From Porticoccaceae bacterium (lineage in GTDB: Bacteria; Pseudomonadota; Gammaproteobacteria; Pseudomonadales; Porticoccaceae), in the NCBI GenBank assembly GCA_029254005.1, contig JAQWYJ010000028.1, positions 47,292-111,291 on the forward strand: a stretch of 64,000 nt of DNA. The letters run 5' to 3'. Below, in pieces: positions 1 to 64,000 of the stretch (position 1 is the first letter of the stretch; each line of letters opens with the position of its first letter). The position numbers were made by a program, and so were the translations under genes. Below the pieces are notes generated by a model. That model worked only from the letters and a program-made list of their open reading frames with translations, made no database searches and had not been told where the DNA came from.

Positions 1-2
1 AT

Positions 3-47
3 GCTGAAGCTGTAGGTATTAAAAATGCCGAATTTTGGTCTAAATAA
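3..47 (+). CDS. C-terminal end of an unidentified protein (partial, cut by window edge)
   Basis: One frame is open from the left edge and ends at TAA with the sequence AEAVGIKNAEFWSK. The composition looks like a genuine protein C-terminus, but only 14 residues are visible and I cannot assign a family. In Pseudomonas the gene next to rnt on this side is a peroxiredoxin, but this tail does not visibly match one. It may also be chance. Confidence 0.3.
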   Translation, partial: AEAVGIKNAEFWSK

Positions 48-349
48 ACGTTGAAATAGCGGTAAAAAAATTTAGTTATAGAAAGCATTGAGTTAAAAGT
101 AAGTACTTAAGAGCAACAATTTAAAGCGATTGGGTATCACAAGAGACGAATGAGTGGCCTGTGATGGATGGTATCCATTAAGAGCTCTCATTCGCTGATA
201 GACTAAGAAATGATCTTTCACAGAAGCTTGAAGGACTGGGAGTGCACCTAAAGATATCGACTAGTGACGTTGTGAAGAAAATTACATTTACAAACAAAAC
301 TGTCCGCTGGATAAAGCGCCTTGCCCCGTGGCCAAGAATTTTTTCAGTA
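48..349. other. Intergenic stretch with a possible decayed open frame
   Basis: About 300 bases without a confident gene. A plus-strand frame is open from base 182 to the TAG at 368-370, running into the 3' end of rnt. It is preceded in the same frame by a single TAA at 179-181 and by more open codons back to 125. The translation (for example DRLRNDLSQKLEGLGVHLKI) looks protein-like but has no convincing start or ribosome binding site. It may be a gene remnant or chance. No tRNA or clear terminator was seen. Confidence 0.3.
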
Positions 350-985
350 CTATCTGGGCCATCCGCCTAGTTCTTTCCACCGATTAACAATGGTACAAAA
401 TAATTCTGCAGTTTTTATGGTGTCATAAAGCGCACTATGAGCCTCGCGGTTGTCAAAGTCGATTACTGCTGCTTGGCACGCTTTAGCTAGAACCGTTTGA
501 CCAAAGGCTAACCCTGAAAGCGTGGAGGTGTCAAAGCAAGAAAAGGGATGAAATGGATTTCGTTTTATCTGGCTACGATGAATTGCGGCGTTAACAAAGC
601 CAAGATCAAAATGGGCATTATGAGCCACCATGATAGCTCTGCTGCAGCCGGTAAGAGAGATTTCTCGTCGAATAGCTTGAAAAATTTCTCTTAAGGCTTC
701 CCCCTCTTCTTCAGGGTCTCTGTCAGGATCATAGAGATCGATGCCTGTGAATTCTAGAGCCGAGTCCTCAACTATAGCCCCTGGGAAGGGCTCGATGTTT
801 TTGCTGAAGCTTTCTTTGATCTGTAAATCACCTTGACTGTCCATCTCTAAAATAACTGCGGCGATCTCCAGTAAAGCATTCTGATGAGAGTCAAAGCCAC
901 CGGTTTCGACATCAACAACCACAGGTAGAAAACCTCGAAATCGTTTGGCCATCAAGGTATCAGTGTTTTGATTTAACTGTTCCAT
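350..985 (-). CDS. rnt: Ribonuclease T
   Basis: RNase T is a DEDD-family 3'-5' exoribonuclease that trims the 3' ends of tRNA and other stable RNAs, acting as a cytoplasmic dimer. The 211-residue product shows the DEDD signature: D25 and E27 in [10 protein letters not shown]127 in AHNAHFD, and H183/D188 in EAHSALYD (DEDDh type). KRNPFHPF and the C-terminal [10 protein letters not shown] are family hallmarks. I chose the ATG at 985 over the track start at 1003: it overlaps the pyrC stop as TAATG, which implies translational coupling, and it gives the usual family length (E. coli about 215 residues). It is the second gene of a pyrC-rnt pair, as in Pseudomonas. Confidence 0.95.
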
Positions 986-2019
986 TATTCCACCAGCATC
1001 CAATTCAATGTAGTGCCGGCACCCAATGGGATCAATTGAGTATCTTCATAGGGCACAGCGGCTTGTATTTTCCATGGTTCTCTTCGCAATAGTATAGTCG
1101 AGTTGTTTCGAGGTAGACCATAAAAATCACATCCATTGGTACTGGCAAAAGCTTCAAGTTTATCCATGGCACCTGCTTGGTCGAACACTTCGGCGTACAT
1201 TTCTATAGCAGCATGATGACTAAAGCACCCCGCACAGCCACAACTACTCTCTTTCGCATCTTGCGTGTGAGGTGCGGAGTCAGTACCTAAAAATATCTTC
1301 TGATTACCACTAACGGCGGCTTTGATAAGTGCTTGCTGATGGACGTCACGCTTTAATATGGGTAAACAGAATAGATGAGGACGAATACCTCCCACTAGCA
1401 TATGGTTACGATTGTATAATAAATGCTGAGGCGTGATTGTAGCGCCAATATTATCGCTGGCATTAAGCACAAATTCAGCACCTTGCTGGGTTGTAATATG
1501 CTCTAAGACAATTTTTAGATCAGGAAATTTAGCAACCAGTGGGCGCAGATGGCGTTCTATAAAAACCGCTTCTCGATCGAAAATATCAACGTCATCTGAG
1601 GTTACTTCACCATGCATTTGCAGCACCATTCCCACACTTTGCATGGCTTCGAATACAGCATCCATTTTGGTTAAGTCAGTAACGCCAGAATCTGAATTAG
1701 TGGTAGCTCCAGCTGGATAGTACTTGCAGCCATAAATGAAACCACTCTCAGCGGCGGCATGAATCTCTTTTGGACTAGTATTATCAGTGAGGTACAGTAC
1801 CATGAGAGGTTGCCAATTAGACCCATAAGGTGTGTGCGCTAGAATACGCTCGCGGTAGGCTGATGCTCTGCTCACAGTAGTCACAGGTGGCGTTAGATTA
1901 GGCATAACAATTCCACGATCAAAGCAACGAGCCGCAGCGGGAACAGTAGTTTCCAGAGCAAGGTTGTCTCGCAAATGTATATGCCAATCGTCTGGGCGGA
2001 TCAGTGTTATGCTATCCAT
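985..2019 (-). CDS. pyrC: Dihydroorotase (PyrC, class II)
   Basis: Catalyses the reversible cyclisation of N-carbamoyl-L-aspartate to dihydroorotate in pyrimidine synthesis. The 344-residue protein has the binuclear zinc amidohydrolase residues in order: H13 and H15 in DWHIHLRD, the carboxylated lysine K99 in [13 protein letters not shown]136 in MHGEV, H174 in LEHITT and D247 in GTDSAPH. The [10 protein letters not shown] segment after the aspartate is typical of the E. coli type PyrC rather than the long PyrX/PyrC2 forms. The start at 2019 gives the standard N-terminus. The stop overlaps the rnt start (TAATG). The gene is divergent from the formyltransferase gene across about 100 bases. Confidence 0.97.
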
Positions 2020-2122
2020 CGGTGTTAGGGTCCTCTTTTAAAGGGTGAATGCTACCGCAAACAGAGTCTGCATAATAGACTTTGTGGTGAAGTAAATATA
2101 AACAAACAGTGAAAATAGTAGT

Positions 2123-2893
2123 ATGAACATAACATTGTTATTAAATAGAGACTTGGGCAGCCACCTAGCACTTTCTTATCTGTGTAAAGAGCTGGCGGGT
2201 CACAAAGTCTCTTTGTTTATGTCAGAAAAAGTAGGATCTGATTATTTACTGCCTCCGGCCTTATTGGAATTAGCGCTGTTTGAAAAGACATGTCTGGATG
2301 ATGGGCGCCCAAGTTTCCATGACTTGGCTCAAAGGTTAAACTGTCATGTTGCTGACTTTATTGATTTAGACAATAATCTTAAGAGTCCAGAAGCTCTATC
2401 TAGGGTCGCTGCGACTGAACCCGATTTAATATTGTCTATTCGCTTTGGTCTAATTCTGCCCCAAACCATTATTGATTTACCAAGACATGGCGTGATCAAT
2501 CTCCATTCGGGTTTGTTACCAGCATATCGGGGGGTGATGGCGACGTTCAGAGCGATGCTCAATGCTGATGTTTTGATCGGTTCTACACTGCATTTTATTA
2601 CTGATCCGAGTATCGATCGAGGTGCTATTATTGCAACCACGAGTGTCCCTTTAAGGTCTAACTTATCCTATACTTATAATGTATTAAGTTTATATTCAGA
2701 GGGCTGCACTGAGATTGGCAATATTGTCAGACAGCTTACTTTAAATCAAACTCTGCGAGCAAAAATCAGCGACGGTAAGGGACATTATTACTCATTCCCA
2801 GAAAACCAAGAAGTGCAAAAGTTTTTTTCGCTCGAATACCGATTCTTTGATACATCAGAGATAATTTTAATTAACAAGATGTATGGCTATTAG
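2123..2893 (+). CDS. Formyltransferase-family protein of unknown substrate
   Basis: A 256-residue protein whose central part has the formyltransferase catalytic triad of the PurN/Fmt fold: N126 and H128 in VINLHSGLLPAYRG, and D165 in SIDRGAII. These enzymes move a formyl group from 10-formyltetrahydrofolate to an amine. It is not PurN (that gene lies at 19134-19799), and it lacks the C-terminal OB domain of methionyl-tRNA formyltransferase. It may formylate a nucleotide sugar amine or a small molecule; no sugar-synthesis genes are nearby to support a choice. It sits alone between divergent pyrC and co-directional argG, 74 bases upstream of the latter. Confidence 0.8.
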   Translation: MNITLLLNRDLGSHLALSYLCKELAGHKVSLFMSEKVGSDYLLPPALLELALFEKTCLDDGRPSFHDLAQRLNCHVADFIDLDNNLKSPEALSRVAATEPDLILSIRFGLILPQTIIDLPRHGVINLHSGLLPAYRGVMATFRAMLNADVLIGSTLHFITDPSIDRGAIIATTSVPLRSNLSYTYNVLSLYSEGCTEIGNIVRQLTLNQTLRAKISDGKGHYYSFPENQEVQKFFSLEYRFFDTSEIILINKMYGY

Positions 2894-2967
2894 CGAACAA
2901 ACAGTGAATCCCATCATAGGTTCAGGTAAAATTAACGTCTAAATTTTTAAGTAAAGGTCTTGATCAC

Positions 2968-4185
2968 GTGCCCTCAGTTAATAAAGTTGTCTTAGCTTAC
3001 TCAGGAGGATTAGATACCTCCGTTATCGTCAAATGGTTACAAGAAGAATATCACTGCGAAGTAGTTACTTTTACCGCTGATATAGGTCAAGGGGAAGAAG
3101 TTGAGCCTGCTCGAGAAAAAGCTGAGGCCTTAGGTGTAAAAGAAATTTACATTGAAGATCTGCGCGAGGAGTATGCTAAAGATTATGTTTTCCCTATGTT
3201 TAGAGCTAACACCATTTATGAAGGTGAATATCTATTAGGTACGTCTATTGCGCGACCACTGATCGCAAAGCGGCTGATTGAGATTGCCAATGAGACTGGC
3301 GCAGAAGCTATCTCTCATGGTGCTACTGGAAAAGGTAATGACCAAGTAAGATTTGAGTTGGGAGCTTATGCGTTAAAGCCCGGCATCACAGTCATTGCAC
3401 CTTGGCGAGAGTGGGATTTAAACTCTCGAGACAAATTGATGGAGTACTGCGAAACGCACAATATAGCCGTTGAAATGAAACGCGGTAAGAAATCGCCTTT
3501 TTCTATGGATGCTAATTTACTGCATATTTCCTATGAGGGCGGTAATCTTGAGGATCCTTGGTCAGAAGCTGAAGATGATATGTGGCGATGGACAGTATCA
3601 CCAGAGAATGCTCCAGATAAACCTACCATGCTAACCATAACCTATGAAAAGGGTGATATTGTTGCGATAGATGGTAGATCAATGTCACCGGCTACGGTCA
3701 TCGAATATCTGAATAAGACAGCTGGAGCAAATGGAATTGGCCGACTTGATATTGTTGAAAACCGTTATGTGGGTATGAAATCTAGAGGATGCTACGAGAC
3801 GCCTGCGGGTACGGTGATGATGAAAGCCCATCGTGCTATTGAATCACTTACTCTTGATCGAGAGGTGGCTCATCTCAAAGATGAGCTCATGCCCCGCTAT
3901 GCCAAGCTGATTTATAACGGATATTGGTGGGCACCTGAGCGGATTATGTTACAAACGGCCATTGACCAGAGTCAAGATGTAGTGAATGGCGAGGTACGAG
4001 TTAAATTGTACAAGGGAAGTGTCAGTGTTGTTGGTCGAAAATCGGCAACTGATAGTTTGTTCGATGAGAATATTGCTACCTTTGATGATGACGGTGGTGC
4101 TTACAATCAAGCAGATGCTGAAGGTTTTATAAAACTCAATGCTCTGCGTATGCGCATTGCCGCTAATGCCGGACGGAAATTATGA
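2968..4185 (+). CDS. argG: Argininosuccinate synthase
   Basis: Joins citrulline and aspartate with ATP to argininosuccinate, the penultimate step of arginine synthesis. The 405-residue protein has the PP-loop AYSGGLDTS at residues 10-18, the [14 protein letters not shown] segment that binds substrates, and APWREWDL, all standard for the type 1 family of about 400 residues. The start is GTG ([14 protein letters not shown]), preceded by an AAAGG-type ribosome binding site. A PLP-dependent dehydratase gene follows after 21 bases and may be cotranscribed. In Pseudomonas argG also lies close to pyrC-rnt, so the neighbourhood is ancestral. Confidence 0.97.
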
Positions 4186-4206
4186 TAGTACCAATGGGGT
4201 CTTTTT

Positions 4207-5157
4207 ATGCCGCTCAGTATTGATGACGTTCGTCAAGCACGGGATCGTATAAGCCCCCATATCCATTGCACGCCGGTAATGAAAAGTTCACAAATCAACC
4301 GGCTGTTGGGCTGTGAGATTTTTTTTAAAGCAGATAATCTACAAAAAGTCGGTGCTTTTAAGGCGCGGGGGGCCTGTAATGCCGTGTTTTCTATGGATTC
4401 TAGTGAACTTGAGAGGGGAGTTGTTACCCATTCTTCTGGTAACCATGGTGCTGCCCTGGCGTGGGCGGCGGCGCTTTGCAATGCTCCCTGTACCGTGGTA
4501 ATGCCTGAAAATGCACCCCAAGCGAAGAAAGATGCGGTGGTAAGCTACGGGGCAACAGTGCAGTTCTGCAAGGCTACTATGGCAGCAAGAGAGGCTTCTG
4601 TAGCAGACATTATAGCCGAGCAGGGCACTACCTTGGTGCATCCCTATGATCAGGATTCGATTATTGCCGGTCAGGGAACTGCCGCCTTGGAGATGTTGCA
4701 GCAGGTTGACTCTCCGGTGGATATTCTCATGGCACCGGTGGGCGGTGGTGGTTTATTGAGTGGCTCAGCATTGGTGGTAAAACAATCCTCTGCTGGGGCG
4801 ATAACAAAAGTTTATGGTGCTGAGCCAGAGATGGCTGCTGATGCCTTCGAGGGGTTCAAGCGTGGTGAGCGTATTTCAACCTGCGTGCCAAAGACTATCG
4901 CTGATGGATTGCGAGGAACCTTGGGCGTCCGAAACTTTGCCCTTATTAGTGAGCATGTGGATGATATTTTCCTCACCTCCGAGGCGCGTATTATTGAGTC
5001 CATGAAATTAATTTGGAGTCGTCTTAAGATGGTGGTGGAACCTTCAGCTGCAGTTCCATTGGCTGTGATGATGGACCATGCCGACGTGTTTAAAGACAAG
5101 CGTGTAGCGATTATTCTCAGCGGAGGGAATCTTGATTTAGAGCAACTTCCTTGGTGA
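4207..5157 (+). CDS. PLP-dependent threonine/serine dehydratase (serine racemase-like)
   Basis: Fold-type II pyridoxal-phosphate enzyme of 316 residues. K52 in GAFKARGA is the Schiff-base lysine. SSGNHG at 76-81 binds the substrate carboxylate, and GGGGLLSG near residue 180 holds the PLP phosphate. There is no C-terminal ACT regulatory domain, so it resembles catabolic TdcB or eukaryotic-type serine racemase rather than biosynthetic IlvA (about 500 residues). IAGQGTAALE is shared by both subgroups. The reaction is therefore deamination of L-threonine/L-serine to the 2-oxoacid, or serine racemisation; sequence alone does not decide. It lies 21 bases after argG. Confidence 0.85.
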   Translation: MPLSIDDVRQARDRISPHIHCTPVMKSSQINRLLGCEIFFKADNLQKVGAFKARGACNAVFSMDSSELERGVVTHSSGNHGAALAWAAALCNAPCTVVMPENAPQAKKDAVVSYGATVQFCKATMAAREASVADIIAEQGTTLVHPYDQDSIIAGQGTAALEMLQQVDSPVDILMAPVGGGGLLSGSALVVKQSSAGAITKVYGAEPEMAADAFEGFKRGERISTCVPKTIADGLRGTLGVRNFALISEHVDDIFLTSEARIIESMKLIWSRLKMVVEPSAAVPLAVMMDHADVFKDKRVAIILSGGNLDLEQLPW

Positions 5158-5323
5158 TAGAAATGTCTTTTATGTGGAAAAACTGATCTTTGTAGTTAGT
5201 TAATTAAAATTTGTTAAGATCACTAGGGCGTACATTTTGTAATTTTTTAAATAGCGTTATGTTTCCTTAGATTATTTTTTGTGATTTTCATCGAAAAATA
5301 GGTGGAGTTTCGGTGGAGATGAA

Positions 5324-5461
5324 ATGTATTGCATGAATCCGTCAAAATTGCGTTGTAAAGCATGCCAGACAGCACGTTCGTGTTTTTATCCCGTTACTCT
5401 CGATCGAATCGATGCGAATTGTCTTGTTAACATTGATCCTGTTGAGTTGTGTGGCCTTTAA
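5324..5461 (+). CDS. Possible 45-residue Cys-rich small protein
   Basis: An ORF too short for the supplied track, in the gap before queD. The ATG at 5324 is preceded by GGTGGAG with about 5 bases of spacing, a good ribosome binding site. The product starts MYCMNPSKLRCKACQTA and has six cysteines in 45 residues (positions 3, 11, 14, 20, 33, 43), with one CxxC pair. I recognise no family. If real it could bind a metal; if not, it is chance reading in a leader region. The adjacent 68-codon minus ORF in the track is less plausible. Confidence 0.3.
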   Translation: MYCMNPSKLRCKACQTARSCFYPVTLDRIDANCLVNIDPVELCGL

Positions 5462-5541
5462 TTTGAAGAGTTGGCTCGGTCGGTTCGTTATCCTGTTAAA
5501 TTTGGTATAGTAAGTGTATAGATCGATACTTTGGTATAAAA

Positions 5542-5565
5542 ACCGCAAATGCTAACGTTTGCGGT
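5542..5565 (-). terminator. Perfect hairpin, terminator-like when read on the minus strand
   Basis: ACCGCAAA and TTTGCGGT form an 8-bp stem, extendable to 10 bp around a CTAA loop with one wobble pair. Read on the minus strand the stem is followed by TTTTTATACC, the form of an intrinsic terminator. No gene on the minus strand obviously ends here, so it may close a short antisense RNA from the queD leader, or it may be part of a plus-strand leader structure. Confidence 0.4.
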
Positions 5566-5569
5566 GATC

Positions 5570-5682
5570 TGGTTTAGGGGTCTGTTGGTTGTCTAAACTG
5601 TGCCGGCTGCCCACGTAAAGTCTAATTTCCAAAGAGGTTTTTGGGACGGGCGTTCTGCGGAAACCATTGATCGGTTTTTTTT
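5570..5682 (+). ncRNA. Candidate structured leader RNA with terminal T-tract upstream of queD-like gene
   Basis: Visible pairings are GTTTAG with CTAAAC (a 6-bp hairpin), a TCCAAA/TTTGGGA hairpin, and flanking GCCC/GGGC and CCG/CGG helices. It ends with AAACC-ATTGATC-GGTTT running into a T8 tract at 5675-5682, a weak intrinsic terminator 57 bases before the queD-like GTG. GGTTT at 5571-5575 could pair with AAACC at 5661-5665, which would block the terminator stem. That mutually exclusive arrangement is what a transcriptional riboswitch looks like. It does not match the preQ1-I or preQ1-II motifs that I know. Structure was judged by eye. Confidence 0.35.
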
Positions 5683-5739
5683 AGTTCTGAAATATAGGAC
5701 AATCATTTGACATGTACGACAACAAAAATGGAATAGACA

Positions 5740-6198
5740 GTGGCATATTTTTCTACTAAGCGGTATGGGCATGACATCGGTTTAACCGCTTGCTTTCGGC
5801 AACCCAAAGCGAAATCCCATTGTAGGTTCCTTCATGGTTATTCTTTAGCGTTTAAATTTACCTTCGGATGCAACTCGCTGGATGAACGTAATTGGGTGGT
5901 GGATTTTGGTGCTCTTGAGCCTCTCAAAGTTCTCTTAGAAGGCACTTTTGATCATAAAGTTGTTCTTGATAAGGAAGAGCCGTACATGGAAGATTTTCGA
6001 GCATTGGAAGATAAGGGAGTAATTGATATTGTTGTGTTGGATGGCGTGGGCGTAGAAAAGTTTGCTGAACATACATATTATTTTGCGACCGAAGTTGTCG
6101 AAGTGCTTACAGATGGAAGGTGCTGGGTCGAAGAGGTTGAGTGTTCAGAGCATGGCGCTAACTCCGCAATCTTTCGAAAGGATCGTAGGCTTGCCTAA
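5740..6198 (+). CDS. 6-carboxytetrahydropterin synthase (QueD)-family protein, variant zinc site
   Basis: A 152-residue protein of the 6-pyruvoyl/6-carboxytetrahydropterin synthase (T-fold) family. In queuosine synthesis QueD converts dihydroneopterin triphosphate to 6-carboxytetrahydropterin. Conserved here are C28 and H32 in SHCRFLHGYS, DFGALEPL, FDHKVVL, and the late glutamate in CSEHGANSAIF. Compared with E. coli QueD (AAHR...C...LHGH), two of the three zinc histidines appear replaced: F19 in ACFRQ and Y34 in LHGY. I know related annotated proteins in alpha- and gammaproteobacteria with the same FRQ...HGY pattern, so it is a subfamily and not a damaged gene. Start is GTG. A structured leader precedes it. 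Confidence 0.75.
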   Translation: MAYFSTKRYGHDIGLTACFRQPKAKSHCRFLHGYSLAFKFTFGCNSLDERNWVVDFGALEPLKVLLEGTFDHKVVLDKEEPYMEDFRALEDKGVIDIVVLDGVGVEKFAEHTYYFATEVVEVLTDGRCWVEEVECSEHGANSAIFRKDRRLA

Positions 6199-6329
6199 AT
6201 TAGTTAGTGGGTAAATGTCATTGCCTCATGGTCAACAATCGCGGCAATGCAACTTTGTCATTGTGATTAGTTTGATTAATGCTAGCCGTTTTATTTGTTG
6301 TGATAATTAATTTTTCCTTGAAGAACCAT

Positions 6330-7229
6330 ATGCACTATCAATACTTTATTTGCGATGTTTTTACTGATGTAATGTTTTCTGGTAATCCACTGGCAGTGGT
6401 TCCCTATGCCAGTGGATTGAGCGACGAACAGATGCAAAATATTGCTCGAGAATTTAATTTCTCGGAGACAACTTTCGTGCTTCCAGCACAGCAGGGTCAT
6501 ACCAGGCAAGTACGTATTTTTACCCCTACAAGAGAAATTCCCTTTGCGGGCCATCCCAATATAGGCACTGCTTTTGTTCTTGCTGAAATCGGACAGTTTG
6601 GAGGTTTCGATGGGCCTATGGAAGTGGTTTTTGAGGAGATAGCTGGATCGGTCGCCATTGCCATTGACCGCAATGACCATGGGTATACTCGCTGTGAATT
6701 AAAGGCGCCAGGTGCCTTTTGGATAGGCCAAACTGTTTCGGCCGACGTTGTAGCCGCTATTCTAAATTTATCAGTAACGGATATTGTGACTGATACTCAT
6801 GAGCCTCAGGAGGCTTCCGTAGGTCTTGAGTTTTTATGTGTAGAAATAGCTTCTTTACAAGCCTTACAGCAAGCAAAGGTTAGTGTAGATCGACTAAGTG
6901 CGTTAGTGTGCAGTGGAGTTGCCCCAGATATTCATCTGTACTGGCGCGGGTGTAATGATGTTGATTTGCGAGTGCGAATGTTTGCACCATTAGATGGCGT
7001 ACCTGAGGATGCCGCTACTGGTAGTGCCAACTGCGCGCTGATAGCGTTATTAAGCTATTATGACAATGCATCGAGCAACACTTATAGCTGGTGTATTTCT
7101 CAGGGTACAGAAATGGGTCGACCAAGTGAATTATTCGGACGTACTAAAAAGCAGAATGGGTCTGTCACTGATGTTTGGATTGCAGGTGATTGTGTCCTAA
7201 TAGGTGAGGGTACCCTTTTTTTATCTTAG
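6330..7229 (+). CDS. PhzF-family isomerase
   Basis: A 299-residue member of the PhzF/diaminopimelate-epimerase-like fold. The general acid/base residue of PhzF is present (E46 in FSETTF), as are FAGHPNIGTA near residue 75 and PEDAATGSANCAL near residue 220, the two phosphate-like binding turns. PhzF itself isomerises trans-2,3-dihydro-3-hydroxyanthranilate in phenazine synthesis. No other phenazine genes are present, so the substrate is unknown. I start at the ATG at 6330 (MHYQYFICDVFTD), which matches the family N-terminus; the track start at 6279 adds 17 residues that look untranslated. Confidence 0.85.
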   Translation: MHYQYFICDVFTDVMFSGNPLAVVPYASGLSDEQMQNIAREFNFSETTFVLPAQQGHTRQVRIFTPTREIPFAGHPNIGTAFVLAEIGQFGGFDGPMEVVFEEIAGSVAIAIDRNDHGYTRCELKAPGAFWIGQTVSADVVAAILNLSVTDIVTDTHEPQEASVGLEFLCVEIASLQALQQAKVSVDRLSALVCSGVAPDIHLYWRGCNDVDLRVRMFAPLDGVPEDAATGSANCALIALLSYYDNASSNTYSWCISQGTEMGRPSELFGRTKKQNGSVTDVWIAGDCVLIGEGTLFLS

Positions 7230-7309
7230 TTTATCTGCAGTTGCAGTTTGTTTTTCGTGATCGTATTATGCGGGCTTAATTTACATAACTTTTATTAAAA
7301 GGAAACACT

Positions 7310-7690
7310 ATGTTTAGTCATGTCATGCTAGGAGCCAATGATATAGAGGAAGCCAAGAAATTCTATGATGCTACTTTGGGTGCCATCGGTCACAGGCCTG
7401 GTGTCGTGGATCCGAAAGGCCGTTGCATGTATGTCTCTAATGGGGGTGTTTTTTTACTAACAAAACCCATTGACGGAGAGTCGGCAAGTCATGGTAACGG
7501 AAGCACTATGGGCTTTGCAGTTGATGGGCCAGAAGCTGCAGATGCATGGCATGCGGCCGGTATCGCCAATGGCGGTACGGCCTGTGAAGATGCCCCCGGT
7601 ATTCGAGAAGGAGGCGGTGTTAGTATGTACTTGGCCTATCTTCGTGACCCCTCTGGCAATAAAATTTGCGCACTCTACAGAATGCCTTAA
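7310..7690 (+). CDS. VOC-family (glyoxalase/dioxygenase-fold) protein
   Basis: A 126-residue single-domain vicinal oxygen chelate protein. It opens with MFSHVMLGANDIEEAKKFYD and closes with YLRDPSGNKICALYR, the paired beta-alpha-beta-beta-beta units of the fold. Metal ligands would be H4 and the late glutamate position, but the C-terminal strand has NKICAL where many relatives have a glutamate, so metal binding is uncertain. The AAKGG-AEDAPGIRE type loop is common in uncharacterised glyoxalase-like proteins. A good AAAGGAAA ribosome binding site precedes the ATG. A second, dissimilar VOC gene follows about 100 bases later. Confidence 0.8.
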   Translation: MFSHVMLGANDIEEAKKFYDATLGAIGHRPGVVDPKGRCMYVSNGGVFLLTKPIDGESASHGNGSTMGFAVDGPEAADAWHAAGIANGGTACEDAPGIREGGGVSMYLAYLRDPSGNKICALYRMP

Positions 7691-7795
7691 GCTTAGGTGT
7701 ACCGGTAAGGGTCCGGCTCAGAAATCGCTTTAAGTGTTTTTTGGGTCGCCGCTCTTTTACGTTTATGTAGTACGTCGAAGGTCATAAGTCTTGCT

Positions 7796-8239
7796 ATGTC
7801 CCTACAGTCTCTTTTTCATTTAGCGTTTCCTGTTACCGACTTAGAAAAAACACGTTCGTTTTATGTCGATATTCTTGGGTGTTCAACTGGTCGAGAATCG
7901 AGTCGTTGGATTGATTTTAATTTTTTTGGGCATCAGTTAGTCGCCCATTTGGTCGATCCACAAGATCATCCGGCCACTGCAACCAATAGTGTAGACGGTC
8001 ATGCAGTACCGGCATCGCATTTTGGTGCAATACTAGACTGGACAGCCTACGAACACTTCGTTGCTCGGTTAACCTCAGCAAAGGTGGATTTTGTGATTAA
8101 GCCTTATCTTCGTTTCGAAGGCCAACCGGGTGAGCAGGCGACATTGTTTGTTCGAGATCCAAGTAATAACTATCTGGAGTTTAAGGCGTTCAGGGATATT
8201 GACAGGTTGTTTGATGCAAATCTAAAAGATACCCAGTGA
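7796..8239 (+). CDS. VOC-family protein, extradiol-dioxygenase-like
   Basis: A 147-residue VOC protein starting [20 protein letters not shown]. Candidate metal ligands are H8 in LFHLAF, a central histidine in ASHFGAIL, and the glutamate in NNYLEFKAF, the H-H-E triad expected of the fold. The [16 protein letters not shown] segment is typical of a small glyoxalase-like group annotated as dioxygenases. Real activity and substrate are unknown. It converges on rnfE with only about 35 bases between. It is not a close duplicate of the preceding VOC gene. Confidence 0.8.
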
Positions 8240-8274
8240 TCCTCCTGAGACCACTAATCAATTAGTTTACCACT

Positions 8275-8988
8275 CTAGCGAATATAACCTGTTGTGCGTA
8301 CTCTTTTTATTCCTTTAACGGGTTGGCTACGTTCTTTTTTATCACGGTTGTTTTTCTCCTGATCAATACTATTTTTCAGCGCAATGAGAAAGCCAGTGAC
8401 AATAAATGCTCCTGGAGGCAACACAAATATTAGAAAACTATAGCGATCGCCAAAGGGTTGAATAAGCCATGCTTCTGCTGTGGAGCCAAACAATAGGTGC
8501 ATGTCCCTAAAGAGTGAGCCTTGGCCCAGTAGTTCGCGACTCGCCCCCAAGAGTAATAGCACCAACAGAAATCCAAGCCCCATCATCAATCCGTCTAGAG
8601 CAGCTAAACTTAGGGTATTTTTACTAGCAAACGCCTCGGCGCGACCTAGAATCGCACAATTGGTAACAATCAGTGGGACGAAAATCCCCAAAATTTGGTA
8701 CAGATCAAAGGTATAAGCCTTCATTAACAATTCTGTGATGGTAACAAATGTTGCAATAATCATTATGAAAACCGGCAATCGAACAGCATCACTGACATGC
8801 TGACGAATGAGGGATACGATAATGTTTGAGCAAATTAGCACAAGCAGAGTCGCTAGGCCCAAGCCAAGCGCATTTACTACGGTAGATGTAACCGCTAATA
8901 GCGGGCATAGTCCAAGTAACTGCACCAGTGCTGGATTATTGTACCAAAGTCCATTGCGAGTAATTTGTTGAAGCATCGTCTTACGCAT
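8275..8988 (-). CDS. rnfE: Rnf electron transport complex subunit RnfE
   Basis: Integral membrane subunit of the Rnf complex, which couples electron flow between ferredoxin and NAD to ion pumping across the inner membrane. The 237-residue protein has six hydrophobic segments and the conserved [18 protein letters not shown] at the start and [17 protein letters not shown] in the middle. The cysteines in LGLCPLL and VTNCAIL are those that hold the intramembrane iron-sulfur centre shared with RnfA. The C-terminus is a charged Lys/Arg-rich tail. Last gene of the operon; its start overlaps the rnfG stop by one base. Confidence 0.95.
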
Positions 8989-9638
8989 CAGTTATTCTCC
9001 GAAACGTCTATAGCTGTCTTTGCTGAAAATATGCGCGCATTATCTTGCTCAAAATACGTCAATGTACTAACCAGTTGATTTATGACAGCTCGGGGCGTTA
9101 TCGTAGCCCCGGTAAACTGATCAAAATCGCCGCCATGCTTTTTAACAGCCCATGCTGAGTCCGGTGTATTTTTAAGCGATCGTCCATTGAAGCTCAAAAT
9201 CCACGAACTTCGTCGAATCTCAATTTTGTCACCAAGTCCAGGAGTCTCACGGTGCTCCACCACTCGCACCCCGGCGATAGTGCTATCAGCATTGATACCT
9301 ACTAGCATGGAAATTTTGCCACTGTAGCCGTCTAGGGTAGCAGAAGGGATGATAGCTGCTATCGGGTTTTCATTACGTCGTGCAATATGAATAAACTGCT
9401 TTTTCTCAAGGCCCAACAGTGGCCAAAAACGCTCAGGGATGGGCTGAATATCCAATAAAAGATCATTGTCATGTAGATTTTTAGGCACGATTTCCAAAAG
9501 CGCTTTTTGCGCAAATAGGCGTTCTGAATAGGCAATTTTATCTGCCGTTAAACTATTGACCATTGACAACAATGCTGCAGTTATAGAGGCAGCTAAGGCG
9601 AGACCTAGGGAATTTTTAGTAATCGCTTTAAACATCAT
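8988..9638 (-). CDS. rnfG: Rnf complex subunit RnfG (covalent flavoprotein)
   Basis: A 216-residue periplasm-facing flavoprotein anchored by one N-terminal membrane helix ([16 protein letters not shown]). The FMN-binding domain carries [11 protein letters not shown] near residue 175, the S/TGAT motif whose last threonine receives FMN through a phosphodiester bond by Apb[13 protein letters not shown] is another family signature. ApbE, which would attach the flavin, is not in this window. Its start overlaps the rnfD stop by four bases (ATGA), and it leads into rnfE. Confidence 0.95.
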
Positions 9639-10702
9639 TTGTCTATCTCTTTAGCGGTTGCTCTGTGTCTCTGGCGGTGGCCATAGGTTCGAGGAAGAGT
9701 GTAGTTGTCAATAAAGGGAGCGGCAAAATTACCCAGTAATACGGCAAATGCTACTGCATCTGGATAACTACCCCAAGCGCGGATAATATATATCAACAAG
9801 CCAATTAAGGCGCCATAAATTAGTCGGCCACGGTTGCTCGTAGCGGACGAAACTGGATCTGTAACAATAAAAAAAGCACCAAGCATTGATGCACCACTGA
9901 ACAGGTGCATCACTGGAGAACCAGGGCTAGTAGAGCTGCCAGCATCCCAAAAAAGTATGGACATCAGTGTTAAGCTACCGAGCATTCCAATCGGGCCATG
10001 CCAGGTAAATATTCGAGCTTTAAGGAGTGCTAGGCCACCGATTAGAAATGCAACATTAGCCCACTCCCAACCAACTCCTGCAAAACTTGCGTTACTAAAT
10101 AGCCTGTTGTTGTTATAAATTTGTTCAACCATAAGACCCTTACTATGTTTGAAAAGATCTAGTGGCGTAGCTCCGGTAACACCGTCAATGGGAACAGATC
10201 CAGCAAATACAATCATGCAAGAATCCCAAAGTCCTGGGTGATTTATTCCTTGAGGCAGCAAACTTATAGGTGTTACCCAGGTTGTCATCTCTATTGGAAA
10301 GGATACTAAAACCACCACATAGCCAACCATTGCTGGATTAAACGGATTGGAGCCTAATCCACCATATAACTGTTTAGCAATTAGAATAGAAAATGTTGCA
10401 GCAGTTACCACTACCCACCACGGCACCAGGGGGGGTAGTGCTAAACCTAAAAGTACGGCGGTAACTACTGCACTGTAATCACCTAAATGAGTATTAATAG
10501 ATCGATTTCGTAGCTTGAGTACCATTGCTTCAGTAACAATGCAGGTTAGTGTTGAGATAAAGAGATTTAGTAGTACACCCCAGCCAAACTGGTAGCTAAG
10601 AATAAGTGCTCCGGGCAAGGTTGCCATGAGCACCAACTGCATGATTTTAGCAGTACTCTGGCGATTGTGAGTTTGCGGTGAGCTGATCTGTTTAGAGTTC
10701 AT
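9635..10702 (-). CDS. rnfD: Rnf complex subunit RnfD (membrane flavoprotein)
   Basis: A 355-residue membrane subunit related to NqrB, with about nine hydrophobic segments. DGVTGATPLD holds the threonine that carries covalent FMN. Other family sequences seen are GGLGSNPFNPAMVGYV and FIVTDPVSSATSNRGR. In the complex RnfD passes electrons between RnfG and the ion channel. The gene overlaps rnfC upstream and rnfG downstream by four bases each, so the subunits are probably made in a fixed ratio by coupled translation. The C-terminus is basic (HRQRHRATAKE). Confidence 0.96.
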   Translation of the reverse strand: MNSKQISSPQTHNRQSTAKIMQLVLMATLPGALILSYQFGWGVLLNLFISTLTCIVTEAMVLKLRNRSINTHLGDYSAVVTAVLLGLALPPLVPWWVVVTAATFSILIAKQLYGGLGSNPFNPAMVGYVVVLVSFPIEMTTWVTPISLLPQGINHPGLWDSCMIVFAGSVPIDGVTGATPLDLFKHSKGLMVEQIYNNNRLFSNASFAGVGWEWANVAFLIGGLALLKARIFTWHGPIGMLGSLTLMSILFWDAGSSTSPGSPVMHLFSGASMLGAFFIVTDPVSSATSNRGRLIYGALIGLLIYIIRAWGSYPDAVAFAVLLGNFAAPFIDNYTLPRTYGHRQRHRATAKEIDK

Positions 10703-12435
10703 TGGAGATTAATCTTCGCAAGTCGCTGTTGAGTTTTATCGACCTTTTGTTTGGCACCTTCAAGAGTGGCCTTGTGTTGAGTTTGTTGATCAAGTGTCCC
10801 AGAGTCAAGGACATCTGCAAGACGCTGCTCAGCTTCTTCTAGACGCATTTGTGCGGCGATTAATGTGCGTTCGAGTTTGGCTTTTTGCTTTTCAGGCGAG
10901 ATCTGTTTGGTCTGAATACGCAATTGTGCCGCCTTTATAATATCCTCTGCACTGGCGGTTAAAGGCGGTTTTCCAGAAACGCGCTGCTGCGCTGCATTAT
11001 TTGAGAAAAGCTTGCGAGATTCACGCTTAGACTCTCTTTGATGATCTATTTTATCTAACCGTATAGCACGAAATTCAAAGCGCTCTCGGGCCTTGAAGGC
11101 CATAGCTTTTTCCGCACGAGCAGTAAGTATGTCACCCTTACTTGTTCGATAGTGCTGTACTAAGGGTATTTTACTTGGGCAGACATAAGAGCAGGCACCG
11201 CACTCTATGCAGTCAAACAGATGATGTGCTTGCAGGCGCTCATGATTTTCTGCCTTGGCATACCAATACAATTGTTGAGGCAGTAGCGATGCTGGACAAG
11301 CTTCTGCACACAAACCGCACCTAATGCAAGGTTGAGGAGGACTACTATCGGGCATTTCTTGATGACTCACAGCTAAAATACAGGCACTTGTTTTAGTCAC
11401 AGATACATTCGTAGTTGACAGGGTAAATCCCATCATCGGGCCGCCCACAATGAGTCTGCTACAGCGTTCTCTATTAAACTCATTGAGTTCCAGTAAATGC
11501 TCGACTGAGGTGCCTATCAAGACCTCATAGTTACGATTTATGTCACATGCTTGCCCCGTTATTGTGGTAACCCGCGAAATAAGTGGTTGACCGTCAATTA
11601 CCGCACGTTTTATGGCAAAAACAGTGGCTATGTTAAGACAGACCATGCCAATATTCATAGGCAATGCACCACTTGGTAGTTCTTTTCCTGTGAGAATATA
11701 AATAAGCTGCTTTTCGCCACCAGAGGGATACTTGGTCGGGATTGATACCACCTCTATATGAGTCCCATTACAATGCTCTTGTAGCGCTTTAATTGCTTCT
11801 GGTTTGTTGTTTTCAATACCTATTAAGATAGTTTTTGGTTTACCTAAAGCGCAATTAATAACATCAATACCTCTGACGATTTCCGCTGCACGCTCACGAA
11901 TAAGCATGTCATCGGCAGTAATGAAGGGCTCACATTCGGTGGCATTAATAATTAAGGTATCAACAGATTTTTCACCATCGATCGCCAGTTTCACTGCCGA
12001 GGGAAATCCAGCACCTCCCATGCCGACTATTCCCGCTTGTGAAATGATGTCACATAGCTTGGAGGGATCAATATGTTGGTAATGGGGATATGTTGTTGAT
12101 TCAATCCACCTATCCTCGCCATCGGTGGTGATCTCGATACAGGGAGTCGGTAATCCTGAGGGGTGAGCTATAGTTCGAGGCTCAATAGAGCTTACAATGC
12201 CAGAGCTAGAGGCATGCACCGCGACGCTAAGTTTGCCCTGTATATCAGCAATTTTTTGTCCTTTGAGTACTCTGTCGCCAACTCTAACAGATGCTTTCGC
12301 CGTCTCACCAAACGCCGAATTCAGGGGCAGAACCAGCATTTTGGGGAGCGGCACTTGGCCTATGCTCATTGTCTGGGATTGGGCTTTATTATCCGAAAGA
12401 TGGACGCCACCAGGTGTTTCCCAAAGGTGTCTCAT
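10699..12435 (-). CDS. rnfC: Rnf complex subunit RnfC (NADH-binding iron-sulfur protein)
   Basis: The peripheral NADH-oxidising subunit, 578 residues from the chosen ATG. Order: an N-terminal RnfC barrel domain with [13 protein letters not shown], a Rossmann-like FMN/NADH region ([24 protein letters not shown]), an SLBB region, then two 4Fe-4S clusters in [15 protein letters not shown] and [15 protein letters not shown] Gln/Glu/Lys-rich C-terminal tail follows, predicted coiled coil, as in other gammaproteobacterial RnfC. The track start at 12504 adds 23 unlikely residues. The ATG at 12435 overlaps the rnfB stop (ATGA) and matches the family N-terminus. It overlaps rnfD by four bases. Confidence 0.96.
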
Positions 12436-13034
12436 GATGAATGACCTTCGGTATATGTAGAATTTGTAGAAGGCGGTGTATTTTCTGGGGTTGGCCAATA
12501 CCATGTATCAATAGAGGTCGTGAAGGGAAGCATATCTATACAGTCGACAGGGCAGGGGTCAACACATAAGTCACATCCAGTACACTCCTCTTCAATAACC
12601 GTGTGCATTAATTTGGCAGACCCTAAAATAGCATCTACCGGACAGGCTTGGATACATTTGGTACAACCAATACATTCATCCTCTCTTATATACGCTACGG
12701 TTCTGAGTTCTTCCTGACCGTGCTCTTCATCCAAGGGTACAGCTGTAATATCAAGTAGTTTAGCAATGGCATTGATCGTGCTCTGGCCTCCCGGCGGGCA
12801 CTTGTTAATGGCGTCTCCATCAGCAATAGATTGTGCATAGGGTCGGCATCCTGGGAAACCACATTGACCACATTGCGTTTGCGGTAATAATTGATCAATA
12901 GTGTCAACCACAGGGTCACTGTCAATTTTGAATTTTTCAGCTGCATAACCTAATAGTCCACCAAACATGCCTCCTAGACCGATCAATGCTAGGAGCGATG
13001 CGAACACCATATTATCTATTAGTAAGTTAATCAT
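12432..13034 (-). CDS. rnfB: Rnf complex subunit RnfB (ferredoxin-interacting iron-sulfur protein)
   Basis: A 200-residue subunit with an N-terminal membrane anchor ([20 protein letters not shown]). It has a 4Fe-4S domain with [14 protein letters not shown] and a later NKCPPGG cysteine, then two ferredoxin-type clusters in [14 protein letters not shown] and [15 protein letters not shown]. RnfB takes electrons to or from soluble ferredoxin. The C-terminal tail after the last cluster is short and Pro/Thr-rich. The start abuts the rnfA stop directly, with no gap, and its stop overlaps rnfC. Confidence 0.96.
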
Positions 13035-13610
13035 TTAAATGAGGCCACTAAAACCCATGAATGCCAAAGACATTAGTCCCGCGGTGATCATTGCTATAGC
13101 AGTACCCTCAAAGGGTTGGGGTATATCTGCTGTTGCTAGTCGCTCGCGCATAGCTGAGAAAAAAACCAAAACCAATGAAAATCCTGCGCCAGCACCGAAA
13201 CCATAGAGTGAGGATTGGACAAAACTAAGGTCTTTATTAGCATTCTGTAGTGCTACGCCTAATACGGCACAGTTGGTGGTAATTAAAGGTAAAAAAACTC
13301 CTAAAACACGGTATAGGAGCGGACTGGTTTTTTCTACAAACAACTTAGTGAACTGGACAACTGCCGCGATAACTAAAATAAATGCAATGGTTCTTAGATA
13401 GGTCAAGCCAAGAGGAAGCAAGATTAGCTTATTCACAATATAGCTAATCATAGCGGTTAAAGTTAGCACAAAAGTAGTTGCTGCAGACATACCAATGGCT
13501 GATTCTAGTTTCTTAGAAACCCCCATAAAAGGGCATAGTCCTAGAAACTGAACCAGTACATAATTATTGATCAGAATAGAGCTGACCAAAATAACGGCAA
13601 CTTCTTGCAT
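13035..13610 (-). CDS. rnfA: Rnf complex subunit RnfA
   Basis: First gene of the rnfABCDGE operon, 191 residues with six membrane helices. [15 protein letters not shown] and [14 protein letters not shown] carry the two cysteines of the intramembrane iron-sulfur centre; the C-terminus [10 protein letters not shown] is universal. I start at the ATG at 13610 ([11 protein letters not shown]), which agrees with E. coli RnfA (193 residues) and has AGGT upstream. The track start at 13748 adds 46 residues with no counterpart. This leaves about 150 bases after metG, room for an operon promoter. No rnfH or nth gene follows the operon. Confidence 0.95.
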
Positions 13611-13760
13611 AGGATAATTACCTGTGAGACCCCCAGTCAATAATAGACTTAGGAGCAGTGTTAACTGCTTATACCGGTATTCACTTACCTCTCTGTAACA
13701 ATCCTTGCATACATCATAAGCAGTATCTATCGGGGATGGACAACTCATCCCCTATGTCTA

Positions 13761-15782
13761 CTAGGTGATTCTCTGGCCGGGTTTAGCGCCACTGTCTGGC
13801 TCCAGCAAATAAATACCTTGATCATCTGCGGCGGCTAGTACCATGCCCTCAGACATACCAAAGCGCATTTTGCGGGGCGCTAAATTGGCAACTAGCACTG
13901 TTAGTCGACCTTCCAAGCTTTTTGGATCATAGGATGATTTTATGCCTGAGAATACTTGTCGGACTTCTCCTCCCATATCTAAGGTTAGTCGTAGTAACTT
14001 GTCTGCCCCCTGAACATGATCAGCTTCTATTATTTGAGCCACTCGTAAATCCACTTTGATAAAGTCATCGAATGAAATTTCATCAGCTAGTGGTTCATCG
14101 GCAAACGGACCTGTCGGCACATTGCTAGTAACTGACTCAAGATCTTCTTTACTAGCTTCAACCATGGCTTCAACCGTTTCTTTCTCTATTCGCTTCATCA
14201 GTGGCTTAAATGTATTGATTCTATGATTAGTTAAGGGTTTACCAATATTATTCCATTCCAGAGTATCATTCAAAAATACCTCTCCAGCGCTTGCCGTTGC
14301 AGGTAATACTGGTTTGAGCATAGCTAGGATTACTCTAAATAGATTAATACCTAGAGAGCAAATCTCTTGTACCTTCTGTTGTTGCTCAGGATCCTTATTG
14401 AGTTTCCATGGTTCTTTGGCGGCAATATATTCATTGGCTGCATCAGCCTGAGCCATTATTTCGCGCACAGCTTTTCCATAGTCGCGGTTCTCATAATGCT
14501 CTGCAACTGTTGCAGCAGCTCCGCTCACTTGATTCCATAGTGCAGGATTCTCGATATTTTCTGAAAGAATACCATCGTTGCCATTAGTAATAAATTTAGC
14601 GCATCGGCTGGCGATGTTAATGACTTTGCCAACCAAGTCACTGTTTACTTTTTGAATAAAGTCTTCAAGATTTAGATCTATATCTTCTACCGAACCAGAA
14701 AGTTTAGATGCGTAGTAATAGCGAAGATATTCGGGGTTAAGATGATCCAAATAACAGCGAGCATTGATGAAGGTGCCGCGAGATTTAGACATCTTTTTAC
14801 CGTTAACTGTCACAAAGCCATGTACACACACTTTTGTTGGGGTGCGATATTCAGCACTTTTCAACATTGCAGGCCAAAACAGCGCATGAAAGTTAACTAT
14901 ATCTTTACCAATAAAATGGTAAAGTTCGGTGGTGCTTTCTTTTTTCCAGTAATGATCAAAGTCGATCCCTTTCAGATCGCAAAGATGCTTGAAACTTGCC
15001 ATGTAACCAATGGGAGCATCTAACCAAACGTAGAAATACTTACCTGGAGCATCAGGGATTTCAAAACCGAAGTAGGGCGCATCACGGCTAATATCCCACT
15101 CCTGAAGGCCTCCATCGAGCCATTCACCTAGTTTATTTGCCACTTCTTTTTGCACACTATCTGTAGCTACCCATTCCTTTAAAAAATCGGTAAATTCAGG
15201 TAGTTTAAAAAAGTAATGCACAGACTGTTTTTCTATTGGCGTTGCACCAGAGATAACCGATACTGGATTGATTAGATCAACCGGCGAATAGGTTGCACCG
15301 CAGGCTTCGCAGTTGTCGCCATACTGGTCCTCTGTTTTGCATTTGGGGCAGGTACCTTTGACGTATCGATCGGCCAAAAAAAGTTGTTTTTCAGGATCAA
15401 AAGCTTGAGTAATAGAACGCTGTGCGATGTGGCCATTGGCCTTAAGACGATTATATATTAGCTCAGAAAATATACGGTTTTCTTCTGAGTGAGTGGTGTG
15501 ATAACTATCCACTCCAATCAAAAAATCCTTAAAGTCAGCTTCATGCAGGCTTCGCATCTCACTAATATGTTGCTCAGCCGTAATGCCTTTTTCATCTGCT
15601 TTGAGCATGATCGCTGTGCCATGAGCATCGTCCGCAGAAACGTAGTAACATTCATGCCCTCGCATCTTTTGGAATCGAACCCAGACATCTGTTTGAGTGT
15701 ACTCAAGGATATGCCCAAGGTGCAGAGCAGCGTTTGCATAGGGTAAGGCATTAGTAACGAGTATTTGTCGTTTTTCGGACAT
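13761..15782 (-). CDS. metG: Methionyl-tRNA synthetase
   Basis: Charges tRNA-Met in the cytoplasm. The 673-residue protein has the class I signatures LHLGHILEY (HIGH motif) near residue 18 and GKKMSKSRG (KMSKS) near 333. A zinc knuckle is visible in [18 protein letters not shown], which puts it in the MetG1/E. coli group. A C-terminal EMAP-like tRNA-binding domain begins near [14 protein letters not shown] and provides dimerisation, as in E. coli. It is transcribed divergently from apbC across 133 bases and toward rnfA. The metG/apbC/dcd order is also found in Pseudomonas. Confidence 0.97.
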
Positions 15783-15915
15783 TTTTAAGTCTTTTAGGCA
15801 ATAGTTATTGAAACGGCAGTATAGCGATTTTATGCTCAGTTTTCATTGGCTATGATGCACAATGCAGATGCTTTTCGTAAAGTTTTTTAAAATCACATAA
15901 ACTGGGAGTTGATAA

Positions 15916-16719
15916 GTGTTAACCAATGTGAAAAATATTATTGCAATTGCCTCTGGGAAAGGAGGGGTAGGCAAGTCTACAACCGCAGTCAATGTTGCCT
16001 TAGCTCTGCATAGTCTAGGTCAACGGGTAGGACTGTTAGATGCGGATATTTATGGCCCCAGCATAGCGCTTATGCTCGGTGTTGATGAGGGTACTCGTCC
16101 TGAGGCTGTGAATGAAAAGTATTTCAAACCGATTGTTGCCCACGGTATCAAGACGATGTCTATGGCTTATTTGGTGACTGACAAAACACCTATGGCATGG
16201 AGAGGTCCAATGGCAGCTGGTGCTCTTCAGCAGTTGCTTCAGCAAACTGCCTGGGAAGAGCTTGATGTGCTTATCGTTGATATGCCACCGGGCACAGGGG
16301 ATATCCAGTTAACACTTGCGCAAAAGGCTCAGGTTGCCGGTGCTGTGATTGTAACAACACCCCAAGATATCGCTTTACTTGATGCTAAAAAGGGCATGGA
16401 GATGTTTTTGAAGGTAAATATTCCGGTTTTAGGGATCGTTGAGAATATGGCGGTTCATGTTTGCAGTAAATGTGGGCATCGTGAACATATTTTTGGTGAC
16501 GGTGGTGGTGCTAGGATTGCCGCAGAGTATCAGACTCAGTTGTTAGGAAGCCTGGCCTTAGATGCAGGTATCAGGATTCAAGGCGACTTAGGCATTCCAG
16601 CAGTTGTCGCTTTTGGTGATTCTTTCGTCGGTGAGCAGTACCGAAATATTGCAGATAGCATAATGTCGACCCTTGCATTGACGAAAATGGGGGAAGGTCC
16701 TGCCATTGTATTTGAGTGA
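15916..16719 (+). CDS. apbC: Iron-sulfur cluster carrier protein ApbC (Mrp), short form
   Basis: A P-loop ATPase of the Mrp/NBP35 family that carries a 4Fe-4S cluster to target apoproteins. The 267-residue protein has SGKGGVGKST at 13-22 (deviant Walker A), LDADIYGPS, VDMPPGTGD and the cluster-binding VCSKCGH near residue 180. The N-terminal MIP18/DUF59 domain of about 90 residues found in E. coli Mrp is absent. The start is well fixed by a GGGAG ribosome binding site before GTG and by the upstream divergent metG promoter region, so this is a genuine short form and not a mis-called start. Confidence 0.92.
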   Translation: MLTNVKNIIAIASGKGGVGKSTTAVNVALALHSLGQRVGLLDADIYGPSIALMLGVDEGTRPEAVNEKYFKPIVAHGIKTMSMAYLVTDKTPMAWRGPMAAGALQQLLQQTAWEELDVLIVDMPPGTGDIQLTLAQKAQVAGAVIVTTPQDIALLDAKKGMEMFLKVNIPVLGIVENMAVHVCSKCGHREHIFGDGGGARIAAEYQTQLLGSLALDAGIRIQGDLGIPAVVAFGDSFVGEQYRNIADSIMSTLALTKMGEGPAIVFE

Positions 16720-16837
16720 TTCTTATCAAACAGGACTTAGCCTTGCTGAAACATTGTAAATCAGTATCATAGCGACTGCGTTTAGAAGCTGGCCTTTTTG
16801 AGCCACGCGCCATGGCCTTACCGAGAGATAGATATTC

Positions 16838-17404
16838 ATGAGTATTAAATCAGATAATTGGATACGCCGCATGGCAGAGAGTCAACAAATGATTTCGCCA
16901 TTTGAGTCAGGCCAAGTTCGTTACGCCGGCGAAGAGAGAGTCATTTCTTATGGCACCTCAAGTTATGGATACGATGTGCGCTGTGCTAATGAGTTTAAGA
17001 TATTTACAAATATTCACTCTAAAACAGTGGATCCAAAACACTTTGATAAGGATTCTTTTGTTGATGTTTCAGGGGAATTCTGCATTATTCCACCAAATTC
17101 TTTTGCGTTAGCAAGAACGGTTGAGTATTTCAAAATACCTCGGTCCGTATTGACCATATGTTTAGGTAAATCCACCTATGCCCGTTGCGGTATTATTGTT
17201 AATGTGACTCCCCTTGAGCCAGAATGGGAGGGCCATGTGACCTTAGAATTCTCAAATACTACCAATTTGCCAGCGAAGATATATGCCAACGAGGGGGTTG
17301 CTCAGATGCTATTTTTTGAGTCTGACGAAGTATGTGCCACCTCTTATGCGGATCGTGGGGGGAAATATCAGGGTCAAACAGGTGTTACTTTGCCAAAAAC
17401 CTAA
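16838..17404 (+). CDS. dcd: dCTP deaminase
   Basis: Deaminates dCTP to dUTP, feeding dTMP synthesis. The 188-residue protein is the full family length. It shows [19 protein letters not shown] (nucleotide binding), the VTLEFSNTT segment with the catalytic glutamate near 138, and the C-terminal [19 protein letters not shown] lid. The trimeric dUTPase fold is expected. It is a stand-alone gene 118 bases after apbC, with an intrinsic terminator directly after it. Dcd rather than bifunctional dCTP deaminase/dUTPase is favoured by the close match to the E. coli form. Confidence 0.97.
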
Positions 17405-17424
17405 GTATATATGGACTATATAAG

Positions 17425-17469
17425 CACCTTACTTAATCTTCGGAATTAGGGTCAAGTAAGGTGTTTTTT
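17425..17469 (+). terminator. Intrinsic terminator of dcd
   Basis: CACCTTACTT (17425-17434) and AAGTAAGGTG (17454-17463) form a perfect 10-bp stem followed by six T residues on the plus strand. The stem starts 20 bases after the dcd stop and extends into the last codons of the convergent DUF3014 gene. No T-tract follows on the minus strand. Confidence 0.75.
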
Positions 17470-18281
17470 AATAACAATGCCTGTTTTTGTAGTCTTTGTG
17501 TATTTTCTGGGCCACTCCTTATCAATTGTTTTTGCAACGGGCTAAGAGACTCCAGTGATGGATCGGCAAACCTATAGACTACTGATTCGCGGGTCAATTC
17601 AATGGGCTGCACAATTACCGGGGTCGCTAAAATATTATCTAAGCTAGTAAGAATAATGCCGTCCATCTGACGCGGCTGGTAGCCTAATTCAGAGAAAGCT
17701 TTTTCTAATAGTGGTCTTGAAAAGTGAAACATCTGAGCCAATAAGCGCATATCGATACTAACAATAGTCGCTACTGTTGCGTTGTAGCGTTCGTAGTTAC
17801 CAGCGTTCATCCAAATTGTATTATCACCCCGGTGGGTGGTAAATTGGCCCTTTGTCTCACTCAGTGGAAAAATCTTACCGAGTATTACCCCGCGAGCCAA
17901 ACCATCAAGATAGCTTGCAGCCCGACGCAGCAAGTCATCAGTCATCATCCAGGTTTGAAGGTTCTTGTTGCCACTCATTAACAAGAGGCGCTGCCTGACA
18001 AAATTATCACTTTGATTCAGTTTTGGTAGTAACGTCTGTTTTTTCGTGTGTACCTCAGTGGTAACATTATCCTCTAAAGGTTCAGGAATAACTGCCTCAG
18101 GTACGCTGGGTTTTATTATGGAAGGCTGCAACTCCTGCTGAGGTATAGACAATACCTGTTGATCTACAGGCTCGCTTTTTTGGCTTTGGTATAAGATGCC
18201 TCCAATACCGATGATAGATGCTAGGGTACCAACTCCCAAAATCAATCTGCTCTTACTATCGGATGTTTTCTGTGCAGTCAT
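17433..18281 (-). CDS. DUF3014 domain protein (membrane-anchored)
   Basis: A 282-residue protein with one N-terminal membrane helix (LILGVGTLASIIGIGGILY), a Pro/Glu-rich linker to about residue 80, then a globular domain beginning LPKLNQSDNFVRQRLL, the DUF3014 signature. No catalytic motif is visible and the function is unknown. Its start overlaps the stop of the DUF3108 gene by four bases, and in Pseudomonas DUF3014 also lies downstream of purMN-DUF3108. That conserved order suggests a shared envelope role, which is inference. The 3' end runs into the dcd terminator. Confidence 0.8.
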   Translation of the reverse strand: MTAQKTSDSKSRLILGVGTLASIIGIGGILYQSQKSEPVDQQVLSIPQQELQPSIIKPSVPEAVIPEPLEDNVTTEVHTKKQTLLPKLNQSDNFVRQRLLLMSGNKNLQTWMMTDDLLRRAASYLDGLARGVILGKIFPLSETKGQFTTHRGDNTIWMNAGNYERYNATVATIVSIDMRLLAQMFHFSRPLLEKAFSELGYQPRQMDGIILTSLDNILATPVIVQPIELTRESVVYRFADPSLESLSPLQKQLIRSGPENTQRLQKQALLLKNTLLDPNSED

Positions 18282-19069
18282 AGTTTATCCCCTATGGGCT
18301 TTGATAAAGGCACTATACTTTTGCCATTAATATGTCCTTGGCTAATCTTCAGTTGATGGCTTTCGCCATCGTCTTGATGAGAAAGTTTAACGATTAAGTA
18401 GTCCCAATCATCAGCTAACCAGACGGTAGTTTCGCGTTTCTTACCAGTTTTAACCACCCGGCGTAATTTAGTTGTATTGAGCGGGCCTAAGGATGTGGTT
18501 AAAATTTCTTTTCCAATAATCTCATAATCATAAGTTTTAGCCTTTTTTCTTGCCATGACAGAGTAAGAAAGTTGTGTTCTTCCTGCGGCTAAGTCGCGGC
18601 GTAACTGCAATTTGTGAGTCATCATATCAAGCGTGTCAGCAATTAGTAGAACATCAAACGATTTTTTATTTTTTTTATAAGTAAGTTGCTTATCATTCCA
18701 GTTAAAAAACTGTTGTTCGTGATTTGAAACCCCCAGAATTGAGCGTTTGTAACTATATTTTTCAGGTACGATATTGCCTTGGCTGTCTATGCCAAAGACC
18801 GCTGTTTCGGCTATTTTGCCAAAGACACTATTGGCGATTGAGGTTTCTTTATACTTGCCAGATGGAAGTATCTCCAGCTGATGATGTAGGTCAATATCCA
18901 TGCCATTATAGTTAGCGGTGTAGTCAGCAGTATAGGCCTTGATTATGGTGGTTTCAGCATGACTGTTGCTGATGTAAACCAACGTACTAACAAGCAATGC
19001 ACCTAGTATAAATATCCAGGATCTTTTGTGTGCATGCGAATGCCATTTACTATAGGAGTATCTGGACAT
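18278..19069 (-). CDS. DUF3108 domain protein (exported)
   Basis: A 263-residue protein with a signal sequence (SWIFILGALLVSTLVYI, cleavage likely after SHA near residue 38) and a beta-rich DUF3108 domain starting YTADYTANYNGMDIDL. DUF3108 domains resemble LolA/LolB-type half-barrels, but no function is established. The domain end has KLSHQDDGESHQLKI, typical of the family. It follows purN by 64 bases on the same strand and overlaps DUF3014, the arrangement seen in Pseudomonas. It probably acts in the periplasm. Confidence 0.8.
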   Translation of the reverse strand: MSRYSYSKWHSHAHKRSWIFILGALLVSTLVYISNSHAETTIIKAYTADYTANYNGMDIDLHHQLEILPSGKYKETSIANSVFGKIAETAVFGIDSQGNIVPEKYSYKRSILGVSNHEQQFFNWNDKQLTYKKNKKSFDVLLIADTLDMMTHKLQLRRDLAAGRTQLSYSVMARKKAKTYDYEIIGKEILTTSLGPLNTTKLRRVVKTGKKRETTVWLADDWDYLIVKLSHQDDGESHQLKISQGHINGKSIVPLSKPIGDKL

Positions 19070-19133
19070 TTTTACCTTATTTTTACAGTCATTGAAATTC
19101 CTCGAGTATTAGAGTACTAAAGTCACAAAATGT

Positions 19134-19799
19134 TCATTTATCTTCAAATAAAAGTCCTTTTTCGTCGATTTTAACGCCATCATGAAAGACTTTGTTATGG
19201 CGGAATGTCAATCGACCTTGGCAGAACCACTGCGCAACAATAGGATATATTTTATGTTCAACATTCAAGACCCGAGCCGCAAGCAGCTCTGCTGTGTCCT
19301 GCTTTTTTATAGGAACAGTAGCTTGCAGTACGGGTGGCCCACCATCTAGTTCTGGTGTAACAAAATGAACGGTTGCTCCCGCTAAAGTATCGTTGGCATC
19401 GATTGCCCGCTGATGCGTGTTGAGGCCCGGATATGCCGGCAGCAAAGAAGGATGGATATTGATCATTCTACCTACATATTGATTAACAAAACTGGCTGTT
19501 AGGATACGCATAAATCCGGCTAAAATGACTAAATCAGGTTTAAACGTATTAACAACTGTAGCAAGTTCTAAATCAAATGCCTCTCTTGTTGGAAAGGTAT
19601 TATGATCAACAACGAAACTGGGTATATTGGCTATCTTTGCCCGTTCTAGGCCCCTAACGTTAGCCTTATTGCTTATTACTGCGGCGATACGCCCGTCTAA
19701 TACACCTCTATTACTGGCATCAATAAACGATTGTAAGTTAGAACCTCCACCAGAAATAAGGATAACAATGTTAGCTTTTTCGTCTTGGTTTGAAATCAC
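19134..19799 (-). CDS. purN: Phosphoribosylglycinamide formyltransferase (PurN)
   Basis: Third step of purine synthesis: transfers formyl from 10-formyl-THF to GAR. The 221-residue enzyme has [15 protein letters not shown] at the N-terminus (GAR phosphate binding), [18 protein letters not shown] with the catalytic Asn and His, and [13 protein letters not shown] with the catalytic Asp. It overlaps the purM stop by four bases. This is the canonical PurN; the formyltransferase at 2123 is a separate family member. Confidence 0.97.
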
Positions 19800-20851
19800 G
19801 CTTTAAGTCCAAGTAATTGAACCTGTTCATCCCCCGCAGACATAGTTTGTATGTTCCCAAGTATAAAGCCAGTTTCGCCGTGCGCAGCCAAACTTTTCAG
19901 AGCATCTTGGGCAACGCTAGCAGGAACACAAATAACCATTCCCACACCACAATTGAGCGTTCTATGCATCTCGTGTTCATTAATATTACCGCCCTGCTGC
20001 AACCAATCAAATACCGCTGGACGCTGCCATGCGCTAGTATCAATGACAGCTTTAGCATTGTCTGGCAACACTCTTGGAATATTTTCTAGAAGACCTCCGC
20101 CGGTAATATGAGCAAGCGCATGTACTGGGAGCTCGGCGATGAGAGCTAGTAGTGATTTTACGTAAATTTTAGTCGGTGCCATGAGCAAATCAATCAGTGC
20201 AACGCCATCAATCTCAGTGTTGACTGGGTTGGTGTTTGTAACTTCTAAGACTTTTCGTATTAGAGAATAACCATTGGAATGCGGGCCGCTTGATGCAAGA
20301 CCAATGAGGACATCACCAGTACTAACTTTACTTCCATCGATGAGTTCATTCTTTTCAGCAATACCAACACAGAAACCAGCAAGATCGTAGTCTTGATCTT
20401 CATACATACCCGGCATTTCAGCGGTTTCACCACCGATGAGAGAGCAGCCGGAAAGTTCACAGCCATCAGCAATACCACTTACCACCGCCGCCGCAGTTTC
20501 TATATCAAGTTTCCCTGTGGCGTAGTAATCAAGAAAGAACAGGGGCTCAGCACCACATACTATGAGATCGTTCACACACATTGCCACAAGATCGATACCT
20601 ACGGTATTGTGTCTTTGGTGATCTAGGGCAAGGCGAAGTTTTGTGCCGACCCCATCTGTGCCTGAGACAAGTACTGGCGATTTATAGCCGGAGGGCAATT
20701 CAAACATAGCGCCAAATCCCCCCAATCCGGCCATCACTTCTGGGCGCCGAGTTCGTTTTGCCGCTCCCTTAATTTTTTCAATCAGCGCGTTGCCTGCATC
20801 TATGTCAACGCCGGCATCTTTATAACTTAACGATGGTTTGTTTTCTTTCAT
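19796..20851 (-). CDS. purM: Phosphoribosylformylglycinamidine cyclo-ligase (AIR synthetase)
   Basis: Closes the imidazole ring to AIR with ATP in purine synthesis. The chosen ORF is 351 residues and starts [20 protein letters not shown], the standard PurM N-terminus. [32 protein letters not shown] and [11 protein letters not shown] are conserved ATP-binding elements. I use the ATG at 20851, with AGGA upstream; the track start at 20926 would add 25 atypical residues. Heads the purM-purN-DUF3108-DUF3014 transcription unit and is divergent from DUF2066. No clear PurR operator was seen in the gap. Confidence 0.97.
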
Positions 20852-21003
20852 GGGGAGCATCCTGTGAGAAAGTGCGTATTTTAGCGCGGCTATTACACTG
20901 GCGCTATTTTTAATTGCTGTTATCAAGAAAAAACGATATTTTTATGTTTAGCTCTTATTTTGATCAACCACTGTTACACTATAGCTACTAACGCGGAGTT
21001 CCA

Positions 21004-22110
21004 ATGTTTCGTCCCATTCTGATAATCATACTATGTTGTTGTGGCTCGGTTGTTCTTGCTGAGGAGGTCAATGGCCTTTATGAAAGCACCGTTGCTATTG
21101 CGGACCAGTCTGAAAAATCTAAGCGTAATGGTATAATAGTGGCCTTGAGCAATGTATTGGTAAAGTTAACCGGCAATAGTTTGGTGGTAACGTCAAGTGA
21201 AGTAAATCCGTTACTGCAAAATGCTGAAGTGTATGTCGATGCTTTGAGCTTTCAAGATTTATCTCGGGATTCTTTATTATTATCTGATCCTGATCCTGAT
21301 CCTTATGCTGAGATTGGTTTGAATGTCAATTTCTCGAAAATTGCGGTCGACCAACTTGTGCGGCAGATGCAGTTGCCTGTATTACCGTCTAATAGGCCAA
21401 AATTTTTATTTTGGATCGTTAAGGATGACAGCGCTTTAGGTAGGGAGTTTTTGGGCGAAGAGGCTCTTACTAGTGAGATTAGGTCATCAGATGATCGTGA
21501 GGTTGTGCAAAATATAGATGCGGTTATGACAAACCGTGGGATACCCTATATTTTACCGACATATGATCTGCAGGATCAGCTAGCGTTAACTATTGATGAG
21601 GCGTGGAGTTTAGATGCTGAGTTAATTGATTTGGCCTCTCAAAGATATATAACTGATGGCTGGATTGCGTTACGTTTTTATCGGGCATCTTCTGGCGATA
21701 TTCGGGGTGCTTGGTTATATCAGGCAGCTGGAAGTAGGCAATCTGGTGACTTTGCAGTACAAAAAGGTTCTCTATGGATTGAGAGTCAGATGGATGACTT
21801 GCTTAATGGCTTGACCTCATCATTTAGTTATCTGCCAAGAATTAACAGTAACGCACTATTGTTAAAAGTTAATGGCATCGACTCTTATGAAGATTATCGG
21901 AGGGTTTTTGGACAGCTAGAAAAGCTAGACCTGGTGAAGTCGGCAGAGCTTTTTTCAGTACAAGGCTCTCAGATAATGGTGTCAGTGGCCGCAGAGGGTG
22001 GTGCTGAATTACTCCATCAAGCGCTACAACGCAGCGACGATTTCCATAGTACAACAGGGGAGTGGCGAACAGACTCCCAGTATCTTATATTTGATTGGTT
22101 AGTAAAATGA
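21004..22110 (+). CDS. DUF2066 domain protein (exported)
   Basis: A 368-residue protein with a short signal peptide (FRPILIIILCCCGSVVLA). It opens with EEVNGLYESTVAIADQSEKSKRNG, the start of the DUF2066 domain, and shows SNRPKFLFWIVKDD, a family signature. The function is unknown. It lies between the divergent purM promoter and hda, the same setting as in Pseudomonas, and its stop overlaps the hda start (ATGA), so hda translation is probably coupled to it. A DPDPDP acidic stretch near residue 97 may be a flexible loop. Confidence 0.8.
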   Translation: MFRPILIIILCCCGSVVLAEEVNGLYESTVAIADQSEKSKRNGIIVALSNVLVKLTGNSLVVTSSEVNPLLQNAEVYVDALSFQDLSRDSLLLSDPDPDPYAEIGLNVNFSKIAVDQLVRQMQLPVLPSNRPKFLFWIVKDDSALGREFLGEEALTSEIRSSDDREVVQNIDAVMTNRGIPYILPTYDLQDQLALTIDEAWSLDAELIDLASQRYITDGWIALRFYRASSGDIRGAWLYQAAGSRQSGDFAVQKGSLWIESQMDDLLNGLTSSFSYLPRINSNALLLKVNGIDSYEDYRRVFGQLEKLDLVKSAELFSVQGSQIMVSVAAEGGAELLHQALQRSDDFHSTTGEWRTDSQYLIFDWLVK

Positions 22111-22808
22111 CAACACATCAGCAACTAAGTTTGGCAATAACCTTGGATGATCAGGCGACTTTTGAAAATTTTTATGCACCCAATGGAACACCTCAGCACA
22201 TGGCAACATTTTTGCTTCAAGATGAGATGCGTAAATTTTCTTTTTTATCTGGAAATAGTGGGACGGGATTATCTCATTTGCTTCAGGCTATTTGTCAGGT
22301 GCGCGTTTTGGGAAAAACTTCTGAGGCGATTTATTTGCCCTTAAAAGAGTTGTTTAGGTATTCTCCCCAAGATGTTTTGGAGGGTCTTGAGTCATCACCT
22401 ATGGTTTGTGTAGATGACTTTGACCTTGTTGCTAATGACAAAAAATGGCAGCTTGCATTATTTAATTTATTCAATAATTGTCGAGATAAAGGTAGTCGGC
22501 TAGTTATTGCTTCTCACCAAGCCGTAGATCAGCTCAACATTGAGTTGGCAGATCTTTCTTCTCGATTGAAGTCGGGAGTAGCCTTACATTTACCCAATTT
22601 CAATGACGCTGATCAACGTCGTCTTTTACAATACCGCTGCAATCGAAGAGGCCTCTATTTGTCAGATGATGTAGCCATCTTTTTGTTGAATCGTTTACCT
22701 AGAGACACCCACACTTTAATGTCTGCTCTAGACACTCTGGATAAAGCATCTCTTCAAGAACAGCGGCGCCTAACCATGCCTTTTGTAAAGGCGACACTGT
22801 CAGTATGA
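22107..22808 (+). CDS. hda: DnaA regulatory inactivator Hda
   Basis: An AAA+ DnaA homolog that binds the DNA-loaded beta clamp and stimulates ATP hydrolysis by DnaA, preventing re-initiation. The 233-residue protein starts MTTHQQLSLAI; QLSLAI is the clamp-binding motif at the N-terminus. GNSGTGLSHLLQ is the degenerate P-loop, VCVDDFDLV the Walker B, and LADLSSRLKSG the box VII arginine-finger region. I use the ATG at 22107, overlapping the DUF2066 stop, not the upstream alternative at 22095. It lacks the DnaA DNA-binding domain, so it is not DnaA itself. Confidence 0.94.
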   Translation: MTTHQQLSLAITLDDQATFENFYAPNGTPQHMATFLLQDEMRKFSFLSGNSGTGLSHLLQAICQVRVLGKTSEAIYLPLKELFRYSPQDVLEGLESSPMVCVDDFDLVANDKKWQLALFNLFNNCRDKGSRLVIASHQAVDQLNIELADLSSRLKSGVALHLPNFNDADQRRLLQYRCNRRGLYLSDDVAIFLLNRLPRDTHTLMSALDTLDKASLQEQRRLTMPFVKATLSV

Positions 22809-22818
22809 TCCCAGAGTG

Positions 22819-22838
22819 TTGCTAGTGAGCACTAGCGA
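22819..22838. terminator. Short hairpin between convergent hda and sppA
   Basis: GCTAGT-GAGC-ACTAGC forms a 6-bp perfect stem with a tetraloop, extended by two weaker pairs, centred in the 37-base gap between the two converging genes. No T-tract follows on either strand, so termination function is tentative. Confidence 0.3.
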
Positions 22839-22845
22839 TAAGGTA

Positions 22846-24705
22846 TTAGATTGTGCATTTCTCGCAGAACAGATAAATGCCTCGAGGATCATTGAGTTGC
22901 TCTATTCTCGCTAAAGGAGCGGTTATTTTATTGATATAAAATTGAAGATTATTTTTCGACATTGATTCAATATCACCACTAACACCAAACTTTTTTGCGT
23001 AGTGCCTCGCGCTGGTGTTTAGCTGTGTAATGAGTAGCTCGATTGGACTCATTTCTTTGCGTATGTAATCAATCCGGTAATCGTCTAAATTGGCCAGATC
23101 GGCTGCTACCTCAATAGCGGCATTGAGATCGCCAAGTTCATCTATAAGCCCATTCTTAAGGGCTTGGTTGCCACTCCAAACTTTACCTTGGGCTATGTTG
23201 TGAATATCCTCAGGCGAAGAATCTCGACCCTCAGCAACCAAGGTTACAAACTGATCATAAATGTTATCTACACCCATCTGTACGATCGTTTTGGTTTGCT
23301 CAGACAATGGCCTATCCATGGACCACATACCTGTGCTTTTGGTTGTTCCTACTCCGTCCGAATAAACTCCCAGTGCCGCTAGAGATTTATCAATAGTGGG
23401 GATAATGCCAAAAACGCCGATTGATCCAGTTATGGTGGATGGCATAGCCATAATATGGTTCGCATCTGCGGCTATCCAATAACCTCCAGAGGCTGCAACG
23501 CTCCCCATAGAGACCACAACCGGAATATTTTTTCCTTGAAGATCAGTTATTGCCTCACGAATAATCTCCGAGGCAAAGGCACTACCACCACCGCTATCAA
23601 TACGCAAAACTACAGATTTAATCTGTTTGTCATCGCCAAGTGATGAGAAAATTTCTGCTAGCGTATCGCCGCCAATACTTCCTTCTGGCTGTTGACCATC
23701 CATGATTGACCCGCTTGCCACAACTACCGCAACACTATCCTCTTTAGCTACTTTGCTTTGAGCAACAAGCCTAGTATTCATCAAGTAACTATCCATATCA
23801 ATACTATTAAAATCATCATCTTGGCCGGCTATATTGGCAATTAAATACTCCCGCATAGCACTTCGATCGGCAATGGTGTCTATAAGGCCCAAAGATTTAG
23901 CAAGCGCCGCAGTATCACCTTGCCTAGCTGCCAAAAGCTTGGGTAGATTATTTGCATAATTATTTATTGACCCTGTGTTGAGCTGTCTCAGCGACTCTAT
24001 TTCATTAGTATAAACTTGCCAAAGATCACCCAATAAAACGCGTGCTTCTTCTTTAACTTGAGGCGACATGCTATTTCTTGTCAATGGTTCTACCGCGCTT
24101 TTGTAATCCCCCACTCGAAAAATATTCATCGTAATTTTGAGTTTGTCTAAAGCATCTTTAAAGTAACTGCGGTAAGAATCTAAACCGGTTAGCATGACAG
24201 CGCCTAGAGGGTTGAGCATGATTTCGTCTGCATGAGCAGCAAGAAAATACTGACTTTGAGTGAACCCATCTGCCATCGAAATAATTGGCTTGCCGGTCGC
24301 ACTAAACTGCTTCAATGCCATGCCTATTTCTTGTAATTTACTCAGTCCTCCACCGTTTAAGTTACCGGTCTTCAATATAATGTGTGTGATACGATCATCA
24401 GTTCGCGCCGTGTCTATTGCTTCAATAACGTCCCTTATTAAGGTTTCTGTGCTTTGCTGGTTAGCTTGGAAGAGAATTTGGTCTATCGGGTCTATGTAAG
24501 TCTTTTGGTCTACAAGTTGCCCACTCAATGATATATCCAAAGCACCTTCTTGCGGCACAGGTTGAATAGATTGACTAAACATCTGAGAAATAACAGACAC
24601 CAATATAACCAAAAAAAGCAGACTGAAAAGGTGCCTAATACCATTCAAAAAAGAGCCAATAAATTTGAAAAAACGACGCGTTACTCCGGGTTTTTGTTCG
24701 CTCAC
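22846..24705 (-). CDS. sppA: Signal peptide peptidase SppA, long (67K) type
   Basis: An inner-membrane serine protease that degrades cleaved signal peptides. The 619-residue protein has one N-terminal membrane helix (LFSLLFLVILVSVISQMF) and two tandem S49 peptidase domains, as in the E. coli 67K form. The Ser-Lys dyad is visible: K202 in GDYKSAVEPLTR in the first domain and S406 in VAASGGYWIA in the second. The long form distinguishes it from the short SohB-like or archaeal-type SppA. The last residues hold a CEKC pair. DUF2069 follows upstream on the same strand after 30 bases. Confidence 0.95.
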   Translation of the reverse strand: MSEQKPGVTRRFFKFIGSFLNGIRHLFSLLFLVILVSVISQMFSQSIQPVPQEGALDISLSGQLVDQKTYIDPIDQILFQANQQSTETLIRDVIEAIDTARTDDRITHIILKTGNLNGGGLSKLQEIGMALKQFSATGKPIISMADGFTQSQYFLAAHADEIMLNPLGAVMLTGLDSYRSYFKDALDKLKITMNIFRVGDYKSAVEPLTRNSMSPQVKEEARVLLGDLWQVYTNEIESLRQLNTGSINNYANNLPKLLAARQGDTAALAKSLGLIDTIADRSAMREYLIANIAGQDDDFNSIDMDSYLMNTRLVAQSKVAKEDSVAVVVASGSIMDGQQPEGSIGGDTLAEIFSSLGDDKQIKSVVLRIDSGGGSAFASEIIREAITDLQGKNIPVVVSMGSVAASGGYWIAADANHIMAMPSTITGSIGVFGIIPTIDKSLAALGVYSDGVGTTKSTGMWSMDRPLSEQTKTIVQMGVDNIYDQFVTLVAEGRDSSPEDIHNIAQGKVWSGNQALKNGLIDELGDLNAAIEVAADLANLDDYRIDYIRKEMSPIELLITQLNTSARHYAKKFGVSGDIESMSKNNLQFYINKITAPLARIEQLNDPRGIYLFCEKCTI

Positions 24706-24735
24706 ATTGCAGGCCTTTTAAAAATTGGAATGACT

Positions 24736-25098
24736 TTAATTTGACTTCTTTTGACGCAGTCTTGCGTTCATCATTGCTGACGTGAACAATATAACAATTA
24801 ATGCTAATTCTGCAACATCAAGCATTATAGGTTCTGGTGCACTGACTTTGTAGGTTGCAATAGCAAAGTAAAGCAGTAATACAAAGCCCAGCCAGATGGT
24901 TGCACGAACCTGATTTTGAATGATACCGGGAGTAAGTATCAACAAAGGAAGCAGAGCAAAAAAATAAATAACCATTGGAGCTGACTGCATCCAAAGATTA
25001 ACCGTTTGAGTTACGATTAACAGACTGAAACTAATTTGTGTAATCAATTTTGACAAGACTATTTTTTTCTCAATTTGCAAACTAATAACCCCTTGCAC
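24736..25098 (-). CDS. DUF2069 family membrane protein
   Basis: A 120-residue protein with about four hydrophobic segments (for example VIYFFALLPLLILTPGII and IWLGFVLLLYFAIATY) and a basic C-terminus. The order arsC-like, wrbA, DUF2069 on one strand is shared with Pseudomonas and supports assignment to DUF2069, whose function is unknown. The exact start is uncertain: the ORF-track ATG gives a 15-residue polar lead before the first helix, and a later start is possible. Confidence 0.75.
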   Translation of the reverse strand: MQGVISLQIEKKIVLSKLITQISFSLLIVTQTVNLWMQSAPMVIYFFALLPLLILTPGIIQNQVRATIWLGFVLLLYFAIATYKVSAPEPIMLDVAELALIVILFTSAMMNARLRQKKSN

Positions 25099-25139
25099 CG
25101 GTGTGATAAATTGTTTATTTGCTACGTTATAATATCTGC

Positions 25140-26086
<947 letters not shown>

Positions 26087-26294
26087 AGTGCCCCTATCTT
26101 GTTTGTACAGTTTCATCCATTGTAGGGACTTCCACCAAAAAACGGAAAAAATATCATCATTAAATTTTTGATCAACATGCGTTCCAAGCACAGTTTATTA
26201 AAAATGCATCTTAGAGGTTGAAATCGGATATTATACAGGCAGCGTACCAAATTTTTAGTGGAACATTTCGTCGATAAATAGAAGGAGTTTTGGA

Positions 26295-26720
26295 TTGAAA
26301 AAAATTATTATAATCGCATTGTTTTTGTTAGGTTGTAATTCAGACACGATGTACAAAACAGCCGATGGTAATAGTGTAAATGTTGCCGCACCTGGTAAAG
26401 TTTTGGTGATCAATTATTGGGCTGTTTGGTGTTCTCCGTGTCGCAAAGAGATTCCAGAACTGAATGAGCTTGCTGCGCATCACGCCAAGACGCTTAGTGT
26501 GTTGGGAGTAAATTTTGACGGTTCTGAGGGTGATAGGTTGGCACAAGAGGTCAGCAAATTAAATATTCAGTTCCCTAGTTTGGTTGCAGATCCTCGCCTA
26601 ATCTGGGGGCTGGAACCGGTCTCGATTTTACCGGAAACCTTAATCATAAGCCCTGAAGGATTGCTTTTACATAGGTTAGTTGGTCCCCAGACCATTGCGT
26701 CTATAGAAGCTTTATTATGA
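26295..26720 (+). CDS. TlpA/ResA-like thioredoxin-fold lipoprotein
   Basis: A 141-residue exported lipoprotein: the signal sequence MKKIIIIALFLLGC has a lipobox with C14 as the lipidated residue. A thioredoxin-like domain then carries the redox pair in WAVWCSPCRKEIPEL (C46, C49) and the cis-proline region SILPETLII. TlpA-type proteins reduce disulfides on the periplasmic side, often in cytochrome maturation, but no such genes are adjacent. The start is TTG with an excellent GAAGGAG ribosome binding site 6 bases upstream. Confidence 0.85.
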   Translation: MKKIIIIALFLLGCNSDTMYKTADGNSVNVAAPGKVLVINYWAVWCSPCRKEIPELNELAAHHAKTLSVLGVNFDGSEGDRLAQEVSKLNIQFPSLVADPRLIWGLEPVSILPETLIISPEGLLLHRLVGPQTIASIEALL

Positions 26721-26801
26721 TGACTTCCCCAGACGGGGTATAGCTTAATTATATTGCGTTAGGTTATGGTTTTTTAAGTAATTACAGACAGTGAGACGGT
26801 T

Positions 26802-28220
26802 ATGAAAGATTTAAGAAAGTTTTACATAGATGGCCAATGGGTAGATCCGGTTCAAGTCAGCGACTTGAATGTTGAGAATCCCGCCAGTGAGGAATTAATA
26901 GCAACCATTTCTTTGGGTACATCAGCCGATGTGAACAAAGCAGTGGCTGCAGCAAAAAGAGCTTTTCCAGAATTTTCCGCTACCTCCGTGGAGGAGAGAA
27001 TTTCACTGATGGAGAAGCTGCTTGAGATCTATATGGATCGCTACGATGAAATGGCATGGGTGATTTCTGCTGAAATGGGTGCACCCATTTCGTTTGCAAC
27101 CGAATCTCAAGCTGATTGTGGGCGAGGTCATATAAATGCAGCTTTGGAGGCATTAAAAACCTTCGAATTTGAACGTCAAGTTGGCGACACTCGTATTGTT
27201 AAAGAGCCTATAGGTGTATGCGGATTTATTACTCCGTGGAATTGGCCGATCAATCAAATTAGCTGCAAAGTAGCGCCAGCACTGGCAACTGGCTGCACTA
27301 TGGTGCTAAAGCCTAGTGAGATTGCGCCTTTATCCGGGTATTTGTTTACAGAAATGATGGATCATGCAGGTATTCCTGGAGGTGTTTACAACATGATCAA
27401 TGGTGATGGTCCTGATGTTGGTTCAGTCATTGCCAGTCATGCTGATGTAGACATGGTCTCATTTACCGGTTCAACTAGGGCCGGTATTCTTGTGGCTAAA
27501 GCTGCTGCAGACACGGTTAAGCGAGTAACGCAAGAATTGGGTGGGAAATCACCAAACATCATTTTTGATGATGCAGATCTTGAAACAGCCGTGACATCAG
27601 GTGTTATGCACATGATGGGTAACACAGGGCAGTCTTGTAATGCACCCTCAAGAATGCTTGTTCAGTCTTCGGTGTATTCCGAGGCATTAAAAATTGCCGA
27701 ACAAGTTGCCAGTAGCGTGTTAGTTGATCAGCCGTCCAAAGAAGGACAGCATTTGGGTCCGCTATCTAGTCGAGTGCAGTTTGACAAAGTACAGCATCTC
27801 ATAAAAGAAGGTATTGCAGAGGGTGCCAAATTGGTTGCGGGCGGATCTGGGAAGCCTGAGGGTCTTGATACTGGCTATTTTGTTAAACCTACAGTTTTTG
27901 CTGATGTAAACAATCAGATGGCTGTTGCTAGGGAGGAAATTTTCGGTCCGGTGTTGACAATGATTCCTTTCGATACAGAAGCCCAAGCGATTGAAATCGC
28001 TAACGATACTCCTTATGGGTTAGCAGCTTACCTAAGTACAGGAAGTGAAGAGAGGGCATCTCGAGTGGCAAGACAATTACGCGCTGGTATGATCAGTGTA
28101 AATAGCGCCTCTCAAGATTACACAGCGCCTTTTGGTGGTTATAAGCAGTCTGGTAATGGGCGTGAGTGGGGAGAATTTGGCTTTGATGACTTTTTGGAAA
28201 TAAAAGGTATTACTCAATAA
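26802..28220 (+). CDS. NAD(P)-dependent aldehyde dehydrogenase
   Basis: A 472-residue member of the aldehyde dehydrogenase superfamily. The catalytic residues are E245 in TQELGGKSPNII and C279 in NTGQSCNAPSR; FITPWNWPINQ and FTGSTRAG form the cofactor site, and EEIFGPVL is the conserved C-terminal loop. It resembles the large group of broad-substrate enzymes (AldA/betaine-aldehyde-like), so I do not name a substrate. It stands alone, 81 bases after the TlpA-like gene, and is followed by a long imperfect hairpin. The neighbouring APC permease is convergent. Confidence 0.93.
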   Translation: MKDLRKFYIDGQWVDPVQVSDLNVENPASEELIATISLGTSADVNKAVAAAKRAFPEFSATSVEERISLMEKLLEIYMDRYDEMAWVISAEMGAPISFATESQADCGRGHINAALEALKTFEFERQVGDTRIVKEPIGVCGFITPWNWPINQISCKVAPALATGCTMVLKPSEIAPLSGYLFTEMMDHAGIPGGVYNMINGDGPDVGSVIASHADVDMVSFTGSTRAGILVAKAAADTVKRVTQELGGKSPNIIFDDADLETAVTSGVMHMMGNTGQSCNAPSRMLVQSSVYSEALKIAEQVASSVLVDQPSKEGQHLGPLSSRVQFDKVQHLIKEGIAEGAKLVAGGSGKPEGLDTGYFVKPTVFADVNNQMAVAREEIFGPVLTMIPFDTEAQAIEIANDTPYGLAAYLSTGSEERASRVARQLRAGMISVNSASQDYTAPFGGYKQSGNGREWGEFGFDDFLEIKGITQ

Positions 28221-28250
28221 CTGTCAGTGTAGTTAGATTTAATTTTTGTT

Positions 28251-28295
28251 GAGGGTACCTTGAGCTAAATTTTAATCTCTAGCTTGAGGTACCTC
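28251..28295 (+). terminator. Imperfect long hairpin downstream of aldehyde dehydrogenase
   Basis: GAGGGTACCTTGAGCTA and TAGCTTGAGGTACCTC are inverted copies (one extra G and two wobble pairs) around a 12-base AT-rich loop. It sits 30 bases after the stop codon. There is no T-tract on the plus strand, so it may stabilise the mRNA end and not terminate by itself. Confidence 0.4.
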
Positions 28296-28415
28296 TATCG
28301 ACAGAGCCTTAAAAGTGCTTATCTATTAGGTTTCTCAATAATAAAGTGCCTTTTATAATTCACACACATTGAAAAGACCTAGTGCCGAAATTCGTGTCTT
28401 CTTACACAATTGAGA

Positions 28416-29708
28416 TTAAATCATTTTTTTGTCAGCGGCAACTCGATATAAAAGCGCCCCTGCACAAATAAGTCCCAAACCTATGAGTGCCTCCTGAGGT
28501 CTAGATATAAAGACATAAGTCAATGTCCATAGCGTTACAGTCAGGTAAATTATAGGCACAAAAGGATAGCCAAATGTTCGGTAGGCGCCTTTAATATTGA
28601 GTTTCTTGAAGCGTAGAATAAAGACGCCCAACACGGAAAATAGAGTGTTAATAGCAAGAACAAAACTCGAAAAAATCAATACAGACTCAAAGGTTGAGCT
28701 GATAATGAGAATTAATGCTAAGGCACTTTGAAATATAATCGCAGTGCTAGGTATGCCTCTTTTATTAGTTCGGCTGAGGTAGTTAAAAGCGCTTAAATCT
28801 TGTCCAATTACTTGAAGCACTCTTGGTCCTGCCATAGTCATGGCACTTACAGTTGAGATCAAAAGTAGCGCCAATACGCCCCCCATTATTTTTCCAGCAC
28901 TTGCACCCAGAGCATGCTGGGCAGTCACCACGCCGATTTCTAGTTTTCCCGTGAGAAGAGCCGCTGGAGCTGCACTTAAAAATGTAAAATTCAATGCCAA
29001 ATATAGCGTCATTACCAGAGTTGTTCCTACTAAAAGTACTATCGGTAGATTTTTTTGCGGGTTATCAAGTTCGCTGGTGATATAGGTAACCGCATTCCAT
29101 CCGGTGTAGGCATAGTTGACGTAAATAAGTGATACTGCAAAGGCACTACCAAATAAAATTGAGGGATCTTCTACCTCTGGAAGTAGGCTAATATTTTGTG
29201 GATTTTCACCCCAAATTAGAATAATCAGGCAAAACAATACAATCATAATAATCTTCAAAAGAGTAAAAAATTGCTGAACATGACTGCTAGTTTGATGAGA
29301 AAAACAATGTGCGACAGTTAGGCATAGAACTAAGATTACTGCCGCATGTGTTTGCGAAGCATCAGGAAATACCGCGGTTAAGTAGGCCCCAAAAGTCATA
29401 GCTGCCAATGCGACAGGTGCTGCAAAGCCTACCGTGGCAGAAATCCATCCGGAAATAAAACCAGCACAGGGGTGATAAAGACGTCCTAGAAAATTATATT
29501 CACCGCCAGAGCGAGGTAAGTTGGCACCCAATTCCGCATAGGTGAGTGCGCCACAAAGTGCTGTTAGACCGCCTATGAGCCAAAGCATAATAAGCGCAAA
29601 ATGCGATTGAATACCTAATAGCTGAAACCCAAGGCTGGTAAATACGCCGGTACCAACCATGTTAGCAATCACCACTGATATCGCTGTAGTTACGGAAAAT
29701 TTATGCAT
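28416..29708 (-). CDS. APC-superfamily amino acid permease
   Basis: A 430-residue inner-membrane transporter with twelve hydrophobic segments. NMVGTGVFTSLGFQL in the first helix is the GTG substrate-carboxylate motif of APC transporters, and ELGANLPRSGGEYNFLGR after helix 2 is typical of LAT/SteT-like exchangers. The Tyr-rich segment IYVNYAYTGWNAVTYI is helix 6. The substrate is probably a neutral amino acid, or an exchange pair, but that is inference. It stands alone and is divergent from the DUF3604 cluster across about 570 bases. Confidence 0.9.
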   Translation of the reverse strand: MHKFSVTTAISVVIANMVGTGVFTSLGFQLLGIQSHFALIMLWLIGGLTALCGALTYAELGANLPRSGGEYNFLGRLYHPCAGFISGWISATVGFAAPVALAAMTFGAYLTAVFPDASQTHAAVILVLCLTVAHCFSHQTSSHVQQFFTLLKIIMIVLFCLIILIWGENPQNISLLPEVEDPSILFGSAFAVSLIYVNYAYTGWNAVTYITSELDNPQKNLPIVLLVGTTLVMTLYLALNFTFLSAAPAALLTGKLEIGVVTAQHALGASAGKIMGGVLALLLISTVSAMTMAGPRVLQVIGQDLSAFNYLSRTNKRGIPSTAIIFQSALALILIISSTFESVLIFSSFVLAINTLFSVLGVFILRFKKLNIKGAYRTFGYPFVPIIYLTVTLWTLTYVFISRPQEALIGLGLICAGALLYRVAADKKMI

Positions 29709-30281
29709 AGATTAATATGATCTTTTAGAAGGTTACAGTGTAACTTTACCCGACTGTCATATAGGTTGCAGTAATTTCAATAATTCATTCGGCTGTTAAT
29801 GGCCACTCTATATGATTTTAGTGTAAATAATTTCTTCAAATACAGTTATAGAAGTAAATAGCGCTATTGTTTGTATCTGGATGTTTTCCTTTATGAGATA
29901 GCAAAAAACTAGCTTATTTGCAGCCCAACAGCATCCTTTAATTTTTAGAGCCTGTGCGGCGACAAGCTGTAAATAGTTCTTATTGGATGTGGTGGTTTGA
30001 CGTTGACAGGCTCCAATGGCACCCAAAGCATAGCCACCATGGGCATGCATAGATGAATAACGTCCGTCTTTTATGTTTATAGTGACGTAAACTATTTGGC
30101 TAACAGATCGTTTGTTAGATCCTGTTTTAGGCTATTTTTGCGCCATTTAATTGTTTACAATGGACCGAATTCTCACCCTTGTTGGGCTTTAGATGCTAGT
30201 TTAAATATGTAGCACTGGCGGCACACGGAGCGTTGTAATTTCACTAAATGCTCAGAAGTATAATAATTAAAAGAGGTGGCA
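29709..30281. other. Long intergenic region upstream of DUF3604 cluster
   Basis: About 570 bases with no confident gene. An 80-codon minus-strand ORF (29808-30050) has no ribosome binding site and no recognisable domain. A short inverted repeat CTAACA-GATCGTT-TGTTAG lies at 30100-30118, a plausible operator for the DUF3604 genes. A TACAAT hexamer at 30156-30161 could be a -10 element, but I see no good -35 partner. The rest shows nothing recognisable. Confidence 0.5.
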
Positions 30282-32162
30282 GTGAAAAAAATAATAGCGG
30301 TTAGTTTATTAATCATTAGTGGTTTCGGCTACTCCCAGTCCAGTAAGGATGTTTATTTTGGAGATACTCATTTACATAGCTCCTATTCATTTGATGCATT
30401 TCTAAATAACAATCATAGTGCTGATCCAGATACAGCTTACCGCTGGGCTAAGGGACAGCCAGTAATACATCCCTACAACAGGGTGCGTGTTCAAATTAAT
30501 ACTCCATTGGACTTTTTAGTGGTATCTGATCATGCCGAAATGCTTGGTGTCATGCGTGCGGTGCGAGAGGGCACCATTATTAAAGAAGATCTTGGTTTTT
30601 TGGGTAATTTAAAACGCTGGTATGCCTTTCGATTGATGAATCAGGCGATAGATGATCGTGCAGGGCTAGCTTTTTTTGGTCAGTTTCTGCCGGAAATTTC
30701 AGATTTGAGTGCGCATTTAGATCCCGTCACTCATGCTAATAATAATATTGCTGATGTTAATATTTTTGGTGATACCAGTAAAACATCGAAGCTTGCGTGG
30801 AATGATATCGTTAATGCTGCAGAGCGGCACAACGACCCGGGCTCTTTTACAACTCTTCTAGGATGGGAATGGAGCTCTATTCCTATGGGAGCAAATCTGC
30901 ACCGCATTGTCATCACACCGGATGGTGCAGAAAAGGCCAAAAAATTTCTGCCCTTTGGTTCTGATCAGAGTCAGTATCCTGAGGATTTGTGGAATTGGTT
31001 AGATCAGACGCAAAAGGCAACAGGCACTAGGTTCTTAGCCATTCCTCATAACTCAAATATCTCTAAAGGTTATATGTTTGATGACACAACATTGCGTGGC
31101 GAGCCGATTACAGCAGATTATGCTCGGCGCAGAATCAAGTGGGAACCAATAGTTGAGGTGACTCAAATTAAAGGTGACAGCGAAACTCGCAGCGAACTTT
31201 CTCCTAATGACAAGTTTGCCGATTTTGAAAACTATGACCATTACATACAGCAGGGCAAGTCTGAGTACGTTGCTAGCGCTGCAGACTATGTTCGACCAGC
31301 CTTGAAGAAAGGTTTGGCTATTGAGGCACAAATTGGCGTCAATCCGTATAAGTTTGGATTGATAGGATCTACAGATTCTCACACAGGTCTTTCATCCCCA
31401 GAAGAAAACAACTTTTGGGGTAAAATGGCAACGGATTCAACTCCTGAGACTAAAACTCGAGGTAAAAATAGCCCAATATCAAGTAATGGCTGGAATATGT
31501 CTGCATCCGGATTAGCCGCCGTCTGGGCTGAAGATAATACTCGAGAGGCGATATATGCGGCTTTCCAGCGTAAGGAGGTGTATGCCACTACAGGTCCAAG
31601 AATTCGTCTGCAAATGTTCGCAGGCTGGGACTTCCCAGAGAGGGCAGAGCAGTCCGAAGAATTCTCTGTATTAGGCAGTCGCTATGGTGTTCCTATGGGG
31701 AGTGATTTAGTTTCAACTGATGACTCTAATAAAGCGCCAATTTTTTTATTGAGAGCTACAAAAGATCCCAAGGATGCTAACCTAGACCGACTGCAAATTA
31801 TCAAGGGTTGGTTGGATGCTGCAGGACAATTACATGAGAAAGTTTATAACATAGCTTGGTCTGGTGATCGTATGTTGAATGCTAAGGGTGAATTAGAAGA
31901 CGTTGGTAATACGGTTGATTTGAAGTCTGGACGCTACACCAATACTATTGGCCAAGCCGAGTTTTCAATAAAGTGGATAGATCCTGACTTTGACCCTAAT
32001 GTGTCCGCTTTTTACTATGCACGGGTTTTACAAATTCCTACACCGCGCAACGGTTTATTTGACAGTCTAGCATTGCAGCTTGATACACCACCGAGGGGAC
32101 CAAATACTATCCAAGAAAGAGCATATACTTCGTCAATTTGGTATCAAAAAAGCGATCGATAG
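30282..32162 (+). CDS. DUF3604 domain protein, exported (first copy)
   Basis: A protein of about 626 residues with a signal peptide (IIAVSLLIISGFGYSQ) and a full-length DUF3604 domain. Near the N-terminus is FGDTHLHSSYSFDAF, then LDFLVVSDHAE about 50 residues later, IPHNSNISKGYMF near residue 255 and GLIGSTDSHTGLSS near 365. The HxHxxxSxDA and SDH pieces look like the PHP metallo-phosphoesterase metal site, which suggests a periplasmic metal-dependent hydrolase; the substrate is unknown. I prefer the GTG at 30282 because AAGAGGTGG is spaced correctly for it; the track start is two codons earlier. A paralog follows after 30 bases. Confidence 0.85.
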   Translation: MKKIIAVSLLIISGFGYSQSSKDVYFGDTHLHSSYSFDAFLNNNHSADPDTAYRWAKGQPVIHPYNRVRVQINTPLDFLVVSDHAEMLGVMRAVREGTIIKEDLGFLGNLKRWYAFRLMNQAIDDRAGLAFFGQFLPEISDLSAHLDPVTHANNNIADVNIFGDTSKTSKLAWNDIVNAAERHNDPGSFTTLLGWEWSSIPMGANLHRIVITPDGAEKAKKFLPFGSDQSQYPEDLWNWLDQTQKATGTRFLAIPHNSNISKGYMFDDTTLRGEPITADYARRRIKWEPIVEVTQIKGDSETRSELSPNDKFADFENYDHYIQQGKSEYVASAADYVRPALKKGLAIEAQIGVNPYKFGLIGSTDSHTGLSSPEENNFWGKMATDSTPETKTRGKNSPISSNGWNMSASGLAAVWAEDNTREAIYAAFQRKEVYATTGPRIRLQMFAGWDFPERAEQSEEFSVLGSRYGVPMGSDLVSTDDSNKAPIFLLRATKDPKDANLDRLQIIKGWLDAAGQLHEKVYNIAWSGDRMLNAKGELEDVGNTVDLKSGRYTNTIGQAEFSIKWIDPDFDPNVSAFYYARVLQIPTPRNGLFDSLALQLDTPPRGPNTIQERAYTSSIWYQKSDR

Positions 32163-32192
32163 GATGATGTATAGGATCTATGGAGGCAATTC

Positions 32193-34067
32193 TTGTTAAA
32201 GTATAGTGTTATTGGTGCTTTTATACTGATCACACAGGCAGTCGTTGCAGCTTCACCTTCGGATCAGCAGACAAAAGTTTTTTTTGGTGATACTCACCTG
32301 CATTCGGCGTATTCATTTGATGCCTTTTTAAATGACAACGACTCAGCATTCCCAGATACCGCTTATCGCTGGGCTAGAGGATTACCGGTAATTCACCCCA
32401 CTAACCGTGCTAGGGTTCAAATTCAAACGCCTCTGGATTTTTTGGTTGTCTCTGATCATGCCGAATATCTGGGTGTTATTACAGAGATTCATCAAGACCG
32501 TGCTCACCTTGAGGAGCTAGGATTTTGGGCTACTTTTAAACGCTGGGTCCGACTTAGTATGGCAAGCTTTATGATTGACAGTGGTCGAGCAGAGAAGGTT
32601 TTTACCTTTGGATTGCCTAAGCCAGCCGTAGGGTCTGGCTATGATCCAGTGGCGGACCCGAATGGTGTGATGATTGATCCTGGATATGGTGATACCAAAA
32701 AAATTAGAGGCCAGGTTTGGGCTGATATTGTCGCTACAGCTGAGCGTCATAACCGCCCTGGAGTATTCACCAGCTTGATTGGCTGGGAATGGACCTCCAC
32801 CCCAGCGGGAGCTAATTTGCATAGAGTAGTGATAACTCCTGATGGAGCCGACAAAGCAACGCAATTTTTGCCTTTTGGTTCAGAGATTAGTCAATATCCA
32901 AAGGATTTATGGGCCTGGTTAGCGAAAACTGAGGAGCGCACTGGAACTAGGTTCATGGCAATCCCCCATAACTCGAATCTGTCTAAGGGATATATGTTCG
33001 GTGAGGTGACATTGGAAGGCAAAAAGATCACCGCAGACTATGCACAAACACGGATGTTGTATGAACCTATTGTCGAAGTCACTCAAATAAAAGGTGATAG
33101 TGAATCTTTACCAAACTCAACTAATGATTACTTCGCTGACTTTGAAACTTACGAACACTACCTGCAGGCGTATAGTAGTACCTATTCGGCCAAGCCTGGA
33201 GATTATGTGCGCTCTGCATTGAAAACGGGCTTATCTATTAAGAAAGACATTGGTATTAATCCCTATAAATTTGGAATGATTGGCTCTACAGATTCCCATA
33301 CCGGACTTTCTTCAGCCGAAGAAAATAATTTTTGGGGGAAGTATGCCAATGACTCTACCCCAGAAACCAAAGATCAAGCTATCATTGGGGATGCGGATAA
33401 TAATGGATGGTCAATGTCCGCCTCAGGCTTGGCTGCAGTGTGGGCCAAGGAGAATACTCGGGAAGAAATTTTTGCGGCCTTTCAGCGCAAAGAGGTTTAT
33501 GCCACCACAGGTCCGCGCATTCGCTTGCAAATGTTCGCTAGCTGGAAATTCCCTGAACAAGCTGCTACAGCTGTGGATATAGGGAAAATTGGTTATACCT
33601 ATGGCGTGCCAATGGGAGGCGATCTAATGGGCAGTGAACAAGCTGATGCACCAGAATTCTTGCTGCGTGCGGTCAAAGATCCTGTGGGAGCAAATCTTGA
33701 CCGCGTTCAAATGATCAAAGGCTGGGTGGATGCCGATGGAGTGCAGCATGAAAAGATTTATAATATTGCGTGGTCTTCTGGTCGAGAAATTGACTCTGAA
33801 GGTTTGTTGGCAATGGTTGGCGATACAGTGGATAGGACAACAGGTAATTACCAAAACACTATTGGTGCATCAGAGTTAGCTACGATTTGGGTTGATCCCG
33901 AATTTGATGACCAGCAGCAAGCTTTTTACTATGCGCGAGTTCTTCAGATACCCACCGCTAGACATTCTATGTACGATGCAATCGCGCTGCAAGCAGAGCG
34001 GCAAAAAACGGGTAAAAGTGTGATTCAGGAACGCGCCTATTCCTCGCCTATTTGGTATACCCCCTAA
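32193..34067 (+). CDS. DUF3604 domain protein, exported (second copy)
   Basis: A 624-residue paralog of the preceding gene, aligned over its whole length: FGDTHLHSAYSFDAF, LDFLVVSDHAEYLGV, IPHNSNLSKGYMFGE, GSTDSHTGLSSAEENNFWGK and RKEVYATTGPRIRLQMFA are nearly identical in both. The middle segment (about residues 100-160) is where the two differ most, which suggests different substrates on a common active site. It has its own signal peptide (SVIGAFILITQAVVAA). The start is TTG behind a GGAGG ribosome binding site. It is followed by a membrane PPIase gene after 36 bases. Confidence 0.85.
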   Translation: MLKYSVIGAFILITQAVVAASPSDQQTKVFFGDTHLHSAYSFDAFLNDNDSAFPDTAYRWARGLPVIHPTNRARVQIQTPLDFLVVSDHAEYLGVITEIHQDRAHLEELGFWATFKRWVRLSMASFMIDSGRAEKVFTFGLPKPAVGSGYDPVADPNGVMIDPGYGDTKKIRGQVWADIVATAERHNRPGVFTSLIGWEWTSTPAGANLHRVVITPDGADKATQFLPFGSEISQYPKDLWAWLAKTEERTGTRFMAIPHNSNLSKGYMFGEVTLEGKKITADYAQTRMLYEPIVEVTQIKGDSESLPNSTNDYFADFETYEHYLQAYSSTYSAKPGDYVRSALKTGLSIKKDIGINPYKFGMIGSTDSHTGLSSAEENNFWGKYANDSTPETKDQAIIGDADNNGWSMSASGLAAVWAKENTREEIFAAFQRKEVYATTGPRIRLQMFASWKFPEQAATAVDIGKIGYTYGVPMGGDLMGSEQADAPEFLLRAVKDPVGANLDRVQMIKGWVDADGVQHEKIYNIAWSSGREIDSEGLLAMVGDTVDRTTGNYQNTIGASELATIWVDPEFDDQQQAFYYARVLQIPTARHSMYDAIALQAERQKTGKSVIQERAYSSPIWYTP

Positions 34068-34103
34068 TTTGAGTGACAGAGATGTTTTACTATTGAGCGC
34101 CTT

Positions 34104-35006
34104 ATGAAAGTCCTTTACCGAAAGCTTCTCAAAGAACCCTTGATACAATTTTTATTAATTGGCCTTGCACTTTTTTTTTGCGAACGCTGGATCAATCAAA
34201 AGGATTACTCTGACGATCAATTCCGCATTTTAGTAAATGATCAAATTATTGCTCAGTTTATGCAGCAGCAAGTTAAAAAGTTTGATCCTCTGAAGGCTCA
34301 ACAGCAGGTTGAACTACTAAGTGATGTGCAGCGACAGCGCTTAGTAGATGATTATGTGCGTGGTGAGACACTTTACAGAGAAGCAAAGGCTCTGAATCTT
34401 GACCGTGACGATCAAATTATACGGCGCCGGCTGATGCAAAAAATGGATTACCTTGCCCAAGGATTTTATGATGATATTGACGCTGTCACCGAGAATGATC
34501 TCACCACATACTATAATTTAAACCAGCAGGATTACAAAAAACCATCGAGAATAACCTTTACTCATGTATACGTAGCATTTGATCAAAAGAAGCATGATTC
34601 AGAGGCTTCCGCAGCGCTTGAGGCGGGAGAAATTCTAAAAATCTTGCGAGAAAATAATATTCCTTTTGAGCAGTCTGGTCTCTATGGTCAACGGTTCCTA
34701 TATAACCGCAATTATGTTAATCGAGACGTTGATGAGATTAGCAGTCACTTTGGCCAAGCGTTTAAACAGCAGATATTTGATCTTGAGTTTGAGCGACCGC
34801 AATGGCAGGGTCCGATAAAGTCATCCTACGGGTGGCATCTAATTTTAATGACGCACAAAGAACAAGCCTATATTCCGCCACTAAGTGAGATTGGCAGTAT
34901 CGTGCTTGCGGATGTGCAACGACAGCGACAACAAAAAGTAAAGCGACAAGCAATTCAAAAACTGCAATCCAAGTATGAGATAATCGATCGAGATCAACGG
35001 CAGTGA
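34104..35006 (+). CDS. Membrane-anchored parvulin-type peptidyl-prolyl isomerase
   Basis: A 300-residue protein with one N-terminal helix (LIQFLLIGLALFFCERWI) placing the rest in the periplasm. A charged helical chaperone-like part follows to about residue 135. The rotamase domain begins SRITFTHVYVAFDQ and ends GPIKSSYGWHLILM, the parvulin signature. It resembles SurA/PpiD-type folding factors but is much shorter. Its stop overlaps the HupE-like GTG start by four bases (GTGA), so the two are made together. It may fold the exported DUF3604 proteins or the membrane partner; that is inference from position. Confidence 0.82.
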   Translation: MKVLYRKLLKEPLIQFLLIGLALFFCERWINQKDYSDDQFRILVNDQIIAQFMQQQVKKFDPLKAQQQVELLSDVQRQRLVDDYVRGETLYREAKALNLDRDDQIIRRRLMQKMDYLAQGFYDDIDAVTENDLTTYYNLNQQDYKKPSRITFTHVYVAFDQKKHDSEASAALEAGEILKILRENNIPFEQSGLYGQRFLYNRNYVNRDVDEISSHFGQAFKQQIFDLEFERPQWQGPIKSSYGWHLILMTHKEQAYIPPLSEIGSIVLADVQRQRQQKVKRQAIQKLQSKYEIIDRDQRQ

Positions 35007-36007
35007 GCCTTCGTTTATTTTTAACACTTTGGGTTTTATCTATTGTGACATCAGCAATGGCTGATGAGGCGCGACCGGTATATGTCGAAATTACTCAAAC
35101 ATCGCCACTGAATTATCTGCTTAAGTGGAAGATTCCTCCGGTTATGGCATCGGGAAAAGAGCCAATTATTAGCCTTAAACATGCCGACTGTAAGGTAACT
35201 GATGGCAGTTTTCAGTCTCAACAGGTACTTTTAGGTCGGCAGTTGTATCAGTGCACTCAGCCTAATGTGAGTTTTAAAGTGCACATAGATTATCCCGATG
35301 GTAATCCTGCACTGACATCACTAGTCGTATTTACTAGTTTGACTTCTCAGCCACAACAGGTTTTTTCAGGCCCTGAGTTAAGCATTATTCCAATAGGGCC
35401 AAAAGCAGTGCCGGCCTCAGTAGTCAGGCAATATACTCAGGCTGGCGTAGTGCATATTTTAGTTGGCATTGATCACTTGTTATTTGTTCTCTGCCTGATG
35501 GTTATTGCAGATAACTTTAAACGCTTAGTGTTAACTGTGACAGGATTTACGGTTGCGCATTCGATTACTTTGAGTCTTGCGACCCTAAATATCATTGAAG
35601 TTAGAACGGAATTGGTAGAAACTTTAATTGCACTAAGTATTCTGTTATTGGCAGTGGAAATTACCAATCAACGACGATCACCCTCGCAAAAAAGTTTTAC
35701 TTGGAGACATCCTGTATCTGTATCCTCAGGATTTGGATTACTTCACGGCTTTGGTTTTGCTGTCGTGCTTCAAGATCTGGGTTTACCTGAATCGATGAAA
35801 ATTCAAGCTTTGTTGTTTTTTAATGTCGGTGTTGAGATCGGCCAGATACTATTTATCGTGGCAATGTTGGCACTGTATTGCGGCGCTACGCAACTTAGTC
35901 CTTATATTGCAACGCAACGGCAACGCCTAATTGACTTAGGTATTTACTCTATTGGTTGTTGCAGTGCATTTTGGTTACTCTCTCGAAGTGTGCTGCTACT
36001 GCCGTAG
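35003..36007 (+). CDS. HupE/UreJ-type membrane protein
   Basis: A 334-residue protein with a signal peptide (LFLTLWVLSIVTSAMA), an extracytoplasmic beta-rich part to about residue 145, then about six membrane helices. GVVHILVGIDHLLFVLCLM, FTVAHSITLSLATL and SSGFGLLHGFGFAVVL have the paired histidines of HupE/UreJ transporters, proposed to bind nickel or cobalt. No hydrogenase or urease genes are near, so the cargo may be another metal for the DUF3604 proteins, which carry a metal-site-like motif. GTG start overlapping the PPIase stop. Last gene of the cluster; suhB is convergent. Confidence 0.82.
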   Translation: MSLRLFLTLWVLSIVTSAMADEARPVYVEITQTSPLNYLLKWKIPPVMASGKEPIISLKHADCKVTDGSFQSQQVLLGRQLYQCTQPNVSFKVHIDYPDGNPALTSLVVFTSLTSQPQQVFSGPELSIIPIGPKAVPASVVRQYTQAGVVHILVGIDHLLFVLCLMVIADNFKRLVLTVTGFTVAHSITLSLATLNIIEVRTELVETLIALSILLLAVEITNQRRSPSQKSFTWRHPVSVSSGFGLLHGFGFAVVLQDLGLPESMKIQALLFFNVGVEIGQILFIVAMLALYCGATQLSPYIATQRQRLIDLGIYSIGCCSAFWLLSRSVLLLP

Positions 36008-36040
36008 TATAAAGATCTGCATTGCCTAGGCACGAGCGGT

Positions 36041-36844
36041 TTATTTGATATGACCCAGATGTTTTGAGATCACCTTTAATGTTGGTTTAAATAATTTAGG
36101 TGTGCTCGCAACTATATGGCCGGTGTTTAAAAAATTTTCTCCACCTTGGAAGTCACTCACCATGCCGCCGGCTTCACGCACAATTAGCGCACCTGCGGCA
36201 ATATCCCAAGGCTTTAAGTGCATTTCCCAAAATACATCCATCCGCCCTGCAGCTAGATAGGCTAGATCTAGAGAAGCAACTCCTAGGCGTCTAATACCTG
36301 AGGAATTGTTTGCGAACTCATGCATGCAGGTAAGGTAATTTTTCATTTCAGCAAACGAGGGGTTACTAAACGGAATCCCCGTTGCATAGAGGGCTCCTGC
36401 TTCTTCCATGCGTCCTGAAACACGAATTCTACGACCGTTTAATCGCGCGCCATTTCCTCTACTCGCAGTAAACTCCTCGCGTTTGAATGGCTCAAGAATC
36501 ACCGCATGCTCCAGTCGTCCTCTGATTCGACAAGCAATTGAAACAGCGACATGTGGTATGCCACGAACAAAATTAGTGGTGCCGTCAAGGGGGTCAATAA
36601 TCCATTGAACTTCACTATCACGATTTCCACTGATGCCGCCTTCTTCGCCAAGAAATCCATGTTCAGGGTGGGCTTTTTTAATATGCTCTATGATCATCTC
36701 TTCCGATCGTCGATCAACCTCAGTCACGAAATCATGTCGACCTTTCTCATCAACTTTGACTAACTCAAGATTATCGGCGGCTTTGACTATCATTTCTCCA
36801 GCCTGACGCGCAGCGCGAAGAGCAATATTGACCATCGGTTGCAT
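36041..36844 (-). CDS. suhB: Inositol-1-monophosphatase family protein SuhB
   Basis: A 267-residue Mg-dependent phosphatase. E67 in GEEGG, IDPLDGTTNF (84-93) and WDIAAGALIVREAGG near residue 213 are the metal and substrate residues of the family. In gammaproteobacteria SuhB also joins the rRNA antitermination complex, so the RNA role may matter more than inositol hydrolysis. I start at 36844 (MQPMVNIALRAARQAGE), the standard N-terminus; the track start adds 25 residues. Divergent from trmJ, exactly the neighbourhood found in E. coli and Pseudomonas. Confidence 0.95.
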   Translation of the reverse strand: MQPMVNIALRAARQAGEMIVKAADNLELVKVDEKGRHDFVTEVDRRSEEMIIEHIKKAHPEHGFLGEEGGISGNRDSEVQWIIDPLDGTTNFVRGIPHVAVSIACRIRGRLEHAVILEPFKREEFTASRGNGARLNGRRIRVSGRMEEAGALYATGIPFSNPSFAEMKNYLTCMHEFANNSSGIRRLGVASLDLAYLAAGRMDVFWEMHLKPWDIAAGALIVREAGGMVSDFQGGENFLNTGHIVASTPKLFKPTLKVISKHLGHIK

Positions 36845-36968
36845 AAACAGTTTTCCAAGTGAGATTTCGACGGCGGCATTGTACCAGAGATACTTGAGTC
36901 TGATACACTTCGCCCCCAATTTTTATTCATCGTCAATAGTCAATTAAAACACTATAAAGAGGTACATT

Positions 36969-37715
36969 GTGTCCACAACAGAGCGGCAAGCAAAGATTCG
37001 CATGGTCTTAGTTAATACTGCACACCCAGGTAATATTGGTGGTGCTGCCCGAGCAATTAAAAATATGGGCTTAACCGAATTGTATCTTGTTCAGCCAAGA
37101 GAGTTTCCTGCTCCGCGTGCTGTTTGGCGTGCCGCAGGTGCGCGCGATATTTTAGCCAATGCCACTGTTGTTGAAACGGTTGACCAGGCTATTCAAGGTT
37201 GTGGTCTGGTGGTTGGCACTAGTGCTCGGGAAAGACGCATTCCATGGCCTCTTATCAATCCACGTCAATGCGGAGAACGCATCTGGCAGGAATCATCCAG
37301 TCATGATGTTGCTTTATTATTTGGCCGTGAAGATAGAGGTCTGACTAACAGTGAATTGCATAAATGTCATTATCATGTGCATATTCCCTCAAACCCAGAT
37401 TACAGCTCGCTCAATTTAGCTACTGCGGTACAAGTACTTGCCTATGAGGTACGTATGGCGAGTTTGGCTGATGAATCTGGTGAATTACCTGTGATGGATG
37501 ACTGGGATCAGCCGCTGGCAACTGCTGATGATTTAGAGCTTTTTCATGACCACTTAGCCCAGACAATGGTAGCACTTAAATTCTATGACCCAGATAATCC
37601 TAAGCAGCTAATTACACGTATGCGGCGTCTGTTTAATCGCACTAGAATGGACAAAATGGAAATTTCGATGCTTCGTGGTCTGTTGACTGCCGCTACTCGT
37701 AAAACTGAAAAGTAG
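36969..37715 (+). CDS. trmJ: tRNA (cytidine/uridine-2'-O-)-methyltransferase TrmJ
   Basis: A SPOUT-class enzyme that methylates the 2'-O of nucleotide 32 in the tRNA anticodon loop. The 248-residue product has VLVNTAHPGNIGGAARAIKNMG (motif 1), GREDRGLTNSELHKC (motif 2) and PSNPDYSSLNLATAVQVLAYE (motif 3, the trefoil knot). A C-terminal helical extension of about 80 residues is typical of TrmJ. Start is GTG. The gene lies directly upstream of iscR, as in E. coli. Confidence 0.94.
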   Translation: MSTTERQAKIRMVLVNTAHPGNIGGAARAIKNMGLTELYLVQPREFPAPRAVWRAAGARDILANATVVETVDQAIQGCGLVVGTSARERRIPWPLINPRQCGERIWQESSSHDVALLFGREDRGLTNSELHKCHYHVHIPSNPDYSSLNLATAVQVLAYEVRMASLADESGELPVMDDWDQPLATADDLELFHDHLAQTMVALKFYDPDNPKQLITRMRRLFNRTRMDKMEISMLRGLLTAATRKTEK

Positions 37716-37733
37716 TATTAGCAGCGGCGGATA

Positions 37734-37766
37734 TTAATTGACTAATTTAGTCAGGTATTGGATAAT
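37734..37766 (+). promoter_or_regulatory. isc operon promoter with type 1 IscR operator
   Basis: TTAATTGACTAATTTAGTCAGGTAT (37734-37758) matches the type 1 IscR consensus closely, with the invariant GACT...AGTC core and RRSTAT end. It overlaps a promoter: -35 TTGACT at 37738-37743, 17-base spacer, -10 GATAAT at 37761-37766. Holo-IscR is therefore expected to repress its own operon here when iron-sulfur supply is sufficient. Confidence 0.85.
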
Positions 37767-37813
37767 GACGGTCGAAAAACAACTATACTTCAAACCTCGT
37801 CAGTAGGGCCGCC

Positions 37814-38290
37814 ATGAGATTGACAGCTAAAGGACGCTACGCTGTGACCGCAATGCTAGATTTGGCGTTGCACGCAGATTCTGGTCCGATTTCCCTGCCA
37901 GAGATTTCGGTGCGCCAAACGATATCGTTATCGTATTTGGAGCAGCTATTTGCAAAGCTGAGAAAAGCAGGCTTGGTTTTAAGTGTCAGAGGCCCCGGCG
38001 GTGGCTACCATTTGGTTGATACGCCTGAGAATATCTGTGTGGCCCAGATTATCGATGCTGTGAATGAGTCTGTAGATACGACAAGTTGTAAAGGTAAAGG
38101 AGATTGTCAAGGGGGTAGCATGTGCCTCACTCATCACCTTTGGGATAACTTAAGTGATCAGATTCATGGTTTTTTAAGTGATATCTCGCTGTTGGATCTA
38201 ATGGCCAAGCGGGATGTAAAAAATATAGCGCAACGCCAAGTAGCGCAATTACTAACCTTGAATGAAAGCATACAACCCAATGTTTGTTAA
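37814..38290 (+). CDS. iscR: Iron-sulfur cluster regulator IscR
   Basis: Rrf2-family transcription factor, 158 residues, with an N-terminal winged helix ([20 protein letters not shown]...RGPGGGYHL). C92, C98, C104 and H107 hold a 2Fe-2S cluster, in exactly the E. coli positions. With the cluster it represses the isc operon; apo-IscR controls a second set of sites. A consensus operator sits in the operon promoter upstream. First gene of iscRSUA-hscBA-fdx. Confidence 0.97.
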
Positions 38291-38303
38291 CGTGGAGTAA
38301 TTA

Positions 38304-39518
38304 ATGAGTCTTCCGATCTACCTAGATTACGCATCTACAACCCCTGTTGATCCAGTTGTTGCAGAAAAAATGATGGAATTCATGACCCCAGCTGGGCACT
38401 TTGGTAACCCCGCATCCCGATCTCATATGTTTGGTTGGCATGCTGAAGCCGCAGTAGAGGATGCACGACAAGATGTCGCTACCCTTATCGGTGCAGACTC
38501 TCGTGAAATTGTCTGGACGTCCGGAGCAACCGAAGCCAATAACCTTGCGATTAAAGGCTGTGCCCATTTTAATCAACGCAAAGGTAAGCACATTATTACC
38601 TCACGGATTGAGCATAAAGCGGTATTGGACACCTGCCGACAGTTGGAGCGAGAAGGTTTTGATGTAACCTATCTTGATCCTGATAGTAGTGGTTTAATTC
38701 AGCCTGAAATGGTGGCGGAGGCAATCAGAGAAGACACCACAATAGTGTCGATTATGCATGTTAATAACGAGTTGGGTACGCTCAATGATATTGGTGCAAT
38801 AGGTAAGCTTTGTCGACAACATAAAATTATATTCCATGTGGATGCAGCTCAAAGTGCCGGCAAGACACCGATAAACGTAGAAGAAATGTTTGTTGATATG
38901 ATGTCGTTTTCAGCACACAAGATCTATGGTCCCAAAGGTATAGGGGCGCTGTTTGTCAGGCGTAAGCCTCGAGTCAGAATTGAAGCACAAATGCATGGCG
39001 GAGGTCATGAGCGAGGTATGCGATCTGGGACACTACCGACACATCAAATTGTAGGCATGGGTCAGGCATTTAAGATTGGATTTGAGACGCTAGAGGCTGA
39101 GACTGCTAGAATAACAGCTTTGCGTGCTCGCTTGTGGGATGGCGTAGTCGATATGGAAGAGGTGCATCTAAATGGCTCAGATAATCAACACGTACCCGGA
39201 ATTGTCAATATTAGCTTTGCTTTTGTAGAGGGCGAGTCTTTGATGATGGCGCTGCGCAATCTGGCAGTTTCATCTGGATCAGCGTGTACATCAGCGAGTT
39301 TAGAGCCGTCCTATGTTTTGCGAGCGTTGGGCCTTAATGATGAAATGGCCCATAGTTCCATTCGATTTAGCATTGGCCGTTATACCACTGAGGAAGATAT
39401 TGACGCTGCAATTGCACAGGTTCGAGTTGCTGTTGAGAAATTGCGCTTACTATCGCCTTTGTGGGACATGTTTAAGGCAGGTATCGATCTAAATACGGTA
39501 CAATGGTCAGCACACTAA
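38304..39518 (+). CDS. iscS: Cysteine desulfurase IscS
   Basis: PLP enzyme, 404 residues, that removes sulfur from cysteine as a persulfide and hands it to IscU and to tRNA thiolation. K206 in [12 protein letters not shown] binds PLP and C328 in [15 protein letters not shown] carries the persulfide, the same numbers as E. coli IscS. It starts 13 bases after iscR with GTGGAG upstream. The 59-base gap to iscU contains a weak hairpin TTCAG-GCAGT-CTGAA, possibly a processing site. Confidence 0.97.
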
Positions 39519-39577
39519 GGCAAAGCGTTCAGGCAGTCTGAATGTGACAATTTTTGTAAACAACAGGAGTCATCAGT

Positions 39578-39961
39578 ATGGCTTACAGTGAAAAAGTTAT
39601 AGATCATTATGAAAACCCTAGAAACGTTGGCCAACTTGATGAGAGTTCGAAAAATGTCGGTACCGGCATGGTAGGAGCTCCCGCTTGTGGAGACGTTATG
39701 CGTCTCCAAATCAGAGTCAATGATGAGGGTGTCATCGAAGATGCGAAATTTAAGACCTACGGATGCGGGTCAGCCATAGCATCGAGTTCTTTGTTAACAG
39801 AATGGGTGAAAGGTAAACATCTAGATGATGCAGAGCAAATTAAAAATACTCAGATTGCCGAAGAACTGGCGCTACCTCCAGTGAAGATTCATTGCTCTGT
39901 TTTAGCTGAGGATGCGATCAAGTCAGCAGTTCGTGATGTCAGAGAAAAACAAGGGAGTTAA
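39578..39961 (+). CDS. iscU: Iron-sulfur cluster scaffold IscU
   Basis: The 127-residue scaffold on which the nascent 2Fe-2S cluster is built. C37 and D39 in PACGDV, C63 in YGCGSAIA and C106 in KIHCSVLA are the cluster ligands. LPPVK at 99-103 is the motif recognised by the HscA chaperone, whose gene is two genes downstream. All ligands and the chaperone motif are intact. A strong ACAGGAG ribosome binding site precedes it. Confidence 0.98.
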   Translation: MAYSEKVIDHYENPRNVGQLDESSKNVGTGMVGAPACGDVMRLQIRVNDEGVIEDAKFKTYGCGSAIASSSLLTEWVKGKHLDDAEQIKNTQIAEELALPPVKIHCSVLAEDAIKSAVRDVREKQGS

Positions 39962-39970
39962 TGCTCTTTT

Positions 39971-40294
39971 ATGGCAATAACTATGACTTCAGCTGCCCAG
40001 CAGCACGTTCGTAAACATCTTGAGCACAGATCGTCAGGTTTGGGTGTGCGTTTAGGTGTGCGAACAACTGGCTGCTCTGGGTTGTCTTATGTCTTAGAGT
40101 TTGTTGATGAGGCGACTTCAGGTGATCAGATTTTTGATTTTGAAGGCATCAAACTAATCATTGATGTGAAAAGCTTACTCTATCTTGATGGTACTCAGTT
40201 AGATTACGTCAAGGAAGGATTGAACGAGGGCTTTGAATTTAAAAACCCCAACGTCAAGGATGAGTGTGGTTGTGGAGAAAGCTTCCACGTGTGA
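39971..40294 (+). CDS. iscA: Iron-sulfur assembly protein IscA
   Basis: An A-type carrier of 107 residues. The three conserved cysteines are C35 in TTGCSGLSY and C99/C101 in DECGCGESF. IscA passes clusters from IscU to targets, mainly 4Fe-4S enzymes under aerobic conditions; IspG, RlmN and the Rnf subunits in this window are plausible clients. It follows iscU by nine bases. Confidence 0.97.
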
Positions 40295-40335
40295 TCTAGA
40301 GTTTCTAGGTTAAAACCATTCAGAGAGACAAACCA

Positions 40336-40866
40336 TTGAATACGTCTAATGATTGCTTTGAGATATTCTCTATTCCTATTGCTTGGGATGTCGACATTGA
40401 GGGCCTTCAGGTACGCTATCGCGCACTGCAAAAAGAGTTTCATCCTGATCGGTATGCTGACAAATCAGACGCTCAAAAAAGACTAGCTGTGCAAACTGCT
40501 GCAATTATTAACCAGGCATTTGGTACGTTAAAATCACCACTTTTGCGTGCTCAATATCTGCTTGAGAGGAGTGGTGTAAGTGCTGATCAAGAATCCTATA
40601 TTACCACTGACAGTGGATTTCTAATGCAGCAAATAGAGTTGAGGGAAGCCCTTGCGGGTGTCACTAGTGCAGATAAGCCATGGGCAGCATTAGAGCGTCT
40701 GCGATCAACGGTTGAGACGACCTATGAAAATCTACAGAGTGAGTTTCAGCAGTTTTATTCAGCTGAAAAATTTGACAGCGCGTTTAACACAGTGGCCAAA
40801 ATGCAATTTTTCAATAAGCTCCTCCAAGAGGTAGAACAGCTTGAATATGAGTTGGAGGATCTATAA
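40336..40866 (+). CDS. hscB: Co-chaperone HscB
   Basis: J-domain protein of 176 residues that brings IscU to HscA. The HPD motif is at 36-38 in EFHPDRYAD within the N-terminal J domain; the rest is the three-helix IscU-binding region ([15 protein letters not shown]). Start is TTG, supported by conservation of [10 protein letters not shown] right after it. It is followed by hscA after two bases. Confidence 0.96.
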
Positions 40867-40868
40867 TT

Positions 40869-42737
40869 ATGGTGCTATTACAAATCTCCGAACCTGGGCA
40901 ATCCCCTCAACCCCATCAACGTAAAAATGCCGTGGGTATTGACCTTGGCACTACTAACTCTTTGGTTGCTGTTGTTCGAAGTGGAATGCCTGAAACTATA
41001 GCGGGCCAATCGGGCGATCATATACTGCCATCAGTGGTTCATTACGCTGCACAGGGCGTTGACGCGGTTGGTCAAGAGGCTGTTGGTTTTAATGTTAGTG
41101 ATCCTCTTAATACAATCTCATCAGTTAAGCGGTTAATGGGTCGTGGAATCAATGATGTTTTAATGCTAGGAGATCAATTTCCCTATACTTTTCAGCAGAT
41201 CGATGAGGGTATGCCTAAGATTGATACGGTCCACGGTTTGATAAGTCCCGTGCAGGTGTCAGCAGAAATTCTTAGAACATTGGTAAATTTGGCGGAACAA
41301 TCTCTGGACGTAATGCTTGATGGCGCTGTAATCACGGTGCCCGCTTATTTCGATGAGGCTCAACGACAGGCGACAAAAGATGCTGCAACCTTAGCTGGTG
41401 TCAAGGTGCTCAGATTACTCAATGAGCCTACAGCAGCCGCTATTGCTTATGGACTTGATGCAGAGCATGAGGGCATTGTCGCGATTTATGATCTGGGCGG
41501 TGGTACTTTCGATATTAGTATTTTACAGCTGACTCGCGGCGTATTTGAAGTGCTGGCTACCGGTGGTGACTCGGCGCTTGGTGGTGATGATTTAGATCAT
41601 GCTATCGCGCAATGGCTGCGTGTGCAGTCAGGTATGAATGAGTCTTTGAACCCTATGGAACAGCGCATTCTTTTGGAAGCCGCCAAAGCTGCCAAAGAGG
41701 AATTAACGGAAATCGATCAAGTTAACGTTGCAATTCTTGAGTGGGAAGGATCCTTAACGCGGTCTGTTATGAATGGACTGATTGATGATTTAGTCGCTAG
41801 GACTATTCGGTCTTGCCGCCGGACTATGCGTGATGCTGGTATTTCTGTCGATGAAATTCAGAATGTTGTGTTAGTAGGTGGATCTACCCGTAACCCTTTG
41901 GTGCGCGAGCAAGTGGCCAAGTTTTTTGGCCTGCAACCAATGTGTAGCTTGGACCCAGATAGTGTTGTTGCCTTGGGCGCTGCGATTCAGGCGGATATCT
42001 TGGTAGGCAATAAATCTGCTGGTGATATGTTGCTGTTGGATGTTATTCCGCTTTCATTAGGTATAGAAACCATGGGTGGTTTGACTGAAAAAATCATTCA
42101 TCGCAATGCCACTATTCCAGTTTCAAAAGCGCAGGATTTTACCACCTTTAAAGACGGTCAGACGGCTATGGTTATTCATGTGCTGCAGGGTGATCGAGAA
42201 TTGGTGGATGATTGTCGATCTTTAGCAAAATTTGAATTACGAGGCATACCCCCTATGGTGGCCGGTGCGGCAAAGATTCGTGTTACTTATCAGGTTGATG
42301 CTGACGGATTACTTAACGTTACGGCTCGGGAACTAACGAGTAATGTTGAATCCAGAATTGAGGTGAAACCATCCTACGGTTTGGGTGAGACTGAGATAAC
42401 TAAAATGCTGCAAGATTCTTTTAGTTACGCGCGGGATGATATGCAAGCTAGAGCACTGCGAGAGCAACAAGTAGAGGCCGATCGAATGGTTGAAGATTTA
42501 TCCACAGCCCTTGTAAAAGACGCTACTAGTCTTCTTTCAGAAGAAGAAAGTCAATGTCTTAATCTGGCCATTACTGAACTACAAAAATTGCGTTTGGAAA
42601 CAACTGAACACCGTGTTCTTGCTAGAAAAATTGAAGCGGTGGGAAAAATAAGTGAAACCTTTGCAGCCAGGCGTATGGATGCATCAATTAAAAGCGCTTT
42701 GGCAGGACAGAGTCTTGATGACATTGAGCGCGGTTAA
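40869..42737 (+). CDS. hscA: Fe-S assembly chaperone HscA
   Basis: Specialised Hsp70, 622 residues, that uses ATP to release clusters from IscU. Seen in order: [14 protein letters not shown] (phosphate 1), the [15 protein letters not shown] segment, [38 protein letters not shown] in the ATPase half, and [14 protein letters not shown] with a substrate-binding domain and helical lid. The nucleotide domain starts near residue 24 after a short extension, as in E. coli HscA. Confidence 0.97.
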
Positions 42738-42766
42738 ACACCTACTTTTAGAGGACAAGATAAATA

Positions 42767-43105
42767 ATGGCTCGAATAGTTTTTCTTCCCCACAAAGAGA
42801 TTTGTCCAGAGGGTGCAGTAGTTGAGGCTGAAAGAGGAGAGTCCGTTTGCGATGCGGCTCTGCGAAATGGTCTGGAAATAGAGCATGCTTGTGAGATGTC
42901 CTGTGCTTGTACCACCTGTCATATTCATGTGCGTGAAGGCTTTGACTCACTTCCCGAAGCTGATGATCTGGAAGAAGATTATTTAGATAAAGCTTGGGGT
43001 GTTGATCCTGATTCTAGACTAAGCTGTCAAGTGATTGTGGAAGACAAAGATCTTGTAGTGGAAATTCCCATGTATACTATTAATATGGTCTCTGAAAGAC
43101 ATTGA
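42767..43105 (+). CDS. fdx: Isc-type 2Fe-2S ferredoxin
   Basis: A 112-residue adrenodoxin-type ferredoxin that supplies electrons for cluster assembly. The cluster cysteines are C42, C48, C51 (CEMSCACTTC) and C87 (RLSCQVI), in E. coli Fdx numbering. The conserved EADDLEEDYLDKAWG acidic helix interacts with IscS. A lipoprotein gene begins 10 bases after its stop, splitting it from iscX. Confidence 0.97.
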   Translation: MARIVFLPHKEICPEGAVVEAERGESVCDAALRNGLEIEHACEMSCACTTCHIHVREGFDSLPEADDLEEDYLDKAWGVDPDSRLSCQVIVEDKDLVVEIPMYTINMVSERH

Positions 43106-43115
43106 GGAAATTACT

Positions 43116-44093
43116 GTGAAGTACCAGCTGTCGGCTCTGTTGCGTATTACAAAGGTTGTGCTCGCCACAGCTTGTGCCCTCCTTATCAGTGCCTGTTTAA
43201 TTTCCATCGATACGGTCAATCACTACGTAGATGACGTTGTTACTGCCGAGCAATCAACCCTAGTTAGGCATACCGTTGTGTCCGAAGGGCACCCTATGGC
43301 GTTATGGGAAAAGCCTGTGGGAGAATCCAAAGGGGTTATTCTTTTCGTGCATGGAAGAACCTGGAGTGGATTACCAGATTTTGATCTTCAAGTTGAAGGT
43401 GAGGACATATCATTGATGGATGGTATGGTGGATCAGGGGTATGGTACCTATGCCGTAGATTTACGTGGTTACGGAGAAACGCCAAGAGACGCAAGCCAAT
43501 GGTTATCGCCCAAAAAGGCCGCAAATGACGTTGTTAATGTTGTTCGTTGGATTTCCCAGCGCCATGGCGAGATACCTGTACACATATTTGGCTGGTCCTA
43601 TGGTTCGGTCATTTCTTTATTGGCAAGTCAGATAGATGATAGCCATATGGCCAGCTTAACGCTGTTTGGTTTTTGGCTCGATTTGGATGCTGTGACTATT
43701 GAACCGTCGGAGTCTCCTACTTTAGAATGGCGAGTGAACACTGCCGAGGCAGCGGCGAGTGATTTTATCGTACCTGGTAGTATTAGTCAGTCGGCGATTG
43801 ATGGGTTTGTCACTCAAGCTTTGGCCGCAGACCCGGTCAGAGTAGATTGGCGGTATCAAGATGACTTTTTAACCATTGATCCTACTCAGATCAACACACC
43901 AGTATTGTTGCTGCAAGGGGAATTTGATCCTCTCACGCCAACTGCATCTCAGTCGAGACTATTTACTCGATTGAAAACAGCTGATAAGCGTTGGGTAGTT
44001 ATTTCTGGTGGTGATCATGCGGCATTCTTAGAGAGTCCGCGGTCCCGCTTTATCCGTGTGTTCAGTGATTTTATAGATCAATTTAATCTCTAA
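43116..44093 (+). CDS. Alpha/beta hydrolase lipoprotein inserted in the isc operon
   Basis: A 325-residue exported protein whose signal sequence ends in a lipobox (LLISAC, C27 lipidated). The hydrolase fold shows FVHGRTWSG (oxyanion region), the nucleophile elbow GWSYGS with S161, EFDPLTP with the acid, and GGDHAAFLE with the catalytic histidine. That is a complete Ser-Asp-His triad, so it is probably an active esterase or lipase-like enzyme. It is placed only 10 bases after fdx with GAGGAAA before its GTG, and iscX follows 42 bases after its stop, so it is very likely cotranscribed with isc genes. No link to iron-sulfur assembly is known to me. Confidence 0.8.
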   Translation: MKYQLSALLRITKVVLATACALLISACLISIDTVNHYVDDVVTAEQSTLVRHTVVSEGHPMALWEKPVGESKGVILFVHGRTWSGLPDFDLQVEGEDISLMDGMVDQGYGTYAVDLRGYGETPRDASQWLSPKKAANDVVNVVRWISQRHGEIPVHIFGWSYGSVISLLASQIDDSHMASLTLFGFWLDLDAVTIEPSESPTLEWRVNTAEAAASDFIVPGSISQSAIDGFVTQALAADPVRVDWRYQDDFLTIDPTQINTPVLLLQGEFDPLTPTASQSRLFTRLKTADKRWVVISGGDHAAFLESPRSRFIRVFSDFIDQFNL

Positions 44094-44135
44094 TCTTTTA
44101 TTACAAAGATAGAGGTTAAAAAGAGGGTGGTAGTT

Positions 44136-44333
44136 ATGCTTAAGTGGACTGATGTTTATGATATTGTCATAGAGTTAATGGAAAAACATCCTGATGTTGA
44201 TCCCCAATATGTGCACTTTGTGGACTTGCGGAACTGGGTAATGGCGTTAGATGATTTTTCTGATGATCCTGAGCGTTGTGGAGAAAAAATTCTGGAAGCT
44301 ATACAGATGACATGGATCGAAGAGCTAGACTAG
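44136..44333 (+). CDS. iscX: Fe-S assembly protein IscX
   Basis: A small acidic protein of 65 residues that binds IscS and iron and modulates the desulfurase. MLKWTDVYDIVIEL at the start and EKILEAIQMTWIEELD at the end are the family signature. I use the ATG at 44136, placed correctly after AGAGGG; the track start three codons earlier (GTG) lacks spacing. It normally follows fdx directly; here the lipoprotein hydrolase lies between. Confidence 0.95.
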   Translation: MLKWTDVYDIVIELMEKHPDVDPQYVHFVDLRNWVMALDDFSDDPERCGEKILEAIQMTWIEELD

Positions 44334-44385
44334 CTAAAGAGTCTGTAAGGCAAAAGGTTCAGCATGTTACCCGGGAGATCGATGG

Positions 44386-45855
44386 TTGAAACCCTTTAAA
44401 GTTGTGTTGATAATTACTCTGGTGTTGCTGACTGTGTTGGTTTCTCGTGCACTGTTGCATAATCCAAAGCTTCAGGTTGCCGCAGATCCAGTTGAAATCT
44501 CTCTTGATCAACAGATGTTGGTGTCCCATCTAGCCGAGTCAATACAGTTTCCGACCATATCTTATGAAACTGTTAAAAGCCGAAATTCTCAGGCTTTTGA
44601 TGGGTTCCAAATATGGGTTAGTCAGACTTATCAGCGCCTCCATCAACACTTAACGTTGACTAAATTTAATGATACGTTGCTGTACTTATGGCAGGGATCC
44701 GACACTACATTAAAGCCCATCCTTGTAACGGGTCACTATGATGTGGTTCCTGTCATTCCAGGTACTGAAAAACAATGGAAGCAACCTCCTTTTTCGGGAA
44801 ATATCGAGGGCGGGTATGTATGGGGTCGCGGTGCGCTGGATGACAAGAGTGGCGTTGTTGGTATATTGGAAGCGGTAAACTATCTTCTTGCACAAGGCTT
44901 CCAGCCAAAACGCAGTATTTACCTCAGTTTTGGTCATGATGAAGAAATCGGAGGCCATAATGGCGCAGCACTGGTGGCCGAACATCTTAAGCGCAATCAA
45001 ATACAGCTCGCTTGGTCTCTAGATGAAGGCTCTTTTCTTTTGGATGGATTTATTCCGGGGGTCAACAGATTAGTCGCCGCTGTCAATGTTGCTGAAAAGG
45101 GCTCAACCACACTTCAAATTGTTGGTAAAGCAGAGGGAGGTCATTCATCTATGCCGCCCAACCAGACCGCAGTGGGTGTTTTAGCTGGGGCAATCACCAA
45201 ATTGGAGAATAATCCATTGCATGGTGGGTTAGAAGGTTTGAGTTTGGCAATGTTTGACACTATTAGTCGAGACATGTCCTTTACCCTTAAAATATTATTT
45301 GCCAATCGTTGGTTATTTGGTGGCCTTATCGATCGGTTTTTATCTCAAGATCCATCGACAAATGCCATGCTGAGAACGACTACCGCACCTACAATGCTGT
45401 CGGCAAGTGTAAAACCCAATGTCCTGCCGATCGAGGCTGTAGCTACGGTTAATTTTAGAATTCATCCAAGAGACACTGTCGAGGACGTTTTTGCTCACGT
45501 TAAGAAGATCGTGCAGGATGATAAAGTTGAAGTACGGTCCATGAATTGGGCAGGCTTTGGTCTTGGTCAAGCGGCCTCCAGGGTGTCTAGCTGGGAATCT
45601 GATGGTTATGGCTTTATTGAAAGCTCTGTTCGAGGCGTTTTTGGTAATGTGGTTGTGGCACCGGGCTTAATGGTAGCTGCATCTGATTCTAGGCATTACG
45701 GTAAGGTTGCTGACGATGCCTATCGGTTTAATCCCTTTCCCGTATCAAAGGAGCAAATGACAGGATTCCATGGTACTAATGAGCGTATTAATGCTAAGAG
45801 TTTTATTATGGGGGTGAAGGTCTATATTCGCCTAATAGAGCAGGCCTCCAGTTAG
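44386..45855 (+). CDS. M20-family metallopeptidase (PM20D1/carboxypeptidase S-like)
   Basis: A 489-residue di-zinc peptidase with an N-terminal membrane or signal helix (VVLIITLVLLTVLVSRALL). The zinc site is visible: H and D in LVTGHYDVVP, the bridging D in GRGALDDKSG, the catalytic glutamates in GHDEEIGG, D in SLDEGSF, and the final histidine in TGFHGTNERI. The dimerisation lid is the AEGGHSSMPP part. Close in layout to PM20D1 and yeast carboxypeptidase S, which act on N-acyl amino acids or peptides. TTG start. A DUF3187 gene follows after 13 bases. Confidence 0.88.
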   Translation: MKPFKVVLIITLVLLTVLVSRALLHNPKLQVAADPVEISLDQQMLVSHLAESIQFPTISYETVKSRNSQAFDGFQIWVSQTYQRLHQHLTLTKFNDTLLYLWQGSDTTLKPILVTGHYDVVPVIPGTEKQWKQPPFSGNIEGGYVWGRGALDDKSGVVGILEAVNYLLAQGFQPKRSIYLSFGHDEEIGGHNGAALVAEHLKRNQIQLAWSLDEGSFLLDGFIPGVNRLVAAVNVAEKGSTTLQIVGKAEGGHSSMPPNQTAVGVLAGAITKLENNPLHGGLEGLSLAMFDTISRDMSFTLKILFANRWLFGGLIDRFLSQDPSTNAMLRTTTAPTMLSASVKPNVLPIEAVATVNFRIHPRDTVEDVFAHVKKIVQDDKVEVRSMNWAGFGLGQAASRVSSWESDGYGFIESSVRGVFGNVVVAPGLMVAASDSRHYGKVADDAYRFNPFPVSKEQMTGFHGTNERINAKSFIMGVKVYIRLIEQASS

Positions 45856-45868
45856 TGAACATTGTGTT

Positions 45869-46885
45869 GTGCTAAATACTTACTCTTTTACATTGCGTTT
45901 AGTCTTTCTCTTTAGTGCCGTCTTTGTCCAGGAATGCACTCATAGCTCTGATCAAAGAGTTCCAACGCCTCTTTATAAAGCGGATATGAATCCACTTACC
46001 TTAGGTTATGTTGTCTCAGATGCAGTTTCTTCGACTACCCTCAGTAGAAATAAAGTCCGATGGCAGGCAAGTTTTAATGTTGCCAATACCGTCCAGTTAG
46101 AAACTGATGAAAATAGTGAAGAGACGATTTTACTGGATGCTGAGAGCAAAAAAATACGTTTAGGTATTGAATATGGTTTGACTGATGAGTGGATGATCGG
46201 CCTTGACTTGCCCTACATAGAACATAGTCGTGGTAGTCTGGATAGCCCTGTGGATGAGTTTCATAAGATATTTGGTTTCCCAGAGGGCCCAAGAGGTTCA
46301 CGAGAAAAAGGCTTATTGGCGATTAACTACACTAAGCAGGGTCAGCCTTTGGTCCAGCGCACGTCCTCTTCTGCTGGTATTGGAGATATTGGAGTATCAC
46401 TGACTGGTCGTATTATTACGCCTTTTTTAGATCGAGTCACTGTGAGTGGAAAATTTAAATTCCCCACCGGTGACCATAAATTGTTGACTGGTTCTGGTAC
46501 ACATGATGTTGCTTTATGGGTGTCTGTGGTTGATTCCATTGGACAAGACTTTGCTCATTTTTTTACCATTGGCGGTGCACTGATAGAGCAGGATAAAGGT
46601 TTGCTTGAGGATATGCGTGTTGATCACTTTGGATTCTTATCCTATGGTATTGCTTGGCACTTCAATCCATCTATTGATTTAAAAGTTCAGTTAGATAGTC
46701 GTTCAGCTATTTATAATCAGACTGATCTTCTTCCATTAAAGTCTTCAACTGCCGTGAGTATTGGAGCTAGTTTCGCTCTGGGTGACCGTTATCAGCTTGA
46801 TTTGGCGGTAGTTGAGGATATTCATGTTGGTAGTGCTCCTGATGTCGTTTTTCAGCTAAATTTTTTGTCTAAAGCGATTCTTTGA
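45869..46885 (+). CDS. DUF3187 family protein, probable outer-membrane beta-barrel
   Basis: A 338-residue exported protein. The N-terminus (RLVFLFSAVFVQECTHSS) has a signal sequence, possibly a lipobox at C23. The body alternates short beta-strands (for example GIEYGLTDEWMIGLDLPYIEH, DVALWVSVVDS, FHFNPSIDLKVQLDSR) like outer-membrane barrels, and FKFPTGD is typical of DUF3187. Ends in FQLNFLSKAIL, not the usual terminal aromatic. Function unknown. It starts 13 bases after the M20 peptidase and is probably in the same unit. Confidence 0.72.
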   Translation: MLNTYSFTLRLVFLFSAVFVQECTHSSDQRVPTPLYKADMNPLTLGYVVSDAVSSTTLSRNKVRWQASFNVANTVQLETDENSEETILLDAESKKIRLGIEYGLTDEWMIGLDLPYIEHSRGSLDSPVDEFHKIFGFPEGPRGSREKGLLAINYTKQGQPLVQRTSSSAGIGDIGVSLTGRIITPFLDRVTVSGKFKFPTGDHKLLTGSGTHDVALWVSVVDSIGQDFAHFFTIGGALIEQDKGLLEDMRVDHFGFLSYGIAWHFNPSIDLKVQLDSRSAIYNQTDLLPLKSSTAVSIGASFALGDRYQLDLAVVEDIHVGSAPDVVFQLNFLSKAIL

Positions 46886-46938
46886 TTTATCAAGTTAGCG
46901 CCTAGAGAAAATTCTAACTATAGTTGCTGATAAACCGG

Positions 46939-46967
46939 TTGTGACTGTGACTATTGATAGGTAAACT
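46939..46967 (+). promoter_or_regulatory. Predicted sigma-70 promoter of ndk
   Basis: TTGTGA at 46939-46944 and TAAACT at 46962-46967 are separated by a 17-base spacer, about 50 bases before the ndk ATG. Each hexamer matches four to five of the six consensus bases. Confidence 0.45.
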
Positions 46968-47016
46968 TCGCGCACTTTTACCCTAAGATAAACTTTACTG
47001 AAATTGGAGATTTTAC

Positions 47017-47442
47017 ATGGCGTCTGAACGCACATTATCGATTATTAAACCTGATGCGGTTGCAAAAAATGTTGTTGGGCAAATTCTTAGTCGTTTCGAA
47101 TCAGCAGGTCTTACTATAATAGCCTGTAAAATGCAGCAGTTGAGCCGTGAACAAGCTGAGGGATTCTATGCTGAGCACAAAGAGCGTGGTTTTTTTGCTG
47201 ATCTTGTGGACTTTATGACTTCTGGGCCTGTCTCAGTACAAGTTCTTGAAGGCGAAGCGGCTATTAAAGCAAACCGTGATCTCATGGGAGCTACTAACCC
47301 TAAAGAAGCTATTGCTGGTACTATTAGAGCTGACTTTGCAGAATCAATTGATGCAAATGCTGTACACGGCTCCGATTCGGAGACCTCTGCGTCACGAGAA
47401 ATTGCATACTTTTTTACTAACGACGAGATTTGCTCGCGTTAG
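47017..47442 (+). CDS. ndk: Nucleoside diphosphate kinase
   Basis: Transfers the gamma phosphate between nucleoside triphosphates through a phosphohistidine. The 141-residue protein shows [12 protein letters not shown] at the start and [12 protein letters not shown] with the catalytic H117, plus the Kpn-loop region [24 protein letters not shown] before the ATG is the ribosome binding site. It is followed by rlmN after 22 bases, as in E. coli and Pseudomonas. Confidence 0.98.
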
Positions 47443-47464
47443 ATAGCAACGTGGTAGAAGGGTT

Positions 47465-48631
47465 ATGTCCCAAGAATCTCTAGAAACAATAGCACACCAA
47501 CAAGCCCAGAAGGCAAAGATTAACCTTTTGGGCTTTTCTACGTCTCGTCTTTACGACTTTTTTGATGAGATTGGTGAGAAACGCTTTAGAGCTACCCAAA
47601 TTATTAAGTGGATTCATCAAGAAGGTCAGTGTGATTTCAGTAAGATGACCAATTTGTCTAAAGATTTGCGTTCAAAACTGGCAGATATTGCTGAAATTAA
47701 ACTTCCTGAGGTGGTCAGCTGCCAAGATTCTATCGATGGAACACGTAAATGGTTGATACGTGTTGACGGTGGCAGCTGCATAGAAATGGTGTATATCCCA
47801 GAGCGAGAGAGAGGTACCCTTTGCGTCTCTTCGCAGATAGGCTGCGCTCTTGATTGCAGTTTTTGCGCAACTGGAAAACAAGGCTTTAACCGCGATCTTA
47901 CTGCAGCTGAAATTATCGGTCAGCTCTGGATAGCTGCTGATTCCTTTGATCAATTTACGCCCAAAGCGAAACGTCGAGTTTCTAACGTAGTAATGATGGG
48001 TATGGGCGAGCCACTAATGAACTTTGATAATGTCGTTGATGCGATGAGTATAATGCTTGAAGACAATGCTTATGGTCTATCAAAACGACGGGTCACATTG
48101 AGTACATCTGGAGTGGTTCCGCAGCTTGACAAGCTTGCTGATGTCAGTGATGTGTCTTTGGCTATTTCTTTGCACGCCCCAAATGATGAATTACGAAATC
48201 AACTGGTTCCGATTAACCGAAAGTATCCACTTGCCCAGTTTATTGAAAGCGCACAAAATTATATTGAAAAAATGCCAGATAATCGTCGAAAAGTAACCGT
48301 AGAGTATACGTTGATGGACCAGATTAATGATCGTTCTATCCATGCTAGGGAACTGGCAGTGTTACTTAAGGACTTGCCCTGTAAAATAAATCTTATACCG
48401 TTTAATTCGTTTCCTGGATCCGACTACAAAACGGTCACGAAGACCGCACTTAATCGGTTTCGCGACATTCTCATGGCAGAGGGTTACACTGTAACCGTAA
48501 GAACTACTCGTGGGGATGATATAGCTGCAGCTTGTGGGCAGTTAGCAGGTGAGGTTAATGATCGAACAAAGCGCCAAGCACGCTATAAAAAACGTCTAGA
48601 CGAAATTCAGCCGATTAATATAGTAGGATAA
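47465..48631 (+). CDS. rlmN: Dual-specificity 23S rRNA/tRNA adenine-C2 methyltransferase RlmN
   Basis: Radical-SAM enzyme, 388 residues, that methylates A2503 of 23S rRNA and A37 of some tRNAs. The cluster cysteines are in [12 protein letters not shown] (C127, C131, C134). The methyl-carrying and resolving cysteines are in the late [10 protein letters not shown] and in TLCVSS near 120. [11 protein letters not shown] and [21 protein letters not shown] are family motifs. No Cfr resistance-type features are seen. Confidence 0.96.
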
Positions 48632-48692
48632 CTACAGCTGATTACACGTTTTTGAGGGTGAAATTTTGTGGGGATAAAAAGGGCATCAGCTA

Positions 48693-49493
48693 ATGTATTT
48701 CAATATTATCAAAGCAATTAATAAAAAATGTTACTTGCTGCTCTTTTTGCTAGCCGCCATCTTGCTGTCAGGTTGCGCTAACAATGAGTCTCAAGCCTCT
48801 CCTCAGAGGTTGGATAATGTCACTGGTTTCAATCTGCATGTTAATTTAGCTAAGCAATATGTTGCCATCAATAACCGTGATCTAGCAAGGGTCCATCTTG
48901 ATAAAGCCGAAAGATTTATAGTTCAACAACATCAAAAATCACAACTTTACAATGCTTATGCCCTGTTATACCAGAGTGAATCTGAATTTAGATTGGCCGA
49001 GGAATATTATAGAAAGGGCATTAAAAGTAACCCAAATGATTCAACAGTACGATATAATTTTGGGTCGTTTTTATTTGGCCAAAAGCGGTATCAAAAATCT
49101 ATTGATGAGATGTTGATCGTCAGTTCAGATCTGAATTATTCGCGCAGGCCACAGGCGTTTTATTTTGTAGGAATGTCGCAGGAAAAACTGGGTAATTATG
49201 CAGCTGCAGTGCAAGCGTTTAAGAGAACTATTGTTTTATCGCCGCAGTTCTTACTCGGTTATTTGCAATTAAGTAAAATATATTTTCTGCAGAAGCAATA
49301 TCAGCCTGCTCAGGCGGCTATGGAGTATTATATGGCACAAAATACTGAACTAACGGCAGAAAATGTTTGGTTGTTAATTAAGATTAATTTTGCCCTAGGT
49401 GATATGGATTCTGTAAATGATAATGGCAGGTTGTTAACGCGATTGTTTCCAGAGTCATCACAAGTGCAAAAATTTACACAGTTGACCCAATGA
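48693..49493 (+). CDS. pilF: Type IV pilus biogenesis lipoprotein PilF (PilW)
   Basis: A 266-residue lipoprotein with lipobox LLSGC (C28 lipidated) and about six tetratricopeptide repeats, for example LYQSESEFRLAEEYYRKGI and KLGNYAAAVQAFKRTIVLSP. PilF pilots the PilQ secretin to the outer membrane. Its place after rlmN and before ispG is the ancestral gammaproteobacterial position, though rodZ, which normally lies between pilF and ispG, is absent. No pilus genes are in this window. Confidence 0.85.
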   Translation: MYFNIIKAINKKCYLLLFLLAAILLSGCANNESQASPQRLDNVTGFNLHVNLAKQYVAINNRDLARVHLDKAERFIVQQHQKSQLYNAYALLYQSESEFRLAEEYYRKGIKSNPNDSTVRYNFGSFLFGQKRYQKSIDEMLIVSSDLNYSRRPQAFYFVGMSQEKLGNYAAAVQAFKRTIVLSPQFLLGYLQLSKIYFLQKQYQPAQAAMEYYMAQNTELTAENVWLLIKINFALGDMDSVNDNGRLLTRLFPESSQVQKFTQLTQ

Positions 49494-49553
49494 CTATGTT
49501 TAGATTTATGTCCTATTAGGCAGTTTAATTTAGAATAAGAGAGTAATACGGTT

Positions 49554-50681
49554 GTGAGTTTTAGTGAGTCGCCCATCGTACGTCGAAAATCCAAGCAGAT
49601 TAAGGTTGGCGATGTCGCTGTGGGCGGTGATGCGCCTATCTCTGTTCAAAGTATGACCAACACTCCCACCTCAGATGTTGATGCGACGGTCGCACAAATA
49701 GAATCGATTCAGCTGGCGGGTGCCGATATTGTGAGGGTATCAGTGCCGTCATTAGCTGAGGCTGAAGCCTTTGGAGAAATTCGCAAAAGAGTGTCGTTAC
49801 CCCTAATTGCAGACATCCATTTCGATCACAAAATTGCACTTAGAGTAGCTGATTTAGGCGTTGACTGCTTAAGAATAAATCCGGGTAATATTAGCCGTGA
49901 AGATAGACTCAAAGAAGTTATAACCAAAGCGAAAGACTTAAATATTCCAATTCGAATTGGCGTTAATGCTGGCTCTTTAGGAAGAGATTTACTACGTAAA
50001 TATGGTGAGCCAACAGCAGAAGCTATGGTTGAATCTGCTATGCGAAATGTAGATAGATTAGATAAATATGATTTTCAGAATTTCAAAGTAAGCGTAAAAG
50101 CTTCAGAAATTTTTATGGCTCAGGCGGCCTATAGAGATCTTGCCAAGCGCATAGATCAACCTTTACATCTAGGTATTACAGAGGCTGGAGGATTGCGCTC
50201 AGGCACCGTAAAATCGGCTATCGGATTAGGTGCTTTGCTACTTGAGGGTATTGGCGATACCGTACGTATATCACTAGCTGCCGACCCTGCTGAGGAAGCT
50301 AGGGTCGCTTGGGCTATGCTTCGTAGTCTGCGGCTAAGATCTAAAGGGATCAATTTTATCGCTTGCCCGAGCTGTTCTAGGCAAAATTTTGATGTTATTT
50401 CAACCGTTAATGCCCTCGAGTCTCGGCTAGAAGATATTACTGTGCCCATGGATGTCTCAATTATTGGCTGTATTGTGAATGGACCGGGTGAAGCAAAGAT
50501 CTCTGATTTTGGTTTGACCGGAGGAACACCAGCAAACTTAGTTTACCTTGACGGCATTCCTGACCACAAAATTAGTCAAGAAAACTTGGTGGATCAGTTA
50601 GAATCTGAAATTCGGGCTAAGGCAGCTGCGCTGGAGATTCAAAGAGCCCATGACGCCGACCAGATAATAGCGAAGGGTTGA
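49554..50681 (+). CDS. ispG: 4-hydroxy-3-methylbut-2-en-1-yl diphosphate synthase IspG
   Basis: A 375-residue 4Fe-4S enzyme of the MEP isoprenoid pathway that reductively opens MEcPP to [18 protein letters not shown] opens the TIM barrel. ACPSCSRQ supplies two cluster cysteines and [10 protein letters not shown] the third, with the fourth ligand a glutamate nearby. GTG start at 49554. It follows pilF by only 60 bases; hisS begins 8 bases after its stop. Confidence 0.96.
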
Positions 50682-50689
50682 TAGGCCTT

Positions 50690-51967
50690 ATGACAAAAAT
50701 TCAATCACTTCGGGGAATGCATGATCTATTGCCGGATCAAACCGCTACCTGGCAGTACTTTGAAAAAATAATTGCTGAAATTTTAGAGCGTTATAGCTAT
50801 CAAGAGATTCGTTTTCCAATTTTGGAACAAACGGAACTTTTTAAGCGCTCTGTGGGTGAGGCAACAGACATTGTAGAAAAAGAAATGTATAGCTTTGATG
50901 ATCGCAATGGCGACTCGTTAAGCCTAAGACCAGAGGGTACTGCCGGATGCGTGCGTGCCTGTATGCAGAACGGATTATTGCATAATCAGACGCAGCGATT
51001 ATGGTATGCCGGTCCGATGTTTCGCCATGAGCGCCCACAAAAAGGTCGTCAACGACAGTTTCACCAGATTGGGGTTGAAGCGTTTGGTTTAAAGGGGCCT
51101 GATATTGATGCTGAACTAATATTGCTGACCTCAAGATTTTGGAAAGCCCTAAAAATTGATCATGCAGTGACCTTACAAATCAATTCCTTGGGAACCAGTG
51201 AGGATCGTCTGCGCTTTAAAGATGAATTAGTGAGCTACCTCATTAAGAATTTTGAGCAGCTCGATAAGGATAGCCAACGGCGTCTAAGTACGAACCCAAT
51301 GCGAATTTTGGACAGCAAAAATCCAGCAACTCAGACTCTACTTGAAGGTGCTCCGGTTCTTGCCGATTTTATCGATGACGAATCTCGCAACCATTTTTCT
51401 AATGTGCTTGCTGTACTCGAAGCTGCGGGAGTGCCGTTTGAAATTAATCACAAGCTCGTGCGAGGACTAGACTATTATTCAAAAACAGTTTTTGAATGGG
51501 TAACAACTAGTTTAGGTGCCCAGGGTACCATCTGTGGCGGTGGCCGTTACGATGGTTTGGTCGAACAGTTTGGTGGTAAGCCATGCCCAGGCGTAGGTTT
51601 TGCAATGGGAGTTGAGCGACTCGTACTTTTACTCGAAGCACTTGGCGTGGTGCCATCATCTGTTTCACATGCCGTAGATGTGTATATTATTGCGGGTTCA
51701 GAGCATACTATACCCTCAATGGTATTGGCTGACAGACTAAGAGACCAATGTCCGGCGTTGCGAATAGAAAGTCACTGTGGTGGTGGTAGTTTTAAATCAC
51801 AGATTAAAAAGGCGGATAAAAGCGGTGCCGATATTGCATTAGTCTTGGGCGAACAAGAGCTATCTGATGGTACTGTTGGGGTGAAGTATCTCAGAAAACA
51901 ACATCCACAAGAGTCTGTTGTCCAAACAGGATTGGCAGATTTATTAAATTCATTTTTTACTGATTGA
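50690..51967 (+). CDS. hisS: Histidyl-tRNA synthetase
   Basis: Class II synthetase, 425 residues, dimeric. Motif 1 region begins [30 protein letters not shown] is motif 2; [13 protein letters not shown] and [20 protein letters not shown] are the HisA/HisB histidine motifs; [11 protein letters not shown] is motif 3. I use the ATG at 50690 (MTKIQSLRG); the track start at 50678 overlaps ispG and is a TTG with no supporting site. A C-terminal anticodon-binding domain follows. Confidence 0.97.
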
Positions 51968-51976
51968 GGAACAATC

Positions 51977-52708
51977 GTGGCTGAAGAACGAACTGACGAG
52001 GAACAAATTGAGGCATTGAAACTGTGGTGGGCGGAGAACGGTATGAAAACTATCGCCGCTATTGTTTTGGTTGTGGGTGGTTATTTTGGATGGGAGTCTT
52101 GGACTCAGACAGTGAAGGCAGAGTCCGAGCAAGCTTCAAAAATTTGGCAGGATACTTTGGCCATTGCTGAAACAGAACAGTCTGGCAATTCACTTAATGA
52201 AGAGCAAAAAGAAACTATTAATGAAAACATAGCATTACTAAAATCGGATCACAGTAAGACCGGATACGCACACTTTGCGGCAACACTTAAAGCAAAATTG
52301 GCCGTAGAGTCTGGCGATTTAGATACTGCAGCTACCGAATTGCAATGGTCTTTAGATAATGGGCCTGTGCCGGCGACACAAACAATTGTGAAATTACGTT
52401 TGGCTCGTGTTGAGGCTGCAAGAGGTAATTTTGATATTGCGCTTCAGATGCTTCAGGGCGTTGATGCCGGGGCTCATAAAGCTGCCTTTGATGAAGCTAG
52501 AGGCGATTTTCATCGACAACTTGGCAATGATGCCGCTGCATATACTGCTTATGAATCTGCTATGGCAGCTAGTCAATCCTCAGATCCTATTGTAAGAAAT
52601 GTTTTGGCTTTAAAGCTTGGCCAGGTGCGTTCGGCTTCGCCGGATCTCGCTTCGGATTCTGCGGTAGTTGAAACGACTGATTCTGCTGTCGTGGAGACAG
52701 TTAAATGA
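51977..52708 (+). CDS. yfgM: YfgM-like tetratricopeptide protein (SecYEG ancillary factor)
   Basis: A 243-residue protein with one N-terminal membrane helix (TIAAIVLVVGGYFGWESW) and TPR-like helical repeats facing the periplasm. YfgM links the SecYEG translocon to periplasmic chaperones in E. coli. The family start EEQIEALKLWWAENG is clear. The C-terminal 25 residues hold two copies of an DSAVVET unit, a tail missing in shorter relatives. GTG start. Its stop overlaps bamB by four bases (ATGA), as in other gammaproteobacteria. Confidence 0.9.
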   Translation: MAEERTDEEQIEALKLWWAENGMKTIAAIVLVVGGYFGWESWTQTVKAESEQASKIWQDTLAIAETEQSGNSLNEEQKETINENIALLKSDHSKTGYAHFAATLKAKLAVESGDLDTAATELQWSLDNGPVPATQTIVKLRLARVEAARGNFDIALQMLQGVDAGAHKAAFDEARGDFHRQLGNDAAAYTAYESAMAASQSSDPIVRNVLALKLGQVRSASPDLASDSAVVETTDSAVVETVK

Positions 52709-53847
52709 GAAAACTAAGCCTGCTTTGCTGCCTATTACTGCTCTCAGGATGCAGTTGGTTTAGCGACGATGAGGATGCAGCTATTACACCGGCGGAACTC
52801 GTTGATTTCACCAGTGAAGTTTCCATCACGCGTGCCTGGTCGGCCAACATAGGTTCCGGTACTAAGAGTTATTTAATTAGTTTGCGTCCAGCGGCGAGTG
52901 AGGATACTGTTTTTGCATCTGACTATGATGGTACTGTCACTGCATTAGATATCAGCACCGGAGAACAGCGTTGGCAGGTTGCTCTTGAGGCGATGGTAAC
53001 GGGAGGTGTAGGGTACGGCCATCAAATGGTGATGGTAGGGACAATAGAAGGTATGGTATACGCTTTGGATGCGGCTGACGGGTCTATCTTGTGGACAACT
53101 AAGGTAAGCTCCGAGGTGCTTTCAAGTCCCAAAACTAATGGCGAAATTGTTGTTGTGCATAGTATTGACAATCAAATGGTTGCTCTGGATGCACGATCTG
53201 GAGAAGAGCGTTGGCGACATAATGGCGAGGCGCCTATTTTAAGTGTTCGCGGGACTAGCGAATCTATTGTTACAGATACGATGGTTTTGTCAGGTTTTGA
53301 TTCTGGCAAATTGATTGCATTTAATGCAAGCAATGGCTCGATTACCTGGGAAACAAGAGTAGCACTTCCCAAAGGAAGAACCGAACTTGAGCGTATGGTG
53401 GATATTGACGGTGAGCCTCTGTTAGTGGGTGATGTCATCTATGCGGTTACTTATCAGGGTCGTATTGGTGCCATTAGTCGAGGTACTGGAAGAGATTTAT
53501 GGTCTCAGGATACTTCATCACATCATGCGCCAGCCCACTTTTCGGGTCAAATCTATGTGAGCGCTGCGGAAGATGCAATTGAAGCATTTAAAGCGGGTAG
53601 CGGTAAGTCTATGTGGCGTAATGATCAGCTCTTTTTACGCCGAGTAACAGGTCCTGTGGCTACTGCAGGCACTATTGCTGTTGCTGATGCTGATGGCTAT
53701 CTACATGTGCTTGATGCAGATGATGGACACTTTATTGGTCGGACAAAAATTGACAGCAGCGGTGTTAGCAGCCCAATGCTAAGTGTGGCTGATAGTCTTA
53801 TTGTGCAGGCTAACAATGGCACTCTGAGTGCATATAAAATTCAATAG
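52705..53847 (+). CDS. bamB: Outer membrane assembly lipoprotein BamB
   Basis: A 380-residue lipoprotein with lipobox LLLSGC (C16 lipidated) and an eight-bladed PQQ-type beta-propeller, visible as repeated units such as DISTGEQRWQVAL, DARSGEERWRHNG and ISRGTGRDLWSQD. BamB joins BamA to insert beta-barrel proteins in the outer membrane. It is followed at once by an intrinsic terminator and then der. Confidence 0.96.
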   Translation: MRKLSLLCCLLLLSGCSWFSDDEDAAITPAELVDFTSEVSITRAWSANIGSGTKSYLISLRPAASEDTVFASDYDGTVTALDISTGEQRWQVALEAMVTGGVGYGHQMVMVGTIEGMVYALDAADGSILWTTKVSSEVLSSPKTNGEIVVVHSIDNQMVALDARSGEERWRHNGEAPILSVRGTSESIVTDTMVLSGFDSGKLIAFNASNGSITWETRVALPKGRTELERMVDIDGEPLLVGDVIYAVTYQGRIGAISRGTGRDLWSQDTSSHHAPAHFSGQIYVSAAEDAIEAFKAGSGKSMWRNDQLFLRRVTGPVATAGTIAVADADGYLHVLDADDGHFIGRTKIDSSGVSSPMLSVADSLIVQANNGTLSAYKIQ

Positions 53848-53872
53848 CGATAAATCTTGTTAATTACAGTAG

Positions 53873-53903
53873 AATGCCGCTACCAAACCTAGCGGCATTT
53901 TTA
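53873..53903 (+). terminator. Intrinsic terminator between bamB and der
   Basis: AATGCCGCTA and TAGCGGCATT form a perfect 10-bp stem with a 7-base loop, followed by five T residues. It ends about six bases before the der start codon, which is unusually close and leaves no room for a der promoter after it. Confidence 0.75.
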
Positions 53904-53908
53904 ATTCT

Positions 53909-55318
53909 ATGATTCCTGTTATAGCCCTTGTTGGGCGCCCAAATGTAGGAAAGTCTACACTCTTTAATCGACTCACGCGCAGTCGAGATGCTCTGGTGGC
54001 TAATTATTCTGGACTAACCAGAGATCGTAAGTATGGCGATGGAGAAATGTTTGATCGTCGTTTTATGGTCATTGATACTGGAGGTATTAGTGGCGAAGAG
54101 GAAGGTATCGATGCCGAGATGGCTGATCAGTCCTTATTGGCAATGGATGAAGCCGATATTGTTTTGTTTATTGTTGATTGCCGCGCAGGCGTAACGTCGG
54201 CGGATTTCATGATTGCAGACAAATTACGTCGCAAAAATCGTAAAGTATATTTAGTCGCGAACAAAATTGATGGCTTAGACCCAGCTGCTGCCCTAGCTGA
54301 CTTTTACCAGATGGGTTTCTCCGGTATGTATCCTACTACCGCGACGCATGGTAGAGGGGTACGTTCGATGATGGAAGAGGTTCTGGCCACTTACCCTGAG
54401 TACATTGAACCGGAGGATAATGATTCTAACAGTATTAAAATTGGTGTCGTAGGAAGGCCAAATGTAGGTAAGTCGACTTTAGTAAACCGTCTTTTAGGTG
54501 AGGAGCGGGTGGTTGTTTATGATCAGCCTGGAACGACCAGAGACAGTGTCTATATTGAGTACGAGCGACACGGCAAAAATTATACTCTTATTGACACCGC
54601 TGGTATCAGAAAACGCAAAAATGTAAAACTTGCCGTAGAAAAATTCTCTATTGTTAAAACACTGCAAGCCATTGACGATGCCAATGTCGTGATTCTGATG
54701 GTAGATGCCCATGAGGGGTTGGTCGATCAAGATTTACATCTTATGGGTTCAGTTATTGATGCTGGACGTGGTTTAGTTATTGGAATTAATAAGTGGGATG
54801 GCCTTGATGCAGATAAAAAAGAACATATTAAGATAGAGATTAAACGAAGACTACAGTTTGCAGAGTTTGCTGATGTTCACTTTATTTCGGCCCTGCATGG
54901 CTCTGGTGTTGGTAATCTTTATGATTCCATTGGTGCAGCGTACAGTGCCGCTACAGATACTTTGAGTGCCTCAAGACTAACAAAAGTGTTGGAAGGCGCG
55001 GTTGAAGAGCATCAGCCACCGATGGTGCATGGACGACGGGTTAAGTTACGATTCGCCCATGCGGGAGGACGTAACCCTCCGGTAATCATTATTCACGGCA
55101 ACCAAACTGATTCTGTTCCAGCACAGTACACTCGATATCTTGAGAAAATTTTCCGGCGAGAGCTTGGTCTTCACGGCACGCCTGTTCGTGTGGAGTACCG
55201 AACTGGCGATAATCCCTATAAAACTAAGGCCGCTACTGCCAATGACGGCAGTGGCAGAACCCGTAAAAAGGTGGTTAAGTACAGCAAGCGCAATGATGCT
55301 AGTCAAAAGCGTAAGTAA
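53909..55318 (+). CDS. der: Ribosome assembly GTPase Der (EngA)
   Basis: A 469-residue GTPase with two tandem G domains and a C-terminal KH-like domain, needed for 50S subunit maturation. [15 protein letters not shown] near residue 9 and [15 protein letters not shown] near 185 are the two P-loops; NKIDGLD and NKWDGLD are the G4 motifs, and [11 protein letters not shown] and [10 protein letters not shown] the G2 switches. The start ([11 protein letters not shown]) is fixed by the family N-terminus although no Shine-Dalgarno sequence is present. The C-terminus is very basic ([18 protein letters not shown]). Confidence 0.97.
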
Positions 55319-55420
55319 ACGAGAGTAGTAGAGCCCAATTTGTTCAAGGTATTAAGCTTGTCTGGGTAGATTACGATGCTGTTGATGATCAAACCATAAT
55401 GACTAATTGGTTAGATGGCG

Positions 55421-55894
55421 CTAGATGTGATTCAGCGGTAGCTGAGTTCTATGTACCACCTGCCTTAAAATGAAGCTTGTTTTAATGCTGTTCACGCCTT
55501 TTATTTGATTGAGTTTATTGAGCAAAAATTTCTGATAATAATCCATGTTTGGCATTACTACTTTTAGTAAATAATCAGTGTCACTGCCAGTTATTAACGA
55601 GCATTCAATAACTTCTGGCCAACTTGTTATTTTGCTATCGAAATTATCTAACCGATCAGGACTTTGATGGTCTAGGCTAACAGCAATATAAATGCTGATG
55701 GGCAAACCAATTTTTCGTTGATCAAGCACAGTCACCTGGCGGCTAATTATGCCGCTGTCTTCAAGTAGTTTTACTCGGCGCGCGCAGGGTGATGGAGATA
55801 ATCCTACTCTTTCAGATAGTTCTAGATTGTTTATGCTGCCATCAGCTTGAATTTCTTCAAGTATCCTTTTATCTAAACGATCGATTTTTAACAT
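55421..55894 (-). CDS. Lrp/AsnC-family transcription regulator
   Basis: A 157-residue feast/famine regulator: an N-terminal winged helix (LDKRILEEIQADGSINNLELSERVGLSPSPCARRVKLLEDSGII) and a C-terminal RAM ligand-binding domain with the SLITGSDTDYLLKVVMP core. It is divergent from methionine gamma-lyase across 139 bases and so probably senses methionine or a related amino acid and controls that gene and its own. The inverted repeat TAGTA-T-TACTA lies between them. Lrp itself is larger in DNA targets; this looks like a local regulator (MdeR/YbaO-like). Confidence 0.92.
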   Translation of the reverse strand: MLKIDRLDKRILEEIQADGSINNLELSERVGLSPSPCARRVKLLEDSGIISRQVTVLDQRKIGLPISIYIAVSLDHQSPDRLDNFDSKITSWPEVIECSLITGSDTDYLLKVVMPNMDYYQKFLLNKLNQIKGVNSIKTSFILRQVVHRTQLPLNHI

Positions 55895-55987
55895 TGATTT
55901 TTAATCCTAATATTACGTAAATTACTGGTGATGTTAGCTATTATAAATACAAATATAAAGCAAAAAGAAATGATATAGCCACAATAG

Positions 55988-55998
55988 TAGTATTACTA
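55988..55998. promoter_or_regulatory. Candidate Lrp-type operator
   Basis: TAGTA-T-TACTA is a perfect inverted repeat inside a longer AT-rich stretch (ATAGTAGTATTACTAT), 36 bases before the methionine gamma-lyase ATG. Lrp-family operators are AT-rich imperfect palindromes, so this is a reasonable site, unproven. Confidence 0.3.
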
Positions 55999-56033
55999 TA
56001 CATGTAATTGTAACGATAATGTTGAGGTTAACT

Positions 56034-57284
56034 ATGGCTGATCATGATAAGAATCAGTTGTCATTTGCGTCCCGTGCTATTCATCTAGGTTATGATTCTT
56101 CAACCCATGAGGGATCGCTTAACCCACCAATTTATATGACATCGACTTTCGCTTTTGACACTGTTAATCAGGGTGCTGATCGTTTTTCAGGCGAAGATCC
56201 TGGACATTTTTATAGTCGTATTTCTAATCCCACGCAAGAAATTCTTGAGAAGAAACTTGCTGGATTAGAGGAAGGTGAAGCGGCGCTGGCCACTGCTTCT
56301 GGGATGGGAGCCATTTCAGCGACACTGTGGACTCTTGTGAAACCTGGTGATCAGATACTAGTGGATGAGACTCTCTATGGATGTACTTTTTCATTTATGG
56401 TTCACGGACTACAAAAATTTGGTGTTGAAATTTGTTTCGCAGATTTCACTGATCATGATGCTATAGCATCTAACCTTGATGGTAAAACTACGATAGTATA
56501 TTTCGAAACGCCGGTGAATCCAAACATGCGTGTTATTGATATCGCTGCGGTGAGTGCGATTGTGAAAGACTATAGTGATGACATAATCATCATTGTTGAT
56601 AATACCTACTGTACACCTGCGCTGCAGCGACCATTGACCTTAGGCGCGGATATTGTCGTGCATTCAGCTACTAAGTATTTAGGTGGCCATGGCGACTTGA
56701 TCGCTGGTGCTGTGGTCTCTACTGCTACTATTGTTGAGCAGATTCGACTGTATGGGGTCAAAGATATGACCGGTGCGGTTATTTCTCCTATGAATGCATT
56801 TCTTATTCTAAGAGGTGTAAAAACCTTGGCATTACGTATGGAACGACATTGTCAAAATGCTCAAATTCTTGCAGAAATGCTGGTTTGTCATCCGGCAGTT
56901 GAAAAAGTATTTTTCCCCGGATTAGCCACTGATCCATGGCATCTTGTAGCCAGCAAGCAAATGGATAGTTTTGGCGGTATGCTAGCGCTAGAATTAAAAA
57001 AGGGTTTCGCAGGGGGAGTGCAAATGCTCAACAATCTTAAACTAGCAAAAATAGCTGTTAGCTTAGGTGATGCTGAGACGCTGGTGCAGCATCCCGCTAG
57101 CATGACTCACTCCACCTATTCTCTGGAAGAGCGACATCGTCATGGTATTACGGAAGGTTTGGTTAGAATATCGGTAGGCCTGGAAGATATTGACGATATT
57201 CTATGTGACTTTCAGCAAGCGCTAGCCACTTTAGTGCCTGAAGCGCCCTTGGCTCCCCGTGAATATACAGGCGAAAACAGTTAG
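56034..57284 (+). CDS. Methionine gamma-lyase
   Basis: PLP-dependent Cys/Met-metabolism enzyme that splits methionine to methanethiol, ammonia and 2-oxobutyrate. The 416-residue product has SATKYLGGHGDL with the PLP lysine, YSRISNPTQEILEKKLAGLE and ETPVNPNMRV. DETLYGCTFSF carries the active-site cysteine that marks true methionine gamma-lyases; cystathionine lyases have glycine there. I use the ATG at 56034, preceded by TTGAGG at good spacing, and not the one at 56019. The 2-oxobutyrate it makes is also the product of threonine dehydratase (4207). Confidence 0.9.
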   Translation: MADHDKNQLSFASRAIHLGYDSSTHEGSLNPPIYMTSTFAFDTVNQGADRFSGEDPGHFYSRISNPTQEILEKKLAGLEEGEAALATASGMGAISATLWTLVKPGDQILVDETLYGCTFSFMVHGLQKFGVEICFADFTDHDAIASNLDGKTTIVYFETPVNPNMRVIDIAAVSAIVKDYSDDIIIIVDNTYCTPALQRPLTLGADIVVHSATKYLGGHGDLIAGAVVSTATIVEQIRLYGVKDMTGAVISPMNAFLILRGVKTLALRMERHCQNAQILAEMLVCHPAVEKVFFPGLATDPWHLVASKQMDSFGGMLALELKKGFAGGVQMLNNLKLAKIAVSLGDAETLVQHPASMTHSTYSLEERHRHGITEGLVRISVGLEDIDDILCDFQQALATLVPEAPLAPREYTGENS

Positions 57285-57386
57285 CAATTCTTCCTGAGGC
57301 TTAGACTTTAGATGCCAACTATCTGAGCGAGTTAGCAAAATGAATTGGTATAGGGAGCTACTGCAGGGAGTTACTCTGAGGCTTGA

Positions 57387-58736
57387 TTAGAGTTTTTGCT
57401 GATTAATGTCAGTTATCTTCATGATAATTTCTCCATCTGAAAGTTGGCTTCGGAGTTGTTCACCTTTTGATAGTTCAGTAACACTTTTAATCACGGAGTC
57501 ATGCTCGTTTCGAATAACAGAATAGCCTCTTTCGAGTGTTTTCAAGGGACTTACCGTGTCAAGAAGATGCAGAGTTTGCTGTGTTTTAGAATACGCATTT
57601 TGAAGTTGTCGCTGACTAGTTCTAATCATTTCTCGGATACTTTTGGCAACGATCTCACCTGCATTCAGAATCAGTGTTTCAGGGCTCAGACGCGCTAGCC
57701 GTTGATTCACGCTTTGCAATTTACCTTGATGTTGCTGTAGTTTAGTTATCATCGCTCGATTCAGTCTTATCTCTATGTGGTCAAGATGTTGAGCTTGTTG
57801 TTGGAGTTTTTGACCAGGGTGCTGTAAGCGTTTTTGAAGATGCTCTACACGTTGTTCTAAATGATGCACTCTTTGCTTGATCATTTGTTTGAGGCGATCT
57901 TCAAAACCGATTAATTGATGGCTAATATCTTGGCTATTTGGACTTGTTAATTCAGCTGCTGCGGAGGGTGTTGCTGCTCTTAAATCTGCGACGAAATCGG
58001 CGATAGTAAAGTCGATTTCATGTCCCACTGCACTGATAATTGGGATGTTACTTTCAAAAATAGCACGCGCTACGATCTCTTCGTTAAAGGGCCATAAATC
58101 CTCAAGTGATCCACCACCGCGACCAACAATTAATACCTCACATTGTCCATGATCATTTGCATTTTCAATTGCTTGACTAATTTGTGGTGCTGCCTGTTCA
58201 CCTTGAACCGAGACAGGAAAAAGACTGACCCGAATAGCAGGAAAACGACGTTTTAACACTGACAAAATATCTTTTACTGCTGCGCCTGTGGGAGACGTGA
58301 CCATGCCAATGTGTTGGATTGATCGTGGTAAAGACTTTTTATGTAACTGATCGAACAAGCCTTCTTGTGCCAACATTTTTTTCAACACATCAAATTGGCG
58401 CTGTAGCGCACCAAAACCTGCTTCCTCCATATGTTCAATTACAAGTTGATATTCGCCACGACCCTCGTATAGCCCGGCTTTGCAGCGAGCGACTACAGCA
58501 ACACCATTGCTCGGTGCAAAATTAATACGCATGTTGGCATTCTTGAACATAGCACAGCGAACCTGAGCGTTCTGATCCTTGAGTGTCAAATACCAATGCC
58601 CGGAACTGGGGCGAGCAAAGTTAGAAATTTCACCCTCGACCCAAAGCGTAGGTAAATTTGTTTCGAGTAATTGACGTACTGAACGATTTAATTCAGTGAC
58701 AGATAAGATTCGGCGTTCAGGAATATCTATAGGCAT
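57387..58736 (-). CDS. xseA: Exodeoxyribonuclease VII large subunit
   Basis: The catalytic subunit of exonuclease VII, 449 residues. The N-terminal OB domain (LSVTELNRSVRQLLETNLPTLWVEGEISNF) binds single-stranded DNA. The catalytic region has RGGGSLEDLWPFNEE and AVGHEIDFTIADFVAD. A long Gln/His-rich coiled coil follows (about residues 265-395), and a short barrel with ERGYSVIRN closes it. xseB is not in this window. It is divergent from guaB, the same pairing as in E. coli. Confidence 0.96.
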   Translation of the reverse strand: MPIDIPERRILSVTELNRSVRQLLETNLPTLWVEGEISNFARPSSGHWYLTLKDQNAQVRCAMFKNANMRINFAPSNGVAVVARCKAGLYEGRGEYQLVIEHMEEAGFGALQRQFDVLKKMLAQEGLFDQLHKKSLPRSIQHIGMVTSPTGAAVKDILSVLKRRFPAIRVSLFPVSVQGEQAAPQISQAIENANDHGQCEVLIVGRGGGSLEDLWPFNEEIVARAIFESNIPIISAVGHEIDFTIADFVADLRAATPSAAAELTSPNSQDISHQLIGFEDRLKQMIKQRVHHLEQRVEHLQKRLQHPGQKLQQQAQHLDHIEIRLNRAMITKLQQHQGKLQSVNQRLARLSPETLILNAGEIVAKSIREMIRTSQRQLQNAYSKTQQTLHLLDTVSPLKTLERGYSVIRNEHDSVIKSVTELSKGEQLRSQLSDGEIIMKITDINQQKL

Positions 58737-58879
58737 CCAACTATTGTAAATAAATCGTAGGATAAACGTAACTAAAAAAAACCGAAATTTTGTTAAGTAA
58801 AAGCAAAATGAAAATAAAAAATATTGTTAAATCAGTAATTTACATACCCAACATGGCATTCATATGTTGTAAATAATAG

Positions 58880-58908
58880 TTTACCTGAGTCTAGGTGTGG
58901 CTTATAAT
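58880..58908 (+). promoter_or_regulatory. Predicted guaB promoter
   Basis: A consensus -10 TATAAT at 58903-58908 has TTTACC 17 bases upstream as -35. It lies 68 bases before the guaB ATG in the divergent gap with xseA. No clear PurR or DnaA box was identified nearby. Confidence 0.6.
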
Positions 58909-58975
58909 ATTGCGCTTATTTTTCAAACCCTAATGTGTCCACTCTAGCTAGAGCATACCGAGGTAAGCAGTCCCT

Positions 58976-60448
58976 ATGTTACGAATATCTCATGAAGCAC
59001 TCACCTTTGACGATGTATTGCTGGTGCCTGGTTACTCAGATGTAACGGCAAAAGACGTTACTACTCATACCCAGTTGACTCGGGGTATAACAATGAATAT
59101 TCCGCTTATTTCGGCAGCCATGGATACAGTCACCGAAGCTCGTTTGGCTATTGCCATTGCTCAAGAAGGTGGCGTCGGTATTGTCCACAAAAGCATGACC
59201 ATTGAAGAGCAAGCTAGACAGGTCTGGGCGGTGAAAAAGTATGAGAGCGGCGTTGTTAAAGACCCTTTCACTATCGAATCTAGCGCTACCCTGGAACAGT
59301 TACACGCGCTCACAGTTGCCAATAATATCTCTGGAGTTCCTATTCTGGAAAACGGTAATTTGGTAGGCATTGTGACTCGCCGTGATGTGCGTTTTGCTAC
59401 TGATATGGGTGCCTGTGTAACCTCCGTAATGACGCCTAAGAATCGGTTGGTAACGGTTAAAGAAGGTGCTGGCGCTGATGAAGTGCGCGCTTTACTGCAT
59501 AAACATAGAATTGAAAAGGTTATGGTGATCAATGATGCCTTTGAGTTGAAGGGGTTGATTACTGTCACCGATATTGATAAGGCTGAGCAATATCCCAATG
59601 CCTGCAAAGATGACCAAGGTCGACTTATTGTTGGCGCTTCTGTGAGTGTTGGAGAGGGTACCGATGAGCGGATCGAAGCCTTGGTTAATGCCAACGTTGA
59701 CGTACTGGTAGTAGACACTGCCCATGGACATTCGCTAAATGTGCTGAATCGCGTTAAATGGATTAAAAAGAATTTCCCAGAGGTACAGGTGATTGGCGGT
59801 AATGTAGCCACTGCTGCAGGTGCTAAAGCGCTTGCAGATGCCGGTGCAGATGCTGTTAAGGTAGGTATAGGTCCGGGCTCAATTTGTACCACGCGAATCG
59901 TTACTGGTATTGGTGTTCCTCAGGTTACCGCTATCGCTAGTGCGGTGGAGGCACTTAAAGGTACAGGCATACCCGTTATTGCCGATGGTGGTATTCGTTA
60001 CTCAGGCGACATGGCCAAAGCAATTGTTGCTGGTGCTAGCTCGGTGATGATGGGCTCCATGCTCGCCGGCACCGAAGAGGCACCTGGGGAAATTGAAATG
60101 TTCCAGGGTCGGTCGTACAAAAACTATCGGGGGATGGGTTCACTGGGTGCTATGGCGCAGTCCACGGGTTCCAGTGATCGCTATTTTCAAGAGGCCAGTG
60201 CGGTTGAAAAGTTAGTACCTGAGGGTATTGAGGGCAGGGTGCCCTACAAAGGGCCTGTAGCTAATATAATCCATCAGATGATGGGTGGTTTACGCTCTGC
60301 TATGGGTTATACCGGTTGCAAGACTATCGAAAACATGCGCACCGAACCCGAATTTGTCAGAGTCACCTCCGCAGGTATGGGTGAGAGTCACGTGCATGAT
60401 GTTCAAATTACCAAAGAAGCACCTAACTACCCGGCAGGTGGCAGATAA
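58976..60448 (+). CDS. guaB: Inosine-5'-monophosphate dehydrogenase
   Basis: Oxidises IMP to XMP, the committed step to guanine nucleotides. The 490-residue TIM-barrel enzyme has two CBS domains inserted at about residues 95-210 (for example [22 protein letters not shown] and [14 protein letters not shown]), the catalytic cysteine in [13 protein letters not shown], and GMGSLGAM on the active-site flap. The CBS pair is intact, so allosteric control by purine nucleotides is possible. guaA follows after 98 bases that hold a hairpin. Confidence 0.97.
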
Positions 60449-60500
60449 AGCCGCCTTTCGCCAGTGATTACAGTTAGTGTAAGACTATAAACATTTAATG

Positions 60501-60528
60501 AAGGGCTAGGCTATTAAGTCTAGCCTTT
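60501..60528 (+). terminator. Hairpin with short T-tract between guaB and guaA
   Basis: GGCTAG and CTAGCC pair around a GCTATTAAGT loop, with an AAG/CTT extension and one bulged G, followed by TTTT. The structure lies 19 bases before the guaA start and could be an intercistronic attenuator or mRNA processing site. The short T-tract makes full termination unlikely. Confidence 0.45.
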
Positions 60529-60546
60529 TCACTTTAAGGGCAACTA

Positions 60547-62124
60547 ATGACTGATTTACATTCGCAAAAGATACTTATTCTTGATTTTGGCTCTCAGTAT
60601 TCTCAGCTGATTGCACGTCGTGTGCGCGAGATAGGTGTGTTCTCGGAAATTAGAGCCTGGGATATTACTGAAGAAGAAATTCGTGAATTTAATCCTCAAG
60701 GTATTATTTTGTCCGGTGGTCCCGAGTCCGTCACTGGAGGAGCAAGTGCCCCCAGAGCGCCAGATAGCGTATTTACTATGGGCTTACCCGTCTTAGGAAT
60801 CTGCTATGGCATGCAGACCATGGCCAGTCAGTTAGGTGGAAAAGTTGATACTTCGGATGTTCGAGAATTCGGTTATGCTCAAGTCAAAGTTGAAGGTCAC
60901 TCAGCACTTATTGGCGATGTAAAAGACCATACGGGCACAGCTGGTGAAGCCTTGCTGGATGTATGGATGAGCCACGGTGACAAAGTGGTGGTAATGCCCG
61001 AAGACTTTAGTCTGATGGCGTCTACTCCCTCGTGTCCCATTGCTGGGATGGTTAATGAAGAGAAGAAATTCTATGGTATACAGTTCCACCCAGAAGTAAC
61101 TCACACCCTTCAGGGTGAGCGTATTTTTCAACACTTCGCCCTGCAAATCTGTGGCTGTAAAGGGCTATGGACTGCCGCAGCGATCATTGAAGATCAAATA
61201 GCTCGTGTTAAAGCTCAGGTGGGTGATGACCATGTGCTTTTAGGGTTATCAGGTGGCGTGGATTCCTCGGTGGTTGCAGCACTGTTGCACAGAGCCATTG
61301 GCGATCAGTTGACCTGTGTTTTTGTCGACAATGGTCTGTTACGAAAAAATGAAGGCGACACGGTGATGGAGATGTTTGCCAAAAATATGGGTGTTAAAGT
61401 CATTCGTGCCAATGCCCAAGAGAAGTTCTTGAATGGCTTAGTTGGCGTGAGCGATCCAGAAGCCAAACGTAAAGTGATTGGCAATACCTTTATTGAAATC
61501 TTCGACGAAGAATCCAATAAAATTGACAATGTTAACTTCCTGGCGCAGGGCACCATCTATCCCGATGTGATTGAATCTGCCGCCTCCAAAACTGGTAAAG
61601 CCCATGTGATTAAGTCTCACCACAATGTGGGTGGCTTACCAGATGATATGGCGCTTGAGTTAGTTGAGCCATTGCGCGAACTATTTAAAGACGAAGTGCG
61701 CATGATCGGTGTCGAGCTGGGCCTGCCCTACGATATGGTTTACCGTCATCCATTCCCGGGCCCCGGCCTAGGTGTGCGTATTCTCGGTGAGGTGAAAAAA
61801 GACTATGCCGATATTCTGCGCGAAGCCGATGCCATCTTTATCGAAGAGCTACACAACTCCGGTTGGTACCATAAAACCAGTCAGGCCTTTGCCGTATTTC
61901 TGCCCATTAAGTCTGTGGGTGTAGTGGGTGATGCGCGCCGCTATGAATGGGTGATTGCTCTGCGTGCAGTGGAGACCATTGACTTTATGACGGCTCGCTG
62001 GGCACACCTTCCTTATGAGCTGCTAGAGAAAGTATCCAATCGTATTATTAATGAGATCACCGAGGTTTCTCGGGTGACTTACGATGTATCCAGTAAGCCG
62101 CCAGCTACTATTGAGTGGGAGTAG
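60547..62124 (+). CDS. guaA: GMP synthase (glutamine-hydrolysing)
   Basis: Aminates XMP to GMP with glutamine and ATP. The 525-residue protein has an N-terminal class I amidotransferase domain: the nucleophile is in [10 protein letters not shown], and the HPEVTHT histidine and glutamate complete the triad. The ATP pyrophosphatase domain has [15 protein letters not shown] (P-loop) and the C-terminal dimerisation part [12 protein letters not shown]. Complete and standard length. The region just after its stop is unusual (repeats and a gene remnant). Confidence 0.97.
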
Positions 62125-62164
62125 TTGGGTAGATGTCACCCATTGATTTATATAGGTTTGCGAT

Positions 62165-62222
62165 TTACAAACTTGTTACAAACTACCCCAAACACAGGGG
62201 GTCTTACAAAGAAAGTTACAAA
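62165..62222 (+). repeat. Four TTACAAA repeats flanking a CCCC/GGGG hairpin after guaA
   Basis: TTACAAA occurs at 62165, 62176, 62204 and 62216, as two pairs spaced 11 and 12 bases (about one DNA turn). Between the pairs ACCCC and GGGGT can pair around AAACACAG. The arrangement is regular enough to suggest protein-binding sites, for example recombinase arm-type sites or an operator. It is not a terminator, since no T-tract follows. The 62125-62269 stretch contains nothing else recognisable. Confidence 0.5.
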
Positions 62223-62269
62223 CGGTTGCGATTACTGCAAATCATAAGCAGCAATTAAAAATAACAGCG

Positions 62270-62392
62270 TCAAATAAGGTCGTTAATCATAACCTTTGCT
62301 CCGCGTCTAGCCGGTGCCAATGCCTGTGAGCGGCCAAGGCTATTACCGGCGCCAGTGATAATTGCAACGTGTCCTTCAAATTTACCACTCAT
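62270..62392 (-). pseudogene. Truncated N-terminus of a short-chain dehydrogenase/reductase
   Basis: A 40-codon ORF starting MSGKFEGHVAIITGAGNSLG and ending NDLI then TGA. It is the first beta-alpha-beta of an SDR Rossmann fold, with the TGxGxxxG cofactor motif (TGAGNSLGRS) and the ND strand end, closely like hydroxyacyl-CoA/17-beta-HSD type 4 SDRs, which usually run about 300 residues. Everything after the second strand is missing. It is co-directional with, and just downstream of, the MaoC-like gene, so a former SDR-MaoC operon was probably truncated. Too short for the ORF track. Confidence 0.75.
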
Positions 62393-62424
62393 GTTTACTA
62401 CCTTCTATTTCTAAAATAATTACA

Positions 62425-62886
62425 CTAATTGACCATCTGAACACTCAACCATTCAGCAACCAACGCCGGCTTATCGCCACCTTCAATTTCAACGGAGATT
62501 TCCATTTTAAAGTCATACTGTCCCAGTTTCTTTTCTTTAATATCAGCCACAGTGGTATGACAGCGAATTTTACTACCTACAGGTACGGGCGCAACAAAAC
62601 GCACCTTATCGAAGCCTTTATTAACACCCATATAGCCCCCTTCAATCGTCAGACTGAAGCTCTGAGAGAAGTAAGCAAGCATTGAGAGGGTTAAAAAGCC
62701 GTGGGCAATAGTTCCACCAAAGGCGGATGTAGCCGCCGCTTCTGGATTTATATGGATAAACTGATGATCCAGCGTACAGTCAGCAAATACGTTAACTTGC
62801 TCTTGAGTGACTTCGAACCAGTCAGTAGGCTCACAGACATGGCCTATATATTTTTTAATCTCGGATTTCTTAATGAGTTGTGGCAT
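62425..62886 (-). CDS. MaoC-like dehydratase (R-hydratase/hotdog fold)
   Basis: A 153-residue single hotdog-domain protein. The active-site motif is in ADCTLDHQFIHINPE, followed by the conserved FGGTIAHGFLTLSML helix, as in R-specific enoyl-CoA hydratases (PhaJ) and NodN-like proteins. It hydrates or dehydrates acyl-CoA thioesters. I use the ATG at 62886 (MPQLIKKSE); the track GTG start at 62901 overlaps the upstream gene. An SDR fragment follows 32 bases downstream, the usual partner for beta-oxidation or PHA-type reactions. Confidence 0.88.
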   Translation of the reverse strand: MPQLIKKSEIKKYIGHVCEPTDWFEVTQEQVNVFADCTLDHQFIHINPEAAATSAFGGTIAHGFLTLSMLAYFSQSFSLTIEGGYMGVNKGFDKVRFVAPVPVGSKIRCHTTVADIKEKKLGQYDFKMEISVEIEGGDKPALVAEWLSVQMVN

Positions 62887-62897
62887 AGCTCTAGTCT

Positions 62898-63941
62898 TCA
62901 CTTATTTAAGGTGGATTTAGCCATATAGAAGGACATGATGCCGCTGTCAGTCATTATTGAGCTATTGCAGTTGGCTCGTATAAGTTCGTCTTGCACATGT
63001 GTTCGAGCCTTTTCCAGACGCTTCATCGAGCGGGCTACAAATGGGCCATCACCGAGATCTAATTCAAAAAAATTCTCTCCTTGGCCAGCAGCAGCAATGC
63101 TCGCTCCGGCAAATGCATGGTAGTTTTTGATTATATAGTCAAAAATTGGCGACAGGCTTTCAGGCAATTGGTCATTGTCTAGCCATCGAGTATCAGAGCG
63201 AGCGCCGCCCCAAACTCTTGCGACATAGTCCTCAAATAATTGTAAGTGCTCACCTAGCCAGCTTTTGGGCTCCGGGTCTAGAAGAAAATGTGCAGCGAAG
63301 GGACCCACCAGTGCGAAGTCTGCGAGGCAAGCTCGCTCGCCCAGTAAAAAGTCATTATCTTTAAAGTGAGCGACTAAAAGTTTCAATAGACGAGCGAAGT
63401 CTGCCTTTATAGCAACACTCTTATCGGGCCCCGCGCCCTGCACCTCGCAGGCTGCCGCGCCAAATGCATTGAGCATGACTTCACCAAAGCCCTCTATCTG
63501 AGCTTCTTCATTATTGGTCAACTCAACATCAATATGCTTACTGAGTAGTATATTAGTGCCAAACCGTCGCCCAGTTACAATGACATTCTCTGGATAACAC
63601 CATCGAGAGTGGAGTGCGTGCCTTGGATACCAGTGATTGAAGAAATCTTCTAAGATAAAACAGGTACCTCGCTGTGACGAGCTGTCTGGAATAACTGGGC
63701 ACTCATTAAAACGATCGTGTAAGAAAGGTCCAATACTAATGGTGTCATTAATAGTCCAGCCATCGGGAGTTCTTAAAATTGGTATGAAATTAGTGCCAGC
63801 GCGAGTATTAATCGACTCAGTTTTTTCTTGAGATTTTATTTCCCATTGATAAGGGATTTGCTGATAGCGTAACTGGGCCTCAAGTTTGCGAGTAAACATG
63901 CTCATCTCTTGCCCAATTAAAGTATAGGTGCCCCTGTACAT
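62898..63941 (-). CDS. Glutathione S-transferase-fold protein (long form)
   Basis: A 347-residue protein with an N-terminal thioredoxin-like GST domain (SMFTRKLEAQLRYQQIPYQWE, FIPILRTPDG, NDTISIGPFLHDRF) and an all-helical C-terminal domain (LLKLLVAHFKDNDFLLGERACLADFALVGPF). It is longer than typical GSTs (about 200-220), with an extra 100-residue C-terminal part. The N-terminal catalytic Ser/Tyr/Cys is not clear, and the position after the first strand is SMFTRK, so activity is unproven. Its stop is 11 bases before the MaoC-like ATG, so they are probably cotranscribed. Confidence 0.82.
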   Translation of the reverse strand: MYRGTYTLIGQEMSMFTRKLEAQLRYQQIPYQWEIKSQEKTESINTRAGTNFIPILRTPDGWTINDTISIGPFLHDRFNECPVIPDSSSQRGTCFILEDFFNHWYPRHALHSRWCYPENVIVTGRRFGTNILLSKHIDVELTNNEEAQIEGFGEVMLNAFGAAACEVQGAGPDKSVAIKADFARLLKLLVAHFKDNDFLLGERACLADFALVGPFAAHFLLDPEPKSWLGEHLQLFEDYVARVWGGARSDTRWLDNDQLPESLSPIFDYIIKNYHAFAGASIAAAGQGENFFELDLGDGPFVARSMKRLEKARTHVQDELIRANCNSSIMTDSGIMSFYMAKSTLNK

Positions 63942-64000
63942 GTCCTAGCCTCCCCTTATTTATGCCGGCGATTATGAATTATTTTTGACCTTGGAATCTT

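Follow-up and report, generated by a model that had tools for sequence, protein, structure and literature searches.

The window analysed here, a stretch of 64,000 nucleotides from a Porticoccaceae bacterium, carries four neighbouring genes on its plus strand. The first two encode DUF3604 proteins: copy 1 (30282..32162), which starts with GTG and for which the ORF listing also allows a GTG at 30276, is a predicted exported PHP-like metallohydrolase, and copy 2 (32193..34067), with a TTG start, has the same ligand set. The third gene (34104..35006, start ATG) encodes a putatively membrane-anchored periplasmic parvulin of the SurA/PrsA foldase type, hereafter PPI, and the fourth (35003..36007) a HupE/UreJ-2 membrane protein with an exported N-terminal domain and an anglerase-like architecture. 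Gaps of 30 and 36 bases separate copy 1 from copy 2 and copy 2 from PPI, and the GTG start of the HupE-like gene overlaps the TGA stop of PPI (GTGA). Positions, strand and spacing are as the earlier note had drawn them, and so are the two full-length paralogs, since PF12228 matches span the full model in both copies (E 1.6e-230 and 9.1e-225; 767 and 748 bits, cut-off 20.4). Neither copy receives a name from NCBIfam. The HxHxxxSxDA and SDH motifs that the note reported are present in both DUF3604 proteins, each of which begins with a Sec-type signal peptide, as judged by eye. The rotamase signature and the paired-His transporter helices were also recovered, the former as a Rotamase_2 match in PPI (E 1.1e-13) and the latter as an HX5DH motif with further conserved His in the HupE-like protein, which matches HupE_UreJ_2 (PF13795) with E 1e-45 and 155.6 bits (cut-off 24.5). 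An amino-acid permease gene lies on one side of the operon and housekeeping genes on the other, and this flank order is kept in relatives. The window is syntenic with contigs named Porticoccaceae (L096-L098 and L100), in agreement with its place in that gammaproteobacterial family. An Rfam scan found no riboswitch or other Rfam element within the window, and promoter and terminator scans of the window gave matches no commoner than in shuffles, so that the case for transcription as a single operon is one of spacing and conservation.

The ligand-type residues of DUF3604 follow the pattern of the PHP superfamily. In copy 1, PHP motif I is HLH (H30 and H32; 30369..30377, plus strand) and motif II is DH (D83 and H84; 30528..30533, plus strand), both invariant in 76/76 DUF3604 sequences and the second aligned by hhalign to PHP motif II. 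The last motif is DSH (31374..31382, plus strand), in which D365 is invariant and H367 is found in 75/76 sequences, the other having X. D38, E196, H207 and H256 are also invariant in the 76-protein alignment. Ten ligand-type residues of DUF3604 map one to one, and in order, onto the ten residues that are invariant in a nine-protein alignment of TrpH/RNase AM-type PHP proteins (H14, H16, D21, D45, H46, E71, H82, H198, D255 and H257), with an identical E-x10-H spacing, and the complete ordered series HxH, DH, E..H, H and DxH is present. Comparison of DUF3604 with PHP by hhalign gave a probability of 73 and an E-value of 3e-5 over motifs I-II, and a deeper alignment gave a similar result. At E up to 1, a search with Pfam PHP (PF02811) found no match in any of the 76 DUF3604 proteins, and for this reason membership of that Pfam family is not claimed.

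The AF2 model built from 76 sequences (mean pLDDT 94.2, pTM 0.93), which superseded a weaker first model from 18 sequences (pLDDT 79.8), together with Foldseek, predicts for copy 1 a signal peptide, a PHP-like domain at residues ~23-430 and a C-terminal beta-sandwich at ~440-622. The Foldseek matches of highest probability included the RNase AM PHP domain 7ug9 (0.97) and the PHP phosphoesterase 3o0f (0.92), with E ~0.006 and TM 0.39-0.50 depending on the target, and most of the remaining matches were beta-sandwich proteins, in agreement with the C-terminal domain. Foldseek found no fold match at E < 0.001, and sequence searches gave no convincing direct PDB homologue for DUF3604. Because the E-values of the PHP matches are about 0.006, the fold evidence supports PHP likeness rather than proving it. 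TrpH and RNase AM (YciV), which have the ordered set of PHP ligand-type residues in common with DUF3604, differ from it in being proteins of ~290 aa that have neither an export signal nor the C-terminal beta-sandwich.

A second line of comparison leads to the carbaryl/carbofuran hydrolases CehA and McbA, which are exported hydrolases with HxH ligands, as DUF3604 proteins are predicted to be. The NCBIfam model CehA_McbA_metalo (NF038032) matches 62/76 DUF3604 members, but weakly (best E 8e-7), and its curated cut-off of 80 bits is reached by none of those tested; one protein (L057) matches both models. Similarly, hhalign of DUF3604 against CehA/McbA is weak (probability 3.5-5.4), and the region that it aligns is the one after the DxH motif (REAIYAAFQRKEVYATTGP). 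At their N-terminus CehA-like proteins differ from DUF3604, having a beta-propeller or other domains there. CehA and McbA cleave carbamate esters, His313, His315, His453 and His495 are important in CehA, and a periplasmic location is reported for one of these hydrolases (PMC8292978). The sequence, the ligand pattern and the predicted fold together support placing DUF3604, as a branch of exported metallohydrolases of the PHP type, near CehA/McbA; it has the look of a remote offshoot of an established superfamily of metal-dependent hydrolases, and a database-level placement of DUF3604 in the PHP fold may already exist. The signal peptides point to a periplasmic location. Thus, of the metal-dependent periplasmic hydrolase pair that had been proposed, the exported metal-dependent hydrolase is well supported by the PHP-type ligand set and predicted fold, and the pair as the core of the system is not. 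It is rather unlikely, in our estimate, that DUF3604 is a phosphoester-processing PHP enzyme (a phosphatase or phosphodiesterase) instead of a carbamate, ester or amide hydrolase: although its best PHP fold matches are a phosphoesterase and RNase AM, it is CehA/McbA that the family models favour, and the bond cleaved cannot be read from a PHP fold by itself. Such an enzyme would be compatible with PPI and the HupE-like protein acting as its helpers.

Conserved co-occurrence in other genomes, the check proposed in the earlier note, was found at each level sampled. In the sample of the window's family, 47/96 HupE_UreJ_2 loci have a DUF3604 gene within 4 kb, against ~1 expected if placement is assumed to be uniform, and the PPIase-linked HupE type occurs in 53/57 genomes with DUF3604 versus 0/41 without it, the HupE types being separated by score and frame length. 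Across the class sample (273 genomes, 222 genera), the PPI subfamily is present in 14 genomes, 13 of which carry DUF3604; the table of PPI against DUF3604, [[13,1],[4,255]], gives a Fisher p of ~6e-18. HupE adjoins PPI in 12 of these 14 genomes, and PPI is carried by 13 of the 17 genomes with strong DUF3604 matches. The four DUF3604 genomes of this sample in which PPI was not detected are drafts, two of them 72-81% complete. In a sample of the phylum, PPI and/or HupE lie no more than 1.5 kb from DUF3604 in 15 of the 20 genomes that carry it. The same linkage is seen in 27/80 named DUF3604 loci, among them Marinobacter, Marinobacterium, Kordiimonas, Amphiplicatus, Croceibacterium and deltaproteobacterial records, and the rest are solo copies or contig ends. 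Most loci have the order DUF-PPI-HupE; two have PPI-HupE-DUF (L277 and L278) and in one (L260) the genes are convergent. Adjacency, with the order usually kept, is seen in Alpha-, Gamma- and deltaproteobacterial records. The gene set recurs across Proteobacteria and is probably a real, undescribed system of an enzyme with its helpers.

The tandem arrangement, on the other hand, is not a defining feature: most operons have a single DUF3604 gene, and the pairs have arisen repeatedly. The two copies of the window are 60% identical overall and differ most at residues 115-154 (10/40 identical), close to the interval of about 100-160 previously pointed out. In a tree that includes them, copy 1 and copy 2 fall in different clades, each with members from two genera, which suggests that this duplication is older than the split of those two genera. 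The tandem pairs of Marinobacter/Marinobacterium and of loci L126, L134, L127 and L168 group differently in the tree, a pattern that implies several independent origins.

PPI appears to be a foldase of a familiar kind. In the PDB, the profile of its subfamily hits chains of PEB4/CBF2, HP_0175, PrsA and SurA, and it has the parvulin domain and N-terminal chaperone region of the SurA/PrsA type, resembling these four proteins in its N-terminal helical part and single parvulin domain. It differs from them in its putative membrane anchor, to which a hydrophobic segment near the N-terminus points, and in being linked in an operon to one enzyme family rather than being general. Family membership and co-occurrence would be consistent with help in folding. 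The putative helpers seem to be common to several DUF3604 paralogues per genome, which refines the earlier proposal of a folding factor dedicated to the pair. The DUF3604 proteins that are operon-linked do not cluster in the tree but are spread across it. The idea that genomes with solo DUF3604 genes are devoid of helpers was mostly rejected, as 10/12 such genomes tested carry PPI elsewhere (in two none was detected), and these distant PPI loci, where detailed, are mostly flanked by HupE and another DUF3604 gene. One solo-type genome has 14 DUF3604 matches and a single PPI, which points to an accessory pair in shared use. Elsewhere in the genome of the window, C40 carries a second, distant PPI-HupE-DUF3604 cluster with a TonB receptor upstream, and C136 carries a solo DUF3604 gene. 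Solo DUF3604 genes often lie among genes for acyl-CoA dehydrogenase, P450, CoA ligase and CoA transferase, an observation of little weight in that it was made with no genomic background.

The HupE proteins known so far bring metal into the cytoplasm, and HX5DH is their hallmark. In the HupE-like protein this motif (H144/D150/H151), together with two further His, is invariant in 20/20 relatives. The architecture of a signal peptide, an exported domain and a HupE_UreJ_2 membrane domain is that of the Ang-1 anglerase-HupE/UreJ-2 proteins. To bind Cu and Ni, the exported domain of Ang-1 uses His1, a His directly after the signal peptide cleavage site that is reported to be 100% conserved in Ang-1 (PMC12537917, Nat Commun 2025). 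The predicted first mature residue of the window protein is Asp (35063..35065, plus strand), where Ang-1 and many relatives have His (alignment column 14: H in 13 and D in 7 of the 20), and its exported domain appears shorter. As His1 is absent, the protein was not classed as Ang-1, and its metal preference may differ. No PDB chain was matched by sequence to the window protein, although 9GCE is reported for RbAng-1a, and the main text of the Ang-1 paper mentions neither an isomerase nor DUF3604 (PMC12537917). For the window protein, family membership and co-occurrence suggest a part in metal handling.

We give even chances to the reading that the operon encodes metallohydrolases of the PHP type that work in the periplasm with the help of a foldase and a metal-handling permease, the two helpers acting in trans. 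Both DUF3604 proteins would be exported, metal-dependent hydrolases of the PHP superfamily, most likely acting outside the cytoplasm on a small molecule with an ester-, amide-, carbamate- or phosphoester-type bond, which they would cleave; the bond type is suggested by the relatives in CehA/McbA and PHP. At the inner membrane, the anchored parvulin would assist the folding of these large two-domain enzymes, while the HupE-like permease, through its exported domain, would capture or move a transition metal for their multi-metal site. From co-occurrence and copy number, both helpers may act in trans on the DUF3604 paralogues of the cell. The main gap in the helper model lies in direction, as the HupE proteins known are importers, yet the DUF3604 enzyme is placed in the periplasm; the exported domain could hand the metal over directly, or HupE could run outward. 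More tentatively, and with somewhat less than an even chance in our view, one parvulin and one HupE-type permease could form a dedicated periplasmic maturation machine by which the cell's DUF3604 enzymes are folded and metallated, much as nickel enzymes are by their accessory systems, but outside the cytoplasm.

The direction of metal movement could also be read in the opposite way, with the enzyme serving the transporter: DUF3604 would hydrolyse an extracellular compound that binds or masks metal, the exported domain would catch the ion and HupE would import it. This agrees with the nickel importers among HupE relatives, with the capture and import proposed for anglerases (PMC12537917) and with the TonB receptor near the C40 cluster, but the many DUF3604 copies per PPI-HupE pair, the solo DUF3604 genes often found among catabolic genes without HupE and the lack of a known riboswitch in the window argue against metal acquisition, which moreover leaves the parvulin unexplained, and we consider it a live but rather improbable rival. 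Equally doubtful is that DUF3604 is a CehA/McbA-like periplasmic catabolic hydrolase linked to a general envelope helper, PPI-HupE, through the shared ecology of marine heterotrophs: PPI-HupE pairs without adjacent DUF3604 (L246, L247, L250 and L253) and the many catabolic genes common to these lineages would fit, but not the adjacency, usually in one order, across three proteobacterial groups, nor the presence of DUF3604 in nearly every PPI genome of a sample over 222 genera.

In the literature searched, which left subscription journals largely outside its coverage, DUF3604 has a single passing mention and PF12228 is absent, in keeping with the earlier remark that the family is without an established function; in the same literature no paper links HupE to PPIase in this sense or describes the system. 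A widespread family with essentially no literature thereby gains a probable place in a superfamily, along with an active site, a location and two partners, all predicted, which makes its function directly testable. If PPI and the HupE-like protein are indeed helpers, the operon would show how a family of periplasmic multi-metal enzymes is folded and loaded with metal, and HupE/UreJ-2 permeases would turn out to do more than take up nickel for enzymes of the cytoplasm.

The genome from which the window derives holds a further cluster of parvulin, HupE-like and DUF3604 genes (locus L258, G000:C40:19000-32092, positions 975-11059), in which a TonB receptor, a parvulin, a short SurA_N-like protein, a HupE-like protein and a distant DUF3604 are followed by SDR and epimerase genes. 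Elsewhere in this genome one DUF3604 gene stands solo (L259, G000:C136:1-12000), and its neighbours, three amine-oxidase-like flavoproteins, a GcvT-like protein, a GFA-domain protein and a cupin, make up with it what looks like a catabolic cluster that includes an exported hydrolase. The same genome also encodes a fusion protein in which a metallohydrolase of the CehA/McbA type is joined to a TolB-like beta-propeller (L226, G000:C10, about 4783-5790).

A short distance downstream of the operon, at window positions 37814-40294, lie IscR-, IscS-, IscU- and IscA-type genes, named by eye from their translations; these iron-sulphur cluster assembly genes are ordinary housekeeping.

In a few other genomes, a different gene takes the place of DUF3604 beside the parvulin-HupE pair. 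A Na+/H+ antiporter-family gene precedes the pair in L241 (G005) and L242 (G017). The pairs in L243 (G072:C37) and L244 (G028:C28) are divergent, and their neighbour is either a monooxygenase of FMO-like type or a 2OG-Fe(II) oxygenase; the pair may also serve metalloenzymes other than DUF3604.
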